From Roseivirga ehrenbergii (GTDB lineage: Bacteria; Bacteroidota; Bacteroidia; Cytophagales; Cyclobacteriaceae): a DNA stretch of 64,000 nucleotides. Below, in pieces: positions 1 to 64,000 of the stretch. Every line of letters begins with the position of its first letter. Positions within the stretch are counted from its first letter, which is position 1. The notes under the pieces are model-generated. The model did not search any database. It was not told the DNA's origin and saw only the letters and a program-made list of their open reading frames with translations. The stretch lies in assembly GCF_001593005.1 (NCBI RefSeq), contig NZ_LQZQ01000045.1, forward strand, positions 62,001 to 126,000, in the 5' to 3' direction. Made by a program: the position numbers and the translations under genes.

Positions 1-664
1 TAAATGCAGCTTGAATGCTTCTTAAATCTTCGATGCGCTGACTTTCCCAATTGTTTGAAAAGGCGACAACAATTTCCCTCAGCATATCTCGATAATCGCC
101 TCCGAGTTTATCATTCAGCGAAGCCATTTGATACATCAAATCATTTTTCTCTTGCTCAAATACCTTTTTGATTACTTCTTCGGAACTCATATTGGCCTGT
201 AGAACTTGCATTTCATAACCGATACTGTCCTGGACAGATTTCAAACTGGTTTGCATATAATCGAGCATCAATTGGCGGTCATTATTTAAAATATCAGCGA
301 CTTGTTGCTCGGTGAGGCCATTTTGGATATCGCCAAAAGCCATTTGAAGCCCATCATTGTTATACTGAATTGAAAAACCAGAAGCCCAACCTGCTGTGAT
401 GATGAGGAGGATTGTAGCAGCTATGGCTACATATTTTCTCCAGTAGAGCCATTCACTATTCGTTTGTGGCATCATGAAAGGAATAGACTCGGGTTCTTCA
501 TCATTCAAATCGGCCATTACCATTCTAGTGGCTTCAAGTACTTGCAGTTCTTCTTTTAACTCAGGATGAGATTTTATATAATCATCGATCTGAGCTTTTT
601 TCTCTGGACTGATCTCATCGTAGAGATAATCCATAAGATCTTCGTTTGTTGGTTTATAGCTCAT
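1..664 (-). CDS. putative anti-sigma factor, membrane-anchored (partial, 3' end outside window)
   Basis: The reverse strand is open from an ATG at 664 to the window edge and gives about 221 residues. The N-terminal 60 residues are acidic and helical and resemble the zinc-less anti-sigma region of Bacteroidota anti-sigma factors (NEDLMDYLYDEISPE, then SHPELKEELQ). One membrane segment follows at about residues 81-98 (YVAIAATILLIITAGWAS). The rest is a charged, probably coiled-coil periplasmic part. The start overlaps the end of the upstream ECF sigma gene by 11 bases, which fits a co-transcribed sigma/anti-sigma pair. The role is inferred mainly from that context and the topology, because no diagnostic motif is visible. 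The C-terminus lies outside the window. Confidence 0.72.
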   Translation of the reverse strand, partial: MSYKPTNEDLMDYLYDEISPEKKAQIDDYIKSHPELKEELQVLEATRMVMADLNDEEPESIPFMMPQTNSEWLYWRKYVAIAATILLIITAGWASGFSIQYNNDGLQMAFGDIQNGLTEQQVADILNNDRQLMLDYMQTSLKSVQDSIGYEMQVLQANMSSEEVIKKVFEQEKNDLMYQMASLNDKLGGDYRDMLREIVVAFSNNWESQRIEDLRSIQAAF

Positions 665-1274
665 AATGAATTGTTTCTTGGTTAATGTTCCATTGGGCCA
701 GTAGCTTTTTTAAGGAGCCTAATGCATAATACAAGCGAGACTTGACTGTGTTTTCTGAAATGTCCATCGCCTCGGCAATCTCTCTTATTTTCAGCCCCTC
801 ATATTCTTTCATAATCACCACCAGTCGTTGTTCTTCTGGTAATTCGGCCAATGCTTTTTTCAATACTTGTTTTAATTCCATACTGCCGAATTCCTTTTCT
901 GGGTCACTATTCCTGTCTGTCGATTCAGAATTCTGAATAAAGTCTTGGTCGGTTTTCGACTGCACTTTCATAAAAGGAAAAACCCATTTTGCCTTTTGTC
1001 TTCGGGCTTCTTCATGACAGTAATTAGAAGCAATCCTATAGAGCCAAGGTTTAAACCTGCGCTCATCTTGTAAGGATTTCAGGTTCTTGTTCATGCTGAT
1101 AAAGGTTTTCTGAGTCACCTCCATTGCTTGATCATGGTCGCCAAAATACTTTAGAGCAAAGTTGTAAATACGCTTATACCATTGTTTCACCAGTTGGTTA
1201 AGCGCAATGGCATCCCCCTGTTTTGCAGCGGTAATCAAGAAGTTGGTTTGTGGCATCAGGTTGATTTCCTTCAT
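654..1274 (-). CDS. RNA polymerase sigma factor, ECF subfamily
   Basis: 206 residues. Region 2 is visible at about residues 25-90 (YNFALKYFGDHDQAMEVTQKTFI, then RFKPWLYRIASNYC). Region 4 lies near the C-terminus, with LPEEQRLVVIMKEYEGLKIREIA followed by the helix-turn-helix DISENTVKSRLYYAL. Length and order match group 4 (ECF) sigma factors. It should direct RNA polymerase to a small regulon when released by the membrane protein encoded just downstream. A second in-frame ATG seven residues in (MPQTNF) is an alternative start. The family call is firm; the stimulus and target promoters are unknown. Written residue strings are split where needed. Confidence 0.93.
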   Translation of the reverse strand: MKEINLMPQTNFLITAAKQGDAIALNQLVKQWYKRIYNFALKYFGDHDQAMEVTQKTFISMNKNLKSLQDERRFKPWLYRIASNYCHEEARRQKAKWVFPFMKVQSKTDQDFIQNSESTDRNSDPEKEFGSMELKQVLKKALAELPEEQRLVVIMKEYEGLKIREIAEAMDISENTVKSRLYYALGSLKKLLAQWNINQETIHYEL

Positions 1275-1440
1275 TGGATTATCGTGTTCCTGAACTTATG
1301 ATGAACTAAGTTTTTAAAAAGTTTGAAGGAAGTTAAAGAATCCTTATGAATTCAAAGCCAAGAAGAGGAGAGTCATTGTCTTAAAGTATTGAATTTCAGT
1401 GTAAGGCCGCTTTTTTGGGCAAAATGCCACTCTCATAATC

Positions 1441-1498
1441 ATGACCTAGATCATGTTTTAAGGTGTTTAAAGTCACTGTGTACGTTGATACACATCAA
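1441..1498 (+). promoter_or_regulatory. two FNR/CRP-type boxes upstream of the YceI operon
   Basis: TTGATACACATCAA at 1485-1498 is a perfect TTGAT-N4-ATCAA inverted repeat, the classical FNR consensus. ATGACCTAGATCAT at 1441-1454 has the same N4 spacing with one changed base. The centres are 44 bases apart, about four helical turns. GACCTTTG at 1520-1527 matches the Bacteroidota -7 box TAnnTTTG apart from its first base. If transcription starts about seven bases later, the proximal box is centred near -42, a typical class II activator position. Binding by a particular regulator is inference. Confidence 0.62.
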
Positions 1499-1551
1499 TC
1501 TAAATGGAATGCTAATTTTTGACCTTTGTATTGTTACTAAAACCTAGAACT

Positions 1552-2142
1552 ATGAAGGTTAACACTACTATAAAATTCACAATAAGATTAATACTACTAA
1601 TGCTTATGACAATGTCATATAGTGTTCTGAGTGCACAAGAACAATACAGTTTGGTAAAAGCCAATCAGAAATTTATGGTGAAGGGTACTTCATCATTGCA
1701 CGATTGGCATATGGAGGCCACTGATGGCCAAGGCGAGTGTGTATTGACGCAGACTAGCGGAGTTATCAATATTCAAAAAGCTGAAGTAAAGTTTAAGGCA
1801 GAAGCCTTAGAGAGTGGAAAAAGAGGAATGGATAAAAATGCTTATAAGGCCCTCAAAACAGAAGATTTCCCTTGGATTGAATTTAAACTCTCGGCTTTTG
1901 AAGCAAAACAAGCAGGTAAAGGGCTTGTTAAGGGAGATCTTACTATTGCCGGATTCACCAAGCCAGTCACTTTTGAAGTTGAAACTGTTCAAGGAACAGG
2001 TACAATTACAGTATCAGGTACTTCTGCCTTTAAACTGACAGATTTTAAAATTGATCCTCCTACAGCATTAATGGGAACAATTAAAACCGGTGACGATGTC
2101 ACTGTTGAATTCAATCTAACATTCAAAAACCAAAAACAATAA
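1552..2142 (+). CDS. YceI-family periplasmic protein
   Basis: 196 residues from the ATG at 1552. An upstream TTG would add 11 residues ahead of an otherwise good signal peptide (hydrophobic LILLMLMTMSYSVLSAQ), so 1552 is preferred. The mature part has the YceI lipocalin-like pattern: KFMVKGTSSLHDWHMEA near the N-terminus, KRGMDKNAYKALKTEDFPWIEF in the middle, GDLTIAGFTKPVTFEV, and a final D(F)KIDPPTALMGTIKTGDDVTVEF. YceI proteins bind isoprenoid-like lipids in a beta-barrel; the ligand here is unknown. It is followed after four bases by a barrel gene and then by a second YceI-like gene, so the three probably form one operon behind the FNR-type boxes. Confidence 0.88.
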   Translation: MKVNTTIKFTIRLILLMLMTMSYSVLSAQEQYSLVKANQKFMVKGTSSLHDWHMEATDGQGECVLTQTSGVINIQKAEVKFKAEALESGKRGMDKNAYKALKTEDFPWIEFKLSAFEAKQAGKGLVKGDLTIAGFTKPVTFEVETVQGTGTITVSGTSAFKLTDFKIDPPTALMGTIKTGDDVTVEFNLTFKNQKQ

Positions 2143-2146
2143 AGCC

Positions 2147-3409
2147 ATGAAGAATTTTAAAATGACATTTCTTGCACTGTTTTTATTCAGCAGTGTAGCG
2201 AGTTTTGCTCAAGTAGATTTGCGCTCACCTTTACAGTATAGGAGAGATGCAGGAAAGAAAGGCATAAACGTATTTGAAACCTCAAAAGCAGATACCGTAA
2301 TTTTTGAGGGAATTAATGTAAGAGTAGGGGGCGATTTTGCACTTCAATTTCAGGGCTTGAGTCATGAGAACTCTATTGTTGGTGATCCACTGGTTGATTT
2401 AGCCTCTAACTTCAGTTTACCAACCGCTAACCTGAACCTTGATGTTCAACTAGCAGATGGTATGCGCTTACATTTAAGAACCTATTTATCATCACGTCAC
2501 CATACTGAATCTTATGTAAAAGGTGGGTATCTCCAAATGGATAAACTTGATTTTATCAAAGAAGGATTTCTTTCAGAATTAATGAAAATCGCGACCATTC
2601 GTGTAGGTATGGATCAGATCAATTACGGAGATGCACAATTCAGAAGATCGGATAACGCCATGACCATTTACAATCCATTTGTGAGTAACTATATTATGGA
2701 TGCCTTTACTACTGAGCCTTTCTTTGAAGTAACATTACAGCCATCTGATTTCATTTTAGTTGCTGGTGTAACCAATGGCAGATTGAACCAAAGCCCAGTG
2801 AAAGGTGATGACGGTATGGTTATTTACAGTAAAGTAGGTTGGGATAAACAAATGAATGACGACCTAAGACTGAGATTGACAGGTTCATTATATTCAAGTT
2901 CAGACAAAAGCACTCGTGACTACATCTACGGTGGCGACAGGGCAGGAGGAAGATACTATAGCACTTTGGCCACAGTAGCTAACGGTGGTTCAGATTTCGA
3001 CCCTAGATTTAACCCAGGCTTTGGTTATCAAACAGCCATTCAGTTTAACCCATTTGTGAAGTTTAAAGGCTTAGAGTTTTTTGGAGTAATGGAGTTTGTA
3101 AATAACGGCAACGATGCTGTTGGAGGTAGCTTTACTCAGGTTGGCTTAGAAGGGCTTTATAGATTTGGAATGAACGAACAATGGTACTTTGGCGGTCGCT
3201 ATAACAATGTAAGTGGCGAGAAAAGCGATGTGGCAAGCACAAACGAAATTAGCCGAATGAATCTTGGTGGTGGCTGGTTTATGACTAACAACGTGTTAGT
3301 GAAACTAGAATATGTTAATCAAGAGTACTCTGGTGCTGGTTTTGCCAACAGCCGATTCCAAGATGGTAAGTTTAATGGAGTTGTTTTAGAAGCCGCAATT
3401 AGCTTCTAA
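2147..3409 (+). CDS. putative outer-membrane beta-barrel (porin-like) protein
   Basis: 420 residues with a signal peptide (MTFLALFLFSSVASFAQ). The rest consists of alternating amphipathic strands ending in an aromatic residue (VVLEAAISF), as expected for an outer-membrane beta-barrel. Motifs such as TIRVGMDQINYGDAQFRRSD resemble porin-type proteins that form monomeric or trimeric channels. It starts four bases after the upstream YceI gene, so co-transcription is very likely. The substrate is unknown. Its partners are two YceI-like proteins, which suggests an envelope function linked to a hydrophobic ligand or to respiration, but that is speculative. There are no TonB-receptor plug or Sus features. 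Confidence 0.75.
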   Translation: MKNFKMTFLALFLFSSVASFAQVDLRSPLQYRRDAGKKGINVFETSKADTVIFEGINVRVGGDFALQFQGLSHENSIVGDPLVDLASNFSLPTANLNLDVQLADGMRLHLRTYLSSRHHTESYVKGGYLQMDKLDFIKEGFLSELMKIATIRVGMDQINYGDAQFRRSDNAMTIYNPFVSNYIMDAFTTEPFFEVTLQPSDFILVAGVTNGRLNQSPVKGDDGMVIYSKVGWDKQMNDDLRLRLTGSLYSSSDKSTRDYIYGGDRAGGRYYSTLATVANGGSDFDPRFNPGFGYQTAIQFNPFVKFKGLEFFGVMEFVNNGNDAVGGSFTQVGLEGLYRFGMNEQWYFGGRYNNVSGEKSDVASTNEISRMNLGGGWFMTNNVLVKLEYVNQEYSGAGFANSRFQDGKFNGVVLEAAISF

Positions 3410-3461
3410 TGATCTGAACAATGATTGGATTTCACTTTTAAAAACATAAGCTTTAAGCTGA

Positions 3462-4007
3462 ATGCAGAAACTAATCATTATAATACTTTTAGGACTGTTT
3501 TCTTCAGTAGCACTTACCGGACAAGAATATCTGGTAGTGATGAGGAAGACAGTCCTTATTAAAGGCAAGACCTCTTTCGGGAGGTTTTCTTGCACTTACC
3601 AAAATGAGCAAGATCAGGATACTGTTAGTTTTTCAAAAGTACCCAATGCAGAATCTTTAATGGATTTATCTATTCCTGTGGCCTCTTTTGATTGTGGGAA
3701 TAGAATGTTGGATAGAGACTTTGGGAAAACATTAAGGTCTGAGGAATTCCCACACATCGAAGTAAAACTTGATGATTTTAAACGAATTGGTCAACAATAC
3801 TTTGGGGATATATGGATTATGCTCACAGGTAAAAAAATGAAAATGGAGCATATTCCTTTTGACATTAATAAAGATGAAGAAGGGGAGTTTCTGTTCTCTG
3901 AAATCACCATTTCATTAGATTATTTCGATTTAAGCCCTCCTAAAAAGCTTTTCGGTTTAGTCAAGGTACAAGATGAACTGATCATTGAATTGAGTTTGAA
4001 GTTGTAA
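3462..4007 (+). CDS. YceI-like domain secreted protein
   Basis: 181 residues with an N-terminal signal peptide (LIIIILLGLFSSVALTGQ). The core is a diverged YceI fold: VLIKGKTSFGRFSCTY, then FDCGNRMLDRDFGKTLRSEEFPHIEVKL, a mid segment GDIWIMLTGKKMKMEHIPF, and the closing ISLDYFDLSPPKKLFGLVKVQDELIIEL. The order of elements matches the first YceI protein of the operon, though identity is low. It lies 52 bases after the barrel gene on the same strand. It probably binds a lipid-like ligand or acts as a partner of the barrel; the exact role is unknown. Confidence 0.75.
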   Translation: MQKLIIIILLGLFSSVALTGQEYLVVMRKTVLIKGKTSFGRFSCTYQNEQDQDTVSFSKVPNAESLMDLSIPVASFDCGNRMLDRDFGKTLRSEEFPHIEVKLDDFKRIGQQYFGDIWIMLTGKKMKMEHIPFDINKDEEGEFLFSEITISLDYFDLSPPKKLFGLVKVQDELIIELSLKL

Positions 4008-4014
4008 TCAAGCT

Positions 4015-4869
4015 CTATCGGCCGCCCCTCACCACTTTTCTTTCAGCCATATCGTATTTTCGTCCTGCCCTAAGCACATGGAATTTCTGTTCTCCTTCGG
4101 CATTGGCTTCATATTTACCCGTAGTTTGGTTCCAATGTGTGCCATCGTATATCATAATATAGCTTTGGCCAATTACTTCGAATTCATTGCCAGAAACTAA
4201 CATGGCGGTATCTTCATCCAATGCTACCCCTAATAGTTTTGGGTACTTGGCTAAAATTTCAAACATGTCGAACTGACGGTTTCTGGCCAAAGTATGTTGG
4301 TCTATTGCGATGTTTGAAATAAAGCCTAAACCTACTTCATGATCACCGATCATAATATTACTGCCTTTAGTGTCGCCACGAGCTAAATAGGAGCCTTGGA
4401 TTGTTGCGCCCGCAGAGCTGCCCGCAATTACTCCGTCTCTCTTGAGTAGGTTAAAAAGCTTTTCGTGCACTTTGGTGTTGAGGTAAGAATCTGCCAACCT
4501 CCATTGACGACCTCCCAGAAAATAAACACCACCTGCGTGGTCTATCACTTTAGAAAAAGCTTCTGTGTCAGCTTCTTTAGGGTCGGTAGTATGAAGTACA
4601 GAAACTTTTGCCGCACCAAAGCCTTTCCATTGTTTTTCTAAGTTTTCTATTATTTCTGGAGTTATATCATTTCCTCCTGCCGTAGGAATCACCACCATAT
4701 GTGCTTTCCCTTCACCACCTGCCAATTCAATAATTTTGGCATATACGCTTGGATCTTTTAGGGCGCCACCAGCAATAATCAGATGTCCGTTTTTTGGGCC
4801 TTCTGTAGTTTGGCTAAATACTGAAGCCGAAATAAGTAAGCAGAGAAGAATTGTGGTCAGTCTTCTCAT
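4015..4869 (-). CDS. cyanophycinase-like peptidase, S51 family
   Basis: 284 residues with a signal peptide (LTTILLCLLISASVFSQ), so it is probably periplasmic or secreted. The S51 pattern is clear: GHLIIAGGAL at the start, VVIPTAGG, GGVYFLGGRQWRLAD, and the serine nucleophile elbow in GVIAGSSAGATIQG. A later IDQHTLARNRQFDMFEIL and GVALDEDTAMLV complete the family signature. Cyanophycinases cleave beta-Asp-Arg or similar isopeptides; here the substrate may be aspartyl dipeptides, with no sign of cyanophycin synthetase in the window. The ATG overlaps the end of the upstream SGNH hydrolase gene by four bases, which suggests translational coupling. Confidence 0.88.
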   Translation of the reverse strand: MRRLTTILLCLLISASVFSQTTEGPKNGHLIIAGGALKDPSVYAKIIELAGGEGKAHMVVIPTAGGNDITPEIIENLEKQWKGFGAAKVSVLHTTDPKEADTEAFSKVIDHAGGVYFLGGRQWRLADSYLNTKVHEKLFNLLKRDGVIAGSSAGATIQGSYLARGDTKGSNIMIGDHEVGLGFISNIAIDQHTLARNRQFDMFEILAKYPKLLGVALDEDTAMLVSGNEFEVIGQSYIMIYDGTHWNQTTGKYEANAEGEQKFHVLRAGRKYDMAERKVVRGGR

Positions 4870-5567
4870 TTCTTGAGCATTTTCTCCACCTTCTTCTCAA
4901 ACAATTCAACCCATTTGGTATACATTTTACCAGAAGGGTGGAGGTCATCGTTTGCGATAAGTTCTGGGTAAGATTTCGCCATTCTGGAAATAGGGGTAAT
5001 GTTGTAGTAGGCTACTCCATATTTCTTAGCAATATTCTTACTTACCTTGTTATAGGCATCCAATTCCTTTTTTATCTGATCTTCTTTGGCTGCTCCAAAG
5101 GGTGTTTTCCCGTAATCTGGAATTGACACTACAAAAACATTCTCTTTTTTGCCCCCGGCATACTTGATCGCGATTTGAAGTAGCTCTTCAAATTCAGGAG
5201 CAAAACTCTCTACCGATCTTCCTTGGTACTGGTTGTTCACCCCAATTAAAAGCGATACCAAATCATAGCTTTCCAAAAGTTCGTTATCTGCTTCAATGGC
5301 GGCCTTTAGGTCATCGGTTCTCCATCCTGTTTTAGCAATGATTTTTGGGTCTTTCATTGGAATTCCCTCATGGACCAAGCGTGCTGCAAGTTGCATAGGC
5401 CAGCGTTCCGACTCTGCCACGCTTTCACCAATGGTATAAGAATCGCCAAGCGCTAAATAGGTTTTAGCAGCGGTTTGGTTATCGGTTTTTTGAGCAGGTA
5501 ATGAGTTCATGCTTAAAAGGGAAATGAAAATGACTAACAATGCTAATAGAGGAAGCCTTTGTTTCAT
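4866..5567 (-). CDS. SGNH/GDSL-family hydrolase, secreted
   Basis: 233 residues with a signal peptide (LLALLVIFISLLSMNSLPAQ). The SGNH blocks are present: block I in TYLALGDSYTIGES with the catalytic serine, block III in SLLIGVNNQYQG, and block V in ANDDLHPSGKMY with the Asp-His pair. The family includes esterases, lysophospholipases and carbohydrate acetylesterases; the substrate cannot be told. It is co-oriented with smc upstream (37 bases between) and coupled to the S51 peptidase downstream. Confidence 0.9.
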   Translation of the reverse strand: MKQRLPLLALLVIFISLLSMNSLPAQKTDNQTAAKTYLALGDSYTIGESVAESERWPMQLAARLVHEGIPMKDPKIIAKTGWRTDDLKAAIEADNELLESYDLVSLLIGVNNQYQGRSVESFAPEFEELLQIAIKYAGGKKENVFVVSIPDYGKTPFGAAKEDQIKKELDAYNKVSKNIAKKYGVAYYNITPISRMAKSYPELIANDDLHPSGKMYTKWVELFEKKVEKMLKK

Positions 5568-5604
5568 AATGTTTATTTTTCAATAAAATTAAGAAAACTA
5601 ACGA

Positions 5605-8600
5605 CTACACCAACTCTCGTAGGTCTACAGGCACAACTCTAGAAACCCCTTGCTCAATCATAGTAATGCCATAAATTACATCAGTGCTTATCATCGTTCT
5701 CTTGTTGTGCGTAACTATAATGAATTGAGAATCGGCTGAGAATTTTTTAATGATCTCGTTGAATTTATCAATATTGGCATCATCCAACGGAGCGTCTACT
5801 TCATCAAAAATACAGAATGGAGCTGGTTTTAGCAGGTAAATGGAAAATAATAGCGCTGTTGCTGTTAGTGTTTTTTCGCCACCCGAAAGCTGATTAATAC
5901 TCAGCGGACGTTTACCTTTTGGTTTGGCCATAATCTCAATGGCAGATTCTAATGGATTACTTGGGTCGACCAGTTTCAGCTCACAATCGTCTTCATCGGT
6001 AAATAATGACCTAAAAACTTTGATGAAGTTATCTCTGATTTGACCAAATGCCGAAAGAAAGGTTTCTCTAGCCACTGTATCAATTTCATCGATGGTTTGC
6101 AGTAGTGAGCCTTTGGCTTCAATTAAATCATTTTTCTGAACAGTGATGAAATCGTAGCGTTCTTTGATTTCTTCGTAGGCTTCCATCGCCATTGGGTTGA
6201 TCGGGCCTATGCGTTCAATTTTGTCTTTTACTTTTTGAACCAAAGCCTGAAGTTCTTCCACTGGTGTGTGGTCTTCCTCTTCAACCTCTTCTTTCAGAAG
6301 TGCATTTAAGTCTATGTTGAACTCTACAGACAATCGCTCTTTTACAGCACTAAGTTCAAGTTTGGTTTCATTCAGTTTAGATTGAAACTCCATTAAAATA
6401 GTATCGGCTTGCTCGCGCTTTTGGCGCAATTCACGTAAGGTTTTATCCGACACATCAATGTTGCCGCGCTGGGCATAATATTCTTTTTCCGATTCGTTTA
6501 CGCCTTTTTCGATGCTCTCTTTTTCATCGTAAAGCCCTATGAGTTCATCATCATTGCTTTCGGTGGTATCGATCAAACGCTTGATTTCCGTTTCGTTTCT
6601 CTCTAATTCTACCTGATTCTTTTCAATTCTTGACTTACTTCCGTCATAGGCAGTTTGCTTGTAGTCAATCTCTTGGGTAACAGACTGAAGCTTATTCTGT
6701 TTTTGATGGAATTGGATGTTTATTTCGTTGTATTTCTGCGACTTTTCTGAAAGTAGTTCGTTTTCTTTTTTGGCCGTAACCTCTAGTTCACCTATGCCTT
6801 GCTGTAGCTCTATATAACTTCTTTCCGCATCTTTTACTTCTGGTCTTAATTCAAGTAAATCGGCAGAAATATTATCAATGTTTCGGGTAATGTCTTCTCT
6901 TCGATTGGCGTTGCTGCTTAACATCTGACCAAGCTGTTCCTTTCTAGTTTTAACCGAAATGAACTCTTCGTTTACCTGACTATATTCTTTTTGTAGGCTG
7001 TCTATTTCAGTTCTGTAACTGCTCGACTTTAAATGGGCCAGTTCTTTCTGTTTTTCATCAAGCCTTTCTTTGACCTCGGCAATTTGAGTTTCTAGCTCTT
7101 TAATGGTTTTTTGAAGCTTTTCTAAGTTCTTAGCACGACCAATTCTCTTGCCCTCAAAAAGCCCCACAGAACCACCAGAAATGCTGAATTTACGCTTAGT
7201 GTATTTGCCACTTTCGGTAATGAAAACTGCATCTTCATCAATAGGGATTTCACCTGGACCACCAGCAATTACGAATACATTTTCCAGAATAAAACTGATC
7301 AAACGCTTATATCTCGGTTCGTATTCCACAATTTCTGTGGCTGGAACGGCATTTTGATAGAGTTTCGCTTGAGGGGCTTCATACCTGTCAAAAGCATCGA
7401 GAACGAAGAAGTTGGCTTTGCCTTTTGCGGCATCGCTAAGAATATTGACGGCCTCAAAAGCCTGCCTTTCATTGTCTACAATGTAGTAGTTCATGTAAGG
7501 CTCTAAGTAATTCTCTATTGTTATTCGGTAGCGATCATCACAGGTAAGAATATCGGAAAGGAGTGGGGCATTTTTGCTCCAACTGGCTTTCTTTTTTAAG
7601 AATTTTATGGCTTCCGGAAAACCTTCAAGATTTTCAACCAAGCTTTTGGTTAGGTTATACTCGTTGCGCTGCGAATCGAGTTTTCGGCTCAGTTTCGTTA
7701 ATTTCTCACGAACTACATTGATTGTTTCTTCAGTACTTTCAATGGAAGTGCGCTGCTTTTCCTCCTGATTTTTCTTCGCTTCAAGGTCTTTTTTCTTTTG
7801 CTCAAGAATTACCCCGATTTCCTCTAATTTGGAATCAAAGGATTCAAGATTGGCAGATTGCTCGGAAGTATCGGAAGTCGTTTTTTCTAATTCTCTATTT
7901 AAGGTTTGGAGCTGAATCTCCTTGATTTCTATTTCCTTTTTAAGGTTATAAAGTGTCTCGCGCTTTTCGTTAAAGGCCTTACTTTTTTGGTCAAAACTGG
8001 CTTGTGCTTCTTGAGCCGCAGTGCGTTGTGCTTCAAAAGCAGCTTTTAAGCTTTCAATTTGAGAAGTGGCTGCTTTTAAATCCTTCTCGGCTATTTCTTT
8101 TTCATTTTTTAAACTTTCTAAACTGAAAGCCGCACGCTCGTTACTCTTTTTATCGGCTTCTAATTGCTCTCGAAGATTGTCGCTTTTGTCTTGAAGAAAG
8201 GTAAGCCTTTCATTTTTGATTTTCCTGTCGCTTTCAAACTGACGAATTTTATTTACGTGCTCGTTCAAAGTTCGCTGACGAGTGGAAAGTAGTTTTTCCT
8301 TCACAATAAGGTCGGCCTTCCCTTTTTCGATGGCCGCCTCTTGTGTTGACATCATTTGGTTGATCTCAACTTTTTTATCGTTCAGTTGCTGAATTTCTTT
8401 TTCAAGCGACTTTAGTTTGTTGTTCTGTGCTTCTACCGTTTTTCGAGTAAGTCGAACACTTAAGTTTTTATACTCTTCTTTATACTCGTAGTATTTTACG
8501 GCTTGTTTGGCCTGCTTTTCTAATGACTTGAGATTCTTTTCGATCTCAAAAAGTAAATCTTCTACCCGATCTAGATCGTCATCGGTATCTTTTAGTTTTT

Positions 8601-9135
8601 TGAGCGTTTCTCTTTTTCTCTTTTTGAATTTAGAAATTCCAGCAGCTTCTTCGAAAAGGTCTCTTCGAGAGTTTTCCTTATCGTTCAAAAGGTCATCGAC
8701 CATTTTAAGCTCGATAATAGCATAACTGTTCGATGCGATGCCAGTATCCATGAACAACTCATTGATGTCCTTGAGTCGGCAGCTAACCCCATTTAATAGG
8801 TACTCGCTTTCGCCAGACCTGTAGTAACGTCTGGTGATGGTTACTTCTGTATATTCTGTAGGAAGGAGGTTCTTAGTGTTTTTGAAGCTCAATGAAACTT
8901 CGGCCAGTTGAGTAGGCTTTCTTTTCTTAGTTCCGTTGAAGATGATGTTCTCCATTTTTTCGGAACGCAGCATCCTTGTTTTTTGCTCGCCCAATACCCA
9001 ACGGATTGCATCCACGACATTTGATTTACCACAACCGTTTGGGCCAACAATACCAGTAATACCTTCATCAAAATTGATGACTATGCGATCACCAAAACTT
9101 TTAAAGCCCTTGATTTCTAATTTTGTAAGCTGCAT
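5605..9135 (-). CDS. smc: chromosome segregation ATPase SMC
   Basis: 1176 residues, normal length for bacterial SMC. The N-terminal ATPase half has Walker A GPNGCGKSN at about residues 32-40 and the Q-loop IRWVLGEQ. Two long coiled coils flank a hinge at about residues 510-660 (GFPEAIKFLKK through SGGSVGLFEGKR). The C-terminal half has the ABC signature NQLSGGEKTLTATALLFSIY and Walker B APFCIFDEVDAPLDDAN, then the switch IVTHNKRTM. It forms the condensin ring that compacts and segregates the chromosome with ScpA and ScpB, which are not encoded here. It is divergent from the 9205 gene with only 69 bases between them. Confidence 0.97.
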   Translation of the reverse strand: MQLTKLEIKGFKSFGDRIVINFDEGITGIVGPNGCGKSNVVDAIRWVLGEQKTRMLRSEKMENIIFNGTKKRKPTQLAEVSLSFKNTKNLLPTEYTEVTITRRYYRSGESEYLLNGVSCRLKDINELFMDTGIASNSYAIIELKMVDDLLNDKENSRRDLFEEAAGISKFKKRKRETLKKLKDTDDDLDRVEDLLFEIEKNLKSLEKQAKQAVKYYEYKEEYKNLSVRLTRKTVEAQNNKLKSLEKEIQQLNDKKVEINQMMSTQEAAIEKGKADLIVKEKLLSTRQRTLNEHVNKIRQFESDRKIKNERLTFLQDKSDNLREQLEADKKSNERAAFSLESLKNEKEIAEKDLKAATSQIESLKAAFEAQRTAAQEAQASFDQKSKAFNEKRETLYNLKKEIEIKEIQLQTLNRELEKTTSDTSEQSANLESFDSKLEEIGVILEQKKKDLEAKKNQEEKQRTSIESTEETINVVREKLTKLSRKLDSQRNEYNLTKSLVENLEGFPEAIKFLKKKASWSKNAPLLSDILTCDDRYRITIENYLEPYMNYYIVDNERQAFEAVNILSDAAKGKANFFVLDAFDRYEAPQAKLYQNAVPATEIVEYEPRYKRLISFILENVFVIAGGPGEIPIDEDAVFITESGKYTKRKFSISGGSVGLFEGKRIGRAKNLEKLQKTIKELETQIAEVKERLDEKQKELAHLKSSSYRTEIDSLQKEYSQVNEEFISVKTRKEQLGQMLSSNANRREDITRNIDNISADLLELRPEVKDAERSYIELQQGIGELEVTAKKENELLSEKSQKYNEINIQFHQKQNKLQSVTQEIDYKQTAYDGSKSRIEKNQVELERNETEIKRLIDTTESNDDELIGLYDEKESIEKGVNESEKEYYAQRGNIDVSDKTLRELRQKREQADTILMEFQSKLNETKLELSAVKERLSVEFNIDLNALLKEEVEEEDHTPVEELQALVQKVKDKIERIGPINPMAMEAYEEIKERYDFITVQKNDLIEAKGSLLQTIDEIDTVARETFLSAFGQIRDNFIKVFRSLFTDEDDCELKLVDPSNPLESAIEIMAKPKGKRPLSINQLSGGEKTLTATALLFSIYLLKPAPFCIFDEVDAPLDDANIDKFNEIIKKFSADSQFIIVTHNKRTMISTDVIYGITMIEQGVSRVVPVDLRELV

Positions 9136-9204
9136 TGAGTGAGGATTGCGAAAAATCGACCTTAGTAAGCAAAATTAGAATTAATTCTTAGATTTGCTAA
9201 TAGC

Positions 9205-9675
9205 ATGGAATTTGACTCAGGAAACTTACTCTATATCGCTTTTGCTATTCTTTACTTTGTTTTTACAGCAAGAAAGAAAGGCCAAAAGAAAAATGCAGGT
9301 GAATCGTCTTCAGCACCGGAGAGGAGAGGGGATACCGTGGGGCCAGTCCCGAGCAATCAACAACCTACTTTTGAAGAATTGCTTGAGCAGTTTACTGGGC
9401 AACGTAAAGTAAAAGAAGAGCCTAAACCATTTATTGCTCAAGAGCCAACAACTAGTGTGATTGAAGAGGTTAAGCCAACCCAATCAAGAAAATCTATTTA
9501 CTCCGAAGCAAATAAGATTTACGGAACTAAGAAGCGTACCGAAAGCCCAGTAGTTGTGTTTTATGAACCTGAAGAGGAAGATGTAGAAAGGACGGATTAT
9601 GCCGCATTAATAGGCGATACAGACGGTGCTCGAAAAGCTTTTGTGATGAGCGAAATTTTTAACCGAAAGTATTAA
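9205..9675 (+). CDS. small membrane-anchored hypothetical protein
   Basis: 156 residues. One N-terminal membrane segment (LLYIAFAILYFVFTA) is followed at once by a basic patch (RKKGQKK) and a polar, probably disordered tail rich in Glu, Pro and Ser. The extreme C-terminus (ARKAFVMSEIFNRKY) looks like a short conserved helix of the sort seen in Bacteroidota hypothetical proteins, which may be a protein-binding peptide. The topology predicts a cytoplasmic tail. It is divergent from smc, and its last four bases overlap the end of the convergent blaR1-like gene. No function can be assigned. Confidence 0.7.
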   Translation: MEFDSGNLLYIAFAILYFVFTARKKGQKKNAGESSSAPERRGDTVGPVPSNQQPTFEELLEQFTGQRKVKEEPKPFIAQEPTTSVIEEVKPTQSRKSIYSEANKIYGTKKRTESPVVVFYEPEEEDVERTDYAALIGDTDGARKAFVMSEIFNRKY

Positions 9676-10970
9676 GAAGCTTTAAAAGTTACTGGTATTT
9701 CAATTTTAGTTGGAATAGCAAATCCGCCTTTTACTCCTGGTGACCATTTTGGTGATTTTTTGATAGCATTCAATACCTGATTATCAAAATCCCTTCCTAT
9801 TCCTTCTTCTAACTTTACATCCTTAATTTCGCCTAGTTCGTTTACAATAAACGAAACACTCACTTCTCCTTCCAATCGTCCTTGGGGTTTGGTTTCAGGA
9901 TATTTAATGTTTTCTAGTAAATAATCTTTCCATTCATTGAAGCCATTTTTCGGAGTTGGTTTTACATCCTTTTCTCCAAAGCTTGCAAAAACATAAGCAG
10001 AGTCAGCAATGGTTACCGTTTCTGTTTTTAAATTAGCCTCGCAAGAAAAGATAAAAAATAACAAAGCTACTACCGGAATTGGAACCAATAATTTGAACCA
10101 ATTGATTCTTCTTTGAGCGGTAATCATATTCACCCTCTTCAGAGTTTTGCTTTTAGCGAAGAAGCTTCCTTGCGGAATTCCCATTTTTTGAAATACAAGT
10201 TTCACAAGCAGCTTAGTATAAGCCACTTGTCCATTGGCTTTTACAGCTGTTCTGTCTGCTTCATATTCGTGAATTTCTTCAATTAAATTTCTATACAAGT
10301 AGATAAATGGATTGAACCAGAAAAACACTTTAAGAACTTCCATCAACATAATGTCATAAGAGTGTCTTTGTTTAATATGCACTTTCTCATGATCCAACAC
10401 TTGTTTTTGTTCAGCTTCAGAAAGGTTTTGACTATCGTCCCACATTAGGTATTTAAAGAACGCGAAAGTAGGCATTGAACCTTCAGTCTTTACCATAAAG
10501 TAACCGTCTCTAAACCGAGTATTATGCCTTTTGTACCATAGAAACTCTTTGAATGATCTCATCTGAATAAATAGCCTTAAAGCTAAAGCAATCATTCCAA
10601 TCATATAAGCAAGAATAACGGCTTCCCACCATCGTAAGAAAGGTTTTTCTGAATTTGCTGTTACGGTTACAGAGTAAAAACCCTTCGGTTCTATTATAGG
10701 CTCTTTGCTCACTTCATTGCTCACATTGTGCAATGAATTTAATACACTCGGGGTGTTTTCAGGGTTATACCCCACTTTAAGTAATGGAAACGATAAAGAT
10801 ATAAGTATGGCTGCCAATAGGTAGAATCTATTGTATTGGAAGCTACTCTCTTTTCTCAAAACAAAATGGTATAGCAAGTAAAATACTGCCAAACATGTGG
10901 CAGTTTCTAATGCATATAGAAGCGCATTATTTAGCGAATCTAACAATACTAAAGCGGGGTGTTTTGACAT
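9672..10970 (-). CDS. BlaR1-type M56 metallopeptidase sensor with TonB-like C-terminal domain
   Basis: 432 residues. Several membrane segments (residues 15-38, 48-66, 113-133 and near 290-310) surround a cytoplasmic zinc-protease loop with LDHEKVHIKQRH (HEKVH at 194-198) and the downstream EADRTAV, the M56 signature. After the last membrane helix, residues about 355-430 form a TonB C-terminal-like domain (GEVSVSFIVNELGEIKDVKL) in place of the penicillin-binding sensor domain of true BlaR1. The gene follows blaI after ten bases. The pair probably senses an envelope signal and cleaves the BlaI-type repressor; no beta-lactamase gene lies nearby, so the trigger is not necessarily a beta-lactam. 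Confidence 0.9.
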   Translation of the reverse strand: MSKHPALVLLDSLNNALLYALETATCLAVFYLLYHFVLRKESSFQYNRFYLLAAILISLSFPLLKVGYNPENTPSVLNSLHNVSNEVSKEPIIEPKGFYSVTVTANSEKPFLRWWEAVILAYMIGMIALALRLFIQMRSFKEFLWYKRHNTRFRDGYFMVKTEGSMPTFAFFKYLMWDDSQNLSEAEQKQVLDHEKVHIKQRHSYDIMLMEVLKVFFWFNPFIYLYRNLIEEIHEYEADRTAVKANGQVAYTKLLVKLVFQKMGIPQGSFFAKSKTLKRVNMITAQRRINWFKLLVPIPVVALLFFIFSCEANLKTETVTIADSAYVFASFGEKDVKPTPKNGFNEWKDYLLENIKYPETKPQGRLEGEVSVSFIVNELGEIKDVKLEEGIGRDFDNQVLNAIKKSPKWSPGVKGGFAIPTKIEIPVTFKAS

Positions 10971-10980
10971 AACCTAGAGC

Positions 10981-11349
10981 TTAGTCTTCTTTTAAATCTT
11001 CTCCAACATGTTTTGCTAGCGACTCAAATTCTTTGATATCCATATCATTTTCTTGTGCGAAAAATGATACCAACTTTTGAAAGGAGCCTCCAAAGTAGCC
11101 TCCAATAAAGTTTTTAAGATAGAAGTTGCTGTAACTTGTTTTGTCTACCAAAGGAAAGTATTCATGTGTCTTTCCGTAAGCCTTATAACCTACAAAACCT
11201 TTTTTCTCTAAAATTCTAATAATTGTTGACACAGTATTGTAGGCAGGTTTTGGTTCTGGCATTTTTGAAAGCACATCTTTCACGAAGCCTCTCTCAATCT
11301 GCCATAGTATTTGCATCACCTGCTCTTCTGCTTTCGTTAATTCTTTCAT
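10981..11349 (-). CDS. BlaI/MecI/CopY-family transcriptional repressor
   Basis: 122 residues from the ATG at 11349 (MKELTKAEEQVMQILWQ). A longer reading to 11388 would add 13 residues without family support and run towards the operator region. The winged helix is visible: KAEEQVMQILW, then MPEPKPAYNTVSTIIRILEKKGFV and GKTHEYFPLV. The C-terminal half is the dimerisation helix region ending in FESLAKHVGEDLKED. It should repress its own operon with the BlaR1-like protease encoded ten bases downstream. Two operator-like palindromes lie 46-81 bases upstream of the start. Confidence 0.92.
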   Translation of the reverse strand: MKELTKAEEQVMQILWQIERGFVKDVLSKMPEPKPAYNTVSTIIRILEKKGFVGYKAYGKTHEYFPLVDKTSYSNFYLKNFIGGYFGGSFQKLVSFFAQENDMDIKEFESLAKHVGEDLKED

Positions 11350-11394
11350 AATCTGTAAATTAAAACACTCGAGTAATTCTAATATCAATAATAA

Positions 11395-11430
11395 AACTAT
11401 TGCACTAGTTTTCCAACTAACGCAATAGTT
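11395..11430 (-). promoter_or_regulatory. double operator for the BlaI-type repressor
   Basis: Two 16-bp inverted repeats AACTA-N6-TAGTT stand in tandem: AACTATTGCACTAGTT (11395-11410) and AACTAACGCAATAGTT (11415-11430). They are separated by four bases, so their centres are 20 bases apart (two helical turns). An outer 11-bp inverted repeat (11393-11403 with 11422-11432) spans both. ACTA/TAGT half-sites suit a MecI/BlaI-type dimer. The location just upstream of the repressor gene suggests autoregulation. The symmetry is read directly; binding is inferred. Confidence 0.7.
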
Positions 11431-11459
11431 TTTTAATTCTGAAATATAGTTTTGATAGT

Positions 11460-12122
11460 TTATTGAGTGAAGGCGTATGAGATGAGGTTTGCGCCCATAC
11501 GTAAGGCCTGAAGCCTGACAGACTCAGGGTCGTTATAAATACGCTGATCTTCCCAGCCGTTGCCTAAATCGCTTTCATAAGAATAATAGCAAACCAATCT
11601 GCCTTCATATATTAAGCCGAAGCCTTGGGGCGATTTGCCATCATGTTCATGAATTTTGGGAATGCCTTTGTCGAATTTAAATTTTTGATTGTATACAGGG
11701 TGGTTGTGAGGTAACTCTATAAATTCTAATTCAGGGAAAACCTTTTTCATCTCTAACCTCACAAACTGATCTAAACCATAATTATCGTCAATGTGAAGAA
11801 AGCCGCCAGCGGTAAGGTAGTTTCTTAGGTTTTCAGCTTCTTGACTAGAGAATACAACATTGCCATGGCCTGTCATATAGATGAACGGGTATTCAAATAA
11901 GCTGGGGTTTCCAATTTCTACCACAGCATCTTGAGTGTCTATATTTGTTTTTAGATTTTCATTACAGAAAGTAGCCAAGTTGGGTAGGGCAGTTTTGTTT
12001 GCATACCAATCACCTCCGCCATTGTATTTTAATTTAGCAATTTTGACTTTAGCTTGTTGAGCAGAAGCTAGTACGCTAAAAAAAAGGAAGACGAGAGAAA
12101 AAAGAATTCGGTTGGCTTTCAT
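11460..12122 (-). CDS. DUF4159-domain secreted protein
   Basis: 220 residues with a signal peptide (ILFSLVFLFFSVLASAQ). The body matches the DUF4159 family: KIAKLKYNGGGDWYANKT at the start, then PFIYMTGHGNVVFSSQEAENLRNYLTAGGFLHIDDNYG, and ERGxxDFR-like SYESDLGNGWEDQRIYN near the end. The fold is related to the class I glutamine amidotransferase-like group and proteins of this family often sit with von Willebrand/AAA operons, which are absent here. Biochemical function unknown. Transcribed away from the Nudix gene at 12261. Confidence 0.82.
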   Translation of the reverse strand: MKANRILFSLVFLFFSVLASAQQAKVKIAKLKYNGGGDWYANKTALPNLATFCNENLKTNIDTQDAVVEIGNPSLFEYPFIYMTGHGNVVFSSQEAENLRNYLTAGGFLHIDDNYGLDQFVRLEMKKVFPELEFIELPHNHPVYNQKFKFDKGIPKIHEHDGKSPQGFGLIYEGRLVCYYSYESDLGNGWEDQRIYNDPESVRLQALRMGANLISYAFTQ

Positions 12123-12260
12123 AAGTTCGACTAAGCTTATTTTCTTTAAGAGAACATATTAGGGAAAATTCTAAATGAAATAAAGAAAGCGGGTTATAAT
12201 TGAACCAACTTTTATACAAGAACGCTATATTCTCAACGAAGTTTACTCCAACAGAAGCAA

Positions 12261-12920
12261 ATGAGGTTTTCCAACATCGATATAGTCGTAAATCAGCTGA
12301 GGGCTCGTCTAGATTTACCGTTGCCTGGAAGAGAGGCTCAAATAAGAATGGCGCCTACACCAATAGACGAGAATCGGTTTAGAGAAACCGCGAATAGACC
12401 TGCACGACCTGGAGGCGTGATGGTGTTGCTTTATCCTAAAAATGGAGAGTTGTATTTGCCATTGATGAAGCGCCCAGGTTATAATGGGGCTCATGGTGGA
12501 CAAGTTAGTTTTCCGGGCGGAAAAGCGGAAAAACAGGATTCGAATTTAATAGAGACAGCCTTACGAGAAACAGAGGAAGAAATTGGCGTAAGGGCCAAAG
12601 AGGTTTCTGTTATTGGGCAATTGTCTGAGTTGTTTATAATTGCTAGCAATTTTAAGGTGCTTCCGACTGTAGGAGTGATTGATTATACCCCCAAATTCAT
12701 CCCTGACCCTTATGAAGTGGAGGCTGTTTTAGAGGTGCCAATCTCTCAGTTTTATGACATGAATAAAAGAGGGGTAGAGGAAATGAGATTTGGTAAATAT
12801 GTTATTCAATCACCTTATTTTAATGTGGGTGGACATTTGGTTTGGGGCGCTACTGCTATGATGTTGAGTGAGTTACTAGCAGTTATTGATGATGTGGAGC
12901 GTGATTTACTAACTTTTTAG
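12261..12920 (+). CDS. Nudix hydrolase, probable CoA pyrophosphatase
   Basis: 219 residues. The Nudix box runs from GGKAEKQDSN (residues 86-95) to RETEEEIGV (residues 102-110), with the REx2EE core for metal binding. Just before it, the segment MKRPGYNGAHGGQVSFPGG matches the extra motif of the CoA-pyrophosphatase subgroup (NudL type, formerly UPF0035). That subgroup cleaves CoA and its thioesters to 3',5'-ADP and 4'-phosphopantetheine. It overlaps no neighbour and faces the 7TMR-DISM kinase gene tail to tail. Subgroup assignment is good, but substrate was not tested. Confidence 0.88.
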   Translation: MRFSNIDIVVNQLRARLDLPLPGREAQIRMAPTPIDENRFRETANRPARPGGVMVLLYPKNGELYLPLMKRPGYNGAHGGQVSFPGGKAEKQDSNLIETALRETEEEIGVRAKEVSVIGQLSELFIIASNFKVLPTVGVIDYTPKFIPDPYEVEAVLEVPISQFYDMNKRGVEEMRFGKYVIQSPYFNVGGHLVWGATAMMLSELLAVIDDVERDLLTF

Positions 12921-12930
12921 CAAGTCATTT

Positions 12931-15426
12931 TTAAGGCTTCATTGCTTCTTTGTTCAGGTACAATACCAATTTGTTTAATAGCTCTTTTGGATCGAATGGT
13001 TTAGAAATAAATTCATCCAAAACGTATCTCTTAGGGTTTTCTTGAAGGTCGTTCTTAGAAAAGGCCGTCATTCCAATAATATTGGTTTTTCTATTCAGTA
13101 CAGATTGTTCTCTAATCAGTGCAGTACATTCGAAACCATCCATCTCCTCCATATGAATATCCATTAGAATTAGGTCGAAAAGTTCTTCATTGCTTTTTTG
13201 AAACGCTTTATTACCACTTGAGGCTTCATGAAATTCAGCATTCCATTTTTGAAACAACCTGCTTAACACCATTCTGTTCATGTAGTTATCATCTACAACA
13301 AGTATTTTGGCTTGCTTTAGGTCGTAAATAGTGTCTGTTTTATTTGAGGCTAATAAGTCAAAAGTCTCAGGTAGTTTAAATTCAATTTCAAACTGAAATG
13401 AGGTGCCCTCGCCAACTTTACTTGTAACCGATACTTTGCTATTATGTAGCTCTAATAACTTTTTAGTAATTGATAAACCAAGCCCCGTACCACCGTATTT
13501 TCTTGTTGTATCGCTACTGGCCTGTTCGTAATCGTTGAAAATTTCACTGATTTTATCTTCAGGAATTCCAATTCCAGTATCTGTTACCATAAATTCTATA
13601 CTTACCTTTTCGTCTTCAATCCCTAGTAACTCTGCACTTACCACTATGCTACCTTGTTCGGTAAATTTTAAGGCATTGCTCATCAGGTTATTGAAAATCT
13701 GAGTCAGTCTGGTAGGGTCACCAATAAGTCTGTTTGGGGTGTTTTCTGAAAGGTGAAAGTCTAGCGAAATATTTTTACTGTGGGCTTTAAACTTAAAGCT
13801 GTCTCGAATATTTTTGAGTAGATCGATCAATGAGAAATCAATCATTTCTAGCTTTAATTTTCCAGCTTCAATTTTATTGTAATCAAGTATATCGTTGATG
13901 AGCGAGCTAAGGTTTTCAGCAGAAAACTTTAGTGCATCAATATATTCTTGGGTTTCCTCATTTTCATTATCAATATCCATTAAATGGCTTAAACTAATAA
14001 TTGCATTTAACGGTGTGCGAATTTCGTGACTCATTACAGATAAGAAGTCAGACTTTGATTTAGTAGCTTTCTCTGCTTCTAATCGTGCTTTTTTTAACTC
14101 AATATTCTGAACATTGATTTGGTGGGTTCTCTCCGCTACTTTTTCTTTTAGTTCTGCATTAGTCTTTTCCTGGAGTTTCTCATTTTCAACCAATTGTATC
14201 AGGAGTGATTCTTGTGTAATGGCGTGATTTTCAGTTAGTTTTTTCATTCTATGACCTAAGCCCAGAGCGAAGAATACTATTTCAACTCCTACAGCAAGCT
14301 GAACATAAGGAACAATTTTGGCGTCAAGGTCAAGGATGTACTGAGCCGAAGCAAACAATGCAATAGTGACTAGGAAAATAGAGCCAAGAGCGAAATAGCG
14401 TAACTCTAAGCTATTTAACCTTCTAAGTGATAGAATGAAAACAACTACACTTGCCGATATACCAATATTAAAGAGGTTATGAATAATAAGTCCGTTATAT
14501 ACATCACGCGTAATGGTAATGTAGATAGAGTTGAGAACGAAAGCCACTAGCATTACTCCAATAAAAACTTTGAAGTAATAGTCCCACTTTGGGTAATGTT
14601 CTTTTGTATTAAGAAAATGACGCGCAAAAGAAAAATAGAATACTGCCGAAAGATTGGGCAATAACCATAGTAAAGATATTTTTTCAGGATGCTCAGGAAA
14701 AATATAAGGATCTAGAAAGCCATGAAAAAAGAGAAAGTAAATAGTGTTTGTGATGGCATAGAAAGCGTAAAAAAGGAAAACTACTCTTCTAACGTAGGTA
14801 TACAGAGAAATACCTAAGATGGATAAAATAATTAATAATCCAGTGAAAACCCCCTCTAATAAGGCCTTTTGTTCTGCTTGTTGCTGCCATTTTTCAAGTT
14901 GAACCGCTTTAAAGTCAAAGCGAGGAGGGTAGTTGTCTAATGACTTGGTTTTGATGAGAAGAGTGGCGTTTTCACCTACTTTTAAATCTAATTTAAATTG
15001 AGATTGGAATCCCTTTTTTATATTTCGCTCACTGACGGGCACAAAGTAACCCGCTTTTAAAGAGTCGAGCTTTTCGCCCTTTTCAACATAGACAGTTGAA
15101 TAAGCATTGTCACCAGTGTATACCACTAAGCTCTGATATCGGTCTGAATAGTTTGAAAGAATAAGCTTAACCCAATAGGTTTTATCCGTTTCAAACAAGT
15201 CTATATCCGCAAGGCTAATGTAGTAGCTTGGCCCAAAATCCTTTACCTGATTGTAATTGAGGTTATTACTATCATCGCGAAACACCATTATCTGAGAAGG
15301 TGGGATGTACTGGGTTTCGCTATTATATATTCTATGCTGATACCAGTAGTCGGCAATGCTATCAGATTTCGCTAGGAGGGATTGCCCACTAATGAATAGA
15401 ATAATAAGAATAGAAACCCTAAACAT
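12931..15426 (-). CDS. hybrid sensor histidine kinase with 7TMR-DISM sensor
   Basis: 831 residues. A signal peptide (MFRVSILIILFISGQSLLA) is followed by a 7TMR-DISMED2-type periplasmic domain (residues about 30-165, with GPSYYISLADIDLFE) and seven membrane helices (about 190-395). Then come a coiled coil (about 400-455) and HisKA with the phosphate-accepting His467 in MSHEIRTPLNAI. HATPase boxes N (NNLMSNALKFT), G1 (VTDTGIGIP) and G2 (GGTGLGLSI) follow. A receiver domain ends the protein, with Asp756 in LILMDIHMEEMDG. No response regulator or HPt gene is adjacent, so its output partner lies elsewhere. 7TMR-DISM domains often sense carbohydrates or other small ligands. Confidence 0.95.
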   Translation of the reverse strand: MFRVSILIILFISGQSLLAKSDSIADYWYQHRIYNSETQYIPPSQIMVFRDDSNNLNYNQVKDFGPSYYISLADIDLFETDKTYWVKLILSNYSDRYQSLVVYTGDNAYSTVYVEKGEKLDSLKAGYFVPVSERNIKKGFQSQFKLDLKVGENATLLIKTKSLDNYPPRFDFKAVQLEKWQQQAEQKALLEGVFTGLLIILSILGISLYTYVRRVVFLFYAFYAITNTIYFLFFHGFLDPYIFPEHPEKISLLWLLPNLSAVFYFSFARHFLNTKEHYPKWDYYFKVFIGVMLVAFVLNSIYITITRDVYNGLIIHNLFNIGISASVVVFILSLRRLNSLELRYFALGSIFLVTIALFASAQYILDLDAKIVPYVQLAVGVEIVFFALGLGHRMKKLTENHAITQESLLIQLVENEKLQEKTNAELKEKVAERTHQINVQNIELKKARLEAEKATKSKSDFLSVMSHEIRTPLNAIISLSHLMDIDNENEETQEYIDALKFSAENLSSLINDILDYNKIEAGKLKLEMIDFSLIDLLKNIRDSFKFKAHSKNISLDFHLSENTPNRLIGDPTRLTQIFNNLMSNALKFTEQGSIVVSAELLGIEDEKVSIEFMVTDTGIGIPEDKISEIFNDYEQASSDTTRKYGGTGLGLSITKKLLELHNSKVSVTSKVGEGTSFQFEIEFKLPETFDLLASNKTDTIYDLKQAKILVVDDNYMNRMVLSRLFQKWNAEFHEASSGNKAFQKSNEELFDLILMDIHMEEMDGFECTALIREQSVLNRKTNIIGMTAFSKNDLQENPKRYVLDEFISKPFDPKELLNKLVLYLNKEAMKP

Positions 15427-15574
15427 ATAGTCTTTAACAAGGAAAATGGTTCGGTAAATCGGTATTCAAAAATGCTAATAATTTCTAGCTTTGTTAAATA
15501 TCAATATATTTAATATCATAGAATATGATAATAAGCGAAATACTGTATTTCAAAGGGTTTATTGTGTTTTTGAA

Positions 15575-16156
15575 CTACGAATACTTTAAAGCATCTTTAC
15601 TCCAAGGTGCAGACTGATGTATAGCTTCAAGAACCTTCTCTGGGTCTTCAAAAGCATTCCATATGTTATTATGAATAGGTTTCATGAAATTCTCTTGAAT
15701 CGAGAATTCCAACATTTTGATCAGGTGGTCATAGTAACCAAATGCATTTAAGATCACAATTGGCTTGGTAAAAATGCCTAATCTTTTGAGCGTCATGGCT
15801 TCCAGTAGTTCTTCCATGGTACCACATCCGCCAGGTAATGTAATTAACGCATCTACACCAACCATGAATTGTTTCTTTCGCTCGTGCATGTCGGCCGTGA
15901 AAATGAACTCATTGACGTCTTTATGATGAAACTCTACTTCCTTCATAAAGTGTGGCATAATACCAACAATTCTGCCTTTTTCAGCAAGTATTGTATCGGC
16001 AAGTTTACCCATTAAGCCACGACTCCCACCGCCATATACTACCGTTATGTTATTTTTTGCTAGTACTCTTGCTAGTTTTTCCGTAGCCTCAAAATACTTT
16101 TGGTCTATGTTTTCGCTAGAAGCGCAGTAAATACAAACCTTTTTAATTTTTTGCAT
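15575..16156 (-). CDS. LOG-family nucleoside 5'-monophosphate phosphoribohydrolase
   Basis: 193 residues. The family motif PGGxGTxxE is present as LPGGCGTMEE (residues 107-116), together with the upstream MHERKK (90-95) and the Rossmann-type start VCIYCASSEN, YGGGSRGLMG. LOG proteins release the base from cytokinin riboside 5'-monophosphate or from related nucleotides such as AMP. Several members were misannotated as lysine decarboxylases. Full length. The gene is monocistronic and divergent from the hybrid kinase at 16533. Confidence 0.92.
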   Translation of the reverse strand: MQKIKKVCIYCASSENIDQKYFEATEKLARVLAKNNITVVYGGGSRGLMGKLADTILAEKGRIVGIMPHFMKEVEFHHKDVNEFIFTADMHERKKQFMVGVDALITLPGGCGTMEELLEAMTLKRLGIFTKPIVILNAFGYYDHLIKMLEFSIQENFMKPIHNNIWNAFEDPEKVLEAIHQSAPWSKDALKYS

Positions 16157-16532
16157 AGAGCTTTAACACATAAAGTTTGGTTCAAGGTAACCAAAATGGT
16201 TTTAATATGTCATCTGTCTGAATTCGATTTGTTAATTTATAAATTTCGTTATTTATCAAATGGCTAAATTCAACTTACCAATTGGATAGAATGAAAATGA
16301 GCTGAGGTTCAATTTTGAAGAAGGTTTTTTATCGTTCTGTTTTTTTTTTAGGCAGTTTGTGAGTAAATAATTGACACTCTTTGTAAGTATTTCTCTTTAC
16401 AATTACACTTTTATACTTCATTGATTTATGATCTCAGTAATTTTTTGGGAGTATCAATTATACCTTTAGTTTTACTGTAGCCTCACTCCTTTATGAGGTG
16501 GAAATTCAACCAAAACATTAATTCAGATATCC
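16157..16532. other. intergenic, divergent promoter region
   Basis: 376 bases between the LOG gene and the large hybrid kinase gene. The sequence is AT-rich with a run of T near 16341. A TTGTAA-N10-TTACAA inverted repeat spans 16381-16402 and could be an operator. No RNA gene, small coding sequence or CTACCC-type palindrome was seen here. Confidence 0.45.
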
Positions 16533-19500
16533 ATGCGAAGTACCCTTCGATACTGGTTTTATTTATTCTTTTCATTTATAGGTATCTACAGTTTTTCTCA
16601 GGAACTAGAAATTAAACAAATAGGTACTCCCTTCATTAATACATATCTACCGACTGATTACCATGCACATGAGCAATCATATTCCTTAATACAAGCCAAG
16701 AGTGGGCTTATGTACATAGCTAATGTTACTGGGGTAATTGAGTTTGATGGCCAGAATTGGAGAGTTGACAATAGGATATCTGATGATTCTTTTAAAGATG
16801 TTGTTGAAGGGCCAGACGGAAGAATTTACGCCACAAGCAAAGCAGAATTTGGCTATTTTTCTTCAGACTTAAAAGGCGAACTAAAGTATACATCATTGGT
16901 TCCCAAAACTCCTTCTAGCTTTATTAACAACGGTTCAATGGAGCATGTGGATCTAGTAAATGATAAGTTGATATTCAAGGCTTTTCGTGACCTTTTGATT
17001 TATGATCCAGTTCAAGATACCATAACAGTGATTTCAAATATATCTGAGTTAGGGCAGGTAGAACAAATTGATGGTAAGTATTACGCCATTGATCAAGAGA
17101 AAGGACTGGTAAAACTTGATGATAATCGCCTAGTACAAATGCCTCTTGCTGACCGTATTTTACAACTTGGAGTGATTAAGATATTGCGTTTTGCCAACAA
17201 CGAGTTGCTTTTCGTTACTCGAAGCAAGGGGCTCTTTAAATATGATTTCGAAACTTTAGTTGAATGGGATACTGAAGTTTCTGATAGGTTAAAGGATTCT
17301 TTTGGATATACAGGTCTGAATATTCAAGATAAATATTACGCCTTCGGAACAGACAATGCTGGGGTTTTTATAATAGATGCGGTAGGTAAATTGGTGCAAA
17401 AATTAGATAAAACTACTGGGCTGCCTGATTTCCAAGTGATGGACTTGGAGCTTGATAGTAACTATAATCTATGGGTTATTCAACATGGAGCAATCAACCA
17501 AGTAATTCTTAATTCACCAATAACTTCATTAGACGAAAGACATGGAGTGAATGGCTACGTCTTGTACATCTCTGAATATAATGAAGATTATTACGTGGCT
17601 ACTACCACTGGAATGGCATATAAGTCTAAGGAAAGACCTTGGCAATCAGTTGATAATGAAAAAATATTTACGGCATTAGAAAACTATCCTTTTAGAACAT
17701 GGATGTTTTTTAAGAAATCTGGCGATTTATTGGCTGCCACTAATACTGGTCTCCTTACGATAAACAAGACATCCTTTACAGAGATTTACAAAGGGGAAGC
17801 ACTTTGGGCAGGGGCAGAAGTGCCCGGTAAAGATCAGATGATCATCGGAAGCGTAGAAGGACATTTGCACTTGTTTGAAAAACAGAATGACGATTGGAAA
17901 TACATACACAAGCTCAAAGGGTTTGAACAACAAATGGATTTTCTTGAATGGGACGAAAGTGGAGACTTTTGGATGACTGATTCAGGCACTGGCGTTTTCA
18001 AACTTACGCTTAATGAAGCCAAAGATGAGGTGATTAACATAAAGTCATATGGAAAGCTTGAAGGCCTGCCCGATAATATTAGAAACAGAGTTTTTAGGCA
18101 TTCAGACGGTCTGAAATTCGGTACAGACAAAGGGGTATATACCTTCGATAGCAAAAATGATCGGTTTAACCTTGTTTCGGAATTTAGTGAGGCCGACAGT
18201 TTTAATGTTTTTAGATTTATAGAGTTAGCCAATGGAAATATTTTTGCCTCACTTAATGGTTATGGTAAAGGTCTTTTCATTAAGAATGGTGAAGAGTACA
18301 AGCTGGAGGCACATCCTTATCAACGGATAATTAGCCATAATTCCGAGTATGCAACGGGCCTTGGTGGAAATGATATTTGGATTACTAGCTCTGGAATTAA
18401 GCACGTTTCAACAGCTGCTGACTTACCAAAAACTTTCCTTTTTAATACCAAAATCAGACAAGTAAGAATTGCTACAAACTTAGATTCGGTAATTTTTGGA
18501 GGTGGAGAAAAGCTCGTTAAAACTACTTTGTCGCCTGACCAAAATGCCCTTAATTTTAGTTTCTCTGCTTCATTCTATGACGCTTTGGATAAACTCGAGT
18601 TTCAAAGCCAGTTGGTAGGTAGTGAAGAAGATTGGTCTAACTGGTCTAGCGAAACAGTGAGAACTTTCACAAACCTTCCTTATGGTAGCTATACTTTTAA
18701 GGTTAGAGCAAAAAATGTTTATGGTGAAATAAGTGAAATCGATGAGTTTTCATTTAAAATAGAAACTCCATTTTACTTCACCTTTGGCGCTTTCGTGTTT
18801 TACACGCTTGTCCTTGGACTTATTGTTTGGTTCATTGTAAAGACAAATAACAGAAAGCTAATAGCAGAAAATGAGATGTTAGAGCATACTGTTAAGGAAA
18901 GGACTTCTGAAATCCGTGAACAAAAAGAAGCCGCAGAACGTGATAAAAAGCTGATACAAGAACAAGCAGATAAGCTTAGAGAACTGGATAAAGTAAAGTC
19001 AAGATTTTTTGCTAACATTTCTCATGAGTTGAGAACACCCCTAACACTTATAAATGCCCCCTTGGAAGCCTTAATAGCAGATGAAAGTATCACTGATGAG
19101 CGACTTAAGGAAACGCTCAATGTGGCACAAAAGAATGGAGAAAGGCTGAATCTACTGGTCGAAGAGATTTTGGACTTAGCCAAAGTGGAAGCCGGAAAAC
19201 TGAAATTAGTAGAGAACCCAATGAGGGTTAAAGATTTCCTAGAAGAGCTGTTAATGGCATATACCACAGCCGCTCAGCAAAAGGAAATAGAAATGAAACT
19301 TTGCTTTCAAGCAGAAGAAGGTTTGGCTATTCTCTGTGATGGTAGAAAGTGTTCAAAAATTTTAAATAATCTACTTTCCAACGCTATAAAGTACACGCCT
19401 CTTGGCGGAATAATTCGAGTAGAAGTTGCAACAATGGGAGATAAGCTAATTATTTCAGTGGTTGACAACGGTGACGGAATTCACCCTAACGACCTACCTA

Positions 19501-20405
19501 AAGTATTCGACCGTTTCTATCAATCTGAGCAACCTGATAAGAAGGCCGAAGGGGGTACTGGGATTGGGTTGGCATTGGCTAAAGAGTTGGCCGTATTGCA
19601 TGGTGGTGATTTGAAAGTTCAGAGTACTTTAGGAGAGGAAACTAAGTTTACATTTACCCTTCCGTTAAAAAGAGTTTCTGAAAAAGTATTGGTGCCTTTA
19701 ACCAAACTGAACGGTAAGAAGATCGAGGAAGCACTAAAGCAAACAATTGATAGATATTCGGAACAATTCAATTTAGAAAAACCGGTTTTGTTGGTTACAG
19801 AAGATCATCCAGAAATGAGGGCCTTCGTTGCCAAAACCCTTCAGCCATATTTTGCAATTATAGAGGCTAACAATGGAAAAAAAGCATTGGAAATATTATT
19901 GTCAAAATCAGTAGATATTGTTATTTCTGATGTAATGATGCCAATAATGGATGGTTTTGAACTGTTAGAAGCCATTAAGAAGGACGAAAAATTAGCAGAG
20001 GTATCAGTTGTTATGCTTACTGCGAGGGCAGATACCGAGGATAAACTTCAAGCACTTACTCTTGGCATTGATGACTACCTGACAAAACCTTTTAGTGCTG
20101 CGGAATTTTTAGCAAGAATTAAGAATATTCTAGAAAACAGAATCAAGGTGATTAGAGAGTTGCGTAAAATTAAGAGGTCAGAAAGCACTAATTCCGATAA
20201 TGAATTAGGTGTAATAAAGGAAGATTATGGCCTAACAAATAGAGAGACTGAAATTCTGAAACTCCTTAGTAAGCGTTACTCCAATCAAGAAATTTCAGAC
20301 GCATTATTTGTTTCAACCAATACAGTGAAATATCACCTAAAAAGTCTTTACCTTAAGTTAGGAGTTGCAAATCGAACAGAAGTCTCGGCACTTTTAGAAG
20401 GATAA
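16533..20405 (+). CDS. one-protein two-component regulator: reg_prop/Y_Y_Y sensor, kinase, receiver, LuxR-type HTH
   Basis: 1290 residues. Signal peptide (1-23), then a beta-propeller periplasmic sensor (about 40-690) and a Y_Y_Y domain (about 690-758, FTNLPYGSYTFKVRAKN). A membrane helix (FGAFVFYTLVLGLIVWFIV) and coiled coil lead to HisKA with His831 in ISHELRTPLTL. HATPase boxes follow: NNLLSNAIKYT, VVDNGDGI and GGTGIGLAL. The receiver has Asp1133 in VISDVMMPIMDG. The output domain is LuxR/GerE-like (LTNRETEILKLLSKRYSNQE, then TVKYHLKSLY), not the AraC type usual in HTCS. The next gene encodes a giant secreted protein preceded by a palindrome, so this regulator is a good candidate to control it. 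Confidence 0.95.
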   Translation: MRSTLRYWFYLFFSFIGIYSFSQELEIKQIGTPFINTYLPTDYHAHEQSYSLIQAKSGLMYIANVTGVIEFDGQNWRVDNRISDDSFKDVVEGPDGRIYATSKAEFGYFSSDLKGELKYTSLVPKTPSSFINNGSMEHVDLVNDKLIFKAFRDLLIYDPVQDTITVISNISELGQVEQIDGKYYAIDQEKGLVKLDDNRLVQMPLADRILQLGVIKILRFANNELLFVTRSKGLFKYDFETLVEWDTEVSDRLKDSFGYTGLNIQDKYYAFGTDNAGVFIIDAVGKLVQKLDKTTGLPDFQVMDLELDSNYNLWVIQHGAINQVILNSPITSLDERHGVNGYVLYISEYNEDYYVATTTGMAYKSKERPWQSVDNEKIFTALENYPFRTWMFFKKSGDLLAATNTGLLTINKTSFTEIYKGEALWAGAEVPGKDQMIIGSVEGHLHLFEKQNDDWKYIHKLKGFEQQMDFLEWDESGDFWMTDSGTGVFKLTLNEAKDEVINIKSYGKLEGLPDNIRNRVFRHSDGLKFGTDKGVYTFDSKNDRFNLVSEFSEADSFNVFRFIELANGNIFASLNGYGKGLFIKNGEEYKLEAHPYQRIISHNSEYATGLGGNDIWITSSGIKHVSTAADLPKTFLFNTKIRQVRIATNLDSVIFGGGEKLVKTTLSPDQNALNFSFSASFYDALDKLEFQSQLVGSEEDWSNWSSETVRTFTNLPYGSYTFKVRAKNVYGEISEIDEFSFKIETPFYFTFGAFVFYTLVLGLIVWFIVKTNNRKLIAENEMLEHTVKERTSEIREQKEAAERDKKLIQEQADKLRELDKVKSRFFANISHELRTPLTLINAPLEALIADESITDERLKETLNVAQKNGERLNLLVEEILDLAKVEAGKLKLVENPMRVKDFLEELLMAYTTAAQQKEIEMKLCFQAEEGLAILCDGRKCSKILNNLLSNAIKYTPLGGIIRVEVATMGDKLIISVVDNGDGIHPNDLPKVFDRFYQSEQPDKKAEGGTGIGLALAKELAVLHGGDLKVQSTLGEETKFTFTLPLKRVSEKVLVPLTKLNGKKIEEALKQTIDRYSEQFNLEKPVLLVTEDHPEMRAFVAKTLQPYFAIIEANNGKKALEILLSKSVDIVISDVMMPIMDGFELLEAIKKDEKLAEVSVVMLTARADTEDKLQALTLGIDDYLTKPFSAAEFLARIKNILENRIKVIRELRKIKRSESTNSDNELGVIKEDYGLTNRETEILKLLSKRYSNQEISDALFVSTNTVKYHLKSLYLKLGVANRTEVSALLEG

Positions 20406-20505
20406 AGAAGGAATAGGGTTTGCCCTAATTCTGAAATCTAGTTTTTTTAAATATTTCGCTTTAAAAACCTTTATTTAAACGTTTACATACAGGGTTTTGT
20501 AAATA

Positions 20506-20522
20506 CTACCCGTTTTGGGTAG
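20506..20522 (+). promoter_or_regulatory. CTACCC-N5-GGGTAG palindrome, copy 1
   Basis: CTACCCGTTTTGGGTAG is a perfect 6-bp inverted repeat around five bases, centred 102 bases upstream of the giant-protein start. About 13 bases later a block (TTTTTTACCA, then TGTGCTTA after a short gap) is also shared with copy 2. The position between the hybrid regulator and its neighbour suggests a binding site for a dimeric regulator. Confidence 0.6.
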
Positions 20523-20615
20523 GGGGGTAAATCCTATTTTTTACCACCTTACGTGTGCTTATGCGTTTTCTCTTCACCTAGCTAAGCATTTTTATTCAAC
20601 CAAAACAACCTCGTA

Positions 20616-23600
20616 ATGTTATCCTTTCAACCAAAGAGAGCCTCTGGGCGTATCTCCCGTCTGCTATTGTCTTCTGCCAAAGACAGCCGACATTTTAAAA
20701 CTATTCTAAGTGTTGCAATCGCGATGCTTTTTACCCTTCAAACCTATGGGCAAGACCTTAGTGTCATTCCTATTCCAGTGGATCCTAATAATCCTTCCAC
20801 TCCTTTTGTAGTACATGAGAGTGCCCCAATTACCTTGAAGGCCATTATTAGAAATGCTACTTGTACTTCAGGGTACGATGTTGCTTGGGATGTAAATCGT
20901 AATGGAAATTTCGATGATGACTATGTCCGTAGAGTCAACAGAAATAGCATTCATGAAGCAGATATTTCAAGGACCTTCTTGGTGCCGAATGTCCCAAGTG
21001 AAGAGGACATGAATATCAATGTACGTGTAAGGAGTGTATGCACTGGTGAAGAAAAATTCGGCACTTTTAGATTGAGAGTACAAGACTGGGCTCCTTCCAG
21101 TGATCCTCGCAGTTGGACAGAAGAGCAGATTGAGGTACTTAGCAATATCCAAATACAGGAAGCTATGGCTTTTGTTTTTCGTACAACAACCTGGTATAAC
21201 GGTCTCAACAATACTCTGAATGCATGGGCCAATATTCCACAATCAAATCACAATAGGTTTGCTATAGAATTGTTTACCAAGAACGGGCGAATTCCTGCTT
21301 TTGAGCCTAGCATAGCAGCTCAATACGGGTTGAGTAGTGATAATATTTCCCGAAATGACCAGATATGGGCTTCCGATCCATATGCGAATTTACTTGGAAG
21401 ACTACTTAATAGAATGGCTTCCAGAACTGCTTTTCAGTCTGGTATTCCGAGTATTGATGAAAATAATCTTGCTGGCTTCAATCCGGACGGCTCAGAGATA
21501 TTGGGCACCAGGATAAGTGGCACCACAAATAACAGGGGCATTTTCTCAAATGAAGCTAATGGTGCAGATCAGGGCAGGGTAGGTATTACCGGTGATGCTT
21601 TATCTTCTATATCAAGCCTTTTGAAGACGGTACCTGAATTTACTTTCAGAACTGGAACTTTGAATGGATTGACATTGGCCCAGGTAGCTCAGGAAATAGT
21701 TGACTACTTAACTTTTGCCCAAATTGACGGAGGAGCAGGACAAGGTGGGTTTTATTATCAACCACTTAATGGCAATTATAACCATAATTACCCAAGACAA
21801 GATATTGCAATGGCAGTGTTAAAGGGATTAAGAGAAATTGAAATTCACGGGAAAGAGGTTGGTATTATTGTAAACAATCGAGTGAAATATCGATATCTTA
21901 ATAATTTTGTTACTAATCAGCATAATGATGGAGGTGCACAGTGGACTTCAGGCAGACCAAATGGCTCGGTTAATTACACGGCAGTTGTAGTAGGTGTTGC
22001 TCATTGGTTGGGTATAGACCAAATGGATTTAAATTATGGGGCTGTACCGTTTCCAGGATATACGAATTATAGTAAAGGTCATTTTCAGCAGGCTTATAGC
22101 CGATATGTTGGGTTTTTGAATAATAAATGGAATACACCCAATAGAAAGACTGGGATTGGTTGGTCAGATATGTTTTATAGAAGCAATGACTACTTGGCTA
22201 ACAATACGAGTCAAGCCTTTCCTATTACAAGCGATGTGCAATCCTATAACCTGTATAATGTAACAGACGGATTATTAGAAAGCAATGCTGACTTTAGCCT
22301 AAATAACAACCAAGACTGGCAGCGCGAGTTTCAGATAGCATTGATCAGAGCTCAGGGTAGAGCCTTGGATGTGAATAATCCCCTCGCTCAACTGAATATT
22401 TTTGGAAGGGTTTTCGATAATCAGGTTTATCACAACCCATCAACGGCCTATGGCGCACCTTATAATGCGACAAACATGTCAGCCATTGCCTTGTCGGTAC
22501 TTGCCAATCCAGGCCTAGATAATGGCTCGGAAGTAGATACTGAACCACCTGTGGTATCTACCCAAAATATTACTGCTCAATTAGATGCCAACGGAAATGC
22601 CACTATCACACCTCAGCAAGTAGATAACGGTTCTATTGATAATTCTGGAGGTTCATTGACCTATGCTTTGGATCAGACAAGCTTTGATTGTGATGATTTG
22701 AGTACTGAGTGTACCTCTGGGTCGCTGAAAATTGATGGCCAAAACGATCAAATAATTTTACCAAACCAGATAGCGCTTGGCAATAGTTTTACCCTTGAGT
22801 ATTGGGTTAAAAATAATGGTGCAGATGGTACATATGATAGAATAACAACAACCAGCCCAACCTATACTTTTGAAACGGCCAAGAATGGGGCTGGTCAGCT
22901 TTCGATTTATGGACTAGGTCGAGGTTGGATAAGCACAGGCGTGACCATTAGCAGTACAGGGTATGATCATATTGCTTGGGTATTCGATGGATCTACTGTA
23001 AGACTCTATAAGAATGGAGCGGAAGAATGGAGTGGTACAGGTTTCTCTCCTGATACTAGGTTAGCGGATTGGACCATAGGGAATTTTGTTGACGCGGCTA
23101 ACTTTTCAATAGACGAAGCCCGACTTTGGAACAGTGCTCGAACAGCTCAAGAGATTAATGACAATGCTTCACCGTGCACAGCCGTTGATACGCAAGATTT
23201 AATATTCAGATTTTCCTTTGATGAAGGCAGTGGTACAACGGCTACTGAATCTGTAAGCGGAGCAGCTATCGCAATGGTTGGAGGCACCCCGGTTTGGGAA
23301 AATGACAATGTACAGGACAGTCCAGGTGTTTCGGTGACCCTTACTGTAACCGACCCATCCGGCAATACAGCAACCGGAACGGCAACGGTGACGATAGAAG
23401 ACAATATTGCACCAACAGTTAATTTGAACGGAGATGCCGTAATCAACCTTAATCAAAATGAGACTTTCACTGAAACAGCCACAGCAGAAGATAACTGCTC
23501 GGCTACTTTAGATATTCAAGGAACAGTTGATACTGCAATAGCCGGTACGTATACCTTGACTTACAAAGCAGTTGATGGTTCTGGAAATGAGTCAGGTGAA

Positions 23601-26600
23601 GTAACAAGAACTGTGAATGTGGTAGAACCATTCACTTCGAATATTACCACATTCACCGACCCTACAGAATTGCAAAATGATGGACTTTTAGTGGCTGCGA
23701 CAAACGTAGGTGCGAATGCTCAACCTGTTCAGGTGAATGGTATTTGTTTTGATAATACTCCTGGTACTTTAACTAACCTCAACAATGGAGGTGGAGATTT
23801 CTGTACTGATTGTACTCCTGGAACTCTCTTTGACGAATTGTTCAACGGAATTCTTTACCAACCCAATGGTAGCGCTTCGGCCATTACCCTTACTGGGCTT
23901 GTTCCCGGCAACAAGCATAGGCTGCAACTATTGATGTCAAATGATCACAATTCTACAGGTAACAATACTACTTTCCTTATTGAAGGAAACCCTGTCAACG
24001 TAAGCGGATGGATACCGAATACAGTAAACGCAACGCTGGAGTTTATAGCCAGCGGTTCAACAATGGATATCGGTTTTGCGGCCAACAATGGATCCACTGC
24101 CAATAGAGGTATCATCAGTGCTTACGTATTACACGACATTGATCAGGTAGGTACACTTTGTAACGAACCACCTGTTGCTTCTTCTGGAGGTGATATCACT
24201 GCGTCTATTGGTGAGAGTGCAACGGCTACCATTTCTTTCGATGGTTCAGGATCGTCAGATGACAATGGAATAGCCAGTTACGAATGGTTTGTGGATGGAA
24301 ATAGCGTAGGAACTGGTGCAACTTTAGACACGGAACTGGGTATTGGCACTTTCTCCGCAGAACTCATCATCACAGATAGTTTTGGAATTACAGCATCTGA
24401 ACAATTCTCCATTACGATAAATGATGCTACTGATCCAATAGTTGTGACTCAGGATATCACGGTAGAATTAGATGCCAACGGAAATGCAACTATCACGCCT
24501 CAAGATGTAGACAATGGTTCTTCAGACAATTCTGGGGGAACTCTAACTTACACATTGGATCAATCTAGTTTTGATTGCAATGATTTGAGCGCTGAGTGTA
24601 TCTCTGGGTCTCTTCGACTTAATGGTGGCAACACTAGGGTTCTTTTACCTAATCAGATTGCGTTGGGCAACAGTTTCACTCTGGAATATTGGGTTAAAAA
24701 TAATGGAGCAGATGGGGTCTTTGATAGAATAACCACAACGAGCCCGACCTTTACTTTTGAAACAGCCAAGAACTCTGGCGGCCAACTTTCTATATATGGA
24801 TTAGGCCGAGGTTGGATAAATACCGGAGTCACCATTAGTGGTACAGAGTATGATCATATCGCTTGGGTATTTGATGGCTCTACCGTCAGGCTATATCAGA
24901 ATGGGACTGAAGCGTGGAGTGATTCGGGTTTTTCAGCCGATACAAGGTTGGCAGATTGGGCCATCGGAAATTTTGTCGATGTCGCAAATGCTTCAATAGA
25001 TGAGGTAAGACTTTGGGATTCTGCGCGTACTGTTCAGCAGATTAATGACAATGCATCACCTTGTGGCGCTATCGATACACAAGGTCTTGTGTTTGGGTTT
25101 TCTTTTGATGAAGGAACCGGCACCACTGCTACAGAAATAGTAAGTGGTGATGTGATTACGATTGAAGGTGGAGCAATTTGGGAAAATGACAATGTACAGG
25201 ACAGTCCAGGTGTTCCGGTGACCCTTACTGTAACCGACCCATCCGGCAATAGAGCAACTGGAACGGCAACGGTGACGATAGAAGACAATATCGCACCAAC
25301 AGTTAATTTGAACGGAGATGCCGTAATCAGCCTTAATCAAAATGAGACTTATTCGGAAACAGCCACGGGAGAAGATAACTGCTCAGCTACTTTAGATATT
25401 CAAGGAACTGTAGATACGGCAACAGCTGGCACTTACGTATTGACCTACAAAGCCACTGATGGTTCAGGTAATGAATCTGCTGAAGTGACTAGAACAGTGA
25501 CGATACTTGACGTTACAGATCCAACAGTTATCACACAAAATATTACAGTTGAATTAGATGCCATTGGCAATGCCACAATCACTCCTCAAGACATTGACAA
25601 TGGGTCTTCAGATAACTCAGGAAGCGTAACTCTAAGCCTTGATATTACAGAGTTCAATTGTAATAATTTAGGAGTCAATACAGTAACATTAACGGCAACT
25701 GATGCAAGTGGCAACAGTCAATCGGGTACTGCCACAGTCACTGTTCAGGATGTTACCGTGCCAAATGTCATCACACAAGACATAACAGTGTCCCTCGATG
25801 CTAACGGAAATGCCTCAATCGTACCTTCTCAGATAGATAACGGAAGTGATGATAATTGTGGGATTCAATCACTATTGTTTGGCGTTTCTGGAGATAACGG
25901 AGGTCAAGAAGTTGTGCCAGTAGTTAGCGGAACTAGAAATGGTAGAGAACTAACAGGAATTAGCTATACCTATGGCGGTGAAACTAAAACATTAACACCT
26001 GCCAATAGCATAGGATCCACGCTTATACTTTCAACATTAACCGCAGGTTCTGGTGGTGCGAATAGGTTTTGGGATGCTGACTTTAATACTGGTATGACCG
26101 AATCAAAAGCCTTAGGCGTACTAGGTGATCTTGACTTGGGAACAGTCTTACAAGACTGTAGTGACCCAGCAGGGGTACAACATGATGTAATGTTCGATAC
26201 TCCAATTACCCCAGGTGCCGGACCTGAAATCTTTATTGTTCATGGAAGCTTAAAGCAGGATATTAAAATTTTAGATACTGATGGGAATGTTGTTAAGACG
26301 ATTGATTTTGATATCAACGCAAACAGTTCACCAATTACTATTGGTGGAAGTGTATATGACAACAGATTCTATGGTTTCCATCTAAGAGATAATGTCAACT
26401 TTAGAGTGGATCAAGAAGGTACTCATGGAAGTAGTCAGAATCGAATTTTAGCTCTTGATATAAATGCGAGTGAAGTACCAGAGATAGGAGGGATTCGCTT
26501 TGGAGGCGGAAGTTGTAACTATATCTATGAAATTTTAGGCTTCCAGCCTGAAACAGCTTCAGCGCCACAATTAGATTTCTCTTGTGATGATTTAGGTATC

Positions 26601-29600
26601 AATACAGTAACACTTCAAGCTACCGATGGAAGCGGAAATGTTTCTACTGGTATTGCCAATGTTACGGTAATCGATGAAATTTTACCAACAATTACAATCA
26701 ATGGATCAGCTACGGTTGAGCATGATGCCTTCACAACATATACAGATGCAGGAGCATCAGTTGTCGATAACTGTTCAGCTACTTTATCGACTATAGATAA
26801 TGTGAGCGCGAATGTGCCAGGTTCTTATACAGTGACCTATACCGCTACGGATGCTTCAGGTAATGAAACTGTAGCAACTAGAACAGTAATTGTTCAGGAT
26901 GTAACCGACCCGGTAGCTGTTGCTCAAGACATTACTGTTCTGCTTGATGCTAACGGAAACGCAACCATTACACCTGAGCAAATCAATAATGGTTCCTCAG
27001 ATGATTCAGGTAATGTGACCTTGAGTATTGACCGAAGCGATTTTGACTGTTCTTCGCTTGATGGTGAGCAGAATAACTTTGCATTAAGGTTTGATGGAGA
27101 TGACGAATATGTTTCGAGTGATAATAAACTAGGTATTTCAGGTAATATGTCTCGTACCCTAGAGTTCTGGATGAGAGTTGATGAACAGGACGGTTTCAAT
27201 GAGCATATTATTAATTGGGGAGGAACCAGTACGGCCAGATCTTTCGGTTTCTATCAAAGCTTTGGTGCTGAGTTGAAATTCTATGGTTTCGGTAATCCTA
27301 CTTGGGATCATGGCACTGGTTATATCATTGATCAAGATGAGTGGGTGCATGTGGCAGCGGTATATAATGGAACTACGGTTTATACTTACGTCAATGGAGA
27401 GCCTACTCCAGTACCAAGTAGGGATTATAACTTAAATACGGCCGATGGCAAACTAATAATCGCTGCGCGTGAAGACCTAGCGGGTGTTACCTTCTCATCT
27501 CTTGATATTGATGATGTAAGGGTTTGGAATTATGCACGTAGCCAAAGTCAAATAAAAGAGTCTTATCAAAGAGAAGTTGATGGAACAACTCCTGGTTTAA
27601 TTCTTTATTACGATTTTGAAGATGGTACAGGAAGTCAGACTGTAAGAGATTTAAGCAACTCGAATAATAATGGTAGACTGTTTAATATGGAGCTGAATCA
27701 GGATTGGATTAACTCTGGTTCTCCTATCTATTCTGGCTCTAACCCGGTAATATTAACAGTAACCGACCCTTCAGGTAATGCTTCTACAGCCATAGCCAAT
27801 GTGACGGTGATTGATGAAATCGCACCTGAAATTACGGCACCAGCAGACATTAATGTCTTTGCTACAAGTGCAGCAGGTGCAACAGTGAATTATACGGCTC
27901 CTGTCGGAACGGACAATTGTTCAGTAACCACTGCACTGACGGCAGGACTTGAGGATGGCGCTACTTTCCCAATCGGAACAACGGTAGTGACTTATACAGC
28001 TACCGATGGTTCAGATAATGCTACTTCGGCTTCATTTAATGTGACTGTCACTGGATTGCCACCAGGCATTGTGGTGCCAGCAGACATTAAAGTAAGTAAC
28101 GATGCAGGAGAATGTGGAGCGGTTGTAAACTATGCAGCTACAGAGATCACGGCTATTCCAGAATCGACCATTACTTATGATATTCAACCAGGTAGTTTCT
28201 TTGCACTTGGTAGCACAACAGTAACCGCTACCGCCACCAATGCGGTTGGTACTTCAATAGACACCTTTACGGTGACCGTTGTGGATAGTGAAGTTCCCGA
28301 AGTGATCACACAAGACGTCACGGTTGACTTGGATGTTAATGGAAACGGAAGCATCACACCAGAACAGATCAACAATGGATCTACGGACAACTGTTCTATT
28401 GCCAGTTACGCCCTTGATATCGATTCATTTGATTGCTCAAATGTTGGTACTAATACAGTGACTTTGACAGTAACAGATGTCAATGGCAATTCATCCACTA
28501 ACACTGCAACAGTAACTGTGAGAGATGTAATTGCAGCCGAGGTAATCACTCAAAACATCACGATCGACCTAGATGCGGGCGGCAATGCTAGCATCACAAC
28601 GGGTATGATTGATAATGGAAGTAATGATGCCTGTGGAATCGCAAGTTTCAGCTTAGATAAAATGACTTTCGATTGTACAAATGTAGGGGTGAATACAGTA
28701 ACCTTAACAGTAACCGACAACAACGGTAACGTGAGCAGCAACACTGTAATGGTAACTGTGAGAGATGTAATTGCAGCCGAGGTAATCACTCAAGACATCA
28801 CGATCGACCTAGATGCGGGCGGCAATGCTAGCATCACAACAGGCATGATTGACAATGGAAGTAATGACGCCTGTGGAATCGCAAGCTTTAGCTTAGATAA
28901 AACGACTTTCGATTGTACGAATGTAGGAGTGAACACAGTGATCTTAACAGTAACCGACAACAACGGTAACGTGAGCAGAAACACTGCAATGGTAACTGTA
29001 AGAGACCTAATCGCAGCCGAGGTAATCACTAAAGACATTACAATCGACCTAGATGCCAGCGGCAATGCCAGCATCACAACGGGCATGATTGATAATGGAA
29101 GTAATGATGCCTGTGGAATCGCAAGCTTTAGCTTAGATAAAACGACTTTCGATTGTACGAATGTAGGAGCGAACACAGTAATCTTAACAGTAACCGACAA
29201 CAACGGAAACGTGAGCAGTAATACTGCAACAGTAACTGTAAGAGACCTAATCGCAGCCGAAGTAATCACTAAAGACATTACAATCGACCTAGATGCCAGC
29301 GGCAATGCCAGCATCACAATGGGCATGATTGATAATGGAAGTAATGATGCCTGTGGAATCGCAAGCTTTAGCTTAGATAAAATGACTTTCGATTGTACGA
29401 ATGTAGGAGCGAACACAGTAATCTTAACAGTAGCCGACAACAACGGTAACGTGAGCAGCAATACTGCAACGGTAACTGTAAGAGACCTAATCGCAGCCGA
29501 AGTAATCACTAAAGACATTACAATCGACCTAGATGCCAGCGGCAATGCCAGCATCACAACAGGCATGATTGATAATGGAAGTAATGATGCCTGTGGAATC

Positions 29601-32318
29601 GCAAGTTTCAGCTTAGATAAAACGACTTTCGATTGTACGAATGTAGGAGTGAATACAGTAACCCTAACAGTAACCGACAACAACGGTAACGTGAGCAGCA
29701 ATACTGCAACGGTCACTGTTAGAGATATAATTGCTCCTACAATAATCACCCAGAATATTGAAGTGTTCTTGGATGAAAATGGAGCTGCCAGCATTACACC
29801 AAGTAGCGTGAATGACGGTACATTCGATAACTGTACTTTCGATTTGAGTATAGACAAAAACACTTTTGACTGTTTCAATATTGGAGAGAATACGGTGACC
29901 TTAACGGCAACCGATGCCAGTGGTAATAAAACAAGCGCAACAGCGATAGTAACAGTTACTGATGTGATTTTACCAACTATTGTAGGTACTAACATTGAAG
30001 TGTTTGTGAACAGCGAAGGTCAGAGTGCTATTACTGTTCAGGATGTTGATGGAGGAACATTTGACAATTGTGGAATAGCGTCTGTAACGATTGATATCCA
30101 TAGCTTCGATTGCTCAAATTTAGGTGCCAATACGGTAACACTTACAGCCATTGATGTTAATGGAAACGTAAACACCGGTACGGTAACAGTCACCGTGACG
30201 GACATCATTGCACCAATAGTAAACGCTCAAGACTTAATCGTAAATCTTAATGAGAATGGTAGTGCATCGGTATCTGCTGATGACTTACTAATCTACAGTG
30301 AAGCAGACCTAGAGAGAGATACAGAGTGTGAACTGTCAGGGGCGGAAGGTCATGCCATGTGGTTGAGCAAATACCTTCCTTACGACAATGAAGAAGGAAT
30401 GGTAATGGGAATGAGTTCAGATATCGAAGTGGCCAATTTAGCCACTCATTCAAGAGGCTGGAGTTGGTGGAACTGGGGCAACAAAGGTGGTCACGATGAT
30501 GATGACGATGATAAAGGTGGCCGAGATGATGACGATGATGATAACGGAGGCAAGAAGCCTAAAAAGGACAAAGCTAAAGATGCTAGATTCGAGTTTGATG
30601 CAGCCGGAGGCAGCATAGTAAGAAGTCTAGATGGTAAAACGGCAACGGTGACGGGTACCCTTAAAAACATAGAAGACGATACAGACAAATGGACTGTAAG
30701 TCTGATGTTAACCGGGGGAGCTGATTGGGAGACATGGAGCGACAAAGGTGGCAAGTGGAAAGGAAACAAGTATACAGTAAGGAATAATTATAGAGATTGG
30801 ACCTACTATGAGTTGGCCAGTGGAACCTTGACCGGAAGAGGTAGAAACACAGGTGAAATTATACAGCTAGATCATGCTCCAACAGACCATGAATATGGCT
30901 TCCAATTAGGAGATGCGGCCAATGATAAGAATGGCAACTACGGTTTAAGTGGCTGGATTTCTTACACAAATAGAGAAGGTAAGAAGCAACAAGGAGACTT
31001 CAACTTTAATGTGTCAGACTGTGGACTAGTAGCAGTGCCAGCAGGAACAGTTTATACTTCAGACAACTGTGGTATTTCAAGCACAAGTGTTGATATCGAT
31101 AGCTTTAGCTGTACCGACTTAGGAACAAATACAGTAAACGTATCCGTAACCGATCAGAGTGGTAATATCACTACAGTGCCAGTAACAGTAACTGTTCAGG
31201 ATAATATTGCACCAACCGCAGTAGCCTTGGATTACGTCACCGTGAGCCTAGGGGCAGACGGAACTGTAATGGTAGATCCATCGATGTTGGATGGCGGCAG
31301 TTATGATAATACTGACTGTATCACATTCAGCATTGATAGAATGAACTTCGATTGTGATGACATAGGAAGAGGTGATTCATTCTACACTTATGAGGAAGAA
31401 GAGAGTTGTAGAAATCATAAGCATACACATGGTAAAGGCCATAATTATGGAGATGATGACGATGACAATGATCCTGGTAAAGGCAAAGCCTACGGCCATA
31501 AAAAGTCTAAGAAGACGAAGCTGAAAGGCCATAGGGTAATGTTGACTGTGACTGATGCTGCAGGCAACAGCGATCAAGTAGAAACTTACGTTGTTGTTGT
31601 AGATGCCTTAGGTCCTGTGATAGCTGAAGGTCCAGTAATGGTAGTAGTGTATGATGAAACCTACGGAAGAGGCCGAAGAAGTTACACTAAGAAGAACACA
31701 GAGTATGTGAAAGACGATGACATTGAGCCATTGGTGAGCGATAACTGTGAGGTGTATAAAATCGATTTCCCAAGAACTAAATATAGCAGCGATGACGCAG
31801 GCATGAACCAGTTAGAGGTGACGGCCAAAGACAAGAGCGGCAATGTAACGGTGGGTATGGTGAATGTAGAAGTGATTGATATTACAGACTTAGGCAAATA
31901 CGTAGAGATGTGCTATAAAGGCAGGTCTGTCAGAATCAAGAACAGTAGTGTTCAAGATTACCTTAGAAAGGGAGCGAGCTTAGGAAGTTGTGGAGCAAGT
32001 ATGAATACACAAAATCAGAGCTTGGCTTTTGGTGAAACCGAGGAGCGTTTTGTAGCCGAGTTAAACATCGAAAGCTATCCAAACCCAACAACTGGCTTTA
32101 CTACTATAAGTATCAGCAGCAATGTAGAAGGTCCGGCCAAAGTAGGCTTGGTATCCACATCAGGAGTAGAGATCGAGGAAATTTATTCAGGAGAACTACA
32201 AGCGAATGAGAAGTTCGAAGTAGGCTTTGATGGTAGCAACTTACCAAGCGGAGTATACATTGTAAGGTTAGTAACAGCAGGCCAAGTGAAGAACCTCAAA
32301 CTGATGATTAATAAGTAA
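20616..32318 (+). CDS. giant T9SS-secreted multidomain surface protein (LamG and Ig/HYR-like repeats)
   Basis: 3900 residues. An extended N-terminus ends in a hydrophobic export segment (about 28-46, ILSVAIAMLFTLQTYGQ). Residues 50-640 form an unrecognised region, partly helical and possibly toroid-like. Three LamG/concanavalin-like domains follow (about 700-860, 1330-1490 and 2150-2370). They are separated by many 80-residue Ig/HYR-like units with the themes DANGNATITPQ, NTVTLTVTD and SGNxSTATVTV. Residues about 2629-3028 are five near-identical units. Asp-rich stretches occur near 3292-3310 and 3612-3618. The C-terminal 85 residues are a type A sorting domain (SYPNPTTGFTTI, PSGVYIVRL, KLMINK), so export uses the T9SS. 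Likely an adhesin or matrix protein; no enzyme motif was recognised. Confidence 0.92.
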   Translation: MLSFQPKRASGRISRLLLSSAKDSRHFKTILSVAIAMLFTLQTYGQDLSVIPIPVDPNNPSTPFVVHESAPITLKAIIRNATCTSGYDVAWDVNRNGNFDDDYVRRVNRNSIHEADISRTFLVPNVPSEEDMNINVRVRSVCTGEEKFGTFRLRVQDWAPSSDPRSWTEEQIEVLSNIQIQEAMAFVFRTTTWYNGLNNTLNAWANIPQSNHNRFAIELFTKNGRIPAFEPSIAAQYGLSSDNISRNDQIWASDPYANLLGRLLNRMASRTAFQSGIPSIDENNLAGFNPDGSEILGTRISGTTNNRGIFSNEANGADQGRVGITGDALSSISSLLKTVPEFTFRTGTLNGLTLAQVAQEIVDYLTFAQIDGGAGQGGFYYQPLNGNYNHNYPRQDIAMAVLKGLREIEIHGKEVGIIVNNRVKYRYLNNFVTNQHNDGGAQWTSGRPNGSVNYTAVVVGVAHWLGIDQMDLNYGAVPFPGYTNYSKGHFQQAYSRYVGFLNNKWNTPNRKTGIGWSDMFYRSNDYLANNTSQAFPITSDVQSYNLYNVTDGLLESNADFSLNNNQDWQREFQIALIRAQGRALDVNNPLAQLNIFGRVFDNQVYHNPSTAYGAPYNATNMSAIALSVLANPGLDNGSEVDTEPPVVSTQNITAQLDANGNATITPQQVDNGSIDNSGGSLTYALDQTSFDCDDLSTECTSGSLKIDGQNDQIILPNQIALGNSFTLEYWVKNNGADGTYDRITTTSPTYTFETAKNGAGQLSIYGLGRGWISTGVTISSTGYDHIAWVFDGSTVRLYKNGAEEWSGTGFSPDTRLADWTIGNFVDAANFSIDEARLWNSARTAQEINDNASPCTAVDTQDLIFRFSFDEGSGTTATESVSGAAIAMVGGTPVWENDNVQDSPGVSVTLTVTDPSGNTATGTATVTIEDNIAPTVNLNGDAVINLNQNETFTETATAEDNCSATLDIQGTVDTAIAGTYTLTYKAVDGSGNESGEVTRTVNVVEPFTSNITTFTDPTELQNDGLLVAATNVGANAQPVQVNGICFDNTPGTLTNLNNGGGDFCTDCTPGTLFDELFNGILYQPNGSASAITLTGLVPGNKHRLQLLMSNDHNSTGNNTTFLIEGNPVNVSGWIPNTVNATLEFIASGSTMDIGFAANNGSTANRGIISAYVLHDIDQVGTLCNEPPVASSGGDITASIGESATATISFDGSGSSDDNGIASYEWFVDGNSVGTGATLDTELGIGTFSAELIITDSFGITASEQFSITINDATDPIVVTQDITVELDANGNATITPQDVDNGSSDNSGGTLTYTLDQSSFDCNDLSAECISGSLRLNGGNTRVLLPNQIALGNSFTLEYWVKNNGADGVFDRITTTSPTFTFETAKNSGGQLSIYGLGRGWINTGVTISGTEYDHIAWVFDGSTVRLYQNGTEAWSDSGFSADTRLADWAIGNFVDVANASIDEVRLWDSARTVQQINDNASPCGAIDTQGLVFGFSFDEGTGTTATEIVSGDVITIEGGAIWENDNVQDSPGVPVTLTVTDPSGNRATGTATVTIEDNIAPTVNLNGDAVISLNQNETYSETATGEDNCSATLDIQGTVDTATAGTYVLTYKATDGSGNESAEVTRTVTILDVTDPTVITQNITVELDAIGNATITPQDIDNGSSDNSGSVTLSLDITEFNCNNLGVNTVTLTATDASGNSQSGTATVTVQDVTVPNVITQDITVSLDANGNASIVPSQIDNGSDDNCGIQSLLFGVSGDNGGQEVVPVVSGTRNGRELTGISYTYGGETKTLTPANSIGSTLILSTLTAGSGGANRFWDADFNTGMTESKALGVLGDLDLGTVLQDCSDPAGVQHDVMFDTPITPGAGPEIFIVHGSLKQDIKILDTDGNVVKTIDFDINANSSPITIGGSVYDNRFYGFHLRDNVNFRVDQEGTHGSSQNRILALDINASEVPEIGGIRFGGGSCNYIYEILGFQPETASAPQLDFSCDDLGINTVTLQATDGSGNVSTGIANVTVIDEILPTITINGSATVEHDAFTTYTDAGASVVDNCSATLSTIDNVSANVPGSYTVTYTATDASGNETVATRTVIVQDVTDPVAVAQDITVLLDANGNATITPEQINNGSSDDSGNVTLSIDRSDFDCSSLDGEQNNFALRFDGDDEYVSSDNKLGISGNMSRTLEFWMRVDEQDGFNEHIINWGGTSTARSFGFYQSFGAELKFYGFGNPTWDHGTGYIIDQDEWVHVAAVYNGTTVYTYVNGEPTPVPSRDYNLNTADGKLIIAAREDLAGVTFSSLDIDDVRVWNYARSQSQIKESYQREVDGTTPGLILYYDFEDGTGSQTVRDLSNSNNNGRLFNMELNQDWINSGSPIYSGSNPVILTVTDPSGNASTAIANVTVIDEIAPEITAPADINVFATSAAGATVNYTAPVGTDNCSVTTALTAGLEDGATFPIGTTVVTYTATDGSDNATSASFNVTVTGLPPGIVVPADIKVSNDAGECGAVVNYAATEITAIPESTITYDIQPGSFFALGSTTVTATATNAVGTSIDTFTVTVVDSEVPEVITQDVTVDLDVNGNGSITPEQINNGSTDNCSIASYALDIDSFDCSNVGTNTVTLTVTDVNGNSSTNTATVTVRDVIAAEVITQNITIDLDAGGNASITTGMIDNGSNDACGIASFSLDKMTFDCTNVGVNTVTLTVTDNNGNVSSNTVMVTVRDVIAAEVITQDITIDLDAGGNASITTGMIDNGSNDACGIASFSLDKTTFDCTNVGVNTVILTVTDNNGNVSRNTAMVTVRDLIAAEVITKDITIDLDASGNASITTGMIDNGSNDACGIASFSLDKTTFDCTNVGANTVILTVTDNNGNVSSNTATVTVRDLIAAEVITKDITIDLDASGNASITMGMIDNGSNDACGIASFSLDKMTFDCTNVGANTVILTVADNNGNVSSNTATVTVRDLIAAEVITKDITIDLDASGNASITTGMIDNGSNDACGIASFSLDKTTFDCTNVGVNTVTLTVTDNNGNVSSNTATVTVRDIIAPTIITQNIEVFLDENGAASITPSSVNDGTFDNCTFDLSIDKNTFDCFNIGENTVTLTATDASGNKTSATAIVTVTDVILPTIVGTNIEVFVNSEGQSAITVQDVDGGTFDNCGIASVTIDIHSFDCSNLGANTVTLTAIDVNGNVNTGTVTVTVTDIIAPIVNAQDLIVNLNENGSASVSADDLLIYSEADLERDTECELSGAEGHAMWLSKYLPYDNEEGMVMGMSSDIEVANLATHSRGWSWWNWGNKGGHDDDDDDKGGRDDDDDDNGGKKPKKDKAKDARFEFDAAGGSIVRSLDGKTATVTGTLKNIEDDTDKWTVSLMLTGGADWETWSDKGGKWKGNKYTVRNNYRDWTYYELASGTLTGRGRNTGEIIQLDHAPTDHEYGFQLGDAANDKNGNYGLSGWISYTNREGKKQQGDFNFNVSDCGLVAVPAGTVYTSDNCGISSTSVDIDSFSCTDLGTNTVNVSVTDQSGNITTVPVTVTVQDNIAPTAVALDYVTVSLGADGTVMVDPSMLDGGSYDNTDCITFSIDRMNFDCDDIGRGDSFYTYEEEESCRNHKHTHGKGHNYGDDDDDNDPGKGKAYGHKKSKKTKLKGHRVMLTVTDAAGNSDQVETYVVVVDALGPVIAEGPVMVVVYDETYGRGRRSYTKKNTEYVKDDDIEPLVSDNCEVYKIDFPRTKYSSDDAGMNQLEVTAKDKSGNVTVGMVNVEVIDITDLGKYVEMCYKGRSVRIKNSSVQDYLRKGASLGSCGASMNTQNQSLAFGETEERFVAELNIESYPNPTTGFTTISISSNVEGPAKVGLVSTSGVEIEEIYSGELQANEKFEVGFDGSNLPSGVYIVRLVTAGQVKNLKLMINK
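28501..29700 (+). repeat. five tandem 240-bp repeats inside the giant gene
   Basis: The segment GTAACTGTNAGAGA and what follows recurs at exactly 240-base intervals (near 28520, 28760, 29000, 29240 and 29480). The next unit at 29720 is clearly diverged. Each copy encodes one 80-residue Ig-like unit (IAAEVITxDITIDLDA, IDNGSNDACGIASFSLDK). The copies differ at only a few bases, so they arose by recent duplication or are homogenised. Copy number is likely to vary between strains and to be difficult to assemble from short reads. Confidence 0.93.
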
Positions 32319-32404
32319 CAAGGTAGGGAAGAGGTTAGGCAACTGCCCCTTCCATTAAGATATCTGTATTGGGACATCCCAACGACAGTGTTTAGGTGAA
32401 AAGT

Positions 32405-32436
32405 AAAACCCAGAGCGGACGGTTCTGGGTTTTTTG
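32405..32436 (+). terminator. intrinsic terminator after the giant gene
   Basis: AAAACCCAGA (32405-32414) pairs with TCTGGGTTTT (32424-32433) around a short loop, followed by a run of T. It lies 87 bases after the stop codon of the giant gene. Confidence 0.85.
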
Positions 32437-32483
32437 TATTTAAAGTGCTTTTCTAATTATCTGAACCGTATTTTTTTAAACAA

Positions 32484-32500
32484 CTACCCTTTTCGGGTGG
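32484..32500 (+). promoter_or_regulatory. CTACCC-N5-GGGTGG palindrome, copy 2
   Basis: CTACCCTTTTCGGGTGG differs from copy 1 by one half-site base. The downstream block TTTTTTATCA followed by TGCATGTGCTTA closely matches that after copy 1, so about 55 bases are shared overall. It lies after the giant-gene terminator and 220 bases upstream of the possible small gene at 32720. Confidence 0.58.
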
Positions 32501-32719
32501 GAAGGTGTAGCTTGTTTTTTATCAAATTGCATGTGCTTAGACTTTACTCCAGTATCAAGAGAAACTCTAAAATAAAATTTTTGAACAATCACACTTTAAG
32601 TTTGTGAAGTCCATGTCTATGTATACGAAATAGTCATGATTTAAAGAGGATAAATTTTTGATTAAGAACTAATGAAATAGGGGGAGTGATGTTTCCTTAT
32701 TGGAATCGAAGAAAATAAA

Positions 32720-32827
32720 ATGGAAGGATCTAGAAGTAACAGGAATATATCAAAAAGGAATATTGACTTGGTTTTGCAATTAATGGTTTGGGTGCTGTTT
32801 TCTATTACCCTATTAAGCGGGTTGTAA
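32720..32827 (+). CDS. possible small single-helix membrane peptide
   Basis: 35 codons from ATG to TAA. The N-terminal half is basic and polar (MEGSRSNRNISKRNID) and the C-terminal half is a hydrophobic helix long enough to cross a membrane (LVLQLMVWVLFSITLLSGL). It stands between two terminators, with a CTACCC-type palindrome upstream, so it has the setting of a separate transcription unit. No clear Shine-Dalgarno sequence is seen, though that is common in this phylum. Expression is unproven; it could be chance. No homologue is recognised. Confidence 0.35.
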   Translation: MEGSRSNRNISKRNIDLVLQLMVWVLFSITLLSGL

Positions 32828-32908
32828 TTTTAAAATAAAAGGAATTAAAGAATCTGATGCATGTAGCTATAAAGTTCGCACGCAACAATGTTTAGGTGAA
32901 AAGTAAAA

Positions 32909-32937
32909 CCAGGGTATACGACCCTGGATTTTTTTTC
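32909..32937 (+). terminator. second intrinsic terminator
   Basis: CCAGGGT (32909-32915) and ACCCTGG (32921-32927) form a 7-bp stem with a five-base loop, followed by A and nine T. It lies about 82 bases after the possible small gene at 32720-32827. Confidence 0.85.
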
Positions 32938-32956
32938 TATCAATTATCATAAAAAA

Positions 32957-32973
32957 CCACCCAAAAGGGGTAG
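32957..32973 (+). promoter_or_regulatory. CTACCC-type palindrome, copy 3
   Basis: CCACCCAAAAGGGGTAG, read on the reverse strand, is CTACCC-N5-GGGTGG, the same half-sites as copies 1 and 2. The flanks are less alike, so its orientation is uncertain. It is 184 bases upstream of the membrane-protein gene at 33157. Confidence 0.5.
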
Positions 32974-33156
32974 GTCTTATCTGTCCTTTTATTCCGAGAT
33001 TGCCGCTGTAGGATTACCGAATTTATACCGATTTTGACTTATTGAACAAATGAAGCTGTCTATGAAAAATATAGGTTCAGGGCTCTGGAAAGATCACAAT
33101 ATGGTAATAGTGTTTTTTATATGAATTAGTAAAGTGGCGTTACTTTTATTGAGGAA

Positions 33157-33615
33157 ATGGTATCATCTCTAATTATTGCTTTGGCAGGTGTTTTTGGCCT
33201 TTTTAAGGTTAAAAAGGCCAAAAGCCAGTTTACCAAACTTGTAATTGTTTTACTTGGCTTCAGTGCAATAGCGTCTATTGTTAAATACTATGAGGTTTCA
33301 ACTTATGCCCCCGTTGCTATAGGTTTTTTTTCGTTGCTGGCTAGCTTCGAATCTACCAGTTCATTTTCAATGAAAAAGCCCCAGATAGCGTTTTTTGTAC
33401 TCAGCGGTTTTGGCTTTTTTATATTCTCAATGGCCTCAGTACTTCCCTTAGAAATATATATAATTGACTGGCCATTCCTGATCTTATTCTTTATCGGTTT
33501 GGGTTATCATTGGTACAACCACGGGAAAAAAATAAAATCAAGAATGGGGATTCTTATTGTTTGGTCTGGATTAGCAATTTCATGGCTTTTCACCCTAATT
33601 GCTTCAATGTTTTAA
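33157..33615 (+). CDS. hypothetical integral membrane protein
   Basis: 152 residues with about five membrane segments: LIIALAGVFGLF, LVIVLLGFSAIASIV, VAIGFFSLLASF, IAFFVLSGFGFFIFSMASV and FLILFFIGLGYHW, plus a final ILIVWSGLAISWLFTLIASMF. A GAGGAA lies directly before the ATG. No catalytic motif is visible and the family is not recognised. Its last 26 bases overlap the convergent SCO-like gene. The CTACCC-type palindrome upstream may regulate it. Confidence 0.7.
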   Translation: MVSSLIIALAGVFGLFKVKKAKSQFTKLVIVLLGFSAIASIVKYYEVSTYAPVAIGFFSLLASFESTSSFSMKKPQIAFFVLSGFGFFIFSMASVLPLEIYIIDWPFLILFFIGLGYHWYNHGKKIKSRMGILIVWSGLAISWLFTLIASMF

Positions 33616-34252
33616 TATCAGTGATTAAGCGATCCATTTCTAATGGAATGGTGCCATTATACACGCCACGAATTCTTCCTAAACCATCCACCAAAATAAA
33701 GTTTTCAGTATGAAGAAATTCATTTGAATCTTTATCCAAACCGATTTCCTTTTCAGCAAAATAAGACTGACGAGCCAGTTGGTATATCTCCTCAGTGTGG
33801 CCTGTAAGTAAGTGCCATTTACGGTTCTCTATTCCATGCATTTCTGCATAAGTCTTTAAAACAGAAACTGAATCTACCCAAGGCATTACAGAGTGAGATA
33901 CCAACATAACCGATTTATCATTGATAAATTCTGTTTGAACCTTTTCTAAATTCGAAGTCATTTTTGGGCATATGCTAGGACAAATGGTGAAGAAGAAATC
34001 GGCTACGTATATTTTTCCAGCCAGGCTTTTATTGTTAATCACCTCTCCACTTTGGTTCTGAAAACTGAAGTTTGCAATGGTGTGAATTTCGGAATATTGA
34101 ACTTCTTCTTCACCTATCCATTCTGGTGTAAAGTCTGCCGAATTATAAAAGGGGAGAGGAGTTCCTTCGGTTTCCGTGTTTTGGTTCGTGCAACCAAAAA
34201 GAAATAGAAGGCTCAAGTTAATAAGGTAAAGCGCTAAATGTTCCTGTTTCAT
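33590..34252 (-). CDS. SCO1/SenC-family lipoprotein
   Basis: 220 residues. A lipoprotein signal ends in LLFLFGC (Cys21). The thioredoxin-like fold contains the copper-binding CxxxC as YVADFFFTICPSICPKM (Cys91 and Cys95) and the third ligand region FLHTENFILVDGLGRIRGVY with the conserved His. SCO proteins deliver copper to, or reduce, the CuA site of cytochrome c oxidase. The start overlaps the end of the upstream YwqK-like gene by 35 bases, and YHYH is the first gene, so the three appear to be one operon. No oxidase gene is in the window. Confidence 0.92.
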   Translation of the reverse strand: MKQEHLALYLINLSLLFLFGCTNQNTETEGTPLPFYNSADFTPEWIGEEEVQYSEIHTIANFSFQNQSGEVINNKSLAGKIYVADFFFTICPSICPKMTSNLEKVQTEFINDKSVMLVSHSVMPWVDSVSVLKTYAEMHGIENRKWHLLTGHTEEIYQLARQSYFAEKEIGLDKDSNEFLHTENFILVDGLGRIRGVYNGTIPLEMDRLITDIKTLKQLG

Positions 34253-34814
34253 TATCTACTGATTTACAATTTTTTAATCCGATTAGACCGTAACGATGGC
34301 CATCTTTTACCACATAATTGGCCCGAACGCTGCCGTCTGACTCCCACATTTTTTGAGAACCATCTTCTTTACCTAAAGTGTAGTTGAAGAATTTATAAGG
34401 CTGTCCGTCTATTTGCCATTCCTTGGCTTCTCCATGATGAAGCCCATCAACAAAATGGAATTCAAACTTCTTATTTCCATTGGGCCACCAACCATAGTGG
34501 GTACCTGTTTTCTGGTTTTTGCTATACCACCTTTCTTCCTTAAGGCTACCGTCATCATAAAATTGACTGGATTTGCCTTCGCGAAGCCCTTCAAAATAGG
34601 TGCTTTTAGACTCTACCTGGCCGTTGGAATAGTAACTAACCAAGTGACCAGAAAAGGGTTTGCCATCTAAAAGCATAAAGGCACCGTTTCTTTTTAGGTT
34701 TGCTTCATTGGTGTTAACAATCACATCTGGAATTATCGGATTGTCATCAAAATCCGTTATGGTAGCTTTATAAGTACATAGCATAAGCCCGATATAGAGT
34801 ATGATCTTTTTCAT
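34218..34814 (-). CDS. YwqK/MORN_2-repeat secreted protein
   Basis: 198 residues with a short signal segment (IILYIGLMLCTYKA). At least four MORN_2/YwqK-type repeats are visible: GHLVSYYSNGQVESKSTYFEG, GKSSQFYDDGSLKEERWY, GTHYGWWPNGNKKFEFHFVDG and GEAKEWQIDGQPYKFFNY. Such repeats are beta-hairpins with a YxNGxL core, often annotated loosely as antitoxin YwqK. Nothing here suggests toxin-antitoxin function, because no toxin partner is adjacent. It lies five bases downstream of the YHYH gene, in the same operon as the SCO-like gene. Confidence 0.82.
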   Translation of the reverse strand: MKKIILYIGLMLCTYKATITDFDDNPIIPDVIVNTNEANLKRNGAFMLLDGKPFSGHLVSYYSNGQVESKSTYFEGLREGKSSQFYDDGSLKEERWYSKNQKTGTHYGWWPNGNKKFEFHFVDGLHHGEAKEWQIDGQPYKFFNYTLGKEDGSQKMWESDGSVRANYVVKDGHRYGLIGLKNCKSVDNETGTFSALPY

Positions 34815-34819
34815 GTCGA

Positions 34820-35566
34820 TTAGTTAGAAACCGTTCCTGCTACACCAAAAAAGCCACTTCCATTAATATATGGGTCGGCATCTGTAATGTGATAATGGTA
34901 AATTCCATTTGGGTATTCAGTCGTTACATGGCTATGTCCATGATAATCATCTACATCAGCATTGGTTACTCTAATTCCGTTTTCTACCGGACCATAAACA
35001 GGAAAACCGTCTAACAGCCAGCCTAAAAGCTTATCGCTGCCAAGCGTAGCCGTCAGATAAAGAGGTTCTTGGTGGTAATGATAAGTGCCAGACTGCTGCG
35101 GATGGCCAAGGTATTGATCGAAAGAATCAATCTCATTGGTCAGCGGTTGGTTTGGCCCAGCGTATTGGTTAAAGAAAACTACGCCATTTACAGAAACTCC
35201 TATAGCGCCCAAAGGCGTAGCTTGTTTATTGGTCGCCTCTGTTGGGTTTAAGGGAATCCTTAGCGTAATGCTTTGTTCCACAATTCGGTTTGGGTTTATT
35301 TTAAAATTGCTGTTGCTACCGTTGTAGGCCTCATACCTGTCGTCTGATTGTGCAAAGTATGGGCTCGGATGATTGGGTACGTCATTGGTTTCAATCACTA
35401 CATATGAGCCGTTAATATATACAGTAACATTATCAGTGAAACTTTGAAAAACTGCGGGCAATTCTTGAGTAGTTTCTTCCTCCTCTTGAGGAGAATCGTC
35501 TCCTCCGCAGCTAAAACTAATAAGAAGAAAAAGTGCCATGCCAGATTTAAGGATCATAGATTTCAT
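34820..35566 (-). CDS. YHYH-domain lipoprotein
   Basis: 248 residues. The lipobox is LISFSCGGDD with an acidic linker after it. The YHYH family signature is clear: GTYHYHQEPLYLTAT followed by LLGWLLDGFPVYGPVENG, and a second YHYH-type motif GIYHYHITDADPYINGSGFFG near the C-terminus. The many histidines suggest metal binding, which would fit the SCO-like protein encoded in the same operon. Biochemical function of this family is not established. It is the first gene of the operon, and its promoter lies in the 209 bases before it. Confidence 0.88.
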   Translation of the reverse strand: MKSMILKSGMALFLLISFSCGGDDSPQEEEETTQELPAVFQSFTDNVTVYINGSYVVIETNDVPNHPSPYFAQSDDRYEAYNGSNSNFKINPNRIVEQSITLRIPLNPTEATNKQATPLGAIGVSVNGVVFFNQYAGPNQPLTNEIDSFDQYLGHPQQSGTYHYHQEPLYLTATLGSDKLLGWLLDGFPVYGPVENGIRVTNADVDDYHGHSHVTTEYPNGIYHYHITDADPYINGSGFFGVAGTVSN

Positions 35567-35775
35567 AAGTATTTATTTATTGTACAGTAGCTTTGATGCC
35601 AAGGCGTAAAATAACTTGCGGGTAGTGCGATTTTTTTCAATTTCGAATTATTCACCCTAGCGAATAAACCGATGAGCATGAATTCATTCAGTTTTGTGTT
35701 CGAAAAAGAGTATCATGGTTTTTGTAACTCTGGTAGTTGCAATGGCGTATTGCCTTTATATCTAAATATAGACTG

Positions 35776-36171
35776 ATGATTTTAGAAGTGGCTGGTTTTT
35801 TATCGAATGCATTTTTGTTAGACAAGGATTTGCACAAAGAGGAGTCAACTGTTGTTCGCAACCTCAATAAAGAAAGGCAGCTGGCTTTAGCCTCTGGCTT
35901 TGGTACTTTCAACCTAGCTGAAATTAAAACTCAACGGTCGAATTTTAGGCAGTTAACCACTGGGGATTCTGTAAAACTTAAGCTCCATTCAGAATTTGAC
36001 CAGATCTCAGTAGAATATAATGGAAAGGAAATAGGTATTGTTTCTGAGTCTTATTATCGTCTGAGCGAACTAAAGGGAGCATTAGAGGCGGGTAATGATA
36101 TAGATGTGAAATGCATTCGAAAGGATTTAGTAGTAGCTGGAACTGTAAGTTTTTCTTTTGAGGTGAAATAG
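35776..36171 (+). CDS. hypothetical protein with possible HIRAN-like region
   Basis: 131 residues from the ATG at 35776; a TTG 39 bases upstream is a less likely start. Residues about 60-120 (TTGDSVKLKLHSEFDQISVEYNG, then KEIGIVSESYYRLSELKGAL) resemble the HIRAN domain pattern (G-x-L-x-L-x-x-E-x-x-x-D-x-x-x-I-x-V, then G-x-I-G-x-V). HIRAN domains bind DNA ends or stalled forks, but this standalone form is short. Family assignment is tentative. It is flanked by an unrelated lipoprotein operon and a SRPBCC gene, with no obvious operon. Confidence 0.55.
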   Translation: MILEVAGFLSNAFLLDKDLHKEESTVVRNLNKERQLALASGFGTFNLAEIKTQRSNFRQLTTGDSVKLKLHSEFDQISVEYNGKEIGIVSESYYRLSELKGALEAGNDIDVKCIRKDLVVAGTVSFSFEVK

Positions 36172-36258
36172 CTTTATATAATTTCTTCTTTAGCGATTCA
36201 CCCATCTATTCATACATTTTATTTAAATTCAGTGGTGTAAACCAACACTCCTGAACCC

Positions 36259-37182
36259 ATGCCTAAAATTGATTTGAACCGAAGCATTGAAATAAATTCT
36301 TCTCCTGATAAGGTTTTTAAAGCATTAAATGATTTCAACCATTGGCCTGCATGGTCGCCTTGGCTTATTCTGGAACCAGAATACGAAGTGAAGGTAGCCC
36401 CCGATACCAAATACTATGAGTGGGAGGGTAAAAGAATTGGTTCTGGTAACATGCGCATCACAAGCGAGGTAGAAAATAAATCTATCAATCTTGATTTAAC
36501 ATTTTTAAAACCATGGAAATCTAAAGCCAAAGTTCGATTTGAGTTGGAGCCCACTTCTGGCGGCACAAAATTGACTTGGTTTATGGATAGCAGCCTGCCC
36601 TTCTTCATGTTTTGGATGAAGAAGATGATGCTTGGGTTTATAGGTATGGATTATGAGCGAGGCTTAAATCTTTTAAAGGATTATGTTGAAGACGGTGAGG
36701 TCCATTCTAAACTCGACTTTAGAGGTGAACAGGCTTTACCCAAAGTACAATACATTGGCATCCATAGTCATTCAACTATTGATTCCATTGATCAGGACAT
36801 GAAACGGGACTTTGGTAAAATAGGTGAGTTTTTTAAGGATAAAGAAGACCTTATTGCAGGGAAAATGTTTTCGATCTACCATAAGTGGGACTTTGCAAAT
36901 GGTAAGGTCGAATATACTTCTGGACTTGCTGTAAAGTCAGTTCCACATGATTTGCCTTCGGGAATGAAAGTAGGCGAAATTCCGGCAATCAAAGTATACA
37001 CCCTTCGCCATACTGGCCCTTATAGACATTTAGGTAATGCGTGGTCGGCCATGTATAACTTGCATAGGGCCAAAGCAATTAAAACGGTAAAGGGAATTTC
37101 TCCTTTTGAAGAGTATGTAAATATGCCAGGTAGCGTGCCAGATAATGAGTTGATTACTGATATTCATTTTGCAGTGAAGTAA
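36259..37182 (+). CDS. SRPBCC-domain plus GyrI-like effector-binding protein
   Basis: 307 residues. The N-terminal half is a SRPBCC/polyketide-cyclase-type domain: IEINSSPDKVFKALNDFNHWPAWSPW, later GTKLTWFMDSSLPFFMFWMK. The C-terminal half is a GyrI-like (AraC effector-binding) small-molecule domain: PKVQYIGIHSHSTIDSID, then GEIPAIKVYTLRHTGPYRHLGNAWSAMYN. Fusions of this type are known in Bacteroidota and probably bind small hydrophobic ligands. No helix-turn-helix is present, so it is not itself a regulator. It is monocistronic, followed by an intrinsic terminator. Confidence 0.85.
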   Translation: MPKIDLNRSIEINSSPDKVFKALNDFNHWPAWSPWLILEPEYEVKVAPDTKYYEWEGKRIGSGNMRITSEVENKSINLDLTFLKPWKSKAKVRFELEPTSGGTKLTWFMDSSLPFFMFWMKKMMLGFIGMDYERGLNLLKDYVEDGEVHSKLDFRGEQALPKVQYIGIHSHSTIDSIDQDMKRDFGKIGEFFKDKEDLIAGKMFSIYHKWDFANGKVEYTSGLAVKSVPHDLPSGMKVGEIPAIKVYTLRHTGPYRHLGNAWSAMYNLHRAKAIKTVKGISPFEEYVNMPGSVPDNELITDIHFAVK

Positions 37183-37203
37183 ATTCACTAAAAACATAAG
37201 GTT

Positions 37204-37250
37204 AAGCCGAGTTAGTAAAGTTATCAATTTGCTGATTCGGCTTTTCTGTT
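37204..37250 (+). terminator. intrinsic terminator after the SRPBCC-GyrI gene
   Basis: AAGCCGAGTTAGTAAA (37204-37219) pairs with TTTGCTGATTCGGCTT (37228-37243) over 16 positions with three G-U wobbles. The loop is eight bases, and T-rich sequence follows. Confidence 0.8.
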
Positions 37251-37322
37251 TTCTATCGAATAAAAATGGAGCGCATTTTTGGCCTTTTTAAGTGAAAGCA
37301 CTACACTTGTATGATTTTTTAA

Positions 37323-37336
37323 GTCAGCAAGCTGAC
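37323..37336. promoter_or_regulatory. palindrome upstream of porin-like gene
   Basis: GTCAGCAAGCTGAC is a perfect inverted repeat (GTCAGC, two bases, GCTGAC) 62 bases upstream of the start codon at 37398. A -7-like TAGTTTTC lies at 37363-37370. It could bind a dimeric activator; the protein is unknown. Confidence 0.5.
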
Positions 37337-37397
37337 ATGGTAATTTTAATAACCTCTCCATTTAGTTTTCTTCTCATTTAATATTCAAAACAATAAA

Positions 37398-38714
37398 ATG
37401 AAAAAAGTATTTTTCGCAATGATGCTATTGTGCAATTGGGCTATTGCTCAAAGCAACGCGCAAGAAAATTCAAAAGGAACAATTGGGATCAACTCTCAAT
37501 TTTCATACAAAATGTTGGACCCTAGTCAGAACCTCAGGAAAGTAAATATCCTATTAGAGGAAAGACAAAAAGGAGCTTTAGAAGATAGAAGCTTAACCAT
37601 TGGCACCTCTCTGATTTCTATTTTTGATTACCAAAGATCGAATGAGGATTCAAAGTTCGCTTATCTCATGCGCCACCCAACATCTACAAATCAGATAGGG
37701 AAAACAGTTACTGAGGCGGTAATTCATTCTTTTCAGATTTCAACAACTGGAGCCATCAATAATTGGATTACAGTTCATGCTGAATTACTGTATAATCCAG
37801 AGCAAAGCTTTGGGCAAGGAACCATCACAACCTTAACTAGGAACCAGATTCAACTTTACAAAGCATTTTTGGTAATGGGTGATTTGAATAAATCTCCATT
37901 TTATGGTGCTATTGGCAAAATGGATGCACCTTTTGGTCAGGTGGGAAGCGTGAGTCCATTTTCTAATTCTACTACTTGGCATGCCTTCGGTGGTTTAGGT
38001 TATGGCTTACAAGTGGGGTATAGAAAAGGAGGAATTCATGCTAAATTTATGGCTGTGCAAGGTGGTAGCCAGTTCCGTGCCTTGGCTACTCCAGTAGGTA
38101 ATGGTTCGAATGTGCCTTCTAAAATCAACAACTTTGTATCTGACATTAACTATACAATGAATTTGAGTGAAGAAACCGAACTCAATGTAGGCGGTTCGTT
38201 TGTGTTTGGTAGTGCGTATTGTCATGCATATCCTGTAACACATTTCAACCCATGTCAAGATAATAATCCGGCTTATACCGCATATGGTAACTTAAAAATC
38301 AGCGATAAATTTGTAGCACAAGGTAGTTTTGCTAAAACTGTAAAAGTTTGGCCCGGCACCTTTAATCCAAACCCACCGCTAGATGTGTTTCCAGCTTCAA
38401 AAGTCTCTTCTTTTGATATTGGAGCAAAATACAATTTCAACCCAGAAAGCAATGTAATATATACGCTGTCAGGCGAGTTTTCGAAATTTATTGCCGGACC
38501 TGAAGGAGCGCCATGGGAAAGACAAAATCAGCTTGTGATTGGTTTTGCGGGCATGATCAATCGTTCTTGCAAACTCTTTTTCGAAGCTTTTAGAACCGAT
38601 GGCTATGTGCCTTTGAACTTTGTAAGCGGAGGTAATTTAGCGCCAGGAGAAACGCATAGTGTGAGAGGTTCATTTAGTCATGGTGTGGTACTTGGTGGAC
38701 AAGTGATTTTATAA
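37398..38714 (+). CDS. outer-membrane beta-barrel porin-like protein
   Basis: 438 residues with a signal peptide (VFFAMMLLCNWAIAQSNAQ). The body is rich in amphipathic strands and ends in the hydrophobic strand GVVLGGQVIL. A central motif (LNKSPFYGAIGKMDAPFGQVG) resembles the LbtU-like siderophore porin group, where a similar GK-x-x-x-PFG occurs, so this is a possible subfamily. Ligand unknown; an iron link is only a suggestion. It is a single gene with a palindrome upstream and a strong terminator after it. Confidence 0.78.
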   Translation: MKKVFFAMMLLCNWAIAQSNAQENSKGTIGINSQFSYKMLDPSQNLRKVNILLEERQKGALEDRSLTIGTSLISIFDYQRSNEDSKFAYLMRHPTSTNQIGKTVTEAVIHSFQISTTGAINNWITVHAELLYNPEQSFGQGTITTLTRNQIQLYKAFLVMGDLNKSPFYGAIGKMDAPFGQVGSVSPFSNSTTWHAFGGLGYGLQVGYRKGGIHAKFMAVQGGSQFRALATPVGNGSNVPSKINNFVSDINYTMNLSEETELNVGGSFVFGSAYCHAYPVTHFNPCQDNNPAYTAYGNLKISDKFVAQGSFAKTVKVWPGTFNPNPPLDVFPASKVSSFDIGAKYNFNPESNVIYTLSGEFSKFIAGPEGAPWERQNQLVIGFAGMINRSCKLFFEAFRTDGYVPLNFVSGGNLAPGETHSVRGSFSHGVVLGGQVIL

Positions 38715-38735
38715 GATTAACCATCCATTTAGAAA

Positions 38736-38770
38736 AGCACTTTCAATTAAAACTGAAAGTGCTTTTTTTG
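38736..38770 (+). terminator. intrinsic terminator after porin-like gene
   Basis: AGCACTTTCA (38736-38745) and TGAAAGTGCT (38754-38763) form a perfect 10-bp stem with an eight-base loop, followed by seven T. Confidence 0.92.
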
Positions 38771-38775
38771 TTTAA

Positions 38776-38793
38776 GGGTATGAGAATATACCC
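38776..38793. promoter_or_regulatory. GGGTAT-N6-ATACCC palindrome
   Basis: The perfect 6-bp inverted repeat lies 60-77 bases before the membrane-protein start at 38853, just after the porin terminator. An analogous repeat with the half-sites reversed (ATACCC-N6-GGGTAT) stands at 41344. Confidence 0.4.
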
Positions 38794-38852
38794 ACACCAC
38801 GGTATAGTCGCTTGGGCATAACTTCTAGAAATTTAACTCAAAAAAAGAACGT

Positions 38853-39902
38853 ATGGCTTATACAGAAGTGGAAGTGGATTTACTTCCGGAGGAATTGAAG
38901 AAAGCAAAAACCAATTTGATTGGGGTTTTAATTTTTATGCTCATTTTCTTCGCGTTTATAAAGTTCTTTTTCTGGGATAACCTTCTTTCCGAAATCGATG
39001 AAATGATACCTATTATCATTTTTGGAGTGTTTTTTCTCTTGTTTTTAGCCGTTCTAGGCTACATAATGAGAGGTTTCATTTTGGATTTCATCAAAAAGAA
39101 GAAGCAAATTCTGACGGGTACTATTACCGATAAACACATAGACATTACCACCTCGCATAGTTCTAGTGGAGGGAGTAGAGGCAGTACCCGAAGTAAGACT
39201 ACTACACGGAGAACATATTACCTATATTTTGATGACAAAAAATTACCGGTAGATGCGATTATTTATGGTCGTATGTCGGTAGGTATGGAAGTAGAGATTC
39301 ATTATTCCAAGTATTCTCAAACCGTTTTTTATAACAGAGTAATTGCCGAAGCAGAAATCAGTGAGGATAAAATTAAAGCCATTGTTCCTGATGTTGATAA
39401 GCATCAAAACTTCGTGCCAAAGGAACGAGAGTTACAAATGACCAAAGCTGATTTTGAGCTTCTAAAAAAGGCTAGAAATCGTGCAATCAAAAACCGCATT
39501 TGGGTAATTGTTATTTTGGGATGGGTAGTTATCGGCTCCTTGTTTTCTGGGCTTTGGCTTATACCTATCATGATTTTTCCTTTTACCATTTGGTGGTTTT
39601 TGGCTTTCAGAAAGATGATTAAATACATTTTGGCCTATAGAAAGGAAGTGAACACTGGAATGAAAATCGTTTATTCAGAATTGGTGTTAGACAAATTTAG
39701 ACAAACTGGAAATACAAGAGGGTTTTTCATCCGCACCAATAATCAACTCATTAGTGTAAACGAGAGTAACTATGAACAAGTGAAAATGGGCGATCTTATT
39801 ATGGTGTTTAAAGGTAAAGCTACGGGTTGGGTGTTTGGGTTTATGACTTCCGATAATGAATTATATGAAGTAAAAAGTGACGCAAAGCTCAAAAAGAAAT
39901 AG
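38853..39902 (+). CDS. hypothetical integral membrane protein
   Basis: 349 residues. Two membrane helices are near the N-terminus (LIGVLIFMLIFFAFIKFFF and IPIIIFGVFFLLFLAVLGYIM) and two in the middle (VIVILGWVVIGSLFSGL and IPIMIFPFTIWWFLAF). Between the pairs is a basic, Ser/Thr/Arg-rich loop (SSSGGSRGSTRSKTTTRRTYY) and a small beta-rich stretch. The C-terminal part (RTNNQLISVNESNYEQVKMGDLI) may be a soluble domain. The family is not recognised. A terminator precedes it, so it has its own promoter. Confidence 0.72.
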   Translation: MAYTEVEVDLLPEELKKAKTNLIGVLIFMLIFFAFIKFFFWDNLLSEIDEMIPIIIFGVFFLLFLAVLGYIMRGFILDFIKKKKQILTGTITDKHIDITTSHSSSGGSRGSTRSKTTTRRTYYLYFDDKKLPVDAIIYGRMSVGMEVEIHYSKYSQTVFYNRVIAEAEISEDKIKAIVPDVDKHQNFVPKERELQMTKADFELLKKARNRAIKNRIWVIVILGWVVIGSLFSGLWLIPIMIFPFTIWWFLAFRKMIKYILAYRKEVNTGMKIVYSELVLDKFRQTGNTRGFFIRTNNQLISVNESNYEQVKMGDLIMVFKGKATGWVFGFMTSDNELYEVKSDAKLKKK

Positions 39903-39977
39903 ACCGGTATTCTGTCGTGGGTTAGAAAACATTTGTTGTAACTTGATGGTTATTCCTAAAACATTAAATTTTAAGCA

Positions 39978-40298
39978 ATGAAAAAATTATCTATCTATTT
40001 CACTTTTGGGATAATACTATTAATGTTTGTTCCAAGCCAGATGAGCGCTGCAACTATAAGCGATCCAATCACGGACAAATCGACCGAGAAGTTAACCCAT
40101 GAAGAAATGCAAGCTATGGTGGTTCGCTTGAATGAAATTAAAGACATGGACAAATCCAGTTTGACCAGAGAAGAAAGAAAAGAACTGCGTAAAGAAGTAC
40201 GTACTATGAAAAAAGATATTCGCGATAGCGGAGGAGGAGGGCTTTACATCTCTTCAGGTGCTATTATCGTCATTCTCTTGTTGATTATTATTCTTTAA
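39978..40298 (+). CDS. small secreted/membrane protein of a Bacteroidota-type family
   Basis: 106 residues. It has an N-terminal signal segment (IYFTFGIILLMFVPSQMSA) and a charged helical middle (LTREERKELRKEVRTMKKDIRD). A glycine hinge (SGGGGLYISSGAIIV) leads to a C-terminal membrane helix (IIVILLLIIIL). The middle-plus-hinge pattern recurs in small Bacteroidota proteins of unknown function. The terminal helix could anchor the protein to a membrane. A bidirectional terminator lies 22 bases after the stop. Confidence 0.72.
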   Translation: MKKLSIYFTFGIILLMFVPSQMSAATISDPITDKSTEKLTHEEMQAMVVRLNEIKDMDKSSLTREERKELRKEVRTMKKDIRDSGGGGLYISSGAIIVILLLIIIL

Positions 40299-40320
40299 AA
40301 AATTAGAACTGATAAAAATA

Positions 40321-40349
40321 GAAAGGCAACCCAACTTGGGTTGCCTTTC
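40321..40349. terminator. bidirectional intrinsic terminator
   Basis: GAAAGGCAACCCAA and TTGGGTTGCCTTTC form a 14-bp perfect inverted repeat around one base. It lies between the convergent genes ending at 40298 and 40374 and is flanked by A-rich sequence on the left and T-rich sequence on the right, so it can serve both. Confidence 0.85.
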
Positions 40350-40373
40350 TGCTTTCTAATCTACTGAATTTTA

Positions 40374-41093
40374 TTAGTTTACAATTATTTGTACACTTAA
40401 TGTATTGCTGTTGCCTGCTGGCGGTGTATTATACCCTCGTAGAATAATAGTGTAGTAATATCCGTTCTGAAATTTGATGTCTGGTACATTTAGCTCAATC
40501 GTGTTGTCATCCGGAGATGTAACTTTTAGGTCGTATTCTGCCGCGGTAAGTTCCATAAAGTCAGAAGCATCCATAAAGTTAGAATCGCTAAATAAAGGAT
40601 CAGTTTGACCATCAGCTGTAACTTGTAATGTTGGTGCATCTGGTGATAAATTTACCAGCCTTACTTTAGCATTTCCATTACTTGGGGTGTCTGAATTGTC
40701 TTCTAACTTCAACACTTTCAAATCATCATATTCCCCTACGGTAAAGATTGAATAGGTTCTTCCAGCGCCTATAGTCAAGGTAGTATCGGCTACTATGTTA
40801 TTGGCATTTGCTGGGGTAAATTTAAAATTTCTACTACCTGTAAAAAACCTTAAATACCCTGTGTAATCTGCGTAATCAAAAGAGTAAGTGTTCAATTGCC
40901 TGTTATCAATTTCGATGTCTAAGGCTGGGGCGTTGGGCGATGCTTGATAAAGTGAAACATAAGCCACGTTTTCAGGAATACTATCCCCGTCATCCATATT
41001 ACAGCTAGAAAGTATAAATACTGTGGCAACCAACATCATCATACTCCTCATCATTCCTTTAAACGGAATCTCTTGCTTTGCATTTAATTTCAT
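40374..41093 (-). CDS. DUF4397-domain lipoprotein
   Basis: 239 residues. A rather long N-terminus ends in the lipobox VFILSSCNMDDGD. Two DUF4397-type beta units are visible: VAYVSLYQASPNAPALDIEIDN and the second KVRLVNLSPDAPTLQVTADGQ. The latter is followed by LTAAEYDLKVTSPDDNT and a terminal strand region. Such proteins are exported and lipid-anchored; the function of the family is unknown. It is monocistronic. Its upstream 377 bases contain one strong palindrome at 41344. Confidence 0.85.
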   Translation of the reverse strand: MKLNAKQEIPFKGMMRSMMMLVATVFILSSCNMDDGDSIPENVAYVSLYQASPNAPALDIEIDNRQLNTYSFDYADYTGYLRFFTGSRNFKFTPANANNIVADTTLTIGAGRTYSIFTVGEYDDLKVLKLEDNSDTPSNGNAKVRLVNLSPDAPTLQVTADGQTDPLFSDSNFMDASDFMELTAAEYDLKVTSPDDNTIELNVPDIKFQNGYYYTIILRGYNTPPAGNSNTLSVQIIVN

Positions 41094-41470
41094 AATTCTG
41101 AATTTTTATTTGATTTAGGTTATTTATTATGTTGTGCCCACTGCAATAGTAGGCAAATGTTCAGTATTAAAACCACAAGTTTAATGCCATGGTAAATTCT
41201 CTGTTGAAGTGAATTTACCCTAATTAAGTCTCCAGTTCTGTGTGGAGTATAACGTCAACTTATGTAGTTTTTTCTACAGTGCTAATAGACAAGAGTAAAC
41301 AATCAAAGGTTGGAACTTACTTTGAAATATGGGCTTCGATTCTATACCCTCCAGAGGGTATGGCTTATGCCACTTGGCTGGTATTGAGTCGCCTCATAAT
41401 TGACAGTAGATTTGATGTTATGAAAAGATGACTCAGGTATTAGTGTTGGTCATCGGATAAACATGTTTAA
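41094..41470. other. intergenic, with 18-bp palindrome
   Basis: 377 bases between the divergent genes at 41093 and 41471. The notable element is ATACCCTCCAGAGGGTAT (41344-41361), a perfect inverted repeat with an eight-base arm and two central bases. A 63-codon reading frame over it (41240-41431) begins at a GTG and is not convincing. No RNA gene seen. Confidence 0.55.
41344..41361. promoter_or_regulatory. ATACCC-N6-GGGTAT palindrome
   Basis: ATACCCTC, CA, GAGGGTAT is a perfect 18-bp inverted repeat, 110-127 bases before the gene at 41471 and 251-268 bases before the divergent lipoprotein gene. Symmetry this exact suggests an operator, but no regulator is adjacent. Confidence 0.45.
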
Positions 41471-42373
41471 ATGGGAAGGGTATCAAATCTATCGATGGCG
41501 TTACTGGTGATAATGGCCAATACTGTCGCAGCACAGTTTTCTAAATCTATAACGGATCTTTCATTGAATGGGCAGGTGGTAGAGAGCCAAATTCACTGGT
41601 ATAGGTACGACAGGGAGACTAAAACCATTACAAAAATAAGAGAGACTTATGCGCTTTTTGATGAGGCAGGTAGGCAATTACAAGACAAAACTTCTGAAGT
41701 GCTGCAGGATAGAGTGACAGAACATAGTTACACTTGGAACGGAGATGGATCAACAAGCGAGATGCTCAATGAGGTAAGTTTTGCGGGTGATAAAAATAGT
41801 CGCTTTGCAAAGTTTAGCCATGTACGAAGTGCTGGTAAGTGGATGACTTATGAAATTTCAAGTGCCGATACAGCCCAAGTATTTCAGTATGTGACTGGCT
41901 CTCCTGAAACACCAAAAATGTTGATCGTATTTAATGGTAAAAGGATTAAAAAAAGAATTGAAGACCATAAGTATTACCCAAATAGCACTGTTCCCAGTAG
42001 CATTAATATTACTCATGTTGAAGGCGATCGAAAGCTTGGCGCGGAGGAGATTGTGTTTGACGAGAATGGTTATAGAAAAAGCTATGAACTTAAAGGTGAA
42101 CAGAAAGAGGTTTTATTCAGAGATGAACATAATGCTATTGTTAAATCCGTGATGGAGGCAAGAGGTAAGCAGTACACCAATTCTGAAAGTATTTATGAGT
42201 ACGATGGGCAGGATAACTGGACGAAGGTTTATCGAAAAAGGCTCGATCAAGAAGGAAAGGTGATGGAGGAACTTTATGGTTTTAAGAAAACTAAATTATG
42301 GTGGAAGGAGCCTACTGGTTCTTTGGAGCCAGATTATACATTTATTAAGAAGACTAACCCTATAAATAAGTAG
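41471..42373 (+). CDS. hypothetical secreted protein
   Basis: 300 residues from the ATG at 41471. An export signal is likely (LSMALLVIMANTVAAQ). The rest shows repeating strand-turn-strand units of the type YDRETKTITKIRETYALFDEAGR, YTWNGDGSTSEMLNEV and YEYDGQDNWTKVYRKRLDQEGKV, which resemble the YD/RHS-like hairpins seen in Bacteroidota secreted proteins. It ends four bases before the next membrane-protein gene, so the two are probably co-transcribed. No catalytic motif is seen and function is unknown. Confidence 0.65.
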   Translation: MGRVSNLSMALLVIMANTVAAQFSKSITDLSLNGQVVESQIHWYRYDRETKTITKIRETYALFDEAGRQLQDKTSEVLQDRVTEHSYTWNGDGSTSEMLNEVSFAGDKNSRFAKFSHVRSAGKWMTYEISSADTAQVFQYVTGSPETPKMLIVFNGKRIKKRIEDHKYYPNSTVPSSINITHVEGDRKLGAEEIVFDENGYRKSYELKGEQKEVLFRDEHNAIVKSVMEARGKQYTNSESIYEYDGQDNWTKVYRKRLDQEGKVMEELYGFKKTKLWWKEPTGSLEPDYTFIKKTNPINK

Positions 42374-42376
42374 AAT

Positions 42377-42712
42377 ATGCCGGGTATACTCTCATGGGTG
42401 TTGGTTTTTGCGGGGCTTTCAGTGCTCTTGTTACTCATTTATTATTTTCGTTCACCTGAGAAGGCCACTCCGAACATACATCGAGCGATTCCTTTTGTTA
42501 CGGCTGCCTTAGCCATTTGGTCTTTGGTTACCAGCTGGATGTGGTTTTATTATTTCAACTTAGTGCTTAGCATGCCCGCACTATTGATTGCGATTTCGCT
42601 TAACTTTTGGTCGAGACATAAGAGGCTTGATGAAAGATTGGTAAAGTTGAACTGGTATATAATCGGTGGTGCTATTTTGTTGAGTCTTTTAAGCTTTATC
42701 TTTTTTTCATGA
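42377..42712 (+). CDS. small hypothetical membrane protein
   Basis: 111 residues with four hydrophobic segments: ILSWVLVFAGLSVLLLLIYYF, AIPFVTAALAIWSLVTSW, FNLVLSMPALLIAISL and YIIGGAILLSLLSFIFFS. The loops are short and positively charged residues (RSPEKATPN, WSRHKRLDERL) favour the cytoplasmic side. It follows the secreted-protein gene after four bases. The family is not recognised. Confidence 0.6.
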   Translation: MPGILSWVLVFAGLSVLLLLIYYFRSPEKATPNIHRAIPFVTAALAIWSLVTSWMWFYYFNLVLSMPALLIAISLNFWSRHKRLDERLVKLNWYIIGGAILLSLLSFIFFS

Positions 42713-42755
42713 GATAATTGGTCCTATTTATCCGTTACTTTTTTACATTAACTGA

Positions 42756-42918
42756 AACCACATAAAACCTACTATAGTAGGTTTTATGTGGTTATTTTAT
42801 ATTTAATACCTGTTATTATAGGTTTTTTGAAAATGAACTTTATCTTTGTTTAGAACGTTAAACCTATGAAATTAGGTTTTATGCGTACATTTGTTATTTA
42901 AAACCTACAAATTTAGGT
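42756..42918 (+). promoter_or_regulatory. hipBA control region with four ACCTA-N6-TAGGT operators
   Basis: Four inverted repeats with the same six-base spacing are present: 42767-42782, 42808-42823 (ACCTG variant), 42862-42877 and 42903-42918. Start-to-start distances are 41, 54 and 41 bases. The first is the core of a perfect 38-bp palindrome (42756-42793). TATCTTTG at 42841-42848 is an exact TAnnTTTG -7 box lying between sites 2 and 3. The fourth site ends three bases before the preferred hipB start at 42921. The pattern is like that of E. coli hipBA, where four operators bind HipB, but the half-site is different. Confidence 0.78.
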
Positions 42919-42920
42919 GT

Positions 42921-43229
42921 ATGAACTGGAAGAGGATGACAGATCAGGCCATTGTCGATGAGATGGGCAGGCGGGTCAAGCAGTTAAGATTGCAGAAAAG
43001 GTACACTCAGAAAGAGCTTGCCCAAAATGCTGGTGTAAACATTAATACGATTCAAAATCTCGAATATGGGCGTTCTGTTACTTTATCGGTATTAATTCAG
43101 GTGCTTCGTGCACTCAAATCTCTCGATCAGCTTGATTACCTCATTCCTGAAGTGGAAGAAAGTCCGATGATGGTAATGGAGCGTGAGCTTAAACCTATGC
43201 AGCGGGTACGTAAATCTAAAAAGAAATAA
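42921..43229 (+). CDS. hipB: HipB-like XRE-family antitoxin
   Basis: 102 residues from the ATG at 42921. The ATG at 42891 would run through operator 4, while the ATG at 42936 has GGAAGAGG just before it and is possible. An XRE helix-turn-helix is visible: RRVKQLRLQKRYTQKELAQNAGVNINTIQNLEYGRS, then VLIQVLRALKSLDQLDYLI. The basic C-terminal tail (QRVRKSKKK) may contact HipA or DNA. It ends two bases before hipA, so the pair is a bicistronic toxin-antitoxin operon. HipB normally neutralises HipA and represses the operon. Confidence 0.88.
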   Translation: MNWKRMTDQAIVDEMGRRVKQLRLQKRYTQKELAQNAGVNINTIQNLEYGRSVTLSVLIQVLRALKSLDQLDYLIPEVEESPMMVMERELKPMQRVRKSKKK

Positions 43230-43231
43230 CC

Positions 43232-44527
43232 ATGCTAGTATTAAGGGTAAAAATTTGGGGCGAACTAGTGGGCGCTGTGCTTTGGAACGAACAAAGGCAG
43301 CTGGCTTCTTTCGAGTTTGCTCCTGAGTTTGCAGAAGGTACTACCGACTTGGCGCCACTCACCATGCCTTTGGAAGATATTAAGCGAGGTGAGCGCATTT
43401 TTTCATTCCCCAATTTAGAGAAAGCCACTTATAGCGGTTTACCGGGCTTACTTTCCGATTCTCTCCCTGATGCTTTTGGAAATCAGATCATCCGTTCTTG
43501 GTTGGCTTCTCAAGGGAGAGCTATTAACTCCATTAACCCCATTGAAAAATTGGGTTATGTGGGTATTCGTGGCATGGGGGCACTGGAGTTTGAACCTGCT
43601 ACTACGCCTTTCGGAACGCAGGTAAAAGATATCGAAGTGGAATCCTTGCTTTCGCTAACCAATAAGGTGTTGGAAGAAAGGCAAGCGGTAAACCTTAATC
43701 TAACGGCAGATGAGGAGCAAGCCATGACCGACTTGATTCGCGTAGGTACTTCGGCTGGTGGTCAGCGACCCAAAGCAATTATTGGTTTCAACCCCAAAAC
43801 GAAAGCGATTAAATCGGGGCAGTTTACTTTGCCTAAGGGCTTTGAATATTACATGCTAAAATTTGATGGGGTAAAGGAAGGGAGTTTGGGTGACCCAGCG
43901 GGTTATGGACGTATAGAAATGGCTTATCATTTAATGGCGAAAGATTGCGGCATCGACATGATGCCTTGTCAGCTTTTGGAAGAAAATGGCCGAGCGCATT
44001 TTATGACTCAGCGTTTCGATCGGGGAGAAGAAGGAAAGAAACTGCACATGCAAACTCTGTGTGCCATGGCACATTACGATTTCATGATGCCTGGGCTATA
44101 TGGATATGAAGATGCTTTTGCCGACATGCGTGAATTGCGGTTGCCATATCAGGATTTTGAGCAACAGTATTTGCGTATGGTGTTCAATGTAATCGCGAGA
44201 AATCAAGACGACCATACCAAGAACATTGCTTTTCTATTGCCTCAAGGCGGAGAGTGGAGACTGTCACCAGCCTATGATGTCAATTGGGCCTATAACCCTC
44301 AGGGCGATTGGACCAGTCAGCACCAAATGTCGATTAGAGGAAAGCGTGATAATTTTACGTTGGACGATCTATTGGCTTTTGCCAAGGAGAATTCCATCAA
44401 GAAGCCTCAGCAATTAATCGATCAGGTGACTTCTGTAGTGAATGATTGGCCGAAATATGCTGCTCAAACTGGGGTAGATAAAAATAGGGCTTCAATCATT
44501 AGCAAAACCCACCGAAAATTGAAATAA
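43232..44527 (+). CDS. hipA: HipA-like serine/threonine kinase toxin
   Basis: 431 residues, typical for full-length HipA. The N-terminal HipA_N part has YSGLPGLLSDSLPDAFGNQI. The kinase part has the P-loop-like VGTSAGGQRPKAIIG (residues 171-185), the catalytic Asp in NVIARNQDDHTKNIAF (319-334) and the metal-binding SPAYDV (Asp349). E. coli HipA phosphorylates glutamyl-tRNA synthetase and is inactivated by autophosphorylation in its G-loop; the serine here (Ser174) sits at a similar position. The substrate in this organism is unknown. It follows hipB after two bases and is downstream of a four-operator promoter. Confidence 0.93.
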   Translation: MLVLRVKIWGELVGAVLWNEQRQLASFEFAPEFAEGTTDLAPLTMPLEDIKRGERIFSFPNLEKATYSGLPGLLSDSLPDAFGNQIIRSWLASQGRAINSINPIEKLGYVGIRGMGALEFEPATTPFGTQVKDIEVESLLSLTNKVLEERQAVNLNLTADEEQAMTDLIRVGTSAGGQRPKAIIGFNPKTKAIKSGQFTLPKGFEYYMLKFDGVKEGSLGDPAGYGRIEMAYHLMAKDCGIDMMPCQLLEENGRAHFMTQRFDRGEEGKKLHMQTLCAMAHYDFMMPGLYGYEDAFADMRELRLPYQDFEQQYLRMVFNVIARNQDDHTKNIAFLLPQGGEWRLSPAYDVNWAYNPQGDWTSQHQMSIRGKRDNFTLDDLLAFAKENSIKKPQQLIDQVTSVVNDWPKYAAQTGVDKNRASIISKTHRKLK

Positions 44528-44530
44528 GGT

Positions 44531-44914
44531 TTAGATTTGCTCCAATTTGATATGCACGGCTAGTAAGGTTTCGTTACCCAAAACTTTAGCACAATGCCCA
44601 TGCTTTTCAGTATCGAAATGAATATGTTCGGGCAGGTAATCCTTCGCAATAAACATATGGCCAGCACTAAAGTCTTTATGTTCTCCATTTCGAAGTGTAA
44701 TTCTTAAAGTGCCGCTTTGCACTAGAATTAAAGTGGGGTCGCCTGCCACATGCCAATCACTTTCATAGCCTGCTTGACTGGTTCGGATTCTTAGATTCTG
44801 GGCATCAATTCGCTCGGTTAAAACCATTCCACCTCGAACATGTTGAGGGAAGGCTTCTTCCGAAAAAACGGTAACGAAATCTTCATTCACGCTGATGGTA
44901 GGGATATTGATCAT
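44531..44914 (-). CDS. cupin-domain protein
   Basis: 127 residues, a single small beta-barrel. The two cupin motifs are weak: VAGDPTLILVQSGTLRITLRNGEH and a later FSAGHMFIAKDYLPEHIHFDT with two histidines. There is no signal peptide, so it is cytoplasmic. It lies 67 bases downstream of the beta-hydroxylase gene on the same strand, so the two may be co-transcribed. The reaction cannot be predicted. Confidence 0.75.
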   Translation of the reverse strand: MINIPTISVNEDFVTVFSEEAFPQHVRGGMVLTERIDAQNLRIRTSQAGYESDWHVAGDPTLILVQSGTLRITLRNGEHKDFSAGHMFIAKDYLPEHIHFDTEKHGHCAKVLGNETLLAVHIKLEQI

Positions 44915-44981
44915 GGGTTGAAGAAAGCGAAAAAATCTTTACGCACATAGAGACTTCAACCCTTTGAGAAAATGTATTTGT

Positions 44982-45575
44982 TTAATCGTTTGTAGCTGCT
45001 TTTTGGATAAGATTTCTTAACCAATCATTCGGAGCCATATCAATGGTGAGGTTGATTCTGTCGGTTGTGCTGCCATTCACTACTTTATGTGGGTCAGTGA
45101 GGCGTAAATACCAGCATTCACCAGGCTGCATGGGTACAGGGGTTCCGTTTAAGAAGAAATCCACTTCATCACCCACAAGTATAGGAATGGTTAAGCGCAC
45201 CACTGATCTTTCAACTTCTAAACCTAAAGTGGGGTCGGTATGTTCTTTTACTTCATTTCCAGCTGCCAATCTCAAAACTCTCACTAAAGTGACACGGGTA
45301 TGTTCCTGAAACTTATCGATAATACTGGTCAAGTATGGGGTTGAAGCCATGGCAGGAATATTTAACCATTCTGTCCAAGTACCATCCGCATAATCATCGG
45401 CAGGAGGAGGTAAAGGGAGAGAAGGATCTACCTGATGCGCAGGGGCTCGCAATGGAATGACATTGTAATAAATAAATTCGTTCATGCCCAAGGTTTTCAC
45501 CTCAGCTTTCATTTTTTCTACATCAAAAGTAAAGGGTAATCGAACACGATCATTGGCAACGGCAGCTACGGACAT
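44982..45575 (-). CDS. aspartyl/asparaginyl beta-hydroxylase-type dioxygenase
   Basis: 197 residues. The 2-oxoglutarate/Fe(II) dioxygenase core is recognisable: AAGNEVKEHTDPTLGLEVERSVVRLTIPI with the HTD iron ligands, then PMQPGECWYLRLTDPHKVVNG with the distal His, and STTDRINLTIDM with the 2-oxoglutarate Arg. This matches the PF05118-type (Asp_Arg_Hydrox) family. The substrate is unknown; bacterial members modify peptides, proteins or lipids. It sits next to a cupin gene on the same strand. Confidence 0.87.
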   Translation of the reverse strand: MSVAAVANDRVRLPFTFDVEKMKAEVKTLGMNEFIYYNVIPLRAPAHQVDPSLPLPPPADDYADGTWTEWLNIPAMASTPYLTSIIDKFQEHTRVTLVRVLRLAAGNEVKEHTDPTLGLEVERSVVRLTIPILVGDEVDFFLNGTPVPMQPGECWYLRLTDPHKVVNGSTTDRINLTIDMAPNDWLRNLIQKAATND

Positions 45576-45655
45576 GGTTTTTATACTTAGGTTGTGAATA
45601 AAACCTTAAGTAAAACTTTTTTATTAATTGATTCAATTAAAATGATGAAAATATA

Positions 45656-45680
45656 AGCGAAAGCCCCGGTGGCTTTCGCT
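45656..45680 (-). terminator. intrinsic terminator for the LruC gene
   Basis: AGCGAAAGCC and GGCTTTCGCT form a perfect 10-bp stem with a five-base loop. On the reverse strand it lies 49 bases after the stop of the LruC gene and is followed by T-rich sequence. Confidence 0.8.
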
Positions 45681-45728
45681 ATAGCTTTTTGTTTTTAAGA
45701 CTCGTGGTCAAATCTTATTTCGTTTTTA

Positions 45729-47693
45729 TCAATTAATAAAATAGAGCTTGCTTGTATTTCGATAGCCAGAATTGTCTCCATACCAATCGCGATAAGTTGT
45801 ACCTTGGCTTAATCCCCAATCTACAAATTTGTTATAGCCCTGATCTATTCTAGCTTTTTCAATTGGGTATCTGAATTCATGAATAATATGGATTGCCCAA
45901 GGCAAATTGTTGCTGTCCTGATAGGTTTTTCCTGCAGCTAAATTCGTGTCGTCATATTCCGTTCCGAATAGACTTTCGTTTGCTAAAGAAGTAGGCATTT
46001 TTCCAGCCAAATGCAGTTCAGTTCCTCGGTCATAACTTGAGAAAATAAATGGGTTGAAAGGAGCATCACCGATCAATTCAGGATCAATTGGGTTGTTAAA
46101 CTCTACCACCACCTCAATTTCGAATGGAGTAACTTTAGTTTCATTTGGATCTGTATTGATGAATTTTGCTCCCGTGGCTGGTTTCATATGATTGAAACTA
46201 TCGTTGAAGACGATGATTACAGTCTTATCTTGCTGATCTTCTAGGCCTTTGGCATTCAGGGAAGTATTATTACCAGCCGTTTTATGCCCTGTTACCGATT
46301 CCACTAAAGTGGGGTTAACATCTAATTCTATTCCAAACCCGCTATGATTTGCCGCGCCAACCGCGCGAATGGTAAAGTTCATGATAAATCTCACACTCTT
46401 ATTTTTACTATTCAATACATTGGTATATCGGTACCCAATCACCATGTCATTGAAGTCGTAATCACCTTTTAAAGGCCATAAATCTTCAAAAGCGAAGGAA
46501 CCCATTCCTAATGCAGAAGGAGTGTAGGTGTCGACTGCTGCCTCTGGATCGTTAGGGTAATCATCTAACTCATCAATAACTCCATCATTATCGGAGTCTT
46601 GCTGACTTAAATCGGTTGTTTCACATCTCCATGCAGTAAGGTCATTTATCTTTTTGTCGAAAGTCTTAACAATTTGATAAGCGCCATCTTCTTTACTGAT
46701 TTGGATTAAGTTTGAATTAGCATCATTGGTACCCACGAAAATACGGTCTTGTCTGTCGATGGCCATAGAAGTAAGCTGGAAAGGGAAGTTTTCCGCACTA
46801 ATTCTTATGATTTCGGCAGTCTTGTTTGTGTCGTCAATCTCGGTGAACTTATACAAGCCCGAAAAACAAGCCAAATAGAGTTCGCCAGCCGAATCAAATG
46901 CCAAGTCACCTCCGCCACTGTTGTTGATAAAGCCATTGATTGTATATTCTGCAACTACATCATTGGTTTCGGCATTAACCTTATAAAGGAGTTCTTTATT
47001 GCCCATGTAAAAAAAGCCATCTTTGTATTCTAACCTTGGGTAACTTCCATTAAATGGATTACTGTTGTGCTTGACAGTGAAGGTTCCATTGGCAATGTCG
47101 TAAGCATATAATGTCTTGTTTACATTGTAATACATAATTCCATTCTTTTGATCTAAGGCATTGGCAATTGATCCTCCACCTTCTAACTGACTCAAATCGG
47201 TTGGGTTAAAGGCATCATCCGATACATCAATCGTAAAGAAATCGCCATTACTATTTACGGCATAGAGATGATCGAAACAGCCTTCATTGCTATTAGCTGC
47301 CGCTGAACTGATATTGACATCGATGGTCAGGTTTGCACTACTTCCTTCAATATTTAATAGGTAATCCTCCGTACCTCCCGCGTCAGATTTTAGTACATGC
47401 ATATCTTCTACAGAAGAGGGAAGCCACTGACTTACATTAAGTCCGTTGGTTTGTTTAATATAAGATCCCAGCATTTGACGTTCTCCATTATATAGATAGT
47501 ATAGTTCGTATTTGGCAGGAGTGGTGTTGTAATCTTGTATGCTTAGATTAACCTTCTTTGAGGTTTCAAAATTGAAGTTTTGGAAGGAATAATCGCTTAA
47601 CGATTCCGTATTTTCAACCGCTTCTTCGAAAGAAGGTTCTTCAATACATGAAACGACTGTCAGGATGAATACTAAGTACAAGAGCTTTTTCAT
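45729..47693 (-). CDS. LruC-domain lipoprotein
   Basis: 654 residues. The lipobox is LTVVSCIEEP. A beta-propeller-like middle (about residues 135-355) holds DHLYAVNSNGDFFTI, GGGSIANALDQKNGIMYYNV and AIDRQDRIFVGTND. A Ca-binding-type stretch follows (DSDNDGVIDELDDYPND, residues about 370-390). The LruC domain follows, with the hallmark FEDLWPLKGDYDFNDMVIGYRY and later GFGIELDVNP. It should be an exported, lipid-anchored, perhaps surface-exposed protein. LruC domains are common in Leptospira and Bacteroidota, but the ligand is unknown. It is divergent from the TPP-riboswitch operon. Confidence 0.88.
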   Translation of the reverse strand: MKKLLYLVFILTVVSCIEEPSFEEAVENTESLSDYSFQNFNFETSKKVNLSIQDYNTTPAKYELYYLYNGERQMLGSYIKQTNGLNVSQWLPSSVEDMHVLKSDAGGTEDYLLNIEGSSANLTIDVNISSAAANSNEGCFDHLYAVNSNGDFFTIDVSDDAFNPTDLSQLEGGGSIANALDQKNGIMYYNVNKTLYAYDIANGTFTVKHNSNPFNGSYPRLEYKDGFFYMGNKELLYKVNAETNDVVAEYTINGFINNSGGGDLAFDSAGELYLACFSGLYKFTEIDDTNKTAEIIRISAENFPFQLTSMAIDRQDRIFVGTNDANSNLIQISKEDGAYQIVKTFDKKINDLTAWRCETTDLSQQDSDNDGVIDELDDYPNDPEAAVDTYTPSALGMGSFAFEDLWPLKGDYDFNDMVIGYRYTNVLNSKNKSVRFIMNFTIRAVGAANHSGFGIELDVNPTLVESVTGHKTAGNNTSLNAKGLEDQQDKTVIIVFNDSFNHMKPATGAKFINTDPNETKVTPFEIEVVVEFNNPIDPELIGDAPFNPFIFSSYDRGTELHLAGKMPTSLANESLFGTEYDDTNLAAGKTYQDSNNLPWAIHIIHEFRYPIEKARIDQGYNKFVDWGLSQGTTYRDWYGDNSGYRNTSKLYFIN

Positions 47694-47865
47694 ATTTCAC
47701 TAGATTTGGGTCAAAAATCGATACAACGAGGGGGAGAAAGCTGATTTTTCGATGAGTGAACTCTTTATTCCGTTCAGTGGTGAGGTTTGACGGTAAACAA
47801 CATGGCTAGTTTTACACTTCTCTAATAAAAACTCTTGAATCCTTTTCTACTAGGTTGCTGTGGCC

Positions 47866-47873
47866 TACATTTG
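47866..47873 (+). promoter_or_regulatory. -7 promoter box of the TPP-riboswitch operon
   Basis: TACATTTG is an exact match to the Bacteroidota -7 element TAnnTTTG. It lies immediately before the 5' strand of riboswitch helix P1, so transcription should start close to that strand. No clear -33 TTTG is found at the usual distance. Confidence 0.65.
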
Positions 47874-47970
47874 CCCTTAAGTGGGGTGCTTGCTAAGTGG
47901 CAGGCTGAGATGATACCCAGGAGTTCTGCTCCGCACCTGATCCAGATAATGCTGGCGTAGGGATTTAAGG
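47874..47970 (+). promoter_or_regulatory. TPP (THI-box) riboswitch
   Basis: The conserved core is present in order: GGGGTGCTT, GGCTGAGATGATACCC (the pyrimidine-binding arm), then CACCTGATCCAGATAATGCT and GGCGTAGGGA (the pyrophosphate-binding arm). The flanking CCTTAA (47874-47879) and TTAAGG (47965-47970) can close helix P1. It precedes the pnuT-like gene by about 57 bases. The RNA binds thiamine pyrophosphate and lowers expression. The structure was recognised by eye and no covariance search was run. Confidence 0.96.
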
Positions 47971-47991
47971 TTATTACGGTCTGTAATGACC
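47969..47991 (+). promoter_or_regulatory. hairpin at the 3' edge of the riboswitch, possible expression platform
   Basis: GGTTATTAC (47969-47977) and GTAATGACC (47983-47991) form a 9-bp stem with one G-U pair and a five-base loop. Its first two bases belong to the 3' strand of P1, so the two helices compete for them. There is no U-run, so a terminator is unlikely. Confidence 0.5.
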
Positions 47992-48027
47992 CGGTTCATC
48001 TCCTCATTTCATTGAAAATAACGAACA

Positions 48028-48633
48028 ATGATAGAGGAATTTCTAACAGAACTTACTTGGCTTGAAGGCCTGGGGACACTTTTTGGTATTGTGCAGGTGA
48101 TACTCGCACGCCAAAATAATATCAATACATATTTATTCGGAATAGTGGCCATACTAATGAGCATGTGGGTACTTTACCAAAGTGCATTGTATGCCGATAT
48201 TTTGCTGCATATGTATTATTTAGTCATGAGTATTTATGGCTGGCTATATTGGAAATACGGCAAACAGAAGGCAGAAGCTCCAATCAGTAACTCTACTCAG
48301 CAAGAACATCTTAAAGCGGTTCTCATAGTGCTCGGCTGTTTTGGACTAATGAGTTATTGGCTCAAATTTCATACGGATTCTGATGTGCCCATTTGGGATG
48401 CAGCTGTAAGCGCTTTTGCTTGGGCGGGTATGTGGCTGATGGCCAAACGCAAGATTGAAAACTGGGTTTATTTGAATATTAGCAACATCATTTCAATTCC
48501 GCTTTTGATTTATAAAGACCTGTATATCTACGCAGGCATGTCGGTGTTTCTGTTTATTATGGGTACATCGGGTTATTTGAAATGGCGCAAATTAATGAGT
48601 GAAGAAAAAGGAAATGCATATGCAACAGCTTAA
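48028..48633 (+). CDS. pnuT: PnuC-family transporter, probable thiamine transporter PnuT
   Basis: 201 residues with about seven membrane segments, consistent with the PnuC fold. The helix-8-like signature WAGMWLMAKRKIENWVYLNISNIISIPLLIYK is present, with the Trp and Asn residues that line the nucleoside/vitamin pocket. The upstream TPP riboswitch makes thiamine the expected substrate, as in experimentally described PnuT proteins. Without the riboswitch the choice between nicotinamide riboside, riboflavin and thiamine would be open. The downstream gene starts within its last codons and is probably co-translated. Confidence 0.9.
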   Translation: MIEEFLTELTWLEGLGTLFGIVQVILARQNNINTYLFGIVAILMSMWVLYQSALYADILLHMYYLVMSIYGWLYWKYGKQKAEAPISNSTQQEHLKAVLIVLGCFGLMSYWLKFHTDSDVPIWDAAVSAFAWAGMWLMAKRKIENWVYLNISNIISIPLLIYKDLYIYAGMSVFLFIMGTSGYLKWRKLMSEEKGNAYATA

Positions 48634-49606
48634 AGAATGGTGTAGTGATGCACCTGTTTTTAGACCAGAAGTGCTGGACTGGATCGCCAAAGAAAACCTA
48701 TGGAATATTTGGGTGCCGAAGAGATTTGGAGGAAGAGAAATGTCTTTAACTGAAGGTTTGAAGGAACTTCAATCATTGGCCAGAATTGATGGCAGTTTGG
48801 GTTGGACAGTGACGCTTTGTAGTGGAGCCAATTTCTTTATTGGAAACCTTAAGCCCGAAGTGGCAAAGGAACTTTTCGCTCAGCCTGCAATTTTTGGAGG
48901 AAGTGGAGGTATGTTCGGTACCGCTGAAAAGGAGGGGAGCAGCTACCAACTGAACGGCACTTGGCGATATGCAACGGGTGCGCCTTATTTAACGCATTTT
49001 ACTTTAAATGCTAAAATTGTAGAAAATGGTGTTGAACAGGTAAATGAAGACGGTTCACCCAAATTTCTCTCATTTGTAATTCTGGCCAGCGAAGTACAAA
49101 TCATCAATGACTGGAACACCATGGGGCTAAAGGCCTCGGCTACGCATTCTTTCGAAGTGAAGGATGTGGTAGTAGGAGAGGAATACAGCTTTGTATATAA
49201 TCAGTTTCATTTTCCCCAGCCTATTTTTAAAACGCATTTTTCTGTCTTTGCCGACCTCACCCTTTGGGTAAACTACATTGGTATGGCAGAACATTTTTTG
49301 GCAGAGGCAGAGGTAAAAGATGAAACTCGGTTGACTGACTTAAAATCGGTAATTGATGCTGCAAATCAGCAAGTCTATGCTTTCGCTCAACAAGTAGAAG
49401 ATATGACTGCACAGAATAATAAGTTTACTGAGCCCTTTATTCAGGAAGTGCACCAAGCCGCCTCCATGTCTGTCAAAAGCTTATCGGCAGCGATTATTGG
49501 TTTACAGCCCTATTTAGGTGTCAATGCAAGCAGAGAGGATGCTGTGCTCAACCAGATATTTAGAGATTATTTTACCGCTACCCAGCACCATATATTTACG
49601 AGGTAG
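48620..49606 (+). CDS. acyl-CoA dehydrogenase-like flavoenzyme under TPP riboswitch control
   Basis: 328 residues from the ATG at 48620. GTG 48599 and ATG 48614 are alternatives; AAGGAA sits best for 48620. The sequence matches the acyl-CoA dehydrogenase / group D flavin monooxygenase fold: LARIDGSLGWTVTLCSGANFFIG, a middle beta-domain with GTWRYATGAPYLTHFTLNA, DWNTMGLKASATHSFEVKDV, and a helical C-terminus. It is shorter than usual and lacks an obvious acyl-CoA catalytic Glu. The start overlaps pnuT by 14 bases, so it belongs to the riboswitch operon and may act on thiamine or a thiamine precursor. That role is inferred only. Confidence 0.85.
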   Translation: MQQLKEWCSDAPVFRPEVLDWIAKENLWNIWVPKRFGGREMSLTEGLKELQSLARIDGSLGWTVTLCSGANFFIGNLKPEVAKELFAQPAIFGGSGGMFGTAEKEGSSYQLNGTWRYATGAPYLTHFTLNAKIVENGVEQVNEDGSPKFLSFVILASEVQIINDWNTMGLKASATHSFEVKDVVVGEEYSFVYNQFHFPQPIFKTHFSVFADLTLWVNYIGMAEHFLAEAEVKDETRLTDLKSVIDAANQQVYAFAQQVEDMTAQNNKFTEPFIQEVHQAASMSVKSLSAAIIGLQPYLGVNASREDAVLNQIFRDYFTATQHHIFTR

Positions 49607-49615
49607 GTTTCTGCT

Positions 49616-49918
49616 ATCTGTATCAGAGATTAGATGGATTGAGGGATTACGCTGATTTGGATACTAAGCCCACCTTTGTTGTGTGTTTGCGCCAATAAAC
49701 AGGAATAGGTGTCTGTGCCATCCTTTAATCCTCATAAACATGCGTTCTACCTTTATTGTCTGTATCGCAGATTGGTTGGATTTCTGGATTGCGCTGATTT
49801 TTAAATTGATCAGACTGATACAAATATCTGTGCTATCCTTTAATCCTCATAAATCTGCGTTTCTAACTTTTTTTTGTCGGTATCGCAGATTAGATGGATT
49901 ATTGGATTTTACGGATTA
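49616..49918. repeat. dispersed repeat units, left edge of island
   Basis: This gene-free stretch contains parts of a roughly 95-base repeat at least twice (about 49709-49805 and 49824-49918) and a shorter piece at 49616-49662. A typical unit has ATCCTTTAATCCTCATAA, AATCTGCG, about 24 T-rich bases, then CGCAGATTAGATGGATT. The AATCTGCG/CGCAGATT arms can form a stem. Related units lie at 50402 and 59867-60066, on the other side of the R-M operon. Confidence 0.82.
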
Positions 49919-49919
49919 G

Positions 49920-50336
49920 CTAAGGCTTGGTAGTATCGGCTTTGTCGTCAAGGTTCATAACAAACCTCTTAAAGAAGAGACTCTTCTCCCCAAAGTTGAT
50001 CAACAGGCCAACTTCATAACGATAAGCCCTAAGGTAGTTTAAGATCTGAGCCCAATGAACCTCTTCAATTTTAGTTGTTGCTTTCAATTCAACTAAAACC
50101 TTTCCTTCAACTATAAAATCTGCTCTTCTGGTACCTATTGGTTCTGGGCATTCTCTATAAAAGATGTACTGCTCTTGTTCCCTTTGGAAATTAAGGTTGG
50201 CCTGATTGAATTCATAAGCCAATGCTCGCTGATAAATCACCTCTTGAAATCCATTTCCTAAAAAAGAATGGACTCTCATTGCTGCACCAATTATTTGATG
50301 GGTGAGGTCTTTGAATTGATAATTTTCACTAGGCAT
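49920..50336 (-). CDS. GxxExxY-family protein
   Basis: 138 residues. The family motif is GNGFQEVIYQRAL (G-x-x-E-x-x-Y) near the N-terminus, with TRRADFIVEGKVLVELKA in the middle, which has the Asp and Glu-x-Lys of the PD-(D/E)xK nuclease fold. It ends with a strand-helix segment (AYRYEVGLLINFGEKSLFFKRFV). The family is common near repeats and mobile regions; the function is not established. Its neighbours are repeat units on both sides and the type I R-M operon downstream. Confidence 0.9.
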   Translation of the reverse strand: MPSENYQFKDLTHQIIGAAMRVHSFLGNGFQEVIYQRALAYEFNQANLNFQREQEQYIFYRECPEPIGTRRADFIVEGKVLVELKATTKIEEVHWAQILNYLRAYRYEVGLLINFGEKSLFFKRFVMNLDDKADTTKP

Positions 50337-50401
50337 AGTTCAATATAAACAAAAATATGTTTTATGTCAGTGTCGTAGACTCACCTGATTTGTGTGTTGA
50401 A

Positions 50402-50523
50402 GGACTCTGACTAATCCTTTAATCCTCATAAATCTGCGTTTCTACCTTTTATTGTCTGTATCACAGATTAGATGGATTTTGGGATTGCTCAGATTATAAG
50501 GTGGTGTAGAGAAGGTTTAGGCA
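50402..50523. repeat. repeat unit on the left flank of the R-M operon
   Basis: This copy carries ATCCTTTAATCCTCATAA, AATCTGCG and the CACAGATTAGATGG arm, then a 32-base segment (50492-50523, starting GATTATAAGGTGG) that is identical to 59908-59939 beyond the right end of the operon. Thus the two flanks share a direct repeat of more than 32 bases. It lies between the GxxExxY gene and hsdR. Confidence 0.88.
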
Positions 50524-50544
50524 AGAATCTGCGTTCCAAACCCA

Positions 50545-53538
50545 TCACCCCTGCATCGGCCAATCGCTGTACTGCCCTTCGGCTTGTTCGATTACTTCTT
50601 GGAGCAATTGGTCTAGGGCTGAGAAAGGGACTTTTCCTTTGAGCTCTTTTTTGACGGCTAGGCGAATGGCGGCTCGGGCGTCTTCTTTTTTGGCCCAATC
50701 GAGTTGAAGGTTTTTCTTGACTGAGGCGACTACTTTGTGCACCAAATCTTGGATAGGTCCTGCTTCGTTGAGCAGCTTTTGGTTGGCTTCTAGCAAATCG
50801 TAAAAAGCCAATTCATCTTCCGTGAGGCCGAGTTCTTTGGTTCTTTTGTCATCATTTTGAAACTCGGTCGCAATGTCTAGCAAGTGCTTAATGGCCGCGA
50901 TGGAATCCAAACTGTTTTTGTGGTATTTGCCCAACACCTTATCCAGTTCATCTTTCAGGCTGGTCATTCTGCGGATGTTCTTCGGCATTCTTACCTTAAG
51001 CTCATCGTTGATGATGCGCCTGAGCAGTTCAATTTTAATGTTTTCGCCTCCTTTGTCTTTCACCATGGCCTGAAAAGCATCATCGATAATCGAAATGTCT
51101 ATTCTGTCCAAGTCATACATTTCTGCCAAGTCCACTATTTTGTGCGACTCAATGGATTGACTGATCAGGTCTTTGATGCGATCGTTCTTTTTGCGTTGTG
51201 CGCCAGGAGGGAACTTGATTTTTCGGATGATGTCGCGGATTTTCTGAATCATGCCCACTTCTTCCTGAATAGGCCAAATGCGTGGGTCTGAGTTGGTCAT
51301 AGCGACTAACTCTGACAGTTTCCTTTCTTCTAGCAGGAACTTGTCGGTGATCGGGTCGGATTGCAGCAAGTCGTTCACCAAGTTATTCGACCAAGTGAGT
51401 TTTTCCGAAGCGGACAATGCATTAATGGCTTCCAGATCAAAGCCACCCATTAAGGCTTTTACTTCTTCGAATTGGGCTAGGCACATTTCCACGGCTACGT
51501 CCATATCGATGGTGGGTTTACCGCCACCTCCGCTGCCTGTGTATTTCTTGGTGGCTTCGGCCAAAAAGCCCGAAATACCGATGAAATCTACCACCAAACC
51601 ATTGGGCTTGTCGTGGAAAACCCGATTGACACGTGCAATGGCCTGCATCAGGTTGTGGCCTTTCATTATTTTATCTACGTACATGGTGTGGGCGCAAGGC
51701 GCATCGAAACCCGTGAGCCACATGTCACGCACAATCACCATTTTTAGTGGATCATCTGCGGTTTTGAAACGCTTTTTGATCGCTTCCATATTGTCTTTGG
51801 TGCGCACATGCGGATTCCATTCCTTAGGATCTTTGCCAATATTGCTCGTCATGATGACGGCTATTTCGGGGCAACCTTCCAAGGCAGTAAGCGCATCGTA
51901 CATTTTCACGCAGTTTTTTCTGCTCATGCACACAATCATAGCTTTGCCGTCTAGCGAGGCAATGCGCGCATTAAAATGGGTGAGAATATCGGTGGCTACG
52001 CGCTTTACACGGTCTTCTGCACCAGCCGCATCTTCTATCGCTGCCCAAACCGCATGCGTGCTTTCATCTTCGTCTTCCGCTATCGCTTCCAGTTCTTTGG
52101 TGTATTCTGCCTTAATATTGAGCGGCACCATTTTGGGTTCATAATAAATAGGTACGGTGGCACCATCTTCCACCGCCTGTTTGATGTCATAGGTGTGAAT
52201 GGTTTCGCCAAATACCAATTCGGTATCTGCGCCTTTGCTGTCTACGGGCGTTCCTGTAAAGCCAATAAAGGAAGCGTTGGGCATGGCAATCCTGATGTTT
52301 TGGGCAAAGCCGCCATCTTTAAACCCGTATTGGGTGCGATGGGCTTCATCGGCCATCACGATCAGGTTATAGCGTTCTGAAAGTATAGGATGCGCCAATT
52401 CTTTGCCGCCTTCTAACTCTTTGAGCCTGAATTTCTCGATGGTGGTGAAAATCACGCCTCCGCCATCGGTGCTGAGCAATGCCCTCAGTTCATCTGTAGT
52501 TTCGGCATGTTGCACTTCGCCCACCAAATCTTTGGCCAGCACGAAATTCTCATAAAGCTGCTGATCTAAATCGGAGCGGTCTACTTGAATGACGATGGTG
52601 GGGTTTTTCATTTGCGGCAGCGAACGCAAAATGCCCGTGAGTATGGCCATTGAAATGCTTTTGCCCGAACCTTGGGTATGCCAAATTACGCCCAAACGTC
52701 CATCGCCATGGGGTTTGATGTTGGCGACAGCACTTTCTACGGCTTTATTGATGCCCCAAAACTGATGGTATTTCGCGCCTTTCTTGATGATTTTACCATT
52801 GTGGTCTTCATGGAAAATAAAGTTCTTGAGGTAATTGAGCAGGGTGGCTTTTGGAAACAAACCATTGAGCAGGGTTTCTAACTGAAACTTCTTTCTGTTT
52901 TCTACATCATCTCCCTGCATGCTCTTCCAAGGGGCGAACCATTCCATAGACGAGTTGTACATGCCGTGCAGGGTTTCCATGCCATCGGAAACAACGGTGA
53001 TGGCGTTGTAATCGAAGAGCTCGGGAATATCGAGGATATAATGCCCAATTTGGCCGAGGGCATTGTCTACGCCTACTTCTGGGTCGAACATATTTTTGAA
53101 TTCGAAGACGATGAGCGGCAGGCCATTGATGTAAATCAGCAGGTCGGTTCTGCGGTTGTTTTTACCTATAAACCTGACTTCATCGGCACAAATAAAGCTG
53201 TTGGCTGCTGGGGAATCGTAATTGATAGGGTAGAGGTGCTTGGCCAGTTCCTTGCCGTCCGCAGTTTTCCAGCTGATGTCTATGCCCTGCGACATTTTGC
53301 GGTGAAACTCTTGGTTGCGGTGGTCAAGGTCCATGCTGGCCTGCTGGGTGAAAACGGCCATGGCCTCATGAATGGCGGTGATGGGTACATCGGGGTAAGT
53401 TTTTTGCAGAAAGCTTTGCAGCTCGTCTTCCAGCACCACTTTTTTTAAATCACGGCTGAGGCTATTGCCCATACGGTAGGTATAGCCCAAGTTTTCTAGC
53501 CATTCAATGGCGGCCTGTTGTACGGTGCTTTCTTTCAT
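50545..53538 (-). CDS. hsdR: type I restriction endonuclease subunit R
   Basis: 997 residues, full length. The N-terminal PD-(D/E)xK nuclease has Asp132 and Glu146-Phe-Lys148 (TDLLIYINGLPLIVFEFKN). The SF2 translocase has Walker A WHTQGSGKS (residues 286-294) and Walker B MADEAH (395-400). Motif III is FTGTPVD, and later motifs include IARVNRVFHDKPNG. The C-terminal helical domain binds the methyltransferase. It cuts DNA after ATP-driven translocation, but only with HsdM and HsdS. It is the last gene of the operon, four bases after hsdS. Confidence 0.96.
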   Translation of the reverse strand: MKESTVQQAAIEWLENLGYTYRMGNSLSRDLKKVVLEDELQSFLQKTYPDVPITAIHEAMAVFTQQASMDLDHRNQEFHRKMSQGIDISWKTADGKELAKHLYPINYDSPAANSFICADEVRFIGKNNRRTDLLIYINGLPLIVFEFKNMFDPEVGVDNALGQIGHYILDIPELFDYNAITVVSDGMETLHGMYNSSMEWFAPWKSMQGDDVENRKKFQLETLLNGLFPKATLLNYLKNFIFHEDHNGKIIKKGAKYHQFWGINKAVESAVANIKPHGDGRLGVIWHTQGSGKSISMAILTGILRSLPQMKNPTIVIQVDRSDLDQQLYENFVLAKDLVGEVQHAETTDELRALLSTDGGGVIFTTIEKFRLKELEGGKELAHPILSERYNLIVMADEAHRTQYGFKDGGFAQNIRIAMPNASFIGFTGTPVDSKGADTELVFGETIHTYDIKQAVEDGATVPIYYEPKMVPLNIKAEYTKELEAIAEDEDESTHAVWAAIEDAAGAEDRVKRVATDILTHFNARIASLDGKAMIVCMSRKNCVKMYDALTALEGCPEIAVIMTSNIGKDPKEWNPHVRTKDNMEAIKKRFKTADDPLKMVIVRDMWLTGFDAPCAHTMYVDKIMKGHNLMQAIARVNRVFHDKPNGLVVDFIGISGFLAEATKKYTGSGGGGKPTIDMDVAVEMCLAQFEEVKALMGGFDLEAINALSASEKLTWSNNLVNDLLQSDPITDKFLLEERKLSELVAMTNSDPRIWPIQEEVGMIQKIRDIIRKIKFPPGAQRKKNDRIKDLISQSIESHKIVDLAEMYDLDRIDISIIDDAFQAMVKDKGGENIKIELLRRIINDELKVRMPKNIRRMTSLKDELDKVLGKYHKNSLDSIAAIKHLLDIATEFQNDDKRTKELGLTEDELAFYDLLEANQKLLNEAGPIQDLVHKVVASVKKNLQLDWAKKEDARAAIRLAVKKELKGKVPFSALDQLLQEVIEQAEGQYSDWPMQG

Positions 53539-53542
53539 TTAC

Positions 53543-54793
53543 TTACATTATGGATGCCAGACTTTGTTCTGCCTCTTTTACCCGCACTTCTCCGCTAATC
53601 AATTTGGGAAGTAAGGTGTCGCGGAGAGCCATTAGGGATTCATTTTCTAAAACATTTTGCTTGAGTTGGTCAAATAAAGGGTCGATCTCTCTTTTCAAAT
53701 TTTCTATAATAGAAGTCGGTGGAACTACAACATTGGTTGATTTAAAAGTTGAGGTAGTAATTGTATCGAAAACGGAACCGTAAGCCATCCTTTTAAACTG
53801 TTCTATTAATTCGGAAAACATTAAATAAACCAAACCTTGTGAATACTCACCTTTTGCAAACAGTCCATAACATGATTGATTCATTGCCATTTCCTTAGCG
53901 ATCATGCCATACTTACCTACAGAACCTCTAGCAACTAATATAACCGTATCCTCAGGTAATATCTTCGTTGCGCTTTTTGACACCCCTAATTCTGTAATCT
54001 TCTTTTCAGTATCATTAATGTACAAGCCTCCATTTCCAATATCCTTTGCGGATACCCAGCATATGTCACCATTCCAATATTCATCCATAGTAGTTTTTGG
54101 AGTCCCCCCACTTAACAAATCTACTATCTCCAAAATGCCCTTCACTTCCCAACCTTCAGGAATTAAGCCCAATTCAGAGTCTACAAACTCACCGTCTTTA
54201 AAAGGCCCAAAATCTACAAACCAATGTTTGTACAAGGTCATGGCCATTTCTTCCAAGGTTTTGTTCATTTGAAGGTTCAGCTCTATTTTATCGTCTAAGG
54301 AAGAGAGAATGGACGCGATGGCTTGTTGTTCGGGGAGAGGGGGGAATGGAATATCTAAAGCTTCAAGAACGGGGATCCTTAAATTCGATACAGTTGAACC
54401 AGTCCCTTCATATATCATTATTTGATTCTGTACTTCTTTCGCTTGAATCGCATATAATAAAAAAGGGTTATCCACTTTTGAAGATGGTCTTATCAAAACC
54501 ATTCTTTGCCCAAGACAACATTTTAATCCTTCAGGCAACATACAAACTTCACCCATAGGGGCTTCTCTTGTTATAACAAGGTCACCTCCCTTTGGAATAG
54601 CTCTCCGAGTTCGTTGTTTATAATGTTCTTCATCCGTATAAGACTCCTTTTCAAAATTGAGCTTTCCGTTTCTTATGTTGTTGCTTCTTAGAACTGTCAC
54701 TCCACTATCCTTCCATTTAGGAGTTGAGTGAGGACAGTCTACAATCAAATCGCAAATTTCTTTGAGCTTATGTGTTTTCCAGTTGTTGGGCAT
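53543..54793 (-). CDS. hsdS: type I R-M specificity subunit S
   Basis: 416 residues with the usual two target recognition domains. TRD1 (about 1-150) begins WKTHKLKEICDLIVDCPHSTPK and ends with the helix PFPPLPEQQAIASILSSLDDKIELNLQMNKTLEEMA. TRD2 (about 205-370) begins GLIPEGWEVKGILEIVDLLSGGTPKT. The C-terminal helix ends ESLMALRDTLLPKLISGEVRV. The ATG shares its A with the TAA of the KAP gene (TAATG), so translation is coupled to it. The target sequence cannot be read from the protein. The TRD regions look more AT-rich than hsdR. Confidence 0.95.
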   Translation of the reverse strand: MPNNWKTHKLKEICDLIVDCPHSTPKWKDSGVTVLRSNNIRNGKLNFEKESYTDEEHYKQRTRRAIPKGGDLVITREAPMGEVCMLPEGLKCCLGQRMVLIRPSSKVDNPFLLYAIQAKEVQNQIMIYEGTGSTVSNLRIPVLEALDIPFPPLPEQQAIASILSSLDDKIELNLQMNKTLEEMAMTLYKHWFVDFGPFKDGEFVDSELGLIPEGWEVKGILEIVDLLSGGTPKTTMDEYWNGDICWVSAKDIGNGGLYINDTEKKITELGVSKSATKILPEDTVILVARGSVGKYGMIAKEMAMNQSCYGLFAKGEYSQGLVYLMFSELIEQFKRMAYGSVFDTITTSTFKSTNVVVPPTSIIENLKREIDPLFDQLKQNVLENESLMALRDTLLPKLISGEVRVKEAEQSLASIM

Positions 54794-57700
54794 TAGGCTA
54801 GTTCTTTCTTACTGTATCCTACAAACATTTCAATATCAGTTACCTCCAATATACCACCGCGCTTATTCTCATTATCATGTACTAGTCTTTGCCAATGTTG
54901 ATTTCCTTTCAGTTCCTTAATTTCTTCAGGTAGGTTACTATCAGTATATATTTTAAAATCTTTCTCTACATGTTCTACATAAAGTGGATAGACATTTTGA
55001 AGAACTAGCCAACGAAAAAGCTTATCAGAATCAAATGTTTTTCTTTCTGCAATTAGGGTATCTCTATATACATTATACTGATTGGCTAATCTTTTAATGC
55101 TTCTAGGATTTGATTCAATTAAATCGTGATGGCTCTGGAGTATATGTTTAATATCTTCTTGATCTTCATTCAACATTTCTAGGGCATAGTCAGTAACCTC
55201 TGATTCTGTGAGCCCTAGTTCATTACCAATTTGCTCATACTGGTCAGTTTTGGCGTAATCTTCTTTGCTGTATTTGTTTTTAAATTCTTGCTTTAGCTCT
55301 CTATCTTCTTCATCTGTCCTTTTTAGTTTTGTATTGTCCTCCTCTTCTACATTTGAATTTCCTTCTGGGAACAATATAAAATTCCAATAATCCTTTTTAG
55401 TTTTTTCTGAAACATGAGGTAATCTTACTGAAAGTTGAAAGGCTTTTTCAAGGAACAAATACCCTAATTTTTGAGCAGGCTCTTTAATCACTGGCGTGAA
55501 TTGTTCATAGTGGCATTCAAAACAGGTGCTTATCCAATTTTTATCGCCTGCTACAATGTAGAGTACTTTTCTATCCTTATATAGTGTTTGGATTCCTTCC
55601 AATAACTTCACATTAAATTTGGCATCGCATCTGTCAATGTCATCGATAAAAATCACCAACCTATAGCCAAAGACCTCTAAATTATTGACCATTGATTCAA
55701 AGTGCTTTTTGACCTTCATCATTGGGTCGGCAACCTCTTCCATGAAAGTTTTGGCTGTTTCAGGAGACCTTAAAAAGAAAGGCCGAATTAGAAATTGAGA
55801 AAAGGAATAAAAAAGGCCAACTAAAGCAGCAATTGCCCCAACAATTTTACCAAAATTCAATAAGTCTTCACCCTCACTTGTTATTGCTGCATCACTCGGA
55901 TTTTCTTTAAAGAAATCTATAACAAGGGGTAGAGACTTGTAACTAAAAAATAGAAGCACCAATAATATTCCTGTTACTAACAATCTACTTTTTAACTTCA
56001 GGTTAAAGAGCCGTCTGTATTGCTCAAGAATAAAAAAACTGGCTCTATTAATTCCGAGTTGTTTGATCGATTGTTTATAGACTTGATCTAAAAAAGTCCA
56101 CCATGGTGGAGAAATGTGCTGATTTTGCCAAGCGTTAAATTCGACAACTACCCATTTGTTATTATCACTTGGTAGGTTTTTTTTAATGAGATTAAAAAAT
56201 GTAGACTTACCATCACCCCAAGCGCCTTGCAAGTGAATCATAAATGCATGCCTGCTTCTTTTTTCAGTGATTATCTCCTTATGTTTTTTTCTAATCCAAG
56301 AAGTAGTTTTATTTTCCACCCACTTCTTTGTTATCCAATTGAGCGACACAATACACCATCTTTTGTGAAAAGGCTTTCTTAATGGGGATGAAAATATTTG
56401 CTTGTTCAAAAGTCGGGTAATCGACTTGGCTACGGGCTCTCTATTTAATCGATCCGTATCTTCTACTTGATCAAGATGGAAGGGGATGTTGTCAATAGTG
56501 GATTCAACTGTTGGCTGACTAGCAGTTGGTTTGGTTTCTGTTTGAAATAAGGAAGGATTTCCAAGTTCTGTAATATTTATGATTTCATTGAAGACCTCGA
56601 ATGGTATGATGCTAAGATCTCTCATTTTAACATTTGGAGATAGCCACTCATCAATAACTTTATTTTTGTTAAGCTCATTAGTTATTATTCTATTACTGAA
56701 CCTGTAAATGGGTGTGGCCTCTATTTCCGAGCCTCTGATGCGTACAACTTCAAAAAGACCAACCAACATGTTATCAAAAAGCGGGCTATAGGCAACTATC
56801 AGTATTTCACCTTTTTTTGGTTTTAAATTATCAGAATCTTCATTAGGGAAAATAAAGTTGTTTTGTCCTTTAAGATTATCCTCAGCCCAATTATACCTCA
56901 TATCACTTATCCACCAAAAACTAGAGCCAGAGGCTTTATTTATCTTAATTTTTGTTTGAATTTCGAGCAGATTTATATTTGTGAATATTCTAGAATCCTT
57001 TAATTTTTCAATAATAGAGGACAAGTTTGGATAAGAAGCTAAGACCCTTCCCAATATTTCATTAATATAGTTTTCAGTTATTTTCTGAAATGTGCTTCTA
57101 TACTGTGAACCAAACTCTAAATCAATCTTTTCAGGAAAACTGAACCAGTTTACTTTTAGATTATGACCATCTCTTGGGTTGTCAAGCACTACACCTATTG
57201 CCCTGAAAGTAAGCATGCCTTGAGATTTGCCTTTTACCCAAGTGGTTTTAGCAAAGAGAATGTCACCAACGTTTGCTGAGTTTACAGCATTCGTCTGTTT
57301 GTCTGCATGACCATTTTCCCAAATGCTGTTTTCGATAAATCTCGGTAATTGATCGACATTATCCCAGTCATGGCCAGCTACATAGAATGCTCTTTGGAGT
57401 TTAGTGAATTGGTTTGTTCGAAGATCTTCAATCTCGAATTCCTGTTCTGAAGACCTGTGTTCATTCCAATAAGCAATTTGAAACTCTATTGAATTTTTTG
57501 AATTTTCATCGATTGATTCCGGTAATGAAAAAACGAACTCATAAGGTTGAAATGAAGAATTTATGGTTTTGAGTGCCGAAAGCGTAATTGTAAAACTTGT
57601 TAAGAAGTCCAACCCACCTGCTCCAGTACCCATTAAAGGCATCCAAATGGATTTTTCCTTTATAGCTTTTTGATAGTTACTTAATGCTGAGTTTAAGTTT

Positions 57701-57960
57701 TTTTTTAGATTTTTCTGAGTCGAATCGCTGCCAATGGTTACTATAAAAATGATAATATTGTGCTCTGATTTTTGTAAGATGGCATGCCCGTGTGTAAGGT
57801 ATTTTTCTGTTGGAAGGTCTTTTTTTGTAAAGCCCCGTGCTTCTAATACGCTAATATTTAAATCACCAGGAGTTCCATATGAGTCTATAGAAACAAAAGC
57901 TACTTCCGCTTTACTAGATGGATATGCAACTTGCGAAGAGATTAGAAAAGGAGCTGCCAT
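54793..57960 (-). CDS. KAP-family membrane NTPase with macro-like N-terminus, inside the type I R-M operon
   Basis: 1055 residues. Residues about 15-145 look like a macro/ADP-ribose-binding-type domain (IWMPLMGTGAGGLDFL at 105-120 matches the second phosphate-binding loop). Residues about 205-275 (GDILFAKTTWVKGKSQG) and 345-410 (FWWISDMRYNWAEDN, PKKGEILIVAYSP) are possibly PUA/EVE-like. A KAP domain starts at about 501 (DTDRLNREPVAKSITRLLN). Walker A is GAWGDGKST (579-587) and Walker B is LVIFIDDIDRCD (768-779); two membrane helices lie between them (660-683, 705-727). KAP proteins include PifA, which blocks phage T7. It starts one base after the hsdM stop and couples to hsdS by TAATG. Confidence 0.88.
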   Translation of the reverse strand: MAAPFLISSQVAYPSSKAEVAFVSIDSYGTPGDLNISVLEARGFTKKDLPTEKYLTHGHAILQKSEHNIIIFIVTIGSDSTQKNLKKNLNSALSNYQKAIKEKSIWMPLMGTGAGGLDFLTSFTITLSALKTINSSFQPYEFVFSLPESIDENSKNSIEFQIAYWNEHRSSEQEFEIEDLRTNQFTKLQRAFYVAGHDWDNVDQLPRFIENSIWENGHADKQTNAVNSANVGDILFAKTTWVKGKSQGMLTFRAIGVVLDNPRDGHNLKVNWFSFPEKIDLEFGSQYRSTFQKITENYINEILGRVLASYPNLSSIIEKLKDSRIFTNINLLEIQTKIKINKASGSSFWWISDMRYNWAEDNLKGQNNFIFPNEDSDNLKPKKGEILIVAYSPLFDNMLVGLFEVVRIRGSEIEATPIYRFSNRIITNELNKNKVIDEWLSPNVKMRDLSIIPFEVFNEIINITELGNPSLFQTETKPTASQPTVESTIDNIPFHLDQVEDTDRLNREPVAKSITRLLNKQIFSSPLRKPFHKRWCIVSLNWITKKWVENKTTSWIRKKHKEIITEKRSRHAFMIHLQGAWGDGKSTFFNLIKKNLPSDNNKWVVVEFNAWQNQHISPPWWTFLDQVYKQSIKQLGINRASFFILEQYRRLFNLKLKSRLLVTGILLVLLFFSYKSLPLVIDFFKENPSDAAITSEGEDLLNFGKIVGAIAALVGLFYSFSQFLIRPFFLRSPETAKTFMEEVADPMMKVKKHFESMVNNLEVFGYRLVIFIDDIDRCDAKFNVKLLEGIQTLYKDRKVLYIVAGDKNWISTCFECHYEQFTPVIKEPAQKLGYLFLEKAFQLSVRLPHVSEKTKKDYWNFILFPEGNSNVEEEDNTKLKRTDEEDRELKQEFKNKYSKEDYAKTDQYEQIGNELGLTESEVTDYALEMLNEDQEDIKHILQSHHDLIESNPRSIKRLANQYNVYRDTLIAERKTFDSDKLFRWLVLQNVYPLYVEHVEKDFKIYTDSNLPEEIKELKGNQHWQRLVHDNENKRGGILEVTDIEMFVGYSKKELA

Positions 57961-57961
57961 T

Positions 57962-59653
57962 TTATATTCTTTCTAGGTTTTCTTTAATCCTTTCCTGCAA
58001 CTCATTGCTTTTCTCGAACTGCGCCATGAGTTGGCTTTTTAAGCCGTCCATTTTTTCTTCAAAAGGAATTCCATCGTCTTCTTCGGCTTCTGTGCCTACA
58101 TAAATGCCAGGGGTCAGTTTGTAGTCTTGCTTTTGTACTTCGGCTAGGGTGGCGGCTTTGCAGAAGCCGGGTTGGTCTTCATAACACAGCCCACTACCGG
58201 CAACCCTTTCAAGAGGGGGCTCCTCATCAGATGATGTTTGTGAATTGCTTTGAGATTGCTTCGTCATTCCTGCGTCATTCCTAGATTGCTTCGCTTCGCT
58301 CGCAATGACGGATCTCCAAGCGTGGTAAGTTTCGCCAATGGTTTTGATGTCATCGTCAGAGAAAACGCGCAGCTTGCGGCTGGCCATGGTGCCCATTTTA
58401 GAGGCATCTATAAATAGAATTTCATTGCTGCGTTCGCGGTGGAGGCCGTCACGGCCATCTCGGTTTTTGCTGAGAATAAACAAGCAGGCAGGAATGCCCG
58501 TGGTTAAAAAGAGTTTGTCGGGTAGGCGCACAATGGCGTCTACCATGCTATTGTCCACCATATGTTGGCGCACATTCTTTTCTCCTTTGGTATTAGAGGT
58601 CATTGCGCCATTGGCCATTACAATACCGGCTGTGCCCGTATCGCTCAGGTGGTGCCAGAAGGTTTGCATCCACATGTAGTTGGCGCTGCCATCGGTGGTG
58701 TATTCTTCCTTAGGGCCAAATAAGCGGGGGTCGCCATCTGGTAAATCTTCAGGATGCCAATTGCTCACATTAAAGGGAGGGTTGGCAATGATAAAGTCTG
58801 CTTTTAGCGTAGGGAATTTATCGTCTAGTAAGGAGTTGCCCAGCTTAATATCAAAAGACAGCTCGCGCAACATCAGGTTCATTAGGCAAAGCCTTAAGGT
58901 CTGAGCCGTCATTTCTTGTCCGTAAATGGAAATGTCGCTTTTATTGCCGCCATGCTCTTTTACAAACTTTAAGCTCTGCACAAACATGCCACCGCTGCCA
59001 CAAGCCGGGTCGAAGATGCGGCCTTTATAAGGCTCCAGAATTTCTACCAATAGGCGCACAATGCTGCCTGGTGTAAAGAATTGTCCGGCACCGGAGCCTT
59101 CGGCCATGGCAAAGCGGCCAATGTAGTATTCGTAAATACGGCCTAGAATATCGCTTTCTGGGTTTTCCTTTTCAGAAAACTTAGGGTGGGAGAGTAAGTT
59201 GATAATCCCGCCCGTTTGCTTGGCAGATAACTCACTTTTCACAAAAATACGCGGCAGTAGGTTGGTAAGCTGAGGATTAAAGGCCGTGAGCAGTTCTTGG
59301 ATGACATCGAAGGCATCATCTACAATTACTTTAATATCGTCTTGCTCGACATTGTCTTTTAGGTATTGCCACGAAGCGGTATTCGGTATTTTAAAAGTAT
59401 TGCGAGAACGGTACTCATCGGCATCGTCCAATACATAGCTAATCTCTTCCTTGTCGATGGTGTAATACTCTGATTTCGGGTCGTTAAGTAATTCTTTGAG
59501 TTCTTCGTGCACCATTTCGTAGCGCTCGCTCATGTGCTTTAAAAACACCAGCGGAAGAATGTAATTCTTATAGTTGTTCTCAGATACTGCGCCCCTTAAC
59601 TCGTTCGCTGCGTCCCAGAGTTCTTTTTCAAAATCTATATCTGCTTTTGCCAT
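57962..59653 (-). CDS. hsdM: type I R-M methyltransferase subunit M, with in-frame repeat insertion
   Basis: 563 residues. An N-terminal helical domain (GAVSENNYKNYILPLVFLKHMSERYE) leads to the SAM-binding motif I FDPACGSGGM (residues 214-223) and motif IV NPPF (291-294), the adenine-N6 signature. Motifs of the C-terminal part (FLTTGIPACLFILSKN) follow. Around residues 448-490 an extra low-complexity segment (VIASEAKQSRND, then KQSQSNSQTSSDEEPP) separates ETYHAWR from YEDQPGFCKAATL, which are normally closer. The DNA there is a known type of palindromic repeat. It is the first gene of the operon. Modified or lost activity is possible but unproven. Confidence 0.94.
   Translation of the reverse strand: MAKADIDFEKELWDAANELRGAVSENNYKNYILPLVFLKHMSERYEMVHEELKELLNDPKSEYYTIDKEEISYVLDDADEYRSRNTFKIPNTASWQYLKDNVEQDDIKVIVDDAFDVIQELLTAFNPQLTNLLPRIFVKSELSAKQTGGIINLLSHPKFSEKENPESDILGRIYEYYIGRFAMAEGSGAGQFFTPGSIVRLLVEILEPYKGRIFDPACGSGGMFVQSLKFVKEHGGNKSDISIYGQEMTAQTLRLCLMNLMLRELSFDIKLGNSLLDDKFPTLKADFIIANPPFNVSNWHPEDLPDGDPRLFGPKEEYTTDGSANYMWMQTFWHHLSDTGTAGIVMANGAMTSNTKGEKNVRQHMVDNSMVDAIVRLPDKLFLTTGIPACLFILSKNRDGRDGLHRERSNEILFIDASKMGTMASRKLRVFSDDDIKTIGETYHAWRSVIASEAKQSRNDAGMTKQSQSNSQTSSDEEPPLERVAGSGLCYEDQPGFCKAATLAEVQKQDYKLTPGIYVGTEAEEDDGIPFEEKMDGLKSQLMAQFEKSNELQERIKENLERI
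58253..58310. repeat. interspersed palindromic repeat inside hsdM
   Basis: The full copy (58283-58310) reads AGATTGCTTCGCTTCGCTCG then CAATGACG, the well-known interspersed element often translated as SEAKQS or similar. A partial copy (58253-58270, AGATTGCTTCGTCATTCC) stands upstream of it. The insertion keeps the hsdM frame open. It encodes most of the VIASEAKQSRND...KQSQS stretch. Confidence 0.85.
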
Positions 59654-59866
59654 TTAGTAATTGTTCTTATTCATTAGCTGCATTCCACTCTAACCTGAGT
59701 TTATTGAATGTGCCTATATCAAAAAATAATATTTTGGTAGTTTCTTCAACAATATAAGCGAATGTATTTATAATTGGCTTATTGAAGTATGTGAATTATG
59801 TAATAGGTGTCCTGTTTTTGGGTGGGGTTAGAAGTTGGGAGTTAAGCGGTGGGCACCGCAGTTCAT

Positions 59867-60066
59867 TCCGTCTGTATCGCAGATTAGTTGGATTACGGGA
59901 TTACTCTGATTATAAGGTGGTGTAGAGAAGGTTTAGGCAGGCATCTGTGCTATCCTTTAATCCTTATCATCTGCGTTTCTACTTTTTTTGTCTGTATCGC
60001 AGATTAGTTGGATTTCGGGATTGCTCAAAGTGTTCTACCTAAAGCCCGCCTTTGTTGTGTGTTTCT
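59867..60066. repeat. repeat units on the right flank of the R-M operon
   Basis: This gene-free region between hsdM and mnmE contains a partial unit (59867-59939) and a nearly full unit (about 59940-60029). The first includes the 32-base segment identical to 50492-50523. The end, with GCCCGCCTTTGTTGTGTGTT at 60046-60065, also resembles 49670-49689 left of the GxxExxY gene. The remaining bases from 59654 to 59866 show nothing recognisable. Confidence 0.85.
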
Positions 60067-60073
60067 AATAGTT

Positions 60074-61453
60074 TTACTTTCCAATACAGAACTTGCTAAA
60101 AATATTCGCTAATAAATCATCGGTGGTGATTTCTCCGGTGATCTCACCGAGGTAATGGAGGCTTTGGCGAATGTCCATAGCGACAAAATCATTAGTCACT
60201 TGGTTATCAATACCTTCTATAACCGCAGTTAAAGCATTTTTAGTTTGTAGTAGGGAGTCGTAATGACGAATGTTGGTGACTACGGTATCGCCTTTTTTGA
60301 ACTTATCGAGGTTGACGAGTTCGAGGATACGTTCTTTGAGTTTTTCCACTTGCTCAGGGTCTTTGGCCGAAAGAAACAGCATATCGGAGTGTTGACCTTG
60401 AAGCGTTTCAATAAAGGCTGGATCGGCTTTGTCGAGTTTATTGGCGAGCTTTAAAAAGGGCACGCCAGCGTTTTCAAGTAGGTTAATTTCTTTGTTCACT
60501 TCCACAATAGATGTATCTGCCAAATCGAAAAGATAGATGATCAGCGAGGCGGTTTTCATTTTCGCTTGGGTACGCTCCACACCCATGGCTTCAATCACAT
60601 CGGTAGTCTCTCTCAAACCGGCCGTGTCGATAAAGCGGAAAGCGATGCCACCAATAATGATTTCGTCTTCGATAAAGTCGCGGGTAGTACCAGCAATGTC
60701 AGAGACTATGGCTTTTTCCTCATTCAGCAAGGCATTCAGCAGGGTAGACTTGCCTGCATTGGGTTTGCCCGCAATTACGGTCGGTACTCCGTTTTTGATC
60801 ACATTGCCCAAGTCAAAACTTTGGATCAGCGCATTGATCACTTTCAGAAGTCGGTTGACCAAATTCGTTAAATCTTCACGGCTGGCGAATTCTACATCTT
60901 CTTCGCCAAAATCGAGTTCAAGCTCAATCATGGAAGCAAAGTGAATCAGCTCTTCGCGCAAGCGTTTAATTTCATCAGAAAAACCACCACGCATCTGGTT
61001 AAGCGCGGTTTGGTGGGCTGCTTCCGAATCTGCATTGATTAAGTCGGCTACGGCTTCGGCTTGTGCCAAATCGAATTGGCCGTGCATAAAGGCGCGCTTG
61101 GTAAACTCACCCGGTTTGGCAGGTCGTGCCCCTTTACGGATTAACAACTGAATAATCTGGCGTATAATATAACTCGATCCGTGGCATGAAATCTCAATAA
61201 CGTTCTCTTTGGTAAAGGATTTTGGCGCAATGAAAAGCGAGATAAGCACTTCGTCTAGAATCTTATCACCATCGCGGATTGTGCCAAAATGAATCGTATG
61301 TGATTCCTGTTTCGTAAGATCTTTCCCCTTAAAAACCGTATTGGTAATGCTTATGGCTTCTTTTCCAGATAAACGGATTACGCCAATGGCACCCACGCCT
61401 TGTGGTGTAGCCAATGCAATAATGGTGTCTTCGTTTTGAGCTAGTGCGCGCAT
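60074..61453 (-). CDS. mnmE: tRNA modification GTPase MnmE
   Basis: 459 residues, complete. The N-terminal tetrahydrofolate-binding domain starts MRALAQNEDTIIALATPQGVGAIGVIRLSG. The inserted G domain has G1 GKPNAGKST (residues 229-237), the following DIAGTTRD and DTAGLRET, and NKLD (G4). The C-terminus is the conserved FCIGK with the Cys needed for activity. With MnmG it makes the 5-carboxymethylaminomethyl group on wobble U34 of tRNAs. It is a chromosomal housekeeping gene and marks the right border of the defence island. Confidence 0.97.
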   Translation of the reverse strand: MRALAQNEDTIIALATPQGVGAIGVIRLSGKEAISITNTVFKGKDLTKQESHTIHFGTIRDGDKILDEVLISLFIAPKSFTKENVIEISCHGSSYIIRQIIQLLIRKGARPAKPGEFTKRAFMHGQFDLAQAEAVADLINADSEAAHQTALNQMRGGFSDEIKRLREELIHFASMIELELDFGEEDVEFASREDLTNLVNRLLKVINALIQSFDLGNVIKNGVPTVIAGKPNAGKSTLLNALLNEEKAIVSDIAGTTRDFIEDEIIIGGIAFRFIDTAGLRETTDVIEAMGVERTQAKMKTASLIIYLFDLADTSIVEVNKEINLLENAGVPFLKLANKLDKADPAFIETLQGQHSDMLFLSAKDPEQVEKLKERILELVNLDKFKKGDTVVTNIRHYDSLLQTKNALTAVIEGIDNQVTNDFVAMDIRQSLHYLGEITGEITTDDLLANIFSKFCIGK

Positions 61454-61647
61454 AGGGCAAAGGTAATGTAATTTGATAATTAGGTATGCTCAAGTTGACT
61501 TCAAAACGATCTCTTTTGGCAACCTCTATATCTTCTGGATTATGTTGTGAAGAGATTTAGCAAATAACCTTCTCTGAGTTTCTGTTCAACCGTGAGTTTC
61601 ATTTCCGAATTTTCTTCGAAATGGTCTCTTTATCAATTGTAGCTTAA

Positions 61648-62307
61648 TCAAGCTTCAGAAAGTAAGATATTCTCCGCAACGGTGGGGGAAATGGTAATCG
61701 TTTTCTTGCCGTCAATGGTTATGTCTACCGAACCGTCAAACTCCATTCTGTCCACAATCTGTAATCTTGTACCGATGGAAATGCCCACCTTATCCAAATA
61801 CTTTAAAAACGAAGCACTGGAGCCATTCACGCCTACCACGATACTAGCAGTACCTACTGGAAGTTGAGCTATTGGGTCTTTACGCTTTTCTATCAGCTGA
61901 CCATTTTCATCAGGAATTGGGTCGCCATGCGGATCGAATTTAGGGAAGCCTAGAAACTCGTCCAGTCGCTGAAAGAGTAGGGGAGATTTGATGTGCTCTA
62001 ACTGTTCGGCCACTTCGTCCAATTGATCCCATTGAAAGTTGAGTTTTTCTACTAGAAAAACCTTCCAAATTCTGTGTTGACGAATGACATGCAGTGCTTT
62101 GATCTTACCCTTTTCCGAAATATTTACACCTCGGTATTTTTGGTAATCCACCATTCTCTTTTCAGAGAGTCGCTTAATCATGTCGCTTACGGAAGCAGGG
62201 GCGGTCTTCATTTCTTCTGCCAATGCGTTGGTATTCACAGGGCGCTTCCCAGCTTCTGAAAGATGGTAAATGGCCTTTAGATAATTCTCTTCGACAAAGC
62301 TTAACAT
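61648..62307 (-). CDS. DtxR/MntR-family metal-dependent regulator with FeoA-like domain
   Basis: 219 residues from the ATG at 62307 (MLSFVEENYLKAIYHLSEAG). A longer frame to 62349 has no family support at its N-terminus. The winged helix contains EEMKTAPASVSDMIKRLSEKRMVDYQKYRGVNISEKGK. The dimerisation/metal part has HRIWKVFLVEKLNFQWDQLDEVAEQLEHI, and the C-terminus is FeoA/SH3-like (SIGTRLQIVDRMEFDGSVDITIDG). It should respond to Mn2+ or Fe2+. Operator-like palindromes stand just upstream, so autoregulation is possible. The controlled transporter is not in the window. Confidence 0.92.
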   Translation of the reverse strand: MLSFVEENYLKAIYHLSEAGKRPVNTNALAEEMKTAPASVSDMIKRLSEKRMVDYQKYRGVNISEKGKIKALHVIRQHRIWKVFLVEKLNFQWDQLDEVAEQLEHIKSPLLFQRLDEFLGFPKFDPHGDPIPDENGQLIEKRKDPIAQLPVGTASIVVGVNGSSASFLKYLDKVGISIGTRLQIVDRMEFDGSVDITIDGKKTITISPTVAENILLSEA

Positions 62308-62358
62308 AAGAGTGTTTGGGGCTAAGGGTAATGATTGATTACAGTGCAAATATAGTAT

Positions 62359-62372
62359 TTAGATTGATCTAA
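62359..62372 (-). promoter_or_regulatory. operator-like palindrome 1 upstream of the DtxR-type gene
   Basis: TTAGATTGATCTAA is a perfect inverted repeat with two central bases (TTAGAT, TG, ATCTAA), 52-65 bases before the start codon at 62307. AT-rich palindromes of this kind suit MntR/DtxR-type repressors; the link is inferred from position. Confidence 0.55.
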
Positions 62373-62456
62373 TAAAAAAATATGCATCAGCTAAATTTAG
62401 TAAAAATGTATATTTGTGACTTATTTACAGTGAGTTGGTTTTTAATAAATTATTAT

Positions 62457-62470
62457 TTCGATTAATCTAA
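62457..62470 (-). promoter_or_regulatory. operator-like palindrome 2 upstream of the DtxR-type gene
   Basis: TTCGATTAATCTAA matches palindrome 1 except for two bases in the left half and one or two in the centre. It lies just after the stop of the glycosyltransferase gene, 98 bases from site 1, so it could be a distal operator. Confidence 0.42.
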
Positions 62471-62475
62471 ATATT

Positions 62476-63603
62476 TTAACCGCGAAATTGAGCTATGAAA
62501 TCGAGTAGCTTATATTCTTCACTTTCCCATAAACTAGATTTGGTGTTTCCTTGGGTATAGAAGCTAGTATTCTTCATTAAAGCGAGTGTCTCAGTAGGGT
62601 CGAAATGATTAGGGTTTATTGGTATGGCAGCATTGAATTCATTACAGAATTTAACCCAAGTAGGATTGTTCAAAAGGAGTATAGGGAGCTTATTGGCAGA
62701 GTATTCAAATAGACGCGTCAATATTTTGTCATCGTTTATACCATTGTTTGGTTTTTTGAGCACAAAGCCAAAGTCTGCGTTTTTGATTTCTTGAATAATC
62801 TGCTGGTGAGGAACAAGGAAGTCACCTCCAATTAGTTCTATGTAGTCTTTGTCCGAAATGGCTTCTTGAAGTTCTCTAAGATCTTTTTTGAGTGCACAGT
62901 ATCCAATAATTCGCAACCTTATGTTTGAATCAAGCTTATGAAGTTCATCAGTAATTTTAATGGCATCAAATACTCCGTTCGATGCTGAAATCGTTCCTGA
63001 ATATAGTAAAACGGTATTTTCTGAATTGGTTCTTGACTCGTTGTCAGCCACTTCAACGGGCATAAACTTGTTTTCAATCACGATGGATTTATGGGGAGGA
63101 ACAAAGCTCAATTGTTTAGTATAAACTCTTTCGGCCATGATAAAACCGTCAAAAAGAGGTTTGGTCATTAATTCTTTTGCTCTCACATAGGCTGCAATAA
63201 AAGGCCTAAGTATAGGATTGAAAACGTTAGTGTTTTGAATGTTTTTTACATAGTTTTCCCTCACATCATAGATAATTCGACCGCCAAATAATATTTTGTA
63301 TATAGATGTAACTATCAGTAATTCATGAGTATTACATATAATTACTTTAGGCTTTACTTTAATGTATGTTTTAAGGGTTTTGAACGGATTTGCAACTCTA
63401 TCGAAGGACATTCTTCCGAAGGGCCCGTGTGGGAAAAAATGAATTGAATTGTGGGTTAACGTATTTTTTGACGTAAAGCCTATGATATTAACCTCATATT
63501 CGTTTGTTTTCGCCAATGAAACGCCAAACTTCTCGTACATGCGAGAATCGTCAATCGGCTTTAACGTAGAAGCAATTAGAAGTTTGGTATTGTTCATGAA
63601 CAT
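62476..63603 (-). CDS. glycosyltransferase, GT-B type (family 4-like)
   Basis: 375 residues. The N-terminal domain begins LLIASTLKPIDDSRMYEKFGVSLAK, with ICNTHELLIVTSIYKILFGGRIIYDVREN. The C-terminal domain shows VLLYSGTISASNGVFDAIKI and the nucleotide-sugar site FGFVLKKPNNGINDDKILTRLFEYSANKLPIL, of the GT-B type with an E-x7-E-like motif. It transfers a sugar from an activated donor to an unknown acceptor, probably for a surface polysaccharide. No glycan cluster is seen around it. It is divergent from dapD with 29 bases between them. Confidence 0.85.
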   Translation of the reverse strand: MFMNNTKLLIASTLKPIDDSRMYEKFGVSLAKTNEYEVNIIGFTSKNTLTHNSIHFFPHGPFGRMSFDRVANPFKTLKTYIKVKPKVIICNTHELLIVTSIYKILFGGRIIYDVRENYVKNIQNTNVFNPILRPFIAAYVRAKELMTKPLFDGFIMAERVYTKQLSFVPPHKSIVIENKFMPVEVADNESRTNSENTVLLYSGTISASNGVFDAIKITDELHKLDSNIRLRIIGYCALKKDLRELQEAISDKDYIELIGGDFLVPHQQIIQEIKNADFGFVLKKPNNGINDDKILTRLFEYSANKLPILLLNNPTWVKFCNEFNAAIPINPNHFDPTETLALMKNTSFYTQGNTKSSLWESEEYKLLDFIAQFRG

Positions 63604-63632
63604 TCGAATTTATTGAAAATTTCTAATTACTA

Positions 63633-64000
63633 ATGGAGGCATTACAGAAGATCATTGAAGCGGCTTGGGACAACCGAGAATTATTAAAGGAGAAACAGAC
63701 GGTTTTGGCCGTAAAAACGGTGATCGAAGATCTTGATCGTGGCGATATAAGGGTCGCTGAACCGACTGCAGATGGCTGGAAAGTTAATGAATGGATCAAA
63801 AAAGCAGTGATTCTGTATTTCCCGTTGCAGAAAATGCAAACTATTGAAGTAGGTCCTTTCGAGTTTCATGATAAAATAAGGTTGAAAACTGGTTATGCGA
63901 GCAAGGGTATCCGTGTTGTACCGCATGCTGTGGCACGCTATGGTGCATACATTAGTAGCGGTGTAGTGATGATGCCGTCTTATGTGAATATTGGAGCATA
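63633..64000 (+). CDS. dapD: tetrahydrodipicolinate N-succinyltransferase (partial)
   Basis: The reading frame is open from ATG 63633 to the window edge, 122 residues. The N-terminal helical domain (MEALQKIIEAAWDNRELLKE) and the following GWKVNEWIKKAVILYFPL match DapD. The visible end (RVVPHAVARYGAYISSGVVMMPSYVNIGA) is the start of the left-handed beta-helix with hexapeptide repeats. The enzyme makes N-succinyl-2-amino-6-ketopimelate in lysine and peptidoglycan precursor synthesis. The C-terminus is outside the window. Confidence 0.95.
   Translation, partial: MEALQKIIEAAWDNRELLKEKQTVLAVKTVIEDLDRGDIRVAEPTADGWKVNEWIKKAVILYFPLQKMQTIEVGPFEFHDKIRLKTGYASKGIRVVPHAVARYGAYISSGVVMMPSYVNIGA

Follow-up and report, generated by a model that had tools for sequence, protein, structure and literature searches.

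Defence genes inside type I restriction-modification (R-M) operons have already been published, and the available text on one such embedded system, TgvAB, describes protection against Tevenvirinae with hypermodified genomes (PMC11411939). How KAP NTPases such as PifA, QatA and Tmn sense phages, and what action they take, is the wider question behind this locus. According to the accessible text on QatA, the purified KAP NTPase binds DNA, a heptamer or octamer has been proposed for it, and both QatA and QatD are dispensable for defence against some phages (PMC13279940). Mutation of nmad5, a DNA-modification gene of the phage, gives escape from Tmn and deletion of nmad5 does not, the precise mechanism of Tmn being called unexplored in the part of the report available (PMC11846954). 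The model published for Thoeris ThsA, as given in the accessible text, is nucleotide-induced clustering (PMC11204291), and the available portion of a survey of EVE/DCD domains places EVE genes, both stand-alone and of the PIN-GNAT-EVE kind, near type I R-M systems (PMC7641849).

We analysed a 64,000-nucleotide stretch of Roseivirga ehrenbergii DNA (the window), in which a type I R-M operon on the minus strand carries an embedded cargo gene, the Macro-EVE-EVE-KAP gene (54793..57960; 1055 aa, ATG start), whose product is predicted to bear a macro domain, an EVE domain and probably a second EVE domain on a KAP ATPase. On the same strand lie hsdM (57962..59653), encoding the methyltransferase subunit (563 aa; Pfam N6_Mtase 3.2e-92, HsdM_N 5e-20), hsdS (53543..54793), encoding the specificity subunit (416 aa; Methylase_S 9.2e-43), and hsdR (50545..53538), encoding the restriction subunit (997 aa; TIGR00348 hsdR 1.5e-163). 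All three are open, collinear frames that make up a type I R-M operon, bearing out the R-M identity given to these neighbours in the initial annotation. The tight packing of the four genes described there was likewise seen directly in the window: one base separates hsdM from the KAP gene, and the KAP stop codon overlaps the hsdS start codon (TAATG). The repeat in the C-terminal insert of HsdM gave one scored match only in the genome. A candidate island attachment site at the 3' end of mnmE was rejected; it occurs as a single copy in the window and the genome, and the flanking repeat is absent.

The KAP P-loop NTPase domain (residues 561-967; 55060..56280, minus strand) matched PF07693 with an E-value of 7.8e-36 and 124.3 bits against a cut-off of 20, which places the protein in the KAP NTPase family. 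The Walker motifs first noted by eye were present, namely Walker A, GAWGDGKST (residues 579-587; 56200..56226, minus strand), and a Walker B region (residues 768-779; 55624..55659, minus strand) with IDDIDRC at 772. Two hydrophobic segments (Kyte-Doolittle 19-residue windows above 1.6), at residues 654-684 (55909..56001, minus strand) and 699-725 (55786..55866, minus strand), lie between Walker A and Walker B, as in the KAP family, and fit the two membrane helices that had been proposed there, being putatively transmembrane. The sequence itself thus shows a KAP ATPase that contains two hydrophobic segments. Further matches to the KAP part were QatA (3e-20), PDC-S20 (1.3e-16) and PifA (1.3e-12); none of the models matched up to E 0.1 bore the name Tmn.

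The N-terminal macro domain (residues 1-150; 57511..57960, minus strand) was delimited by predicted structure and Foldseek. In the AlphaFold2 model of residues 1-480, the block-mean pLDDT was 63-81 over residues 21-150 (moderate confidence), and the best Foldseek match of this segment was 6r0r (E 2.7e-7), with the VEEV macro domain 3gqo (TM-score 0.73 on target) and those of DarG and TARG1 also among the structural matches. Sequence profiles gave sub-threshold scores for the same segment, which contains the GTGAGG loop (residues 111-116): Pfam Macro reached E 0.019 and 15.3 bits against a gathering score of 22, and ThsA_Macro reached E 0.088 and 13 bits against 25. The macro profile found weak matches only among solved structures (best E 0.11), 14 of the 15 rows belonging to macro entries of coronavirus nsp3 and to a Thermus protein, and a ThsA_Macro search in 194 genomes of the order returned no match, with an equally silent control. 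Across five aligned macro members, G29, G32, L34, N35, G111, T112, G113 and G115 were invariant (alignment A10; G908, which differs at 115, was left out). The macro-like character initially given to the N-terminal 145 residues is supported by structure prediction, and residues 1-150 are, by predicted fold only, a divergent member of the macro superfamily.

EVE1 (residues 186-330; 56971..57405, minus strand) belongs to the domain family found at the N terminus of McrB in McrBC systems. Its profile matched 14 McrB-like ORFs (E 7e-36 to 2e-28), and in one locus, L012, McrC adjoins the EVE-McrB gene (McrBC 6.7e-71); L071, with a match split over two frames, was excluded from alignment A9 and the EVE1 profile set, and 14 of the 15 viral rows were kept. 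Over residues 196-315 the model reached a block-mean pLDDT of 89-96, and Foldseek returned 2p5d (E 1.6e-5, TM-score 0.53 on target), PH1033 (3.4e-4), YTH 4u8t (5.3e-3) and THYN1 (1.9e-2), three of its rows having an E-value of 0.001 or lower. In sequence comparisons, hhalign of EVE1 with Pfam-EVE members gave a probability of only 1.4%, PF01878 (Pfam EVE) was absent from the seven families matching the full protein up to E 1, the EVE1 profile retrieved only five rows of designed or unrelated proteins from solved structures, and the whole 1055-aa protein had no homologue among solved structures at E up to 1. For the putative EVE2 (residues 339-472; 56545..56946, minus strand), hhalign with 20 Pfam-EVE members gave a weak match (probability 49%, E 1.7e-4; shuffled controls derived from EVE1, not EVE2), and the model was poor (pLDDT about 50 or less). 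Of the two PUA/EVE-like segments originally described, the first is supported by the predicted structure as an EVE/YTH (PUA-like) reader fold at residues 196-315, and the second remains weak.

The hsdM family comprised 17 loci, 13 of them readable; G067, G177, G119 and G554 run off the end of a contig and were set aside. Extra genes followed hsdM in all 13 readable loci, and in 10 at least one cargo gene matched a PADLOC defence model (DRT2, HEC-01, PD-Lambda-2_B); known and candidate defence genes share this slot. The PDC names in PADLOC reportedly come from guilt-by-embedding work. The junction table covers 11 loci and 20 cargo genes, with the readable loci G590 and G548 outside it; the 20 do not include the reverse transcriptase that G607 carries on the minus strand. 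In G109, hsdM is interrupted by an internal stop. Of the 13 readable loci, four (the window, G010, pSD15 and G146) have an EVE-KAP gene placed between hsdM and hsdS, and this cargo is of two KAP types. One or two more genes separate KAP from hsdS in G010, pSD15 and G146, so that the placement recurs in three further loci and the exact hsdM-KAP-hsdS order was seen only in the window. The pSD15 gene has broken frames, and in both pSD15 and G146 EVE is present and no macro domain was seen.

Identities to the window protein differed between its parts. In the macro domain G010 was closest (56%) and L009, a solitary gene, reached 41%; in the KAP part G010 reached only 28% and L009 47% (pSD15, with its broken KAP frame, was excluded from the KAP and EVE1 tables). 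The KAP tree grouped the window with L009 (support 100/100) and rejected window+G010 (AU p 6.7e-10). The macro tree was moderately resolved, with a {L009, G082, G908} split at 87/92; the AU test did not reject window+L009 (p 0.075) and window+G010 formed no supported clade, so the case for recombination rests on the KAP tree and the identities. EVE1 identities (G010 40%, L009 42%, G146 45%) did not separate the relatives and are unlike the macro pattern, which gives no support to a clean exchange of the sensor cassette as a whole. On these sequence comparisons, recombination between relatives appears to have brought together sensor and KAP parts of different histories. A phage origin of the gene was considered and rejected, with no members in phage genomes or IMG/VR: at an E-value of 0.01 the N-terminal part matched none of 50,697 phage records, its 167 pattern matches in IMG/VR were all left unconfirmed by alignment, and the KAP part had 11 pattern matches, none confirmed.

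Our preferred reading, offered tentatively, is that the gene is exchangeable anti-phage cargo of the hsdM-hsdS slot, in which reader domains gate a membrane KAP ATPase and complement restriction that is blind to modified DNA. The EVE part would dock on the modified bases of invading DNA (or RNA) that is beyond the reach of type I restriction, or the macro part would bind an infection-made ADP-ribose-type nucleotide or adduct, or both. After either event, the ATPase would assemble at the membrane via its two inserted helices and stop infection, probably by membrane damage. The R-M enzyme would act against unmodified phage DNA and the KAP protein against those phages whose modifications let them evade it. 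Given the apparent recombination, the N-terminal half may best be seen as a replaceable sensor cassette, with the KAP half as effector. Against this reading, neither sensor is obligatory: no EVE was seen in the Rhizobium protein P0005, which has the macro domain, and no macro in pSD15 and G146. The weak second EVE unit, the EVE1 identities, the moderately resolved macro tree, the lack of members in phage genomes, the failure of nmad5 deletion to give escape from Tmn and the dispensability of QatA and QatD against some phages also weigh against it. Embedded TgvAB, DNA-binding QatA and the escape from Tmn through nmad5 mutation serve as precedents in its favour. A bolder version, which we consider rather doubtful, is a coincidence detector in which an ADP-ribose-type mark read by the macro domain and modified bases read by EVE together open the membrane KAP ATPase, giving non-nucleolytic, modification-gated immunity whose cassettes are freely recombined and swapped in a dedicated slot.

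Alternatively, a soluble nucleotide of the ADP-ribose type could be the trigger, with the macro domain as its reader in a Thoeris-like manner and the EVE parts only tethering the protein to nucleic acid. Fusion to KAP is common to all six macro-family proteins that were found, two of which lie in hsd operons, EVE being unseen in one (P0005) and degenerate in another; ThsA macro domains work in this way according to the accessible text (PMC11204291), and the window domain has weak ThsA_Macro similarity. However, a search for the TIR_2 family found no match in the own genome, none of the operon's four proteins is a signal-making enzyme (at the other loci, neighbouring genes were for the most part inspected visually), and the lack of a visible macro domain in pSD15 and G146 also speaks against this trigger, which we regard as unlikely.

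The spacing of the genes bears on a PrrC-kind backup, in which the R-M complex would keep the KAP protein inactive until phage inhibition of restriction frees it. In the four EVE-KAP loci the distance from hsdM to the start of the KAP gene is 1, 1, 2 and 11 bases, which favours this reading; the overlap with hsdS occurs only in the window. Many unrelated defence genes, however, occupy the slot, in better keeping with co-expression than with specific contact, and four relatives with the same sensor or effector (L009, L013, L022 and L093) have no hsd genes in the stretches read. These solitary relatives argue against R-M inhibition as the trigger, which the initial annotation had listed and which is not supported; the backup arrangement is improbable. 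They also count against a slightly less probable proposal, that the KAP protein is a membrane tether or motor rather than an executioner and enhances restriction by moving the R-M enzyme, or the invading DNA, to where entry takes place: its hydrophobic segments, nucleic-acid reader fold and shared operon would suit that role, but other slot cargos have no such logic. That the macro domain is an eraser removing ADP-ribose from DNA or protein, shielding the host or its restriction enzyme, is very improbable, since despite DarG and TARG1 among the structural matches no ADP-ribosyltransferase family occurs among the operon's four proteins and the 6/6 fusion to KAP better suits a receptor.

Since recognisable reader domains are joined to the KAP cores here, the trigger becomes directly testable by removal or mutation of the sensor domains. 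The hsdM-hsdS slot offers a simple guilt-by-position route to further defence genes.

Compared with known systems, the window protein has its KAP NTPase core in common with PDC-S20, PifA, QatA and Tmn, and the matches to PDC-S20 (59 bits), PifA and QatA cover the KAP part only. The QatA equivalog scored 79 bits against a cut-off of 600 and the neighbours are hsd genes, which places the locus outside QatABCD. Tmn is described in the available text as a KAP NTPase with two transmembrane domains (PMC11846954), matching the two putative ones here. EVE-McrB of McrBC type IV systems shares the specificity-domain family of EVE1, but there the effector is McrB with McrC, whereas the operon here lacks both, having a KAP NTPase with hsdM and hsdS as neighbours, and falls outside McrBC. 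ThsA with TM-macro resembles the window protein in joining a macro domain to membrane segments (putative here) (PMC11204291), but here the effector is a KAP ATPase with EVE domains; with ThsA_Macro below its cut-off and TIR_2 without a match in the genome, the locus does not qualify as Thoeris on these searches. The main text of the EVE/DCD survey, as available, holds no word beginning with KAP or macro (PMC7641849), and a literature search combining KAP, EVE domain, macro domain and restriction-modification returned no paper; the Macro-EVE-KAP architecture inside an R-M operon was not found in the literature searched, whereas R-M-embedded defence genes are known. TgvAB of V. cholerae VPI-2 is a GmrSD-like two-protein system rather than a membrane ATPase, with no macro, EVE or KAP named in the accessible text, but it resembles this locus in being a modification-dependent defence inside a type I R-M operon, which its authors suggest it complements (PMC11411939).

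On the minus strand of the window, strong family matches identified hsdM (57962-59653), hsdS (53543-54793) and hsdR (50545-53538), and the 1055-codon KAP gene (54793-57960) lay between hsdM and hsdS. The tight packing described in the initial annotation was borne out: the KAP gene starts 1 base past the hsdM stop, and its own stop shares 1 base with the hsdS start (TAATG). G+C content was 34.8% in the KAP gene, 38.6% in hsdS, 46.5% in hsdM, 47.8% in hsdR and 39.6% in the window. The C-terminal part of HsdM carries an insert and differs in length among relatives (563 aa in the window, 703 aa in genome G251; L036 11536-13647); the insert of the window (58139-58306) gave one scored match when sought in its own genome. 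Shortly beyond hsdR lies a short gene of the PDDEXK_3 nuclease family (49920-50336, 2.4e-35), a family also found before hsdM in G607 (L050 955-1332, 1e-38) and between hsdM and cargo in G554 (L054 3537-3923, 2.8e-37). The operon lies shortly beyond the 3' end of mnmE (60074-61453), and an mnmE 3' end also borders the hsd locus of G548 (L056 10161-11546; MnmE_helical, TrmE_N); a search of the window and its genome for a second attachment-like repeat found none. The plus strand of the window holds a single 3900-codon ORF at 20616-32318.

The KAP assignment was confirmed by a KAP_NTPase match over residues 561-967 (E 7.8e-36). Walker A (579) and IDDIDRC (772) flank the two membrane-type segments, seen as hydrophobic stretches (654-684 and 699-725). 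Residues 1-480 were modelled by AlphaFold2 with a two-row alignment; residues 21-150 had pLDDT block means of 63-81, and values past 160 were mostly below 55. The proposed macro-like N-terminus is supported by this predicted structure, which had 155 Foldseek matches in PDB at E ≤0.001. Among the best 50 of the 155, rows 1-16 were alphavirus entries with a macro domain (6r0r, E 2.7e-7; VEEV 3gqo, TM-score 0.73 on target), the remainder included TARG1, macroH2A, PARP14, AF1521 and DarG, and nine were titled otherwise (six designed serine hydrolases, two SPX-protein entries and a hypothetical protein from Thermus). Pfam Macro scored 15.3 bits on the protein, below the cut-off of 22.

Macro-family searches matched 4 of 295 family genomes (alignment A2, E 0.001), 2 of 395 phylum genomes including the window's own (A10, E 1e-4) and, by tblastn, 1 of 72,556 plasmid records. 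The L009 and G072 matches proved to be one contig and were counted once, leaving six distinct proteins (window, G010, L009/G072, G082, G908 and Rhizobium P0005). All six contain KAP_NTPase. The hsdM-hsdS slot houses two of them, and the stretches fetched around the other four showed no complete hsd operon. An hsdR-type gene (HSDR_N, EcoEI_R_C) lies 5 kb distant in G082, and the EVE region of G908 is without the WENG motif. P0005 matches Clp_N, and no EVE domain was seen in it; this Macro-(Clp_N)-KAP protein is encoded on a plasmid of Rhizobium sp. CIAT894 (L022 9956-12874) amid annotated transport and metabolism genes, so the macro-KAP pair reaches beyond the window's phylum.

The initial annotation had also proposed two PUA/EVE-like segments, of which the first was upheld by modelling. 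Residues 176-480 were modelled with an alignment of L009 and 14 McrB rows from viral contigs, and block-mean pLDDT was 89-96 over residues 196-315 (EVE1). Three PDB rows reached E ≤0.001, namely 2p5d (1.6e-5) and two PH1033 entries (best 3.4e-4), which we take to be EVE-family proteins, a name absent from the entry titles. Next came YTH domains, the best at 5e-3, and THYN1 with 5-methylcytosine DNA (1.9e-2); rows lower down were unrelated. By sequence, EVE1 belongs with the McrB N-terminal domain: 15 of 39 IMG/VR stretches carrying its pattern were confirmed, 14 of them with a single intact frame, read by eye as McrB-like ORFs (E 7e-36 to 2e-28); the EVE1-type protein of L012 (AAA_5) is paired with McrC (McrBC 6.7e-71), and mcrC is annotated in L024. 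The second segment (339-472) is only a probable EVE unit because its model was poor; hhalign against 20 near-relative Pfam-EVE members gave it a probability of 49% (E 1.7e-4), compared with 1.4% for EVE1, 0.1% for macro and 0.1-0.6% for five column-shuffled EVE1 versions.

The hsdM slot was then compared across relatives in genomes drawn from larger groups: 8 matches in 295 family genomes (E 1e-150), 10 in 390 order genomes (E 1e-180) and 1 in 72,556 plasmid records (E 1e-150), with G000 and G146 common to both genome samples. Of the 17 loci, G067, G177, G119 and G554 reach contig ends, and the other 13 are readable to the next hsd gene; several gene names outside the window rest on BLAST to window or G010 proteins or on reading by eye. 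At least one extra gene follows hsdM in 13/13. The expected hsdM-KAP-hsdS order held in part: an EVE-KAP gene follows hsdM in G010, plasmid pSD15 and G146 (4/13 with the window), but further genes come after it there, whereas KAP is the sole cargo in the window. These are a HigB-like and an HTH-metallopeptidase gene in G010 and pSD15, and an OLD-like ATPase-TOPRIM in G146; pSD15 has broken hsdM and KAP frames and an IS21 element interrupting hsdS. G010 was recovered via the KAP protein and again via hsdM, and pSD15 via both; G146 was recovered via hsdM only and is thus the sole independent confirmation.

At least one cargo gene matched a PADLOC model in 10 of the 13 readable loci and none in 3, a model match not being proof of membership. 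The window protein matched QatA (3e-20), and the HTH-metallopeptidases of G010, pSD15 and G251 matched PD-Lambda-2_B (1.7e-33, 8e-37 and 3.9e-35). Other matches were a KilA-N protein/PDC-S22 in G109 (2.8e-133), an opposite-strand DRT2 reverse transcriptase in G607 (4.6e-132), HEC-01A and HEC-01B in G588 (5.1e-238, 6e-106), a kinase with its partner (PDC-M71A/B) in G504, PDC-S01 in G380 and, at the contig-end locus of G554 outside the 13, PDC-S06 (1.7e-99). An unnamed 114-residue protein in G570 had no PADLOC match at 0.001, and neither the Mrr-NACHT of G590 (L052 3218-6223) nor the NACHT of G548 (L056 3409-6888) had one at E 1e-5. Both STAND-type NACHT genes lie directly between hsdM and hsdR, as if substituting for the specificity subunit, and hsdS was not seen at either locus; hsdM is apparently shortened and hsdR split in G548. 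Five loci share the sequence CCTAATGCC at the cargo/hsdS junction, with an identical one-base overlap; the last cargo gene there is of three kinds, encoding a metallopeptidase in three of the loci, KAP in one and an OLD-like protein in one. G+C was below that of the adjacent hsdM in 18 of 20 tabulated cargo genes (11 loci), and hsdS was lower than hsdM in 11/11. Domain content, operon position, recurrence and gene company of the KAP gene are shown by these data.

Identities to the window differed between parts of the protein: 56% (G010) and 41% (L009) for macro, 28% and 47% for KAP, and a near-equal 40% and 42% for EVE1, which therefore does not decide. The KAP tree joined window and L009 at 100/100 and rejected a constrained window-G010 pair (AU p 6.7e-10). 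The macro tree contained the conflicting split {L009, G082, G908} at 87/92; constraining window with L009 was not rejected (AU p 0.075), and constraining window with G010 cost 0.55 log units (p 0.26). On this evidence, recombination of sensor and effector is likely but unproven.

For the KAP-gene protein we infer a defence role, a ligand and membrane action. By analogy, the embedded gene would complement the type I R-M system as a modification-dependent defence, as an embedded modification-dependent system can do according to PMC11411939. The macro part may bind an ADPR-type nucleotide in a ThsA-like manner; ThsA macro domains are described as binding ADPR or an adenine dinucleotide and as assembling into higher-order oligomers (PMC11204291). 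A Thoeris-type signal as trigger is mildly disfavoured: TIR_2 had no match in the window's own genome, although a window-type KAP gene (L010 2-1735; 32% identical, N-terminus lost at the contig end) lies near a TIR-endonuclease fusion gene (3390-4565; TIR_2 4e-21, ThsB_TIR 7e-5, Endonuclease_NS 1.4e-35). In the proposed modification-dependent defence, the KAP part could oligomerise like the KAP NTPase QatA, which PMC13279940 reports as apparently heptameric or octameric and DNA-binding when purified, and as not required against some phages. The KAP NTPase Tmn has two transmembrane domains; a point mutation in nmad5, a DNA-modification gene of the phage, allowed escape from it, whereas deletion of nmad5 did not (PMC11846954).

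Defence genes embedded in type I R-M operons are already known. The PDC names stem from guilt-by-embedding work, and PADLOC already holds KAP candidates (PDC-S20). PMC11411939 mentions HEC genes that are embedded in Hma clusters. The main text of the EVE survey PMC7641849 contains no word starting with KAP or macro, and a search of open-access papers found none joining KAP, an EVE domain, a macro domain and restriction-modification. Against this background we judge the macro-EVE-KAP cargo of the hsdM-hsdS slot to be a variation on the embedded-defence theme.
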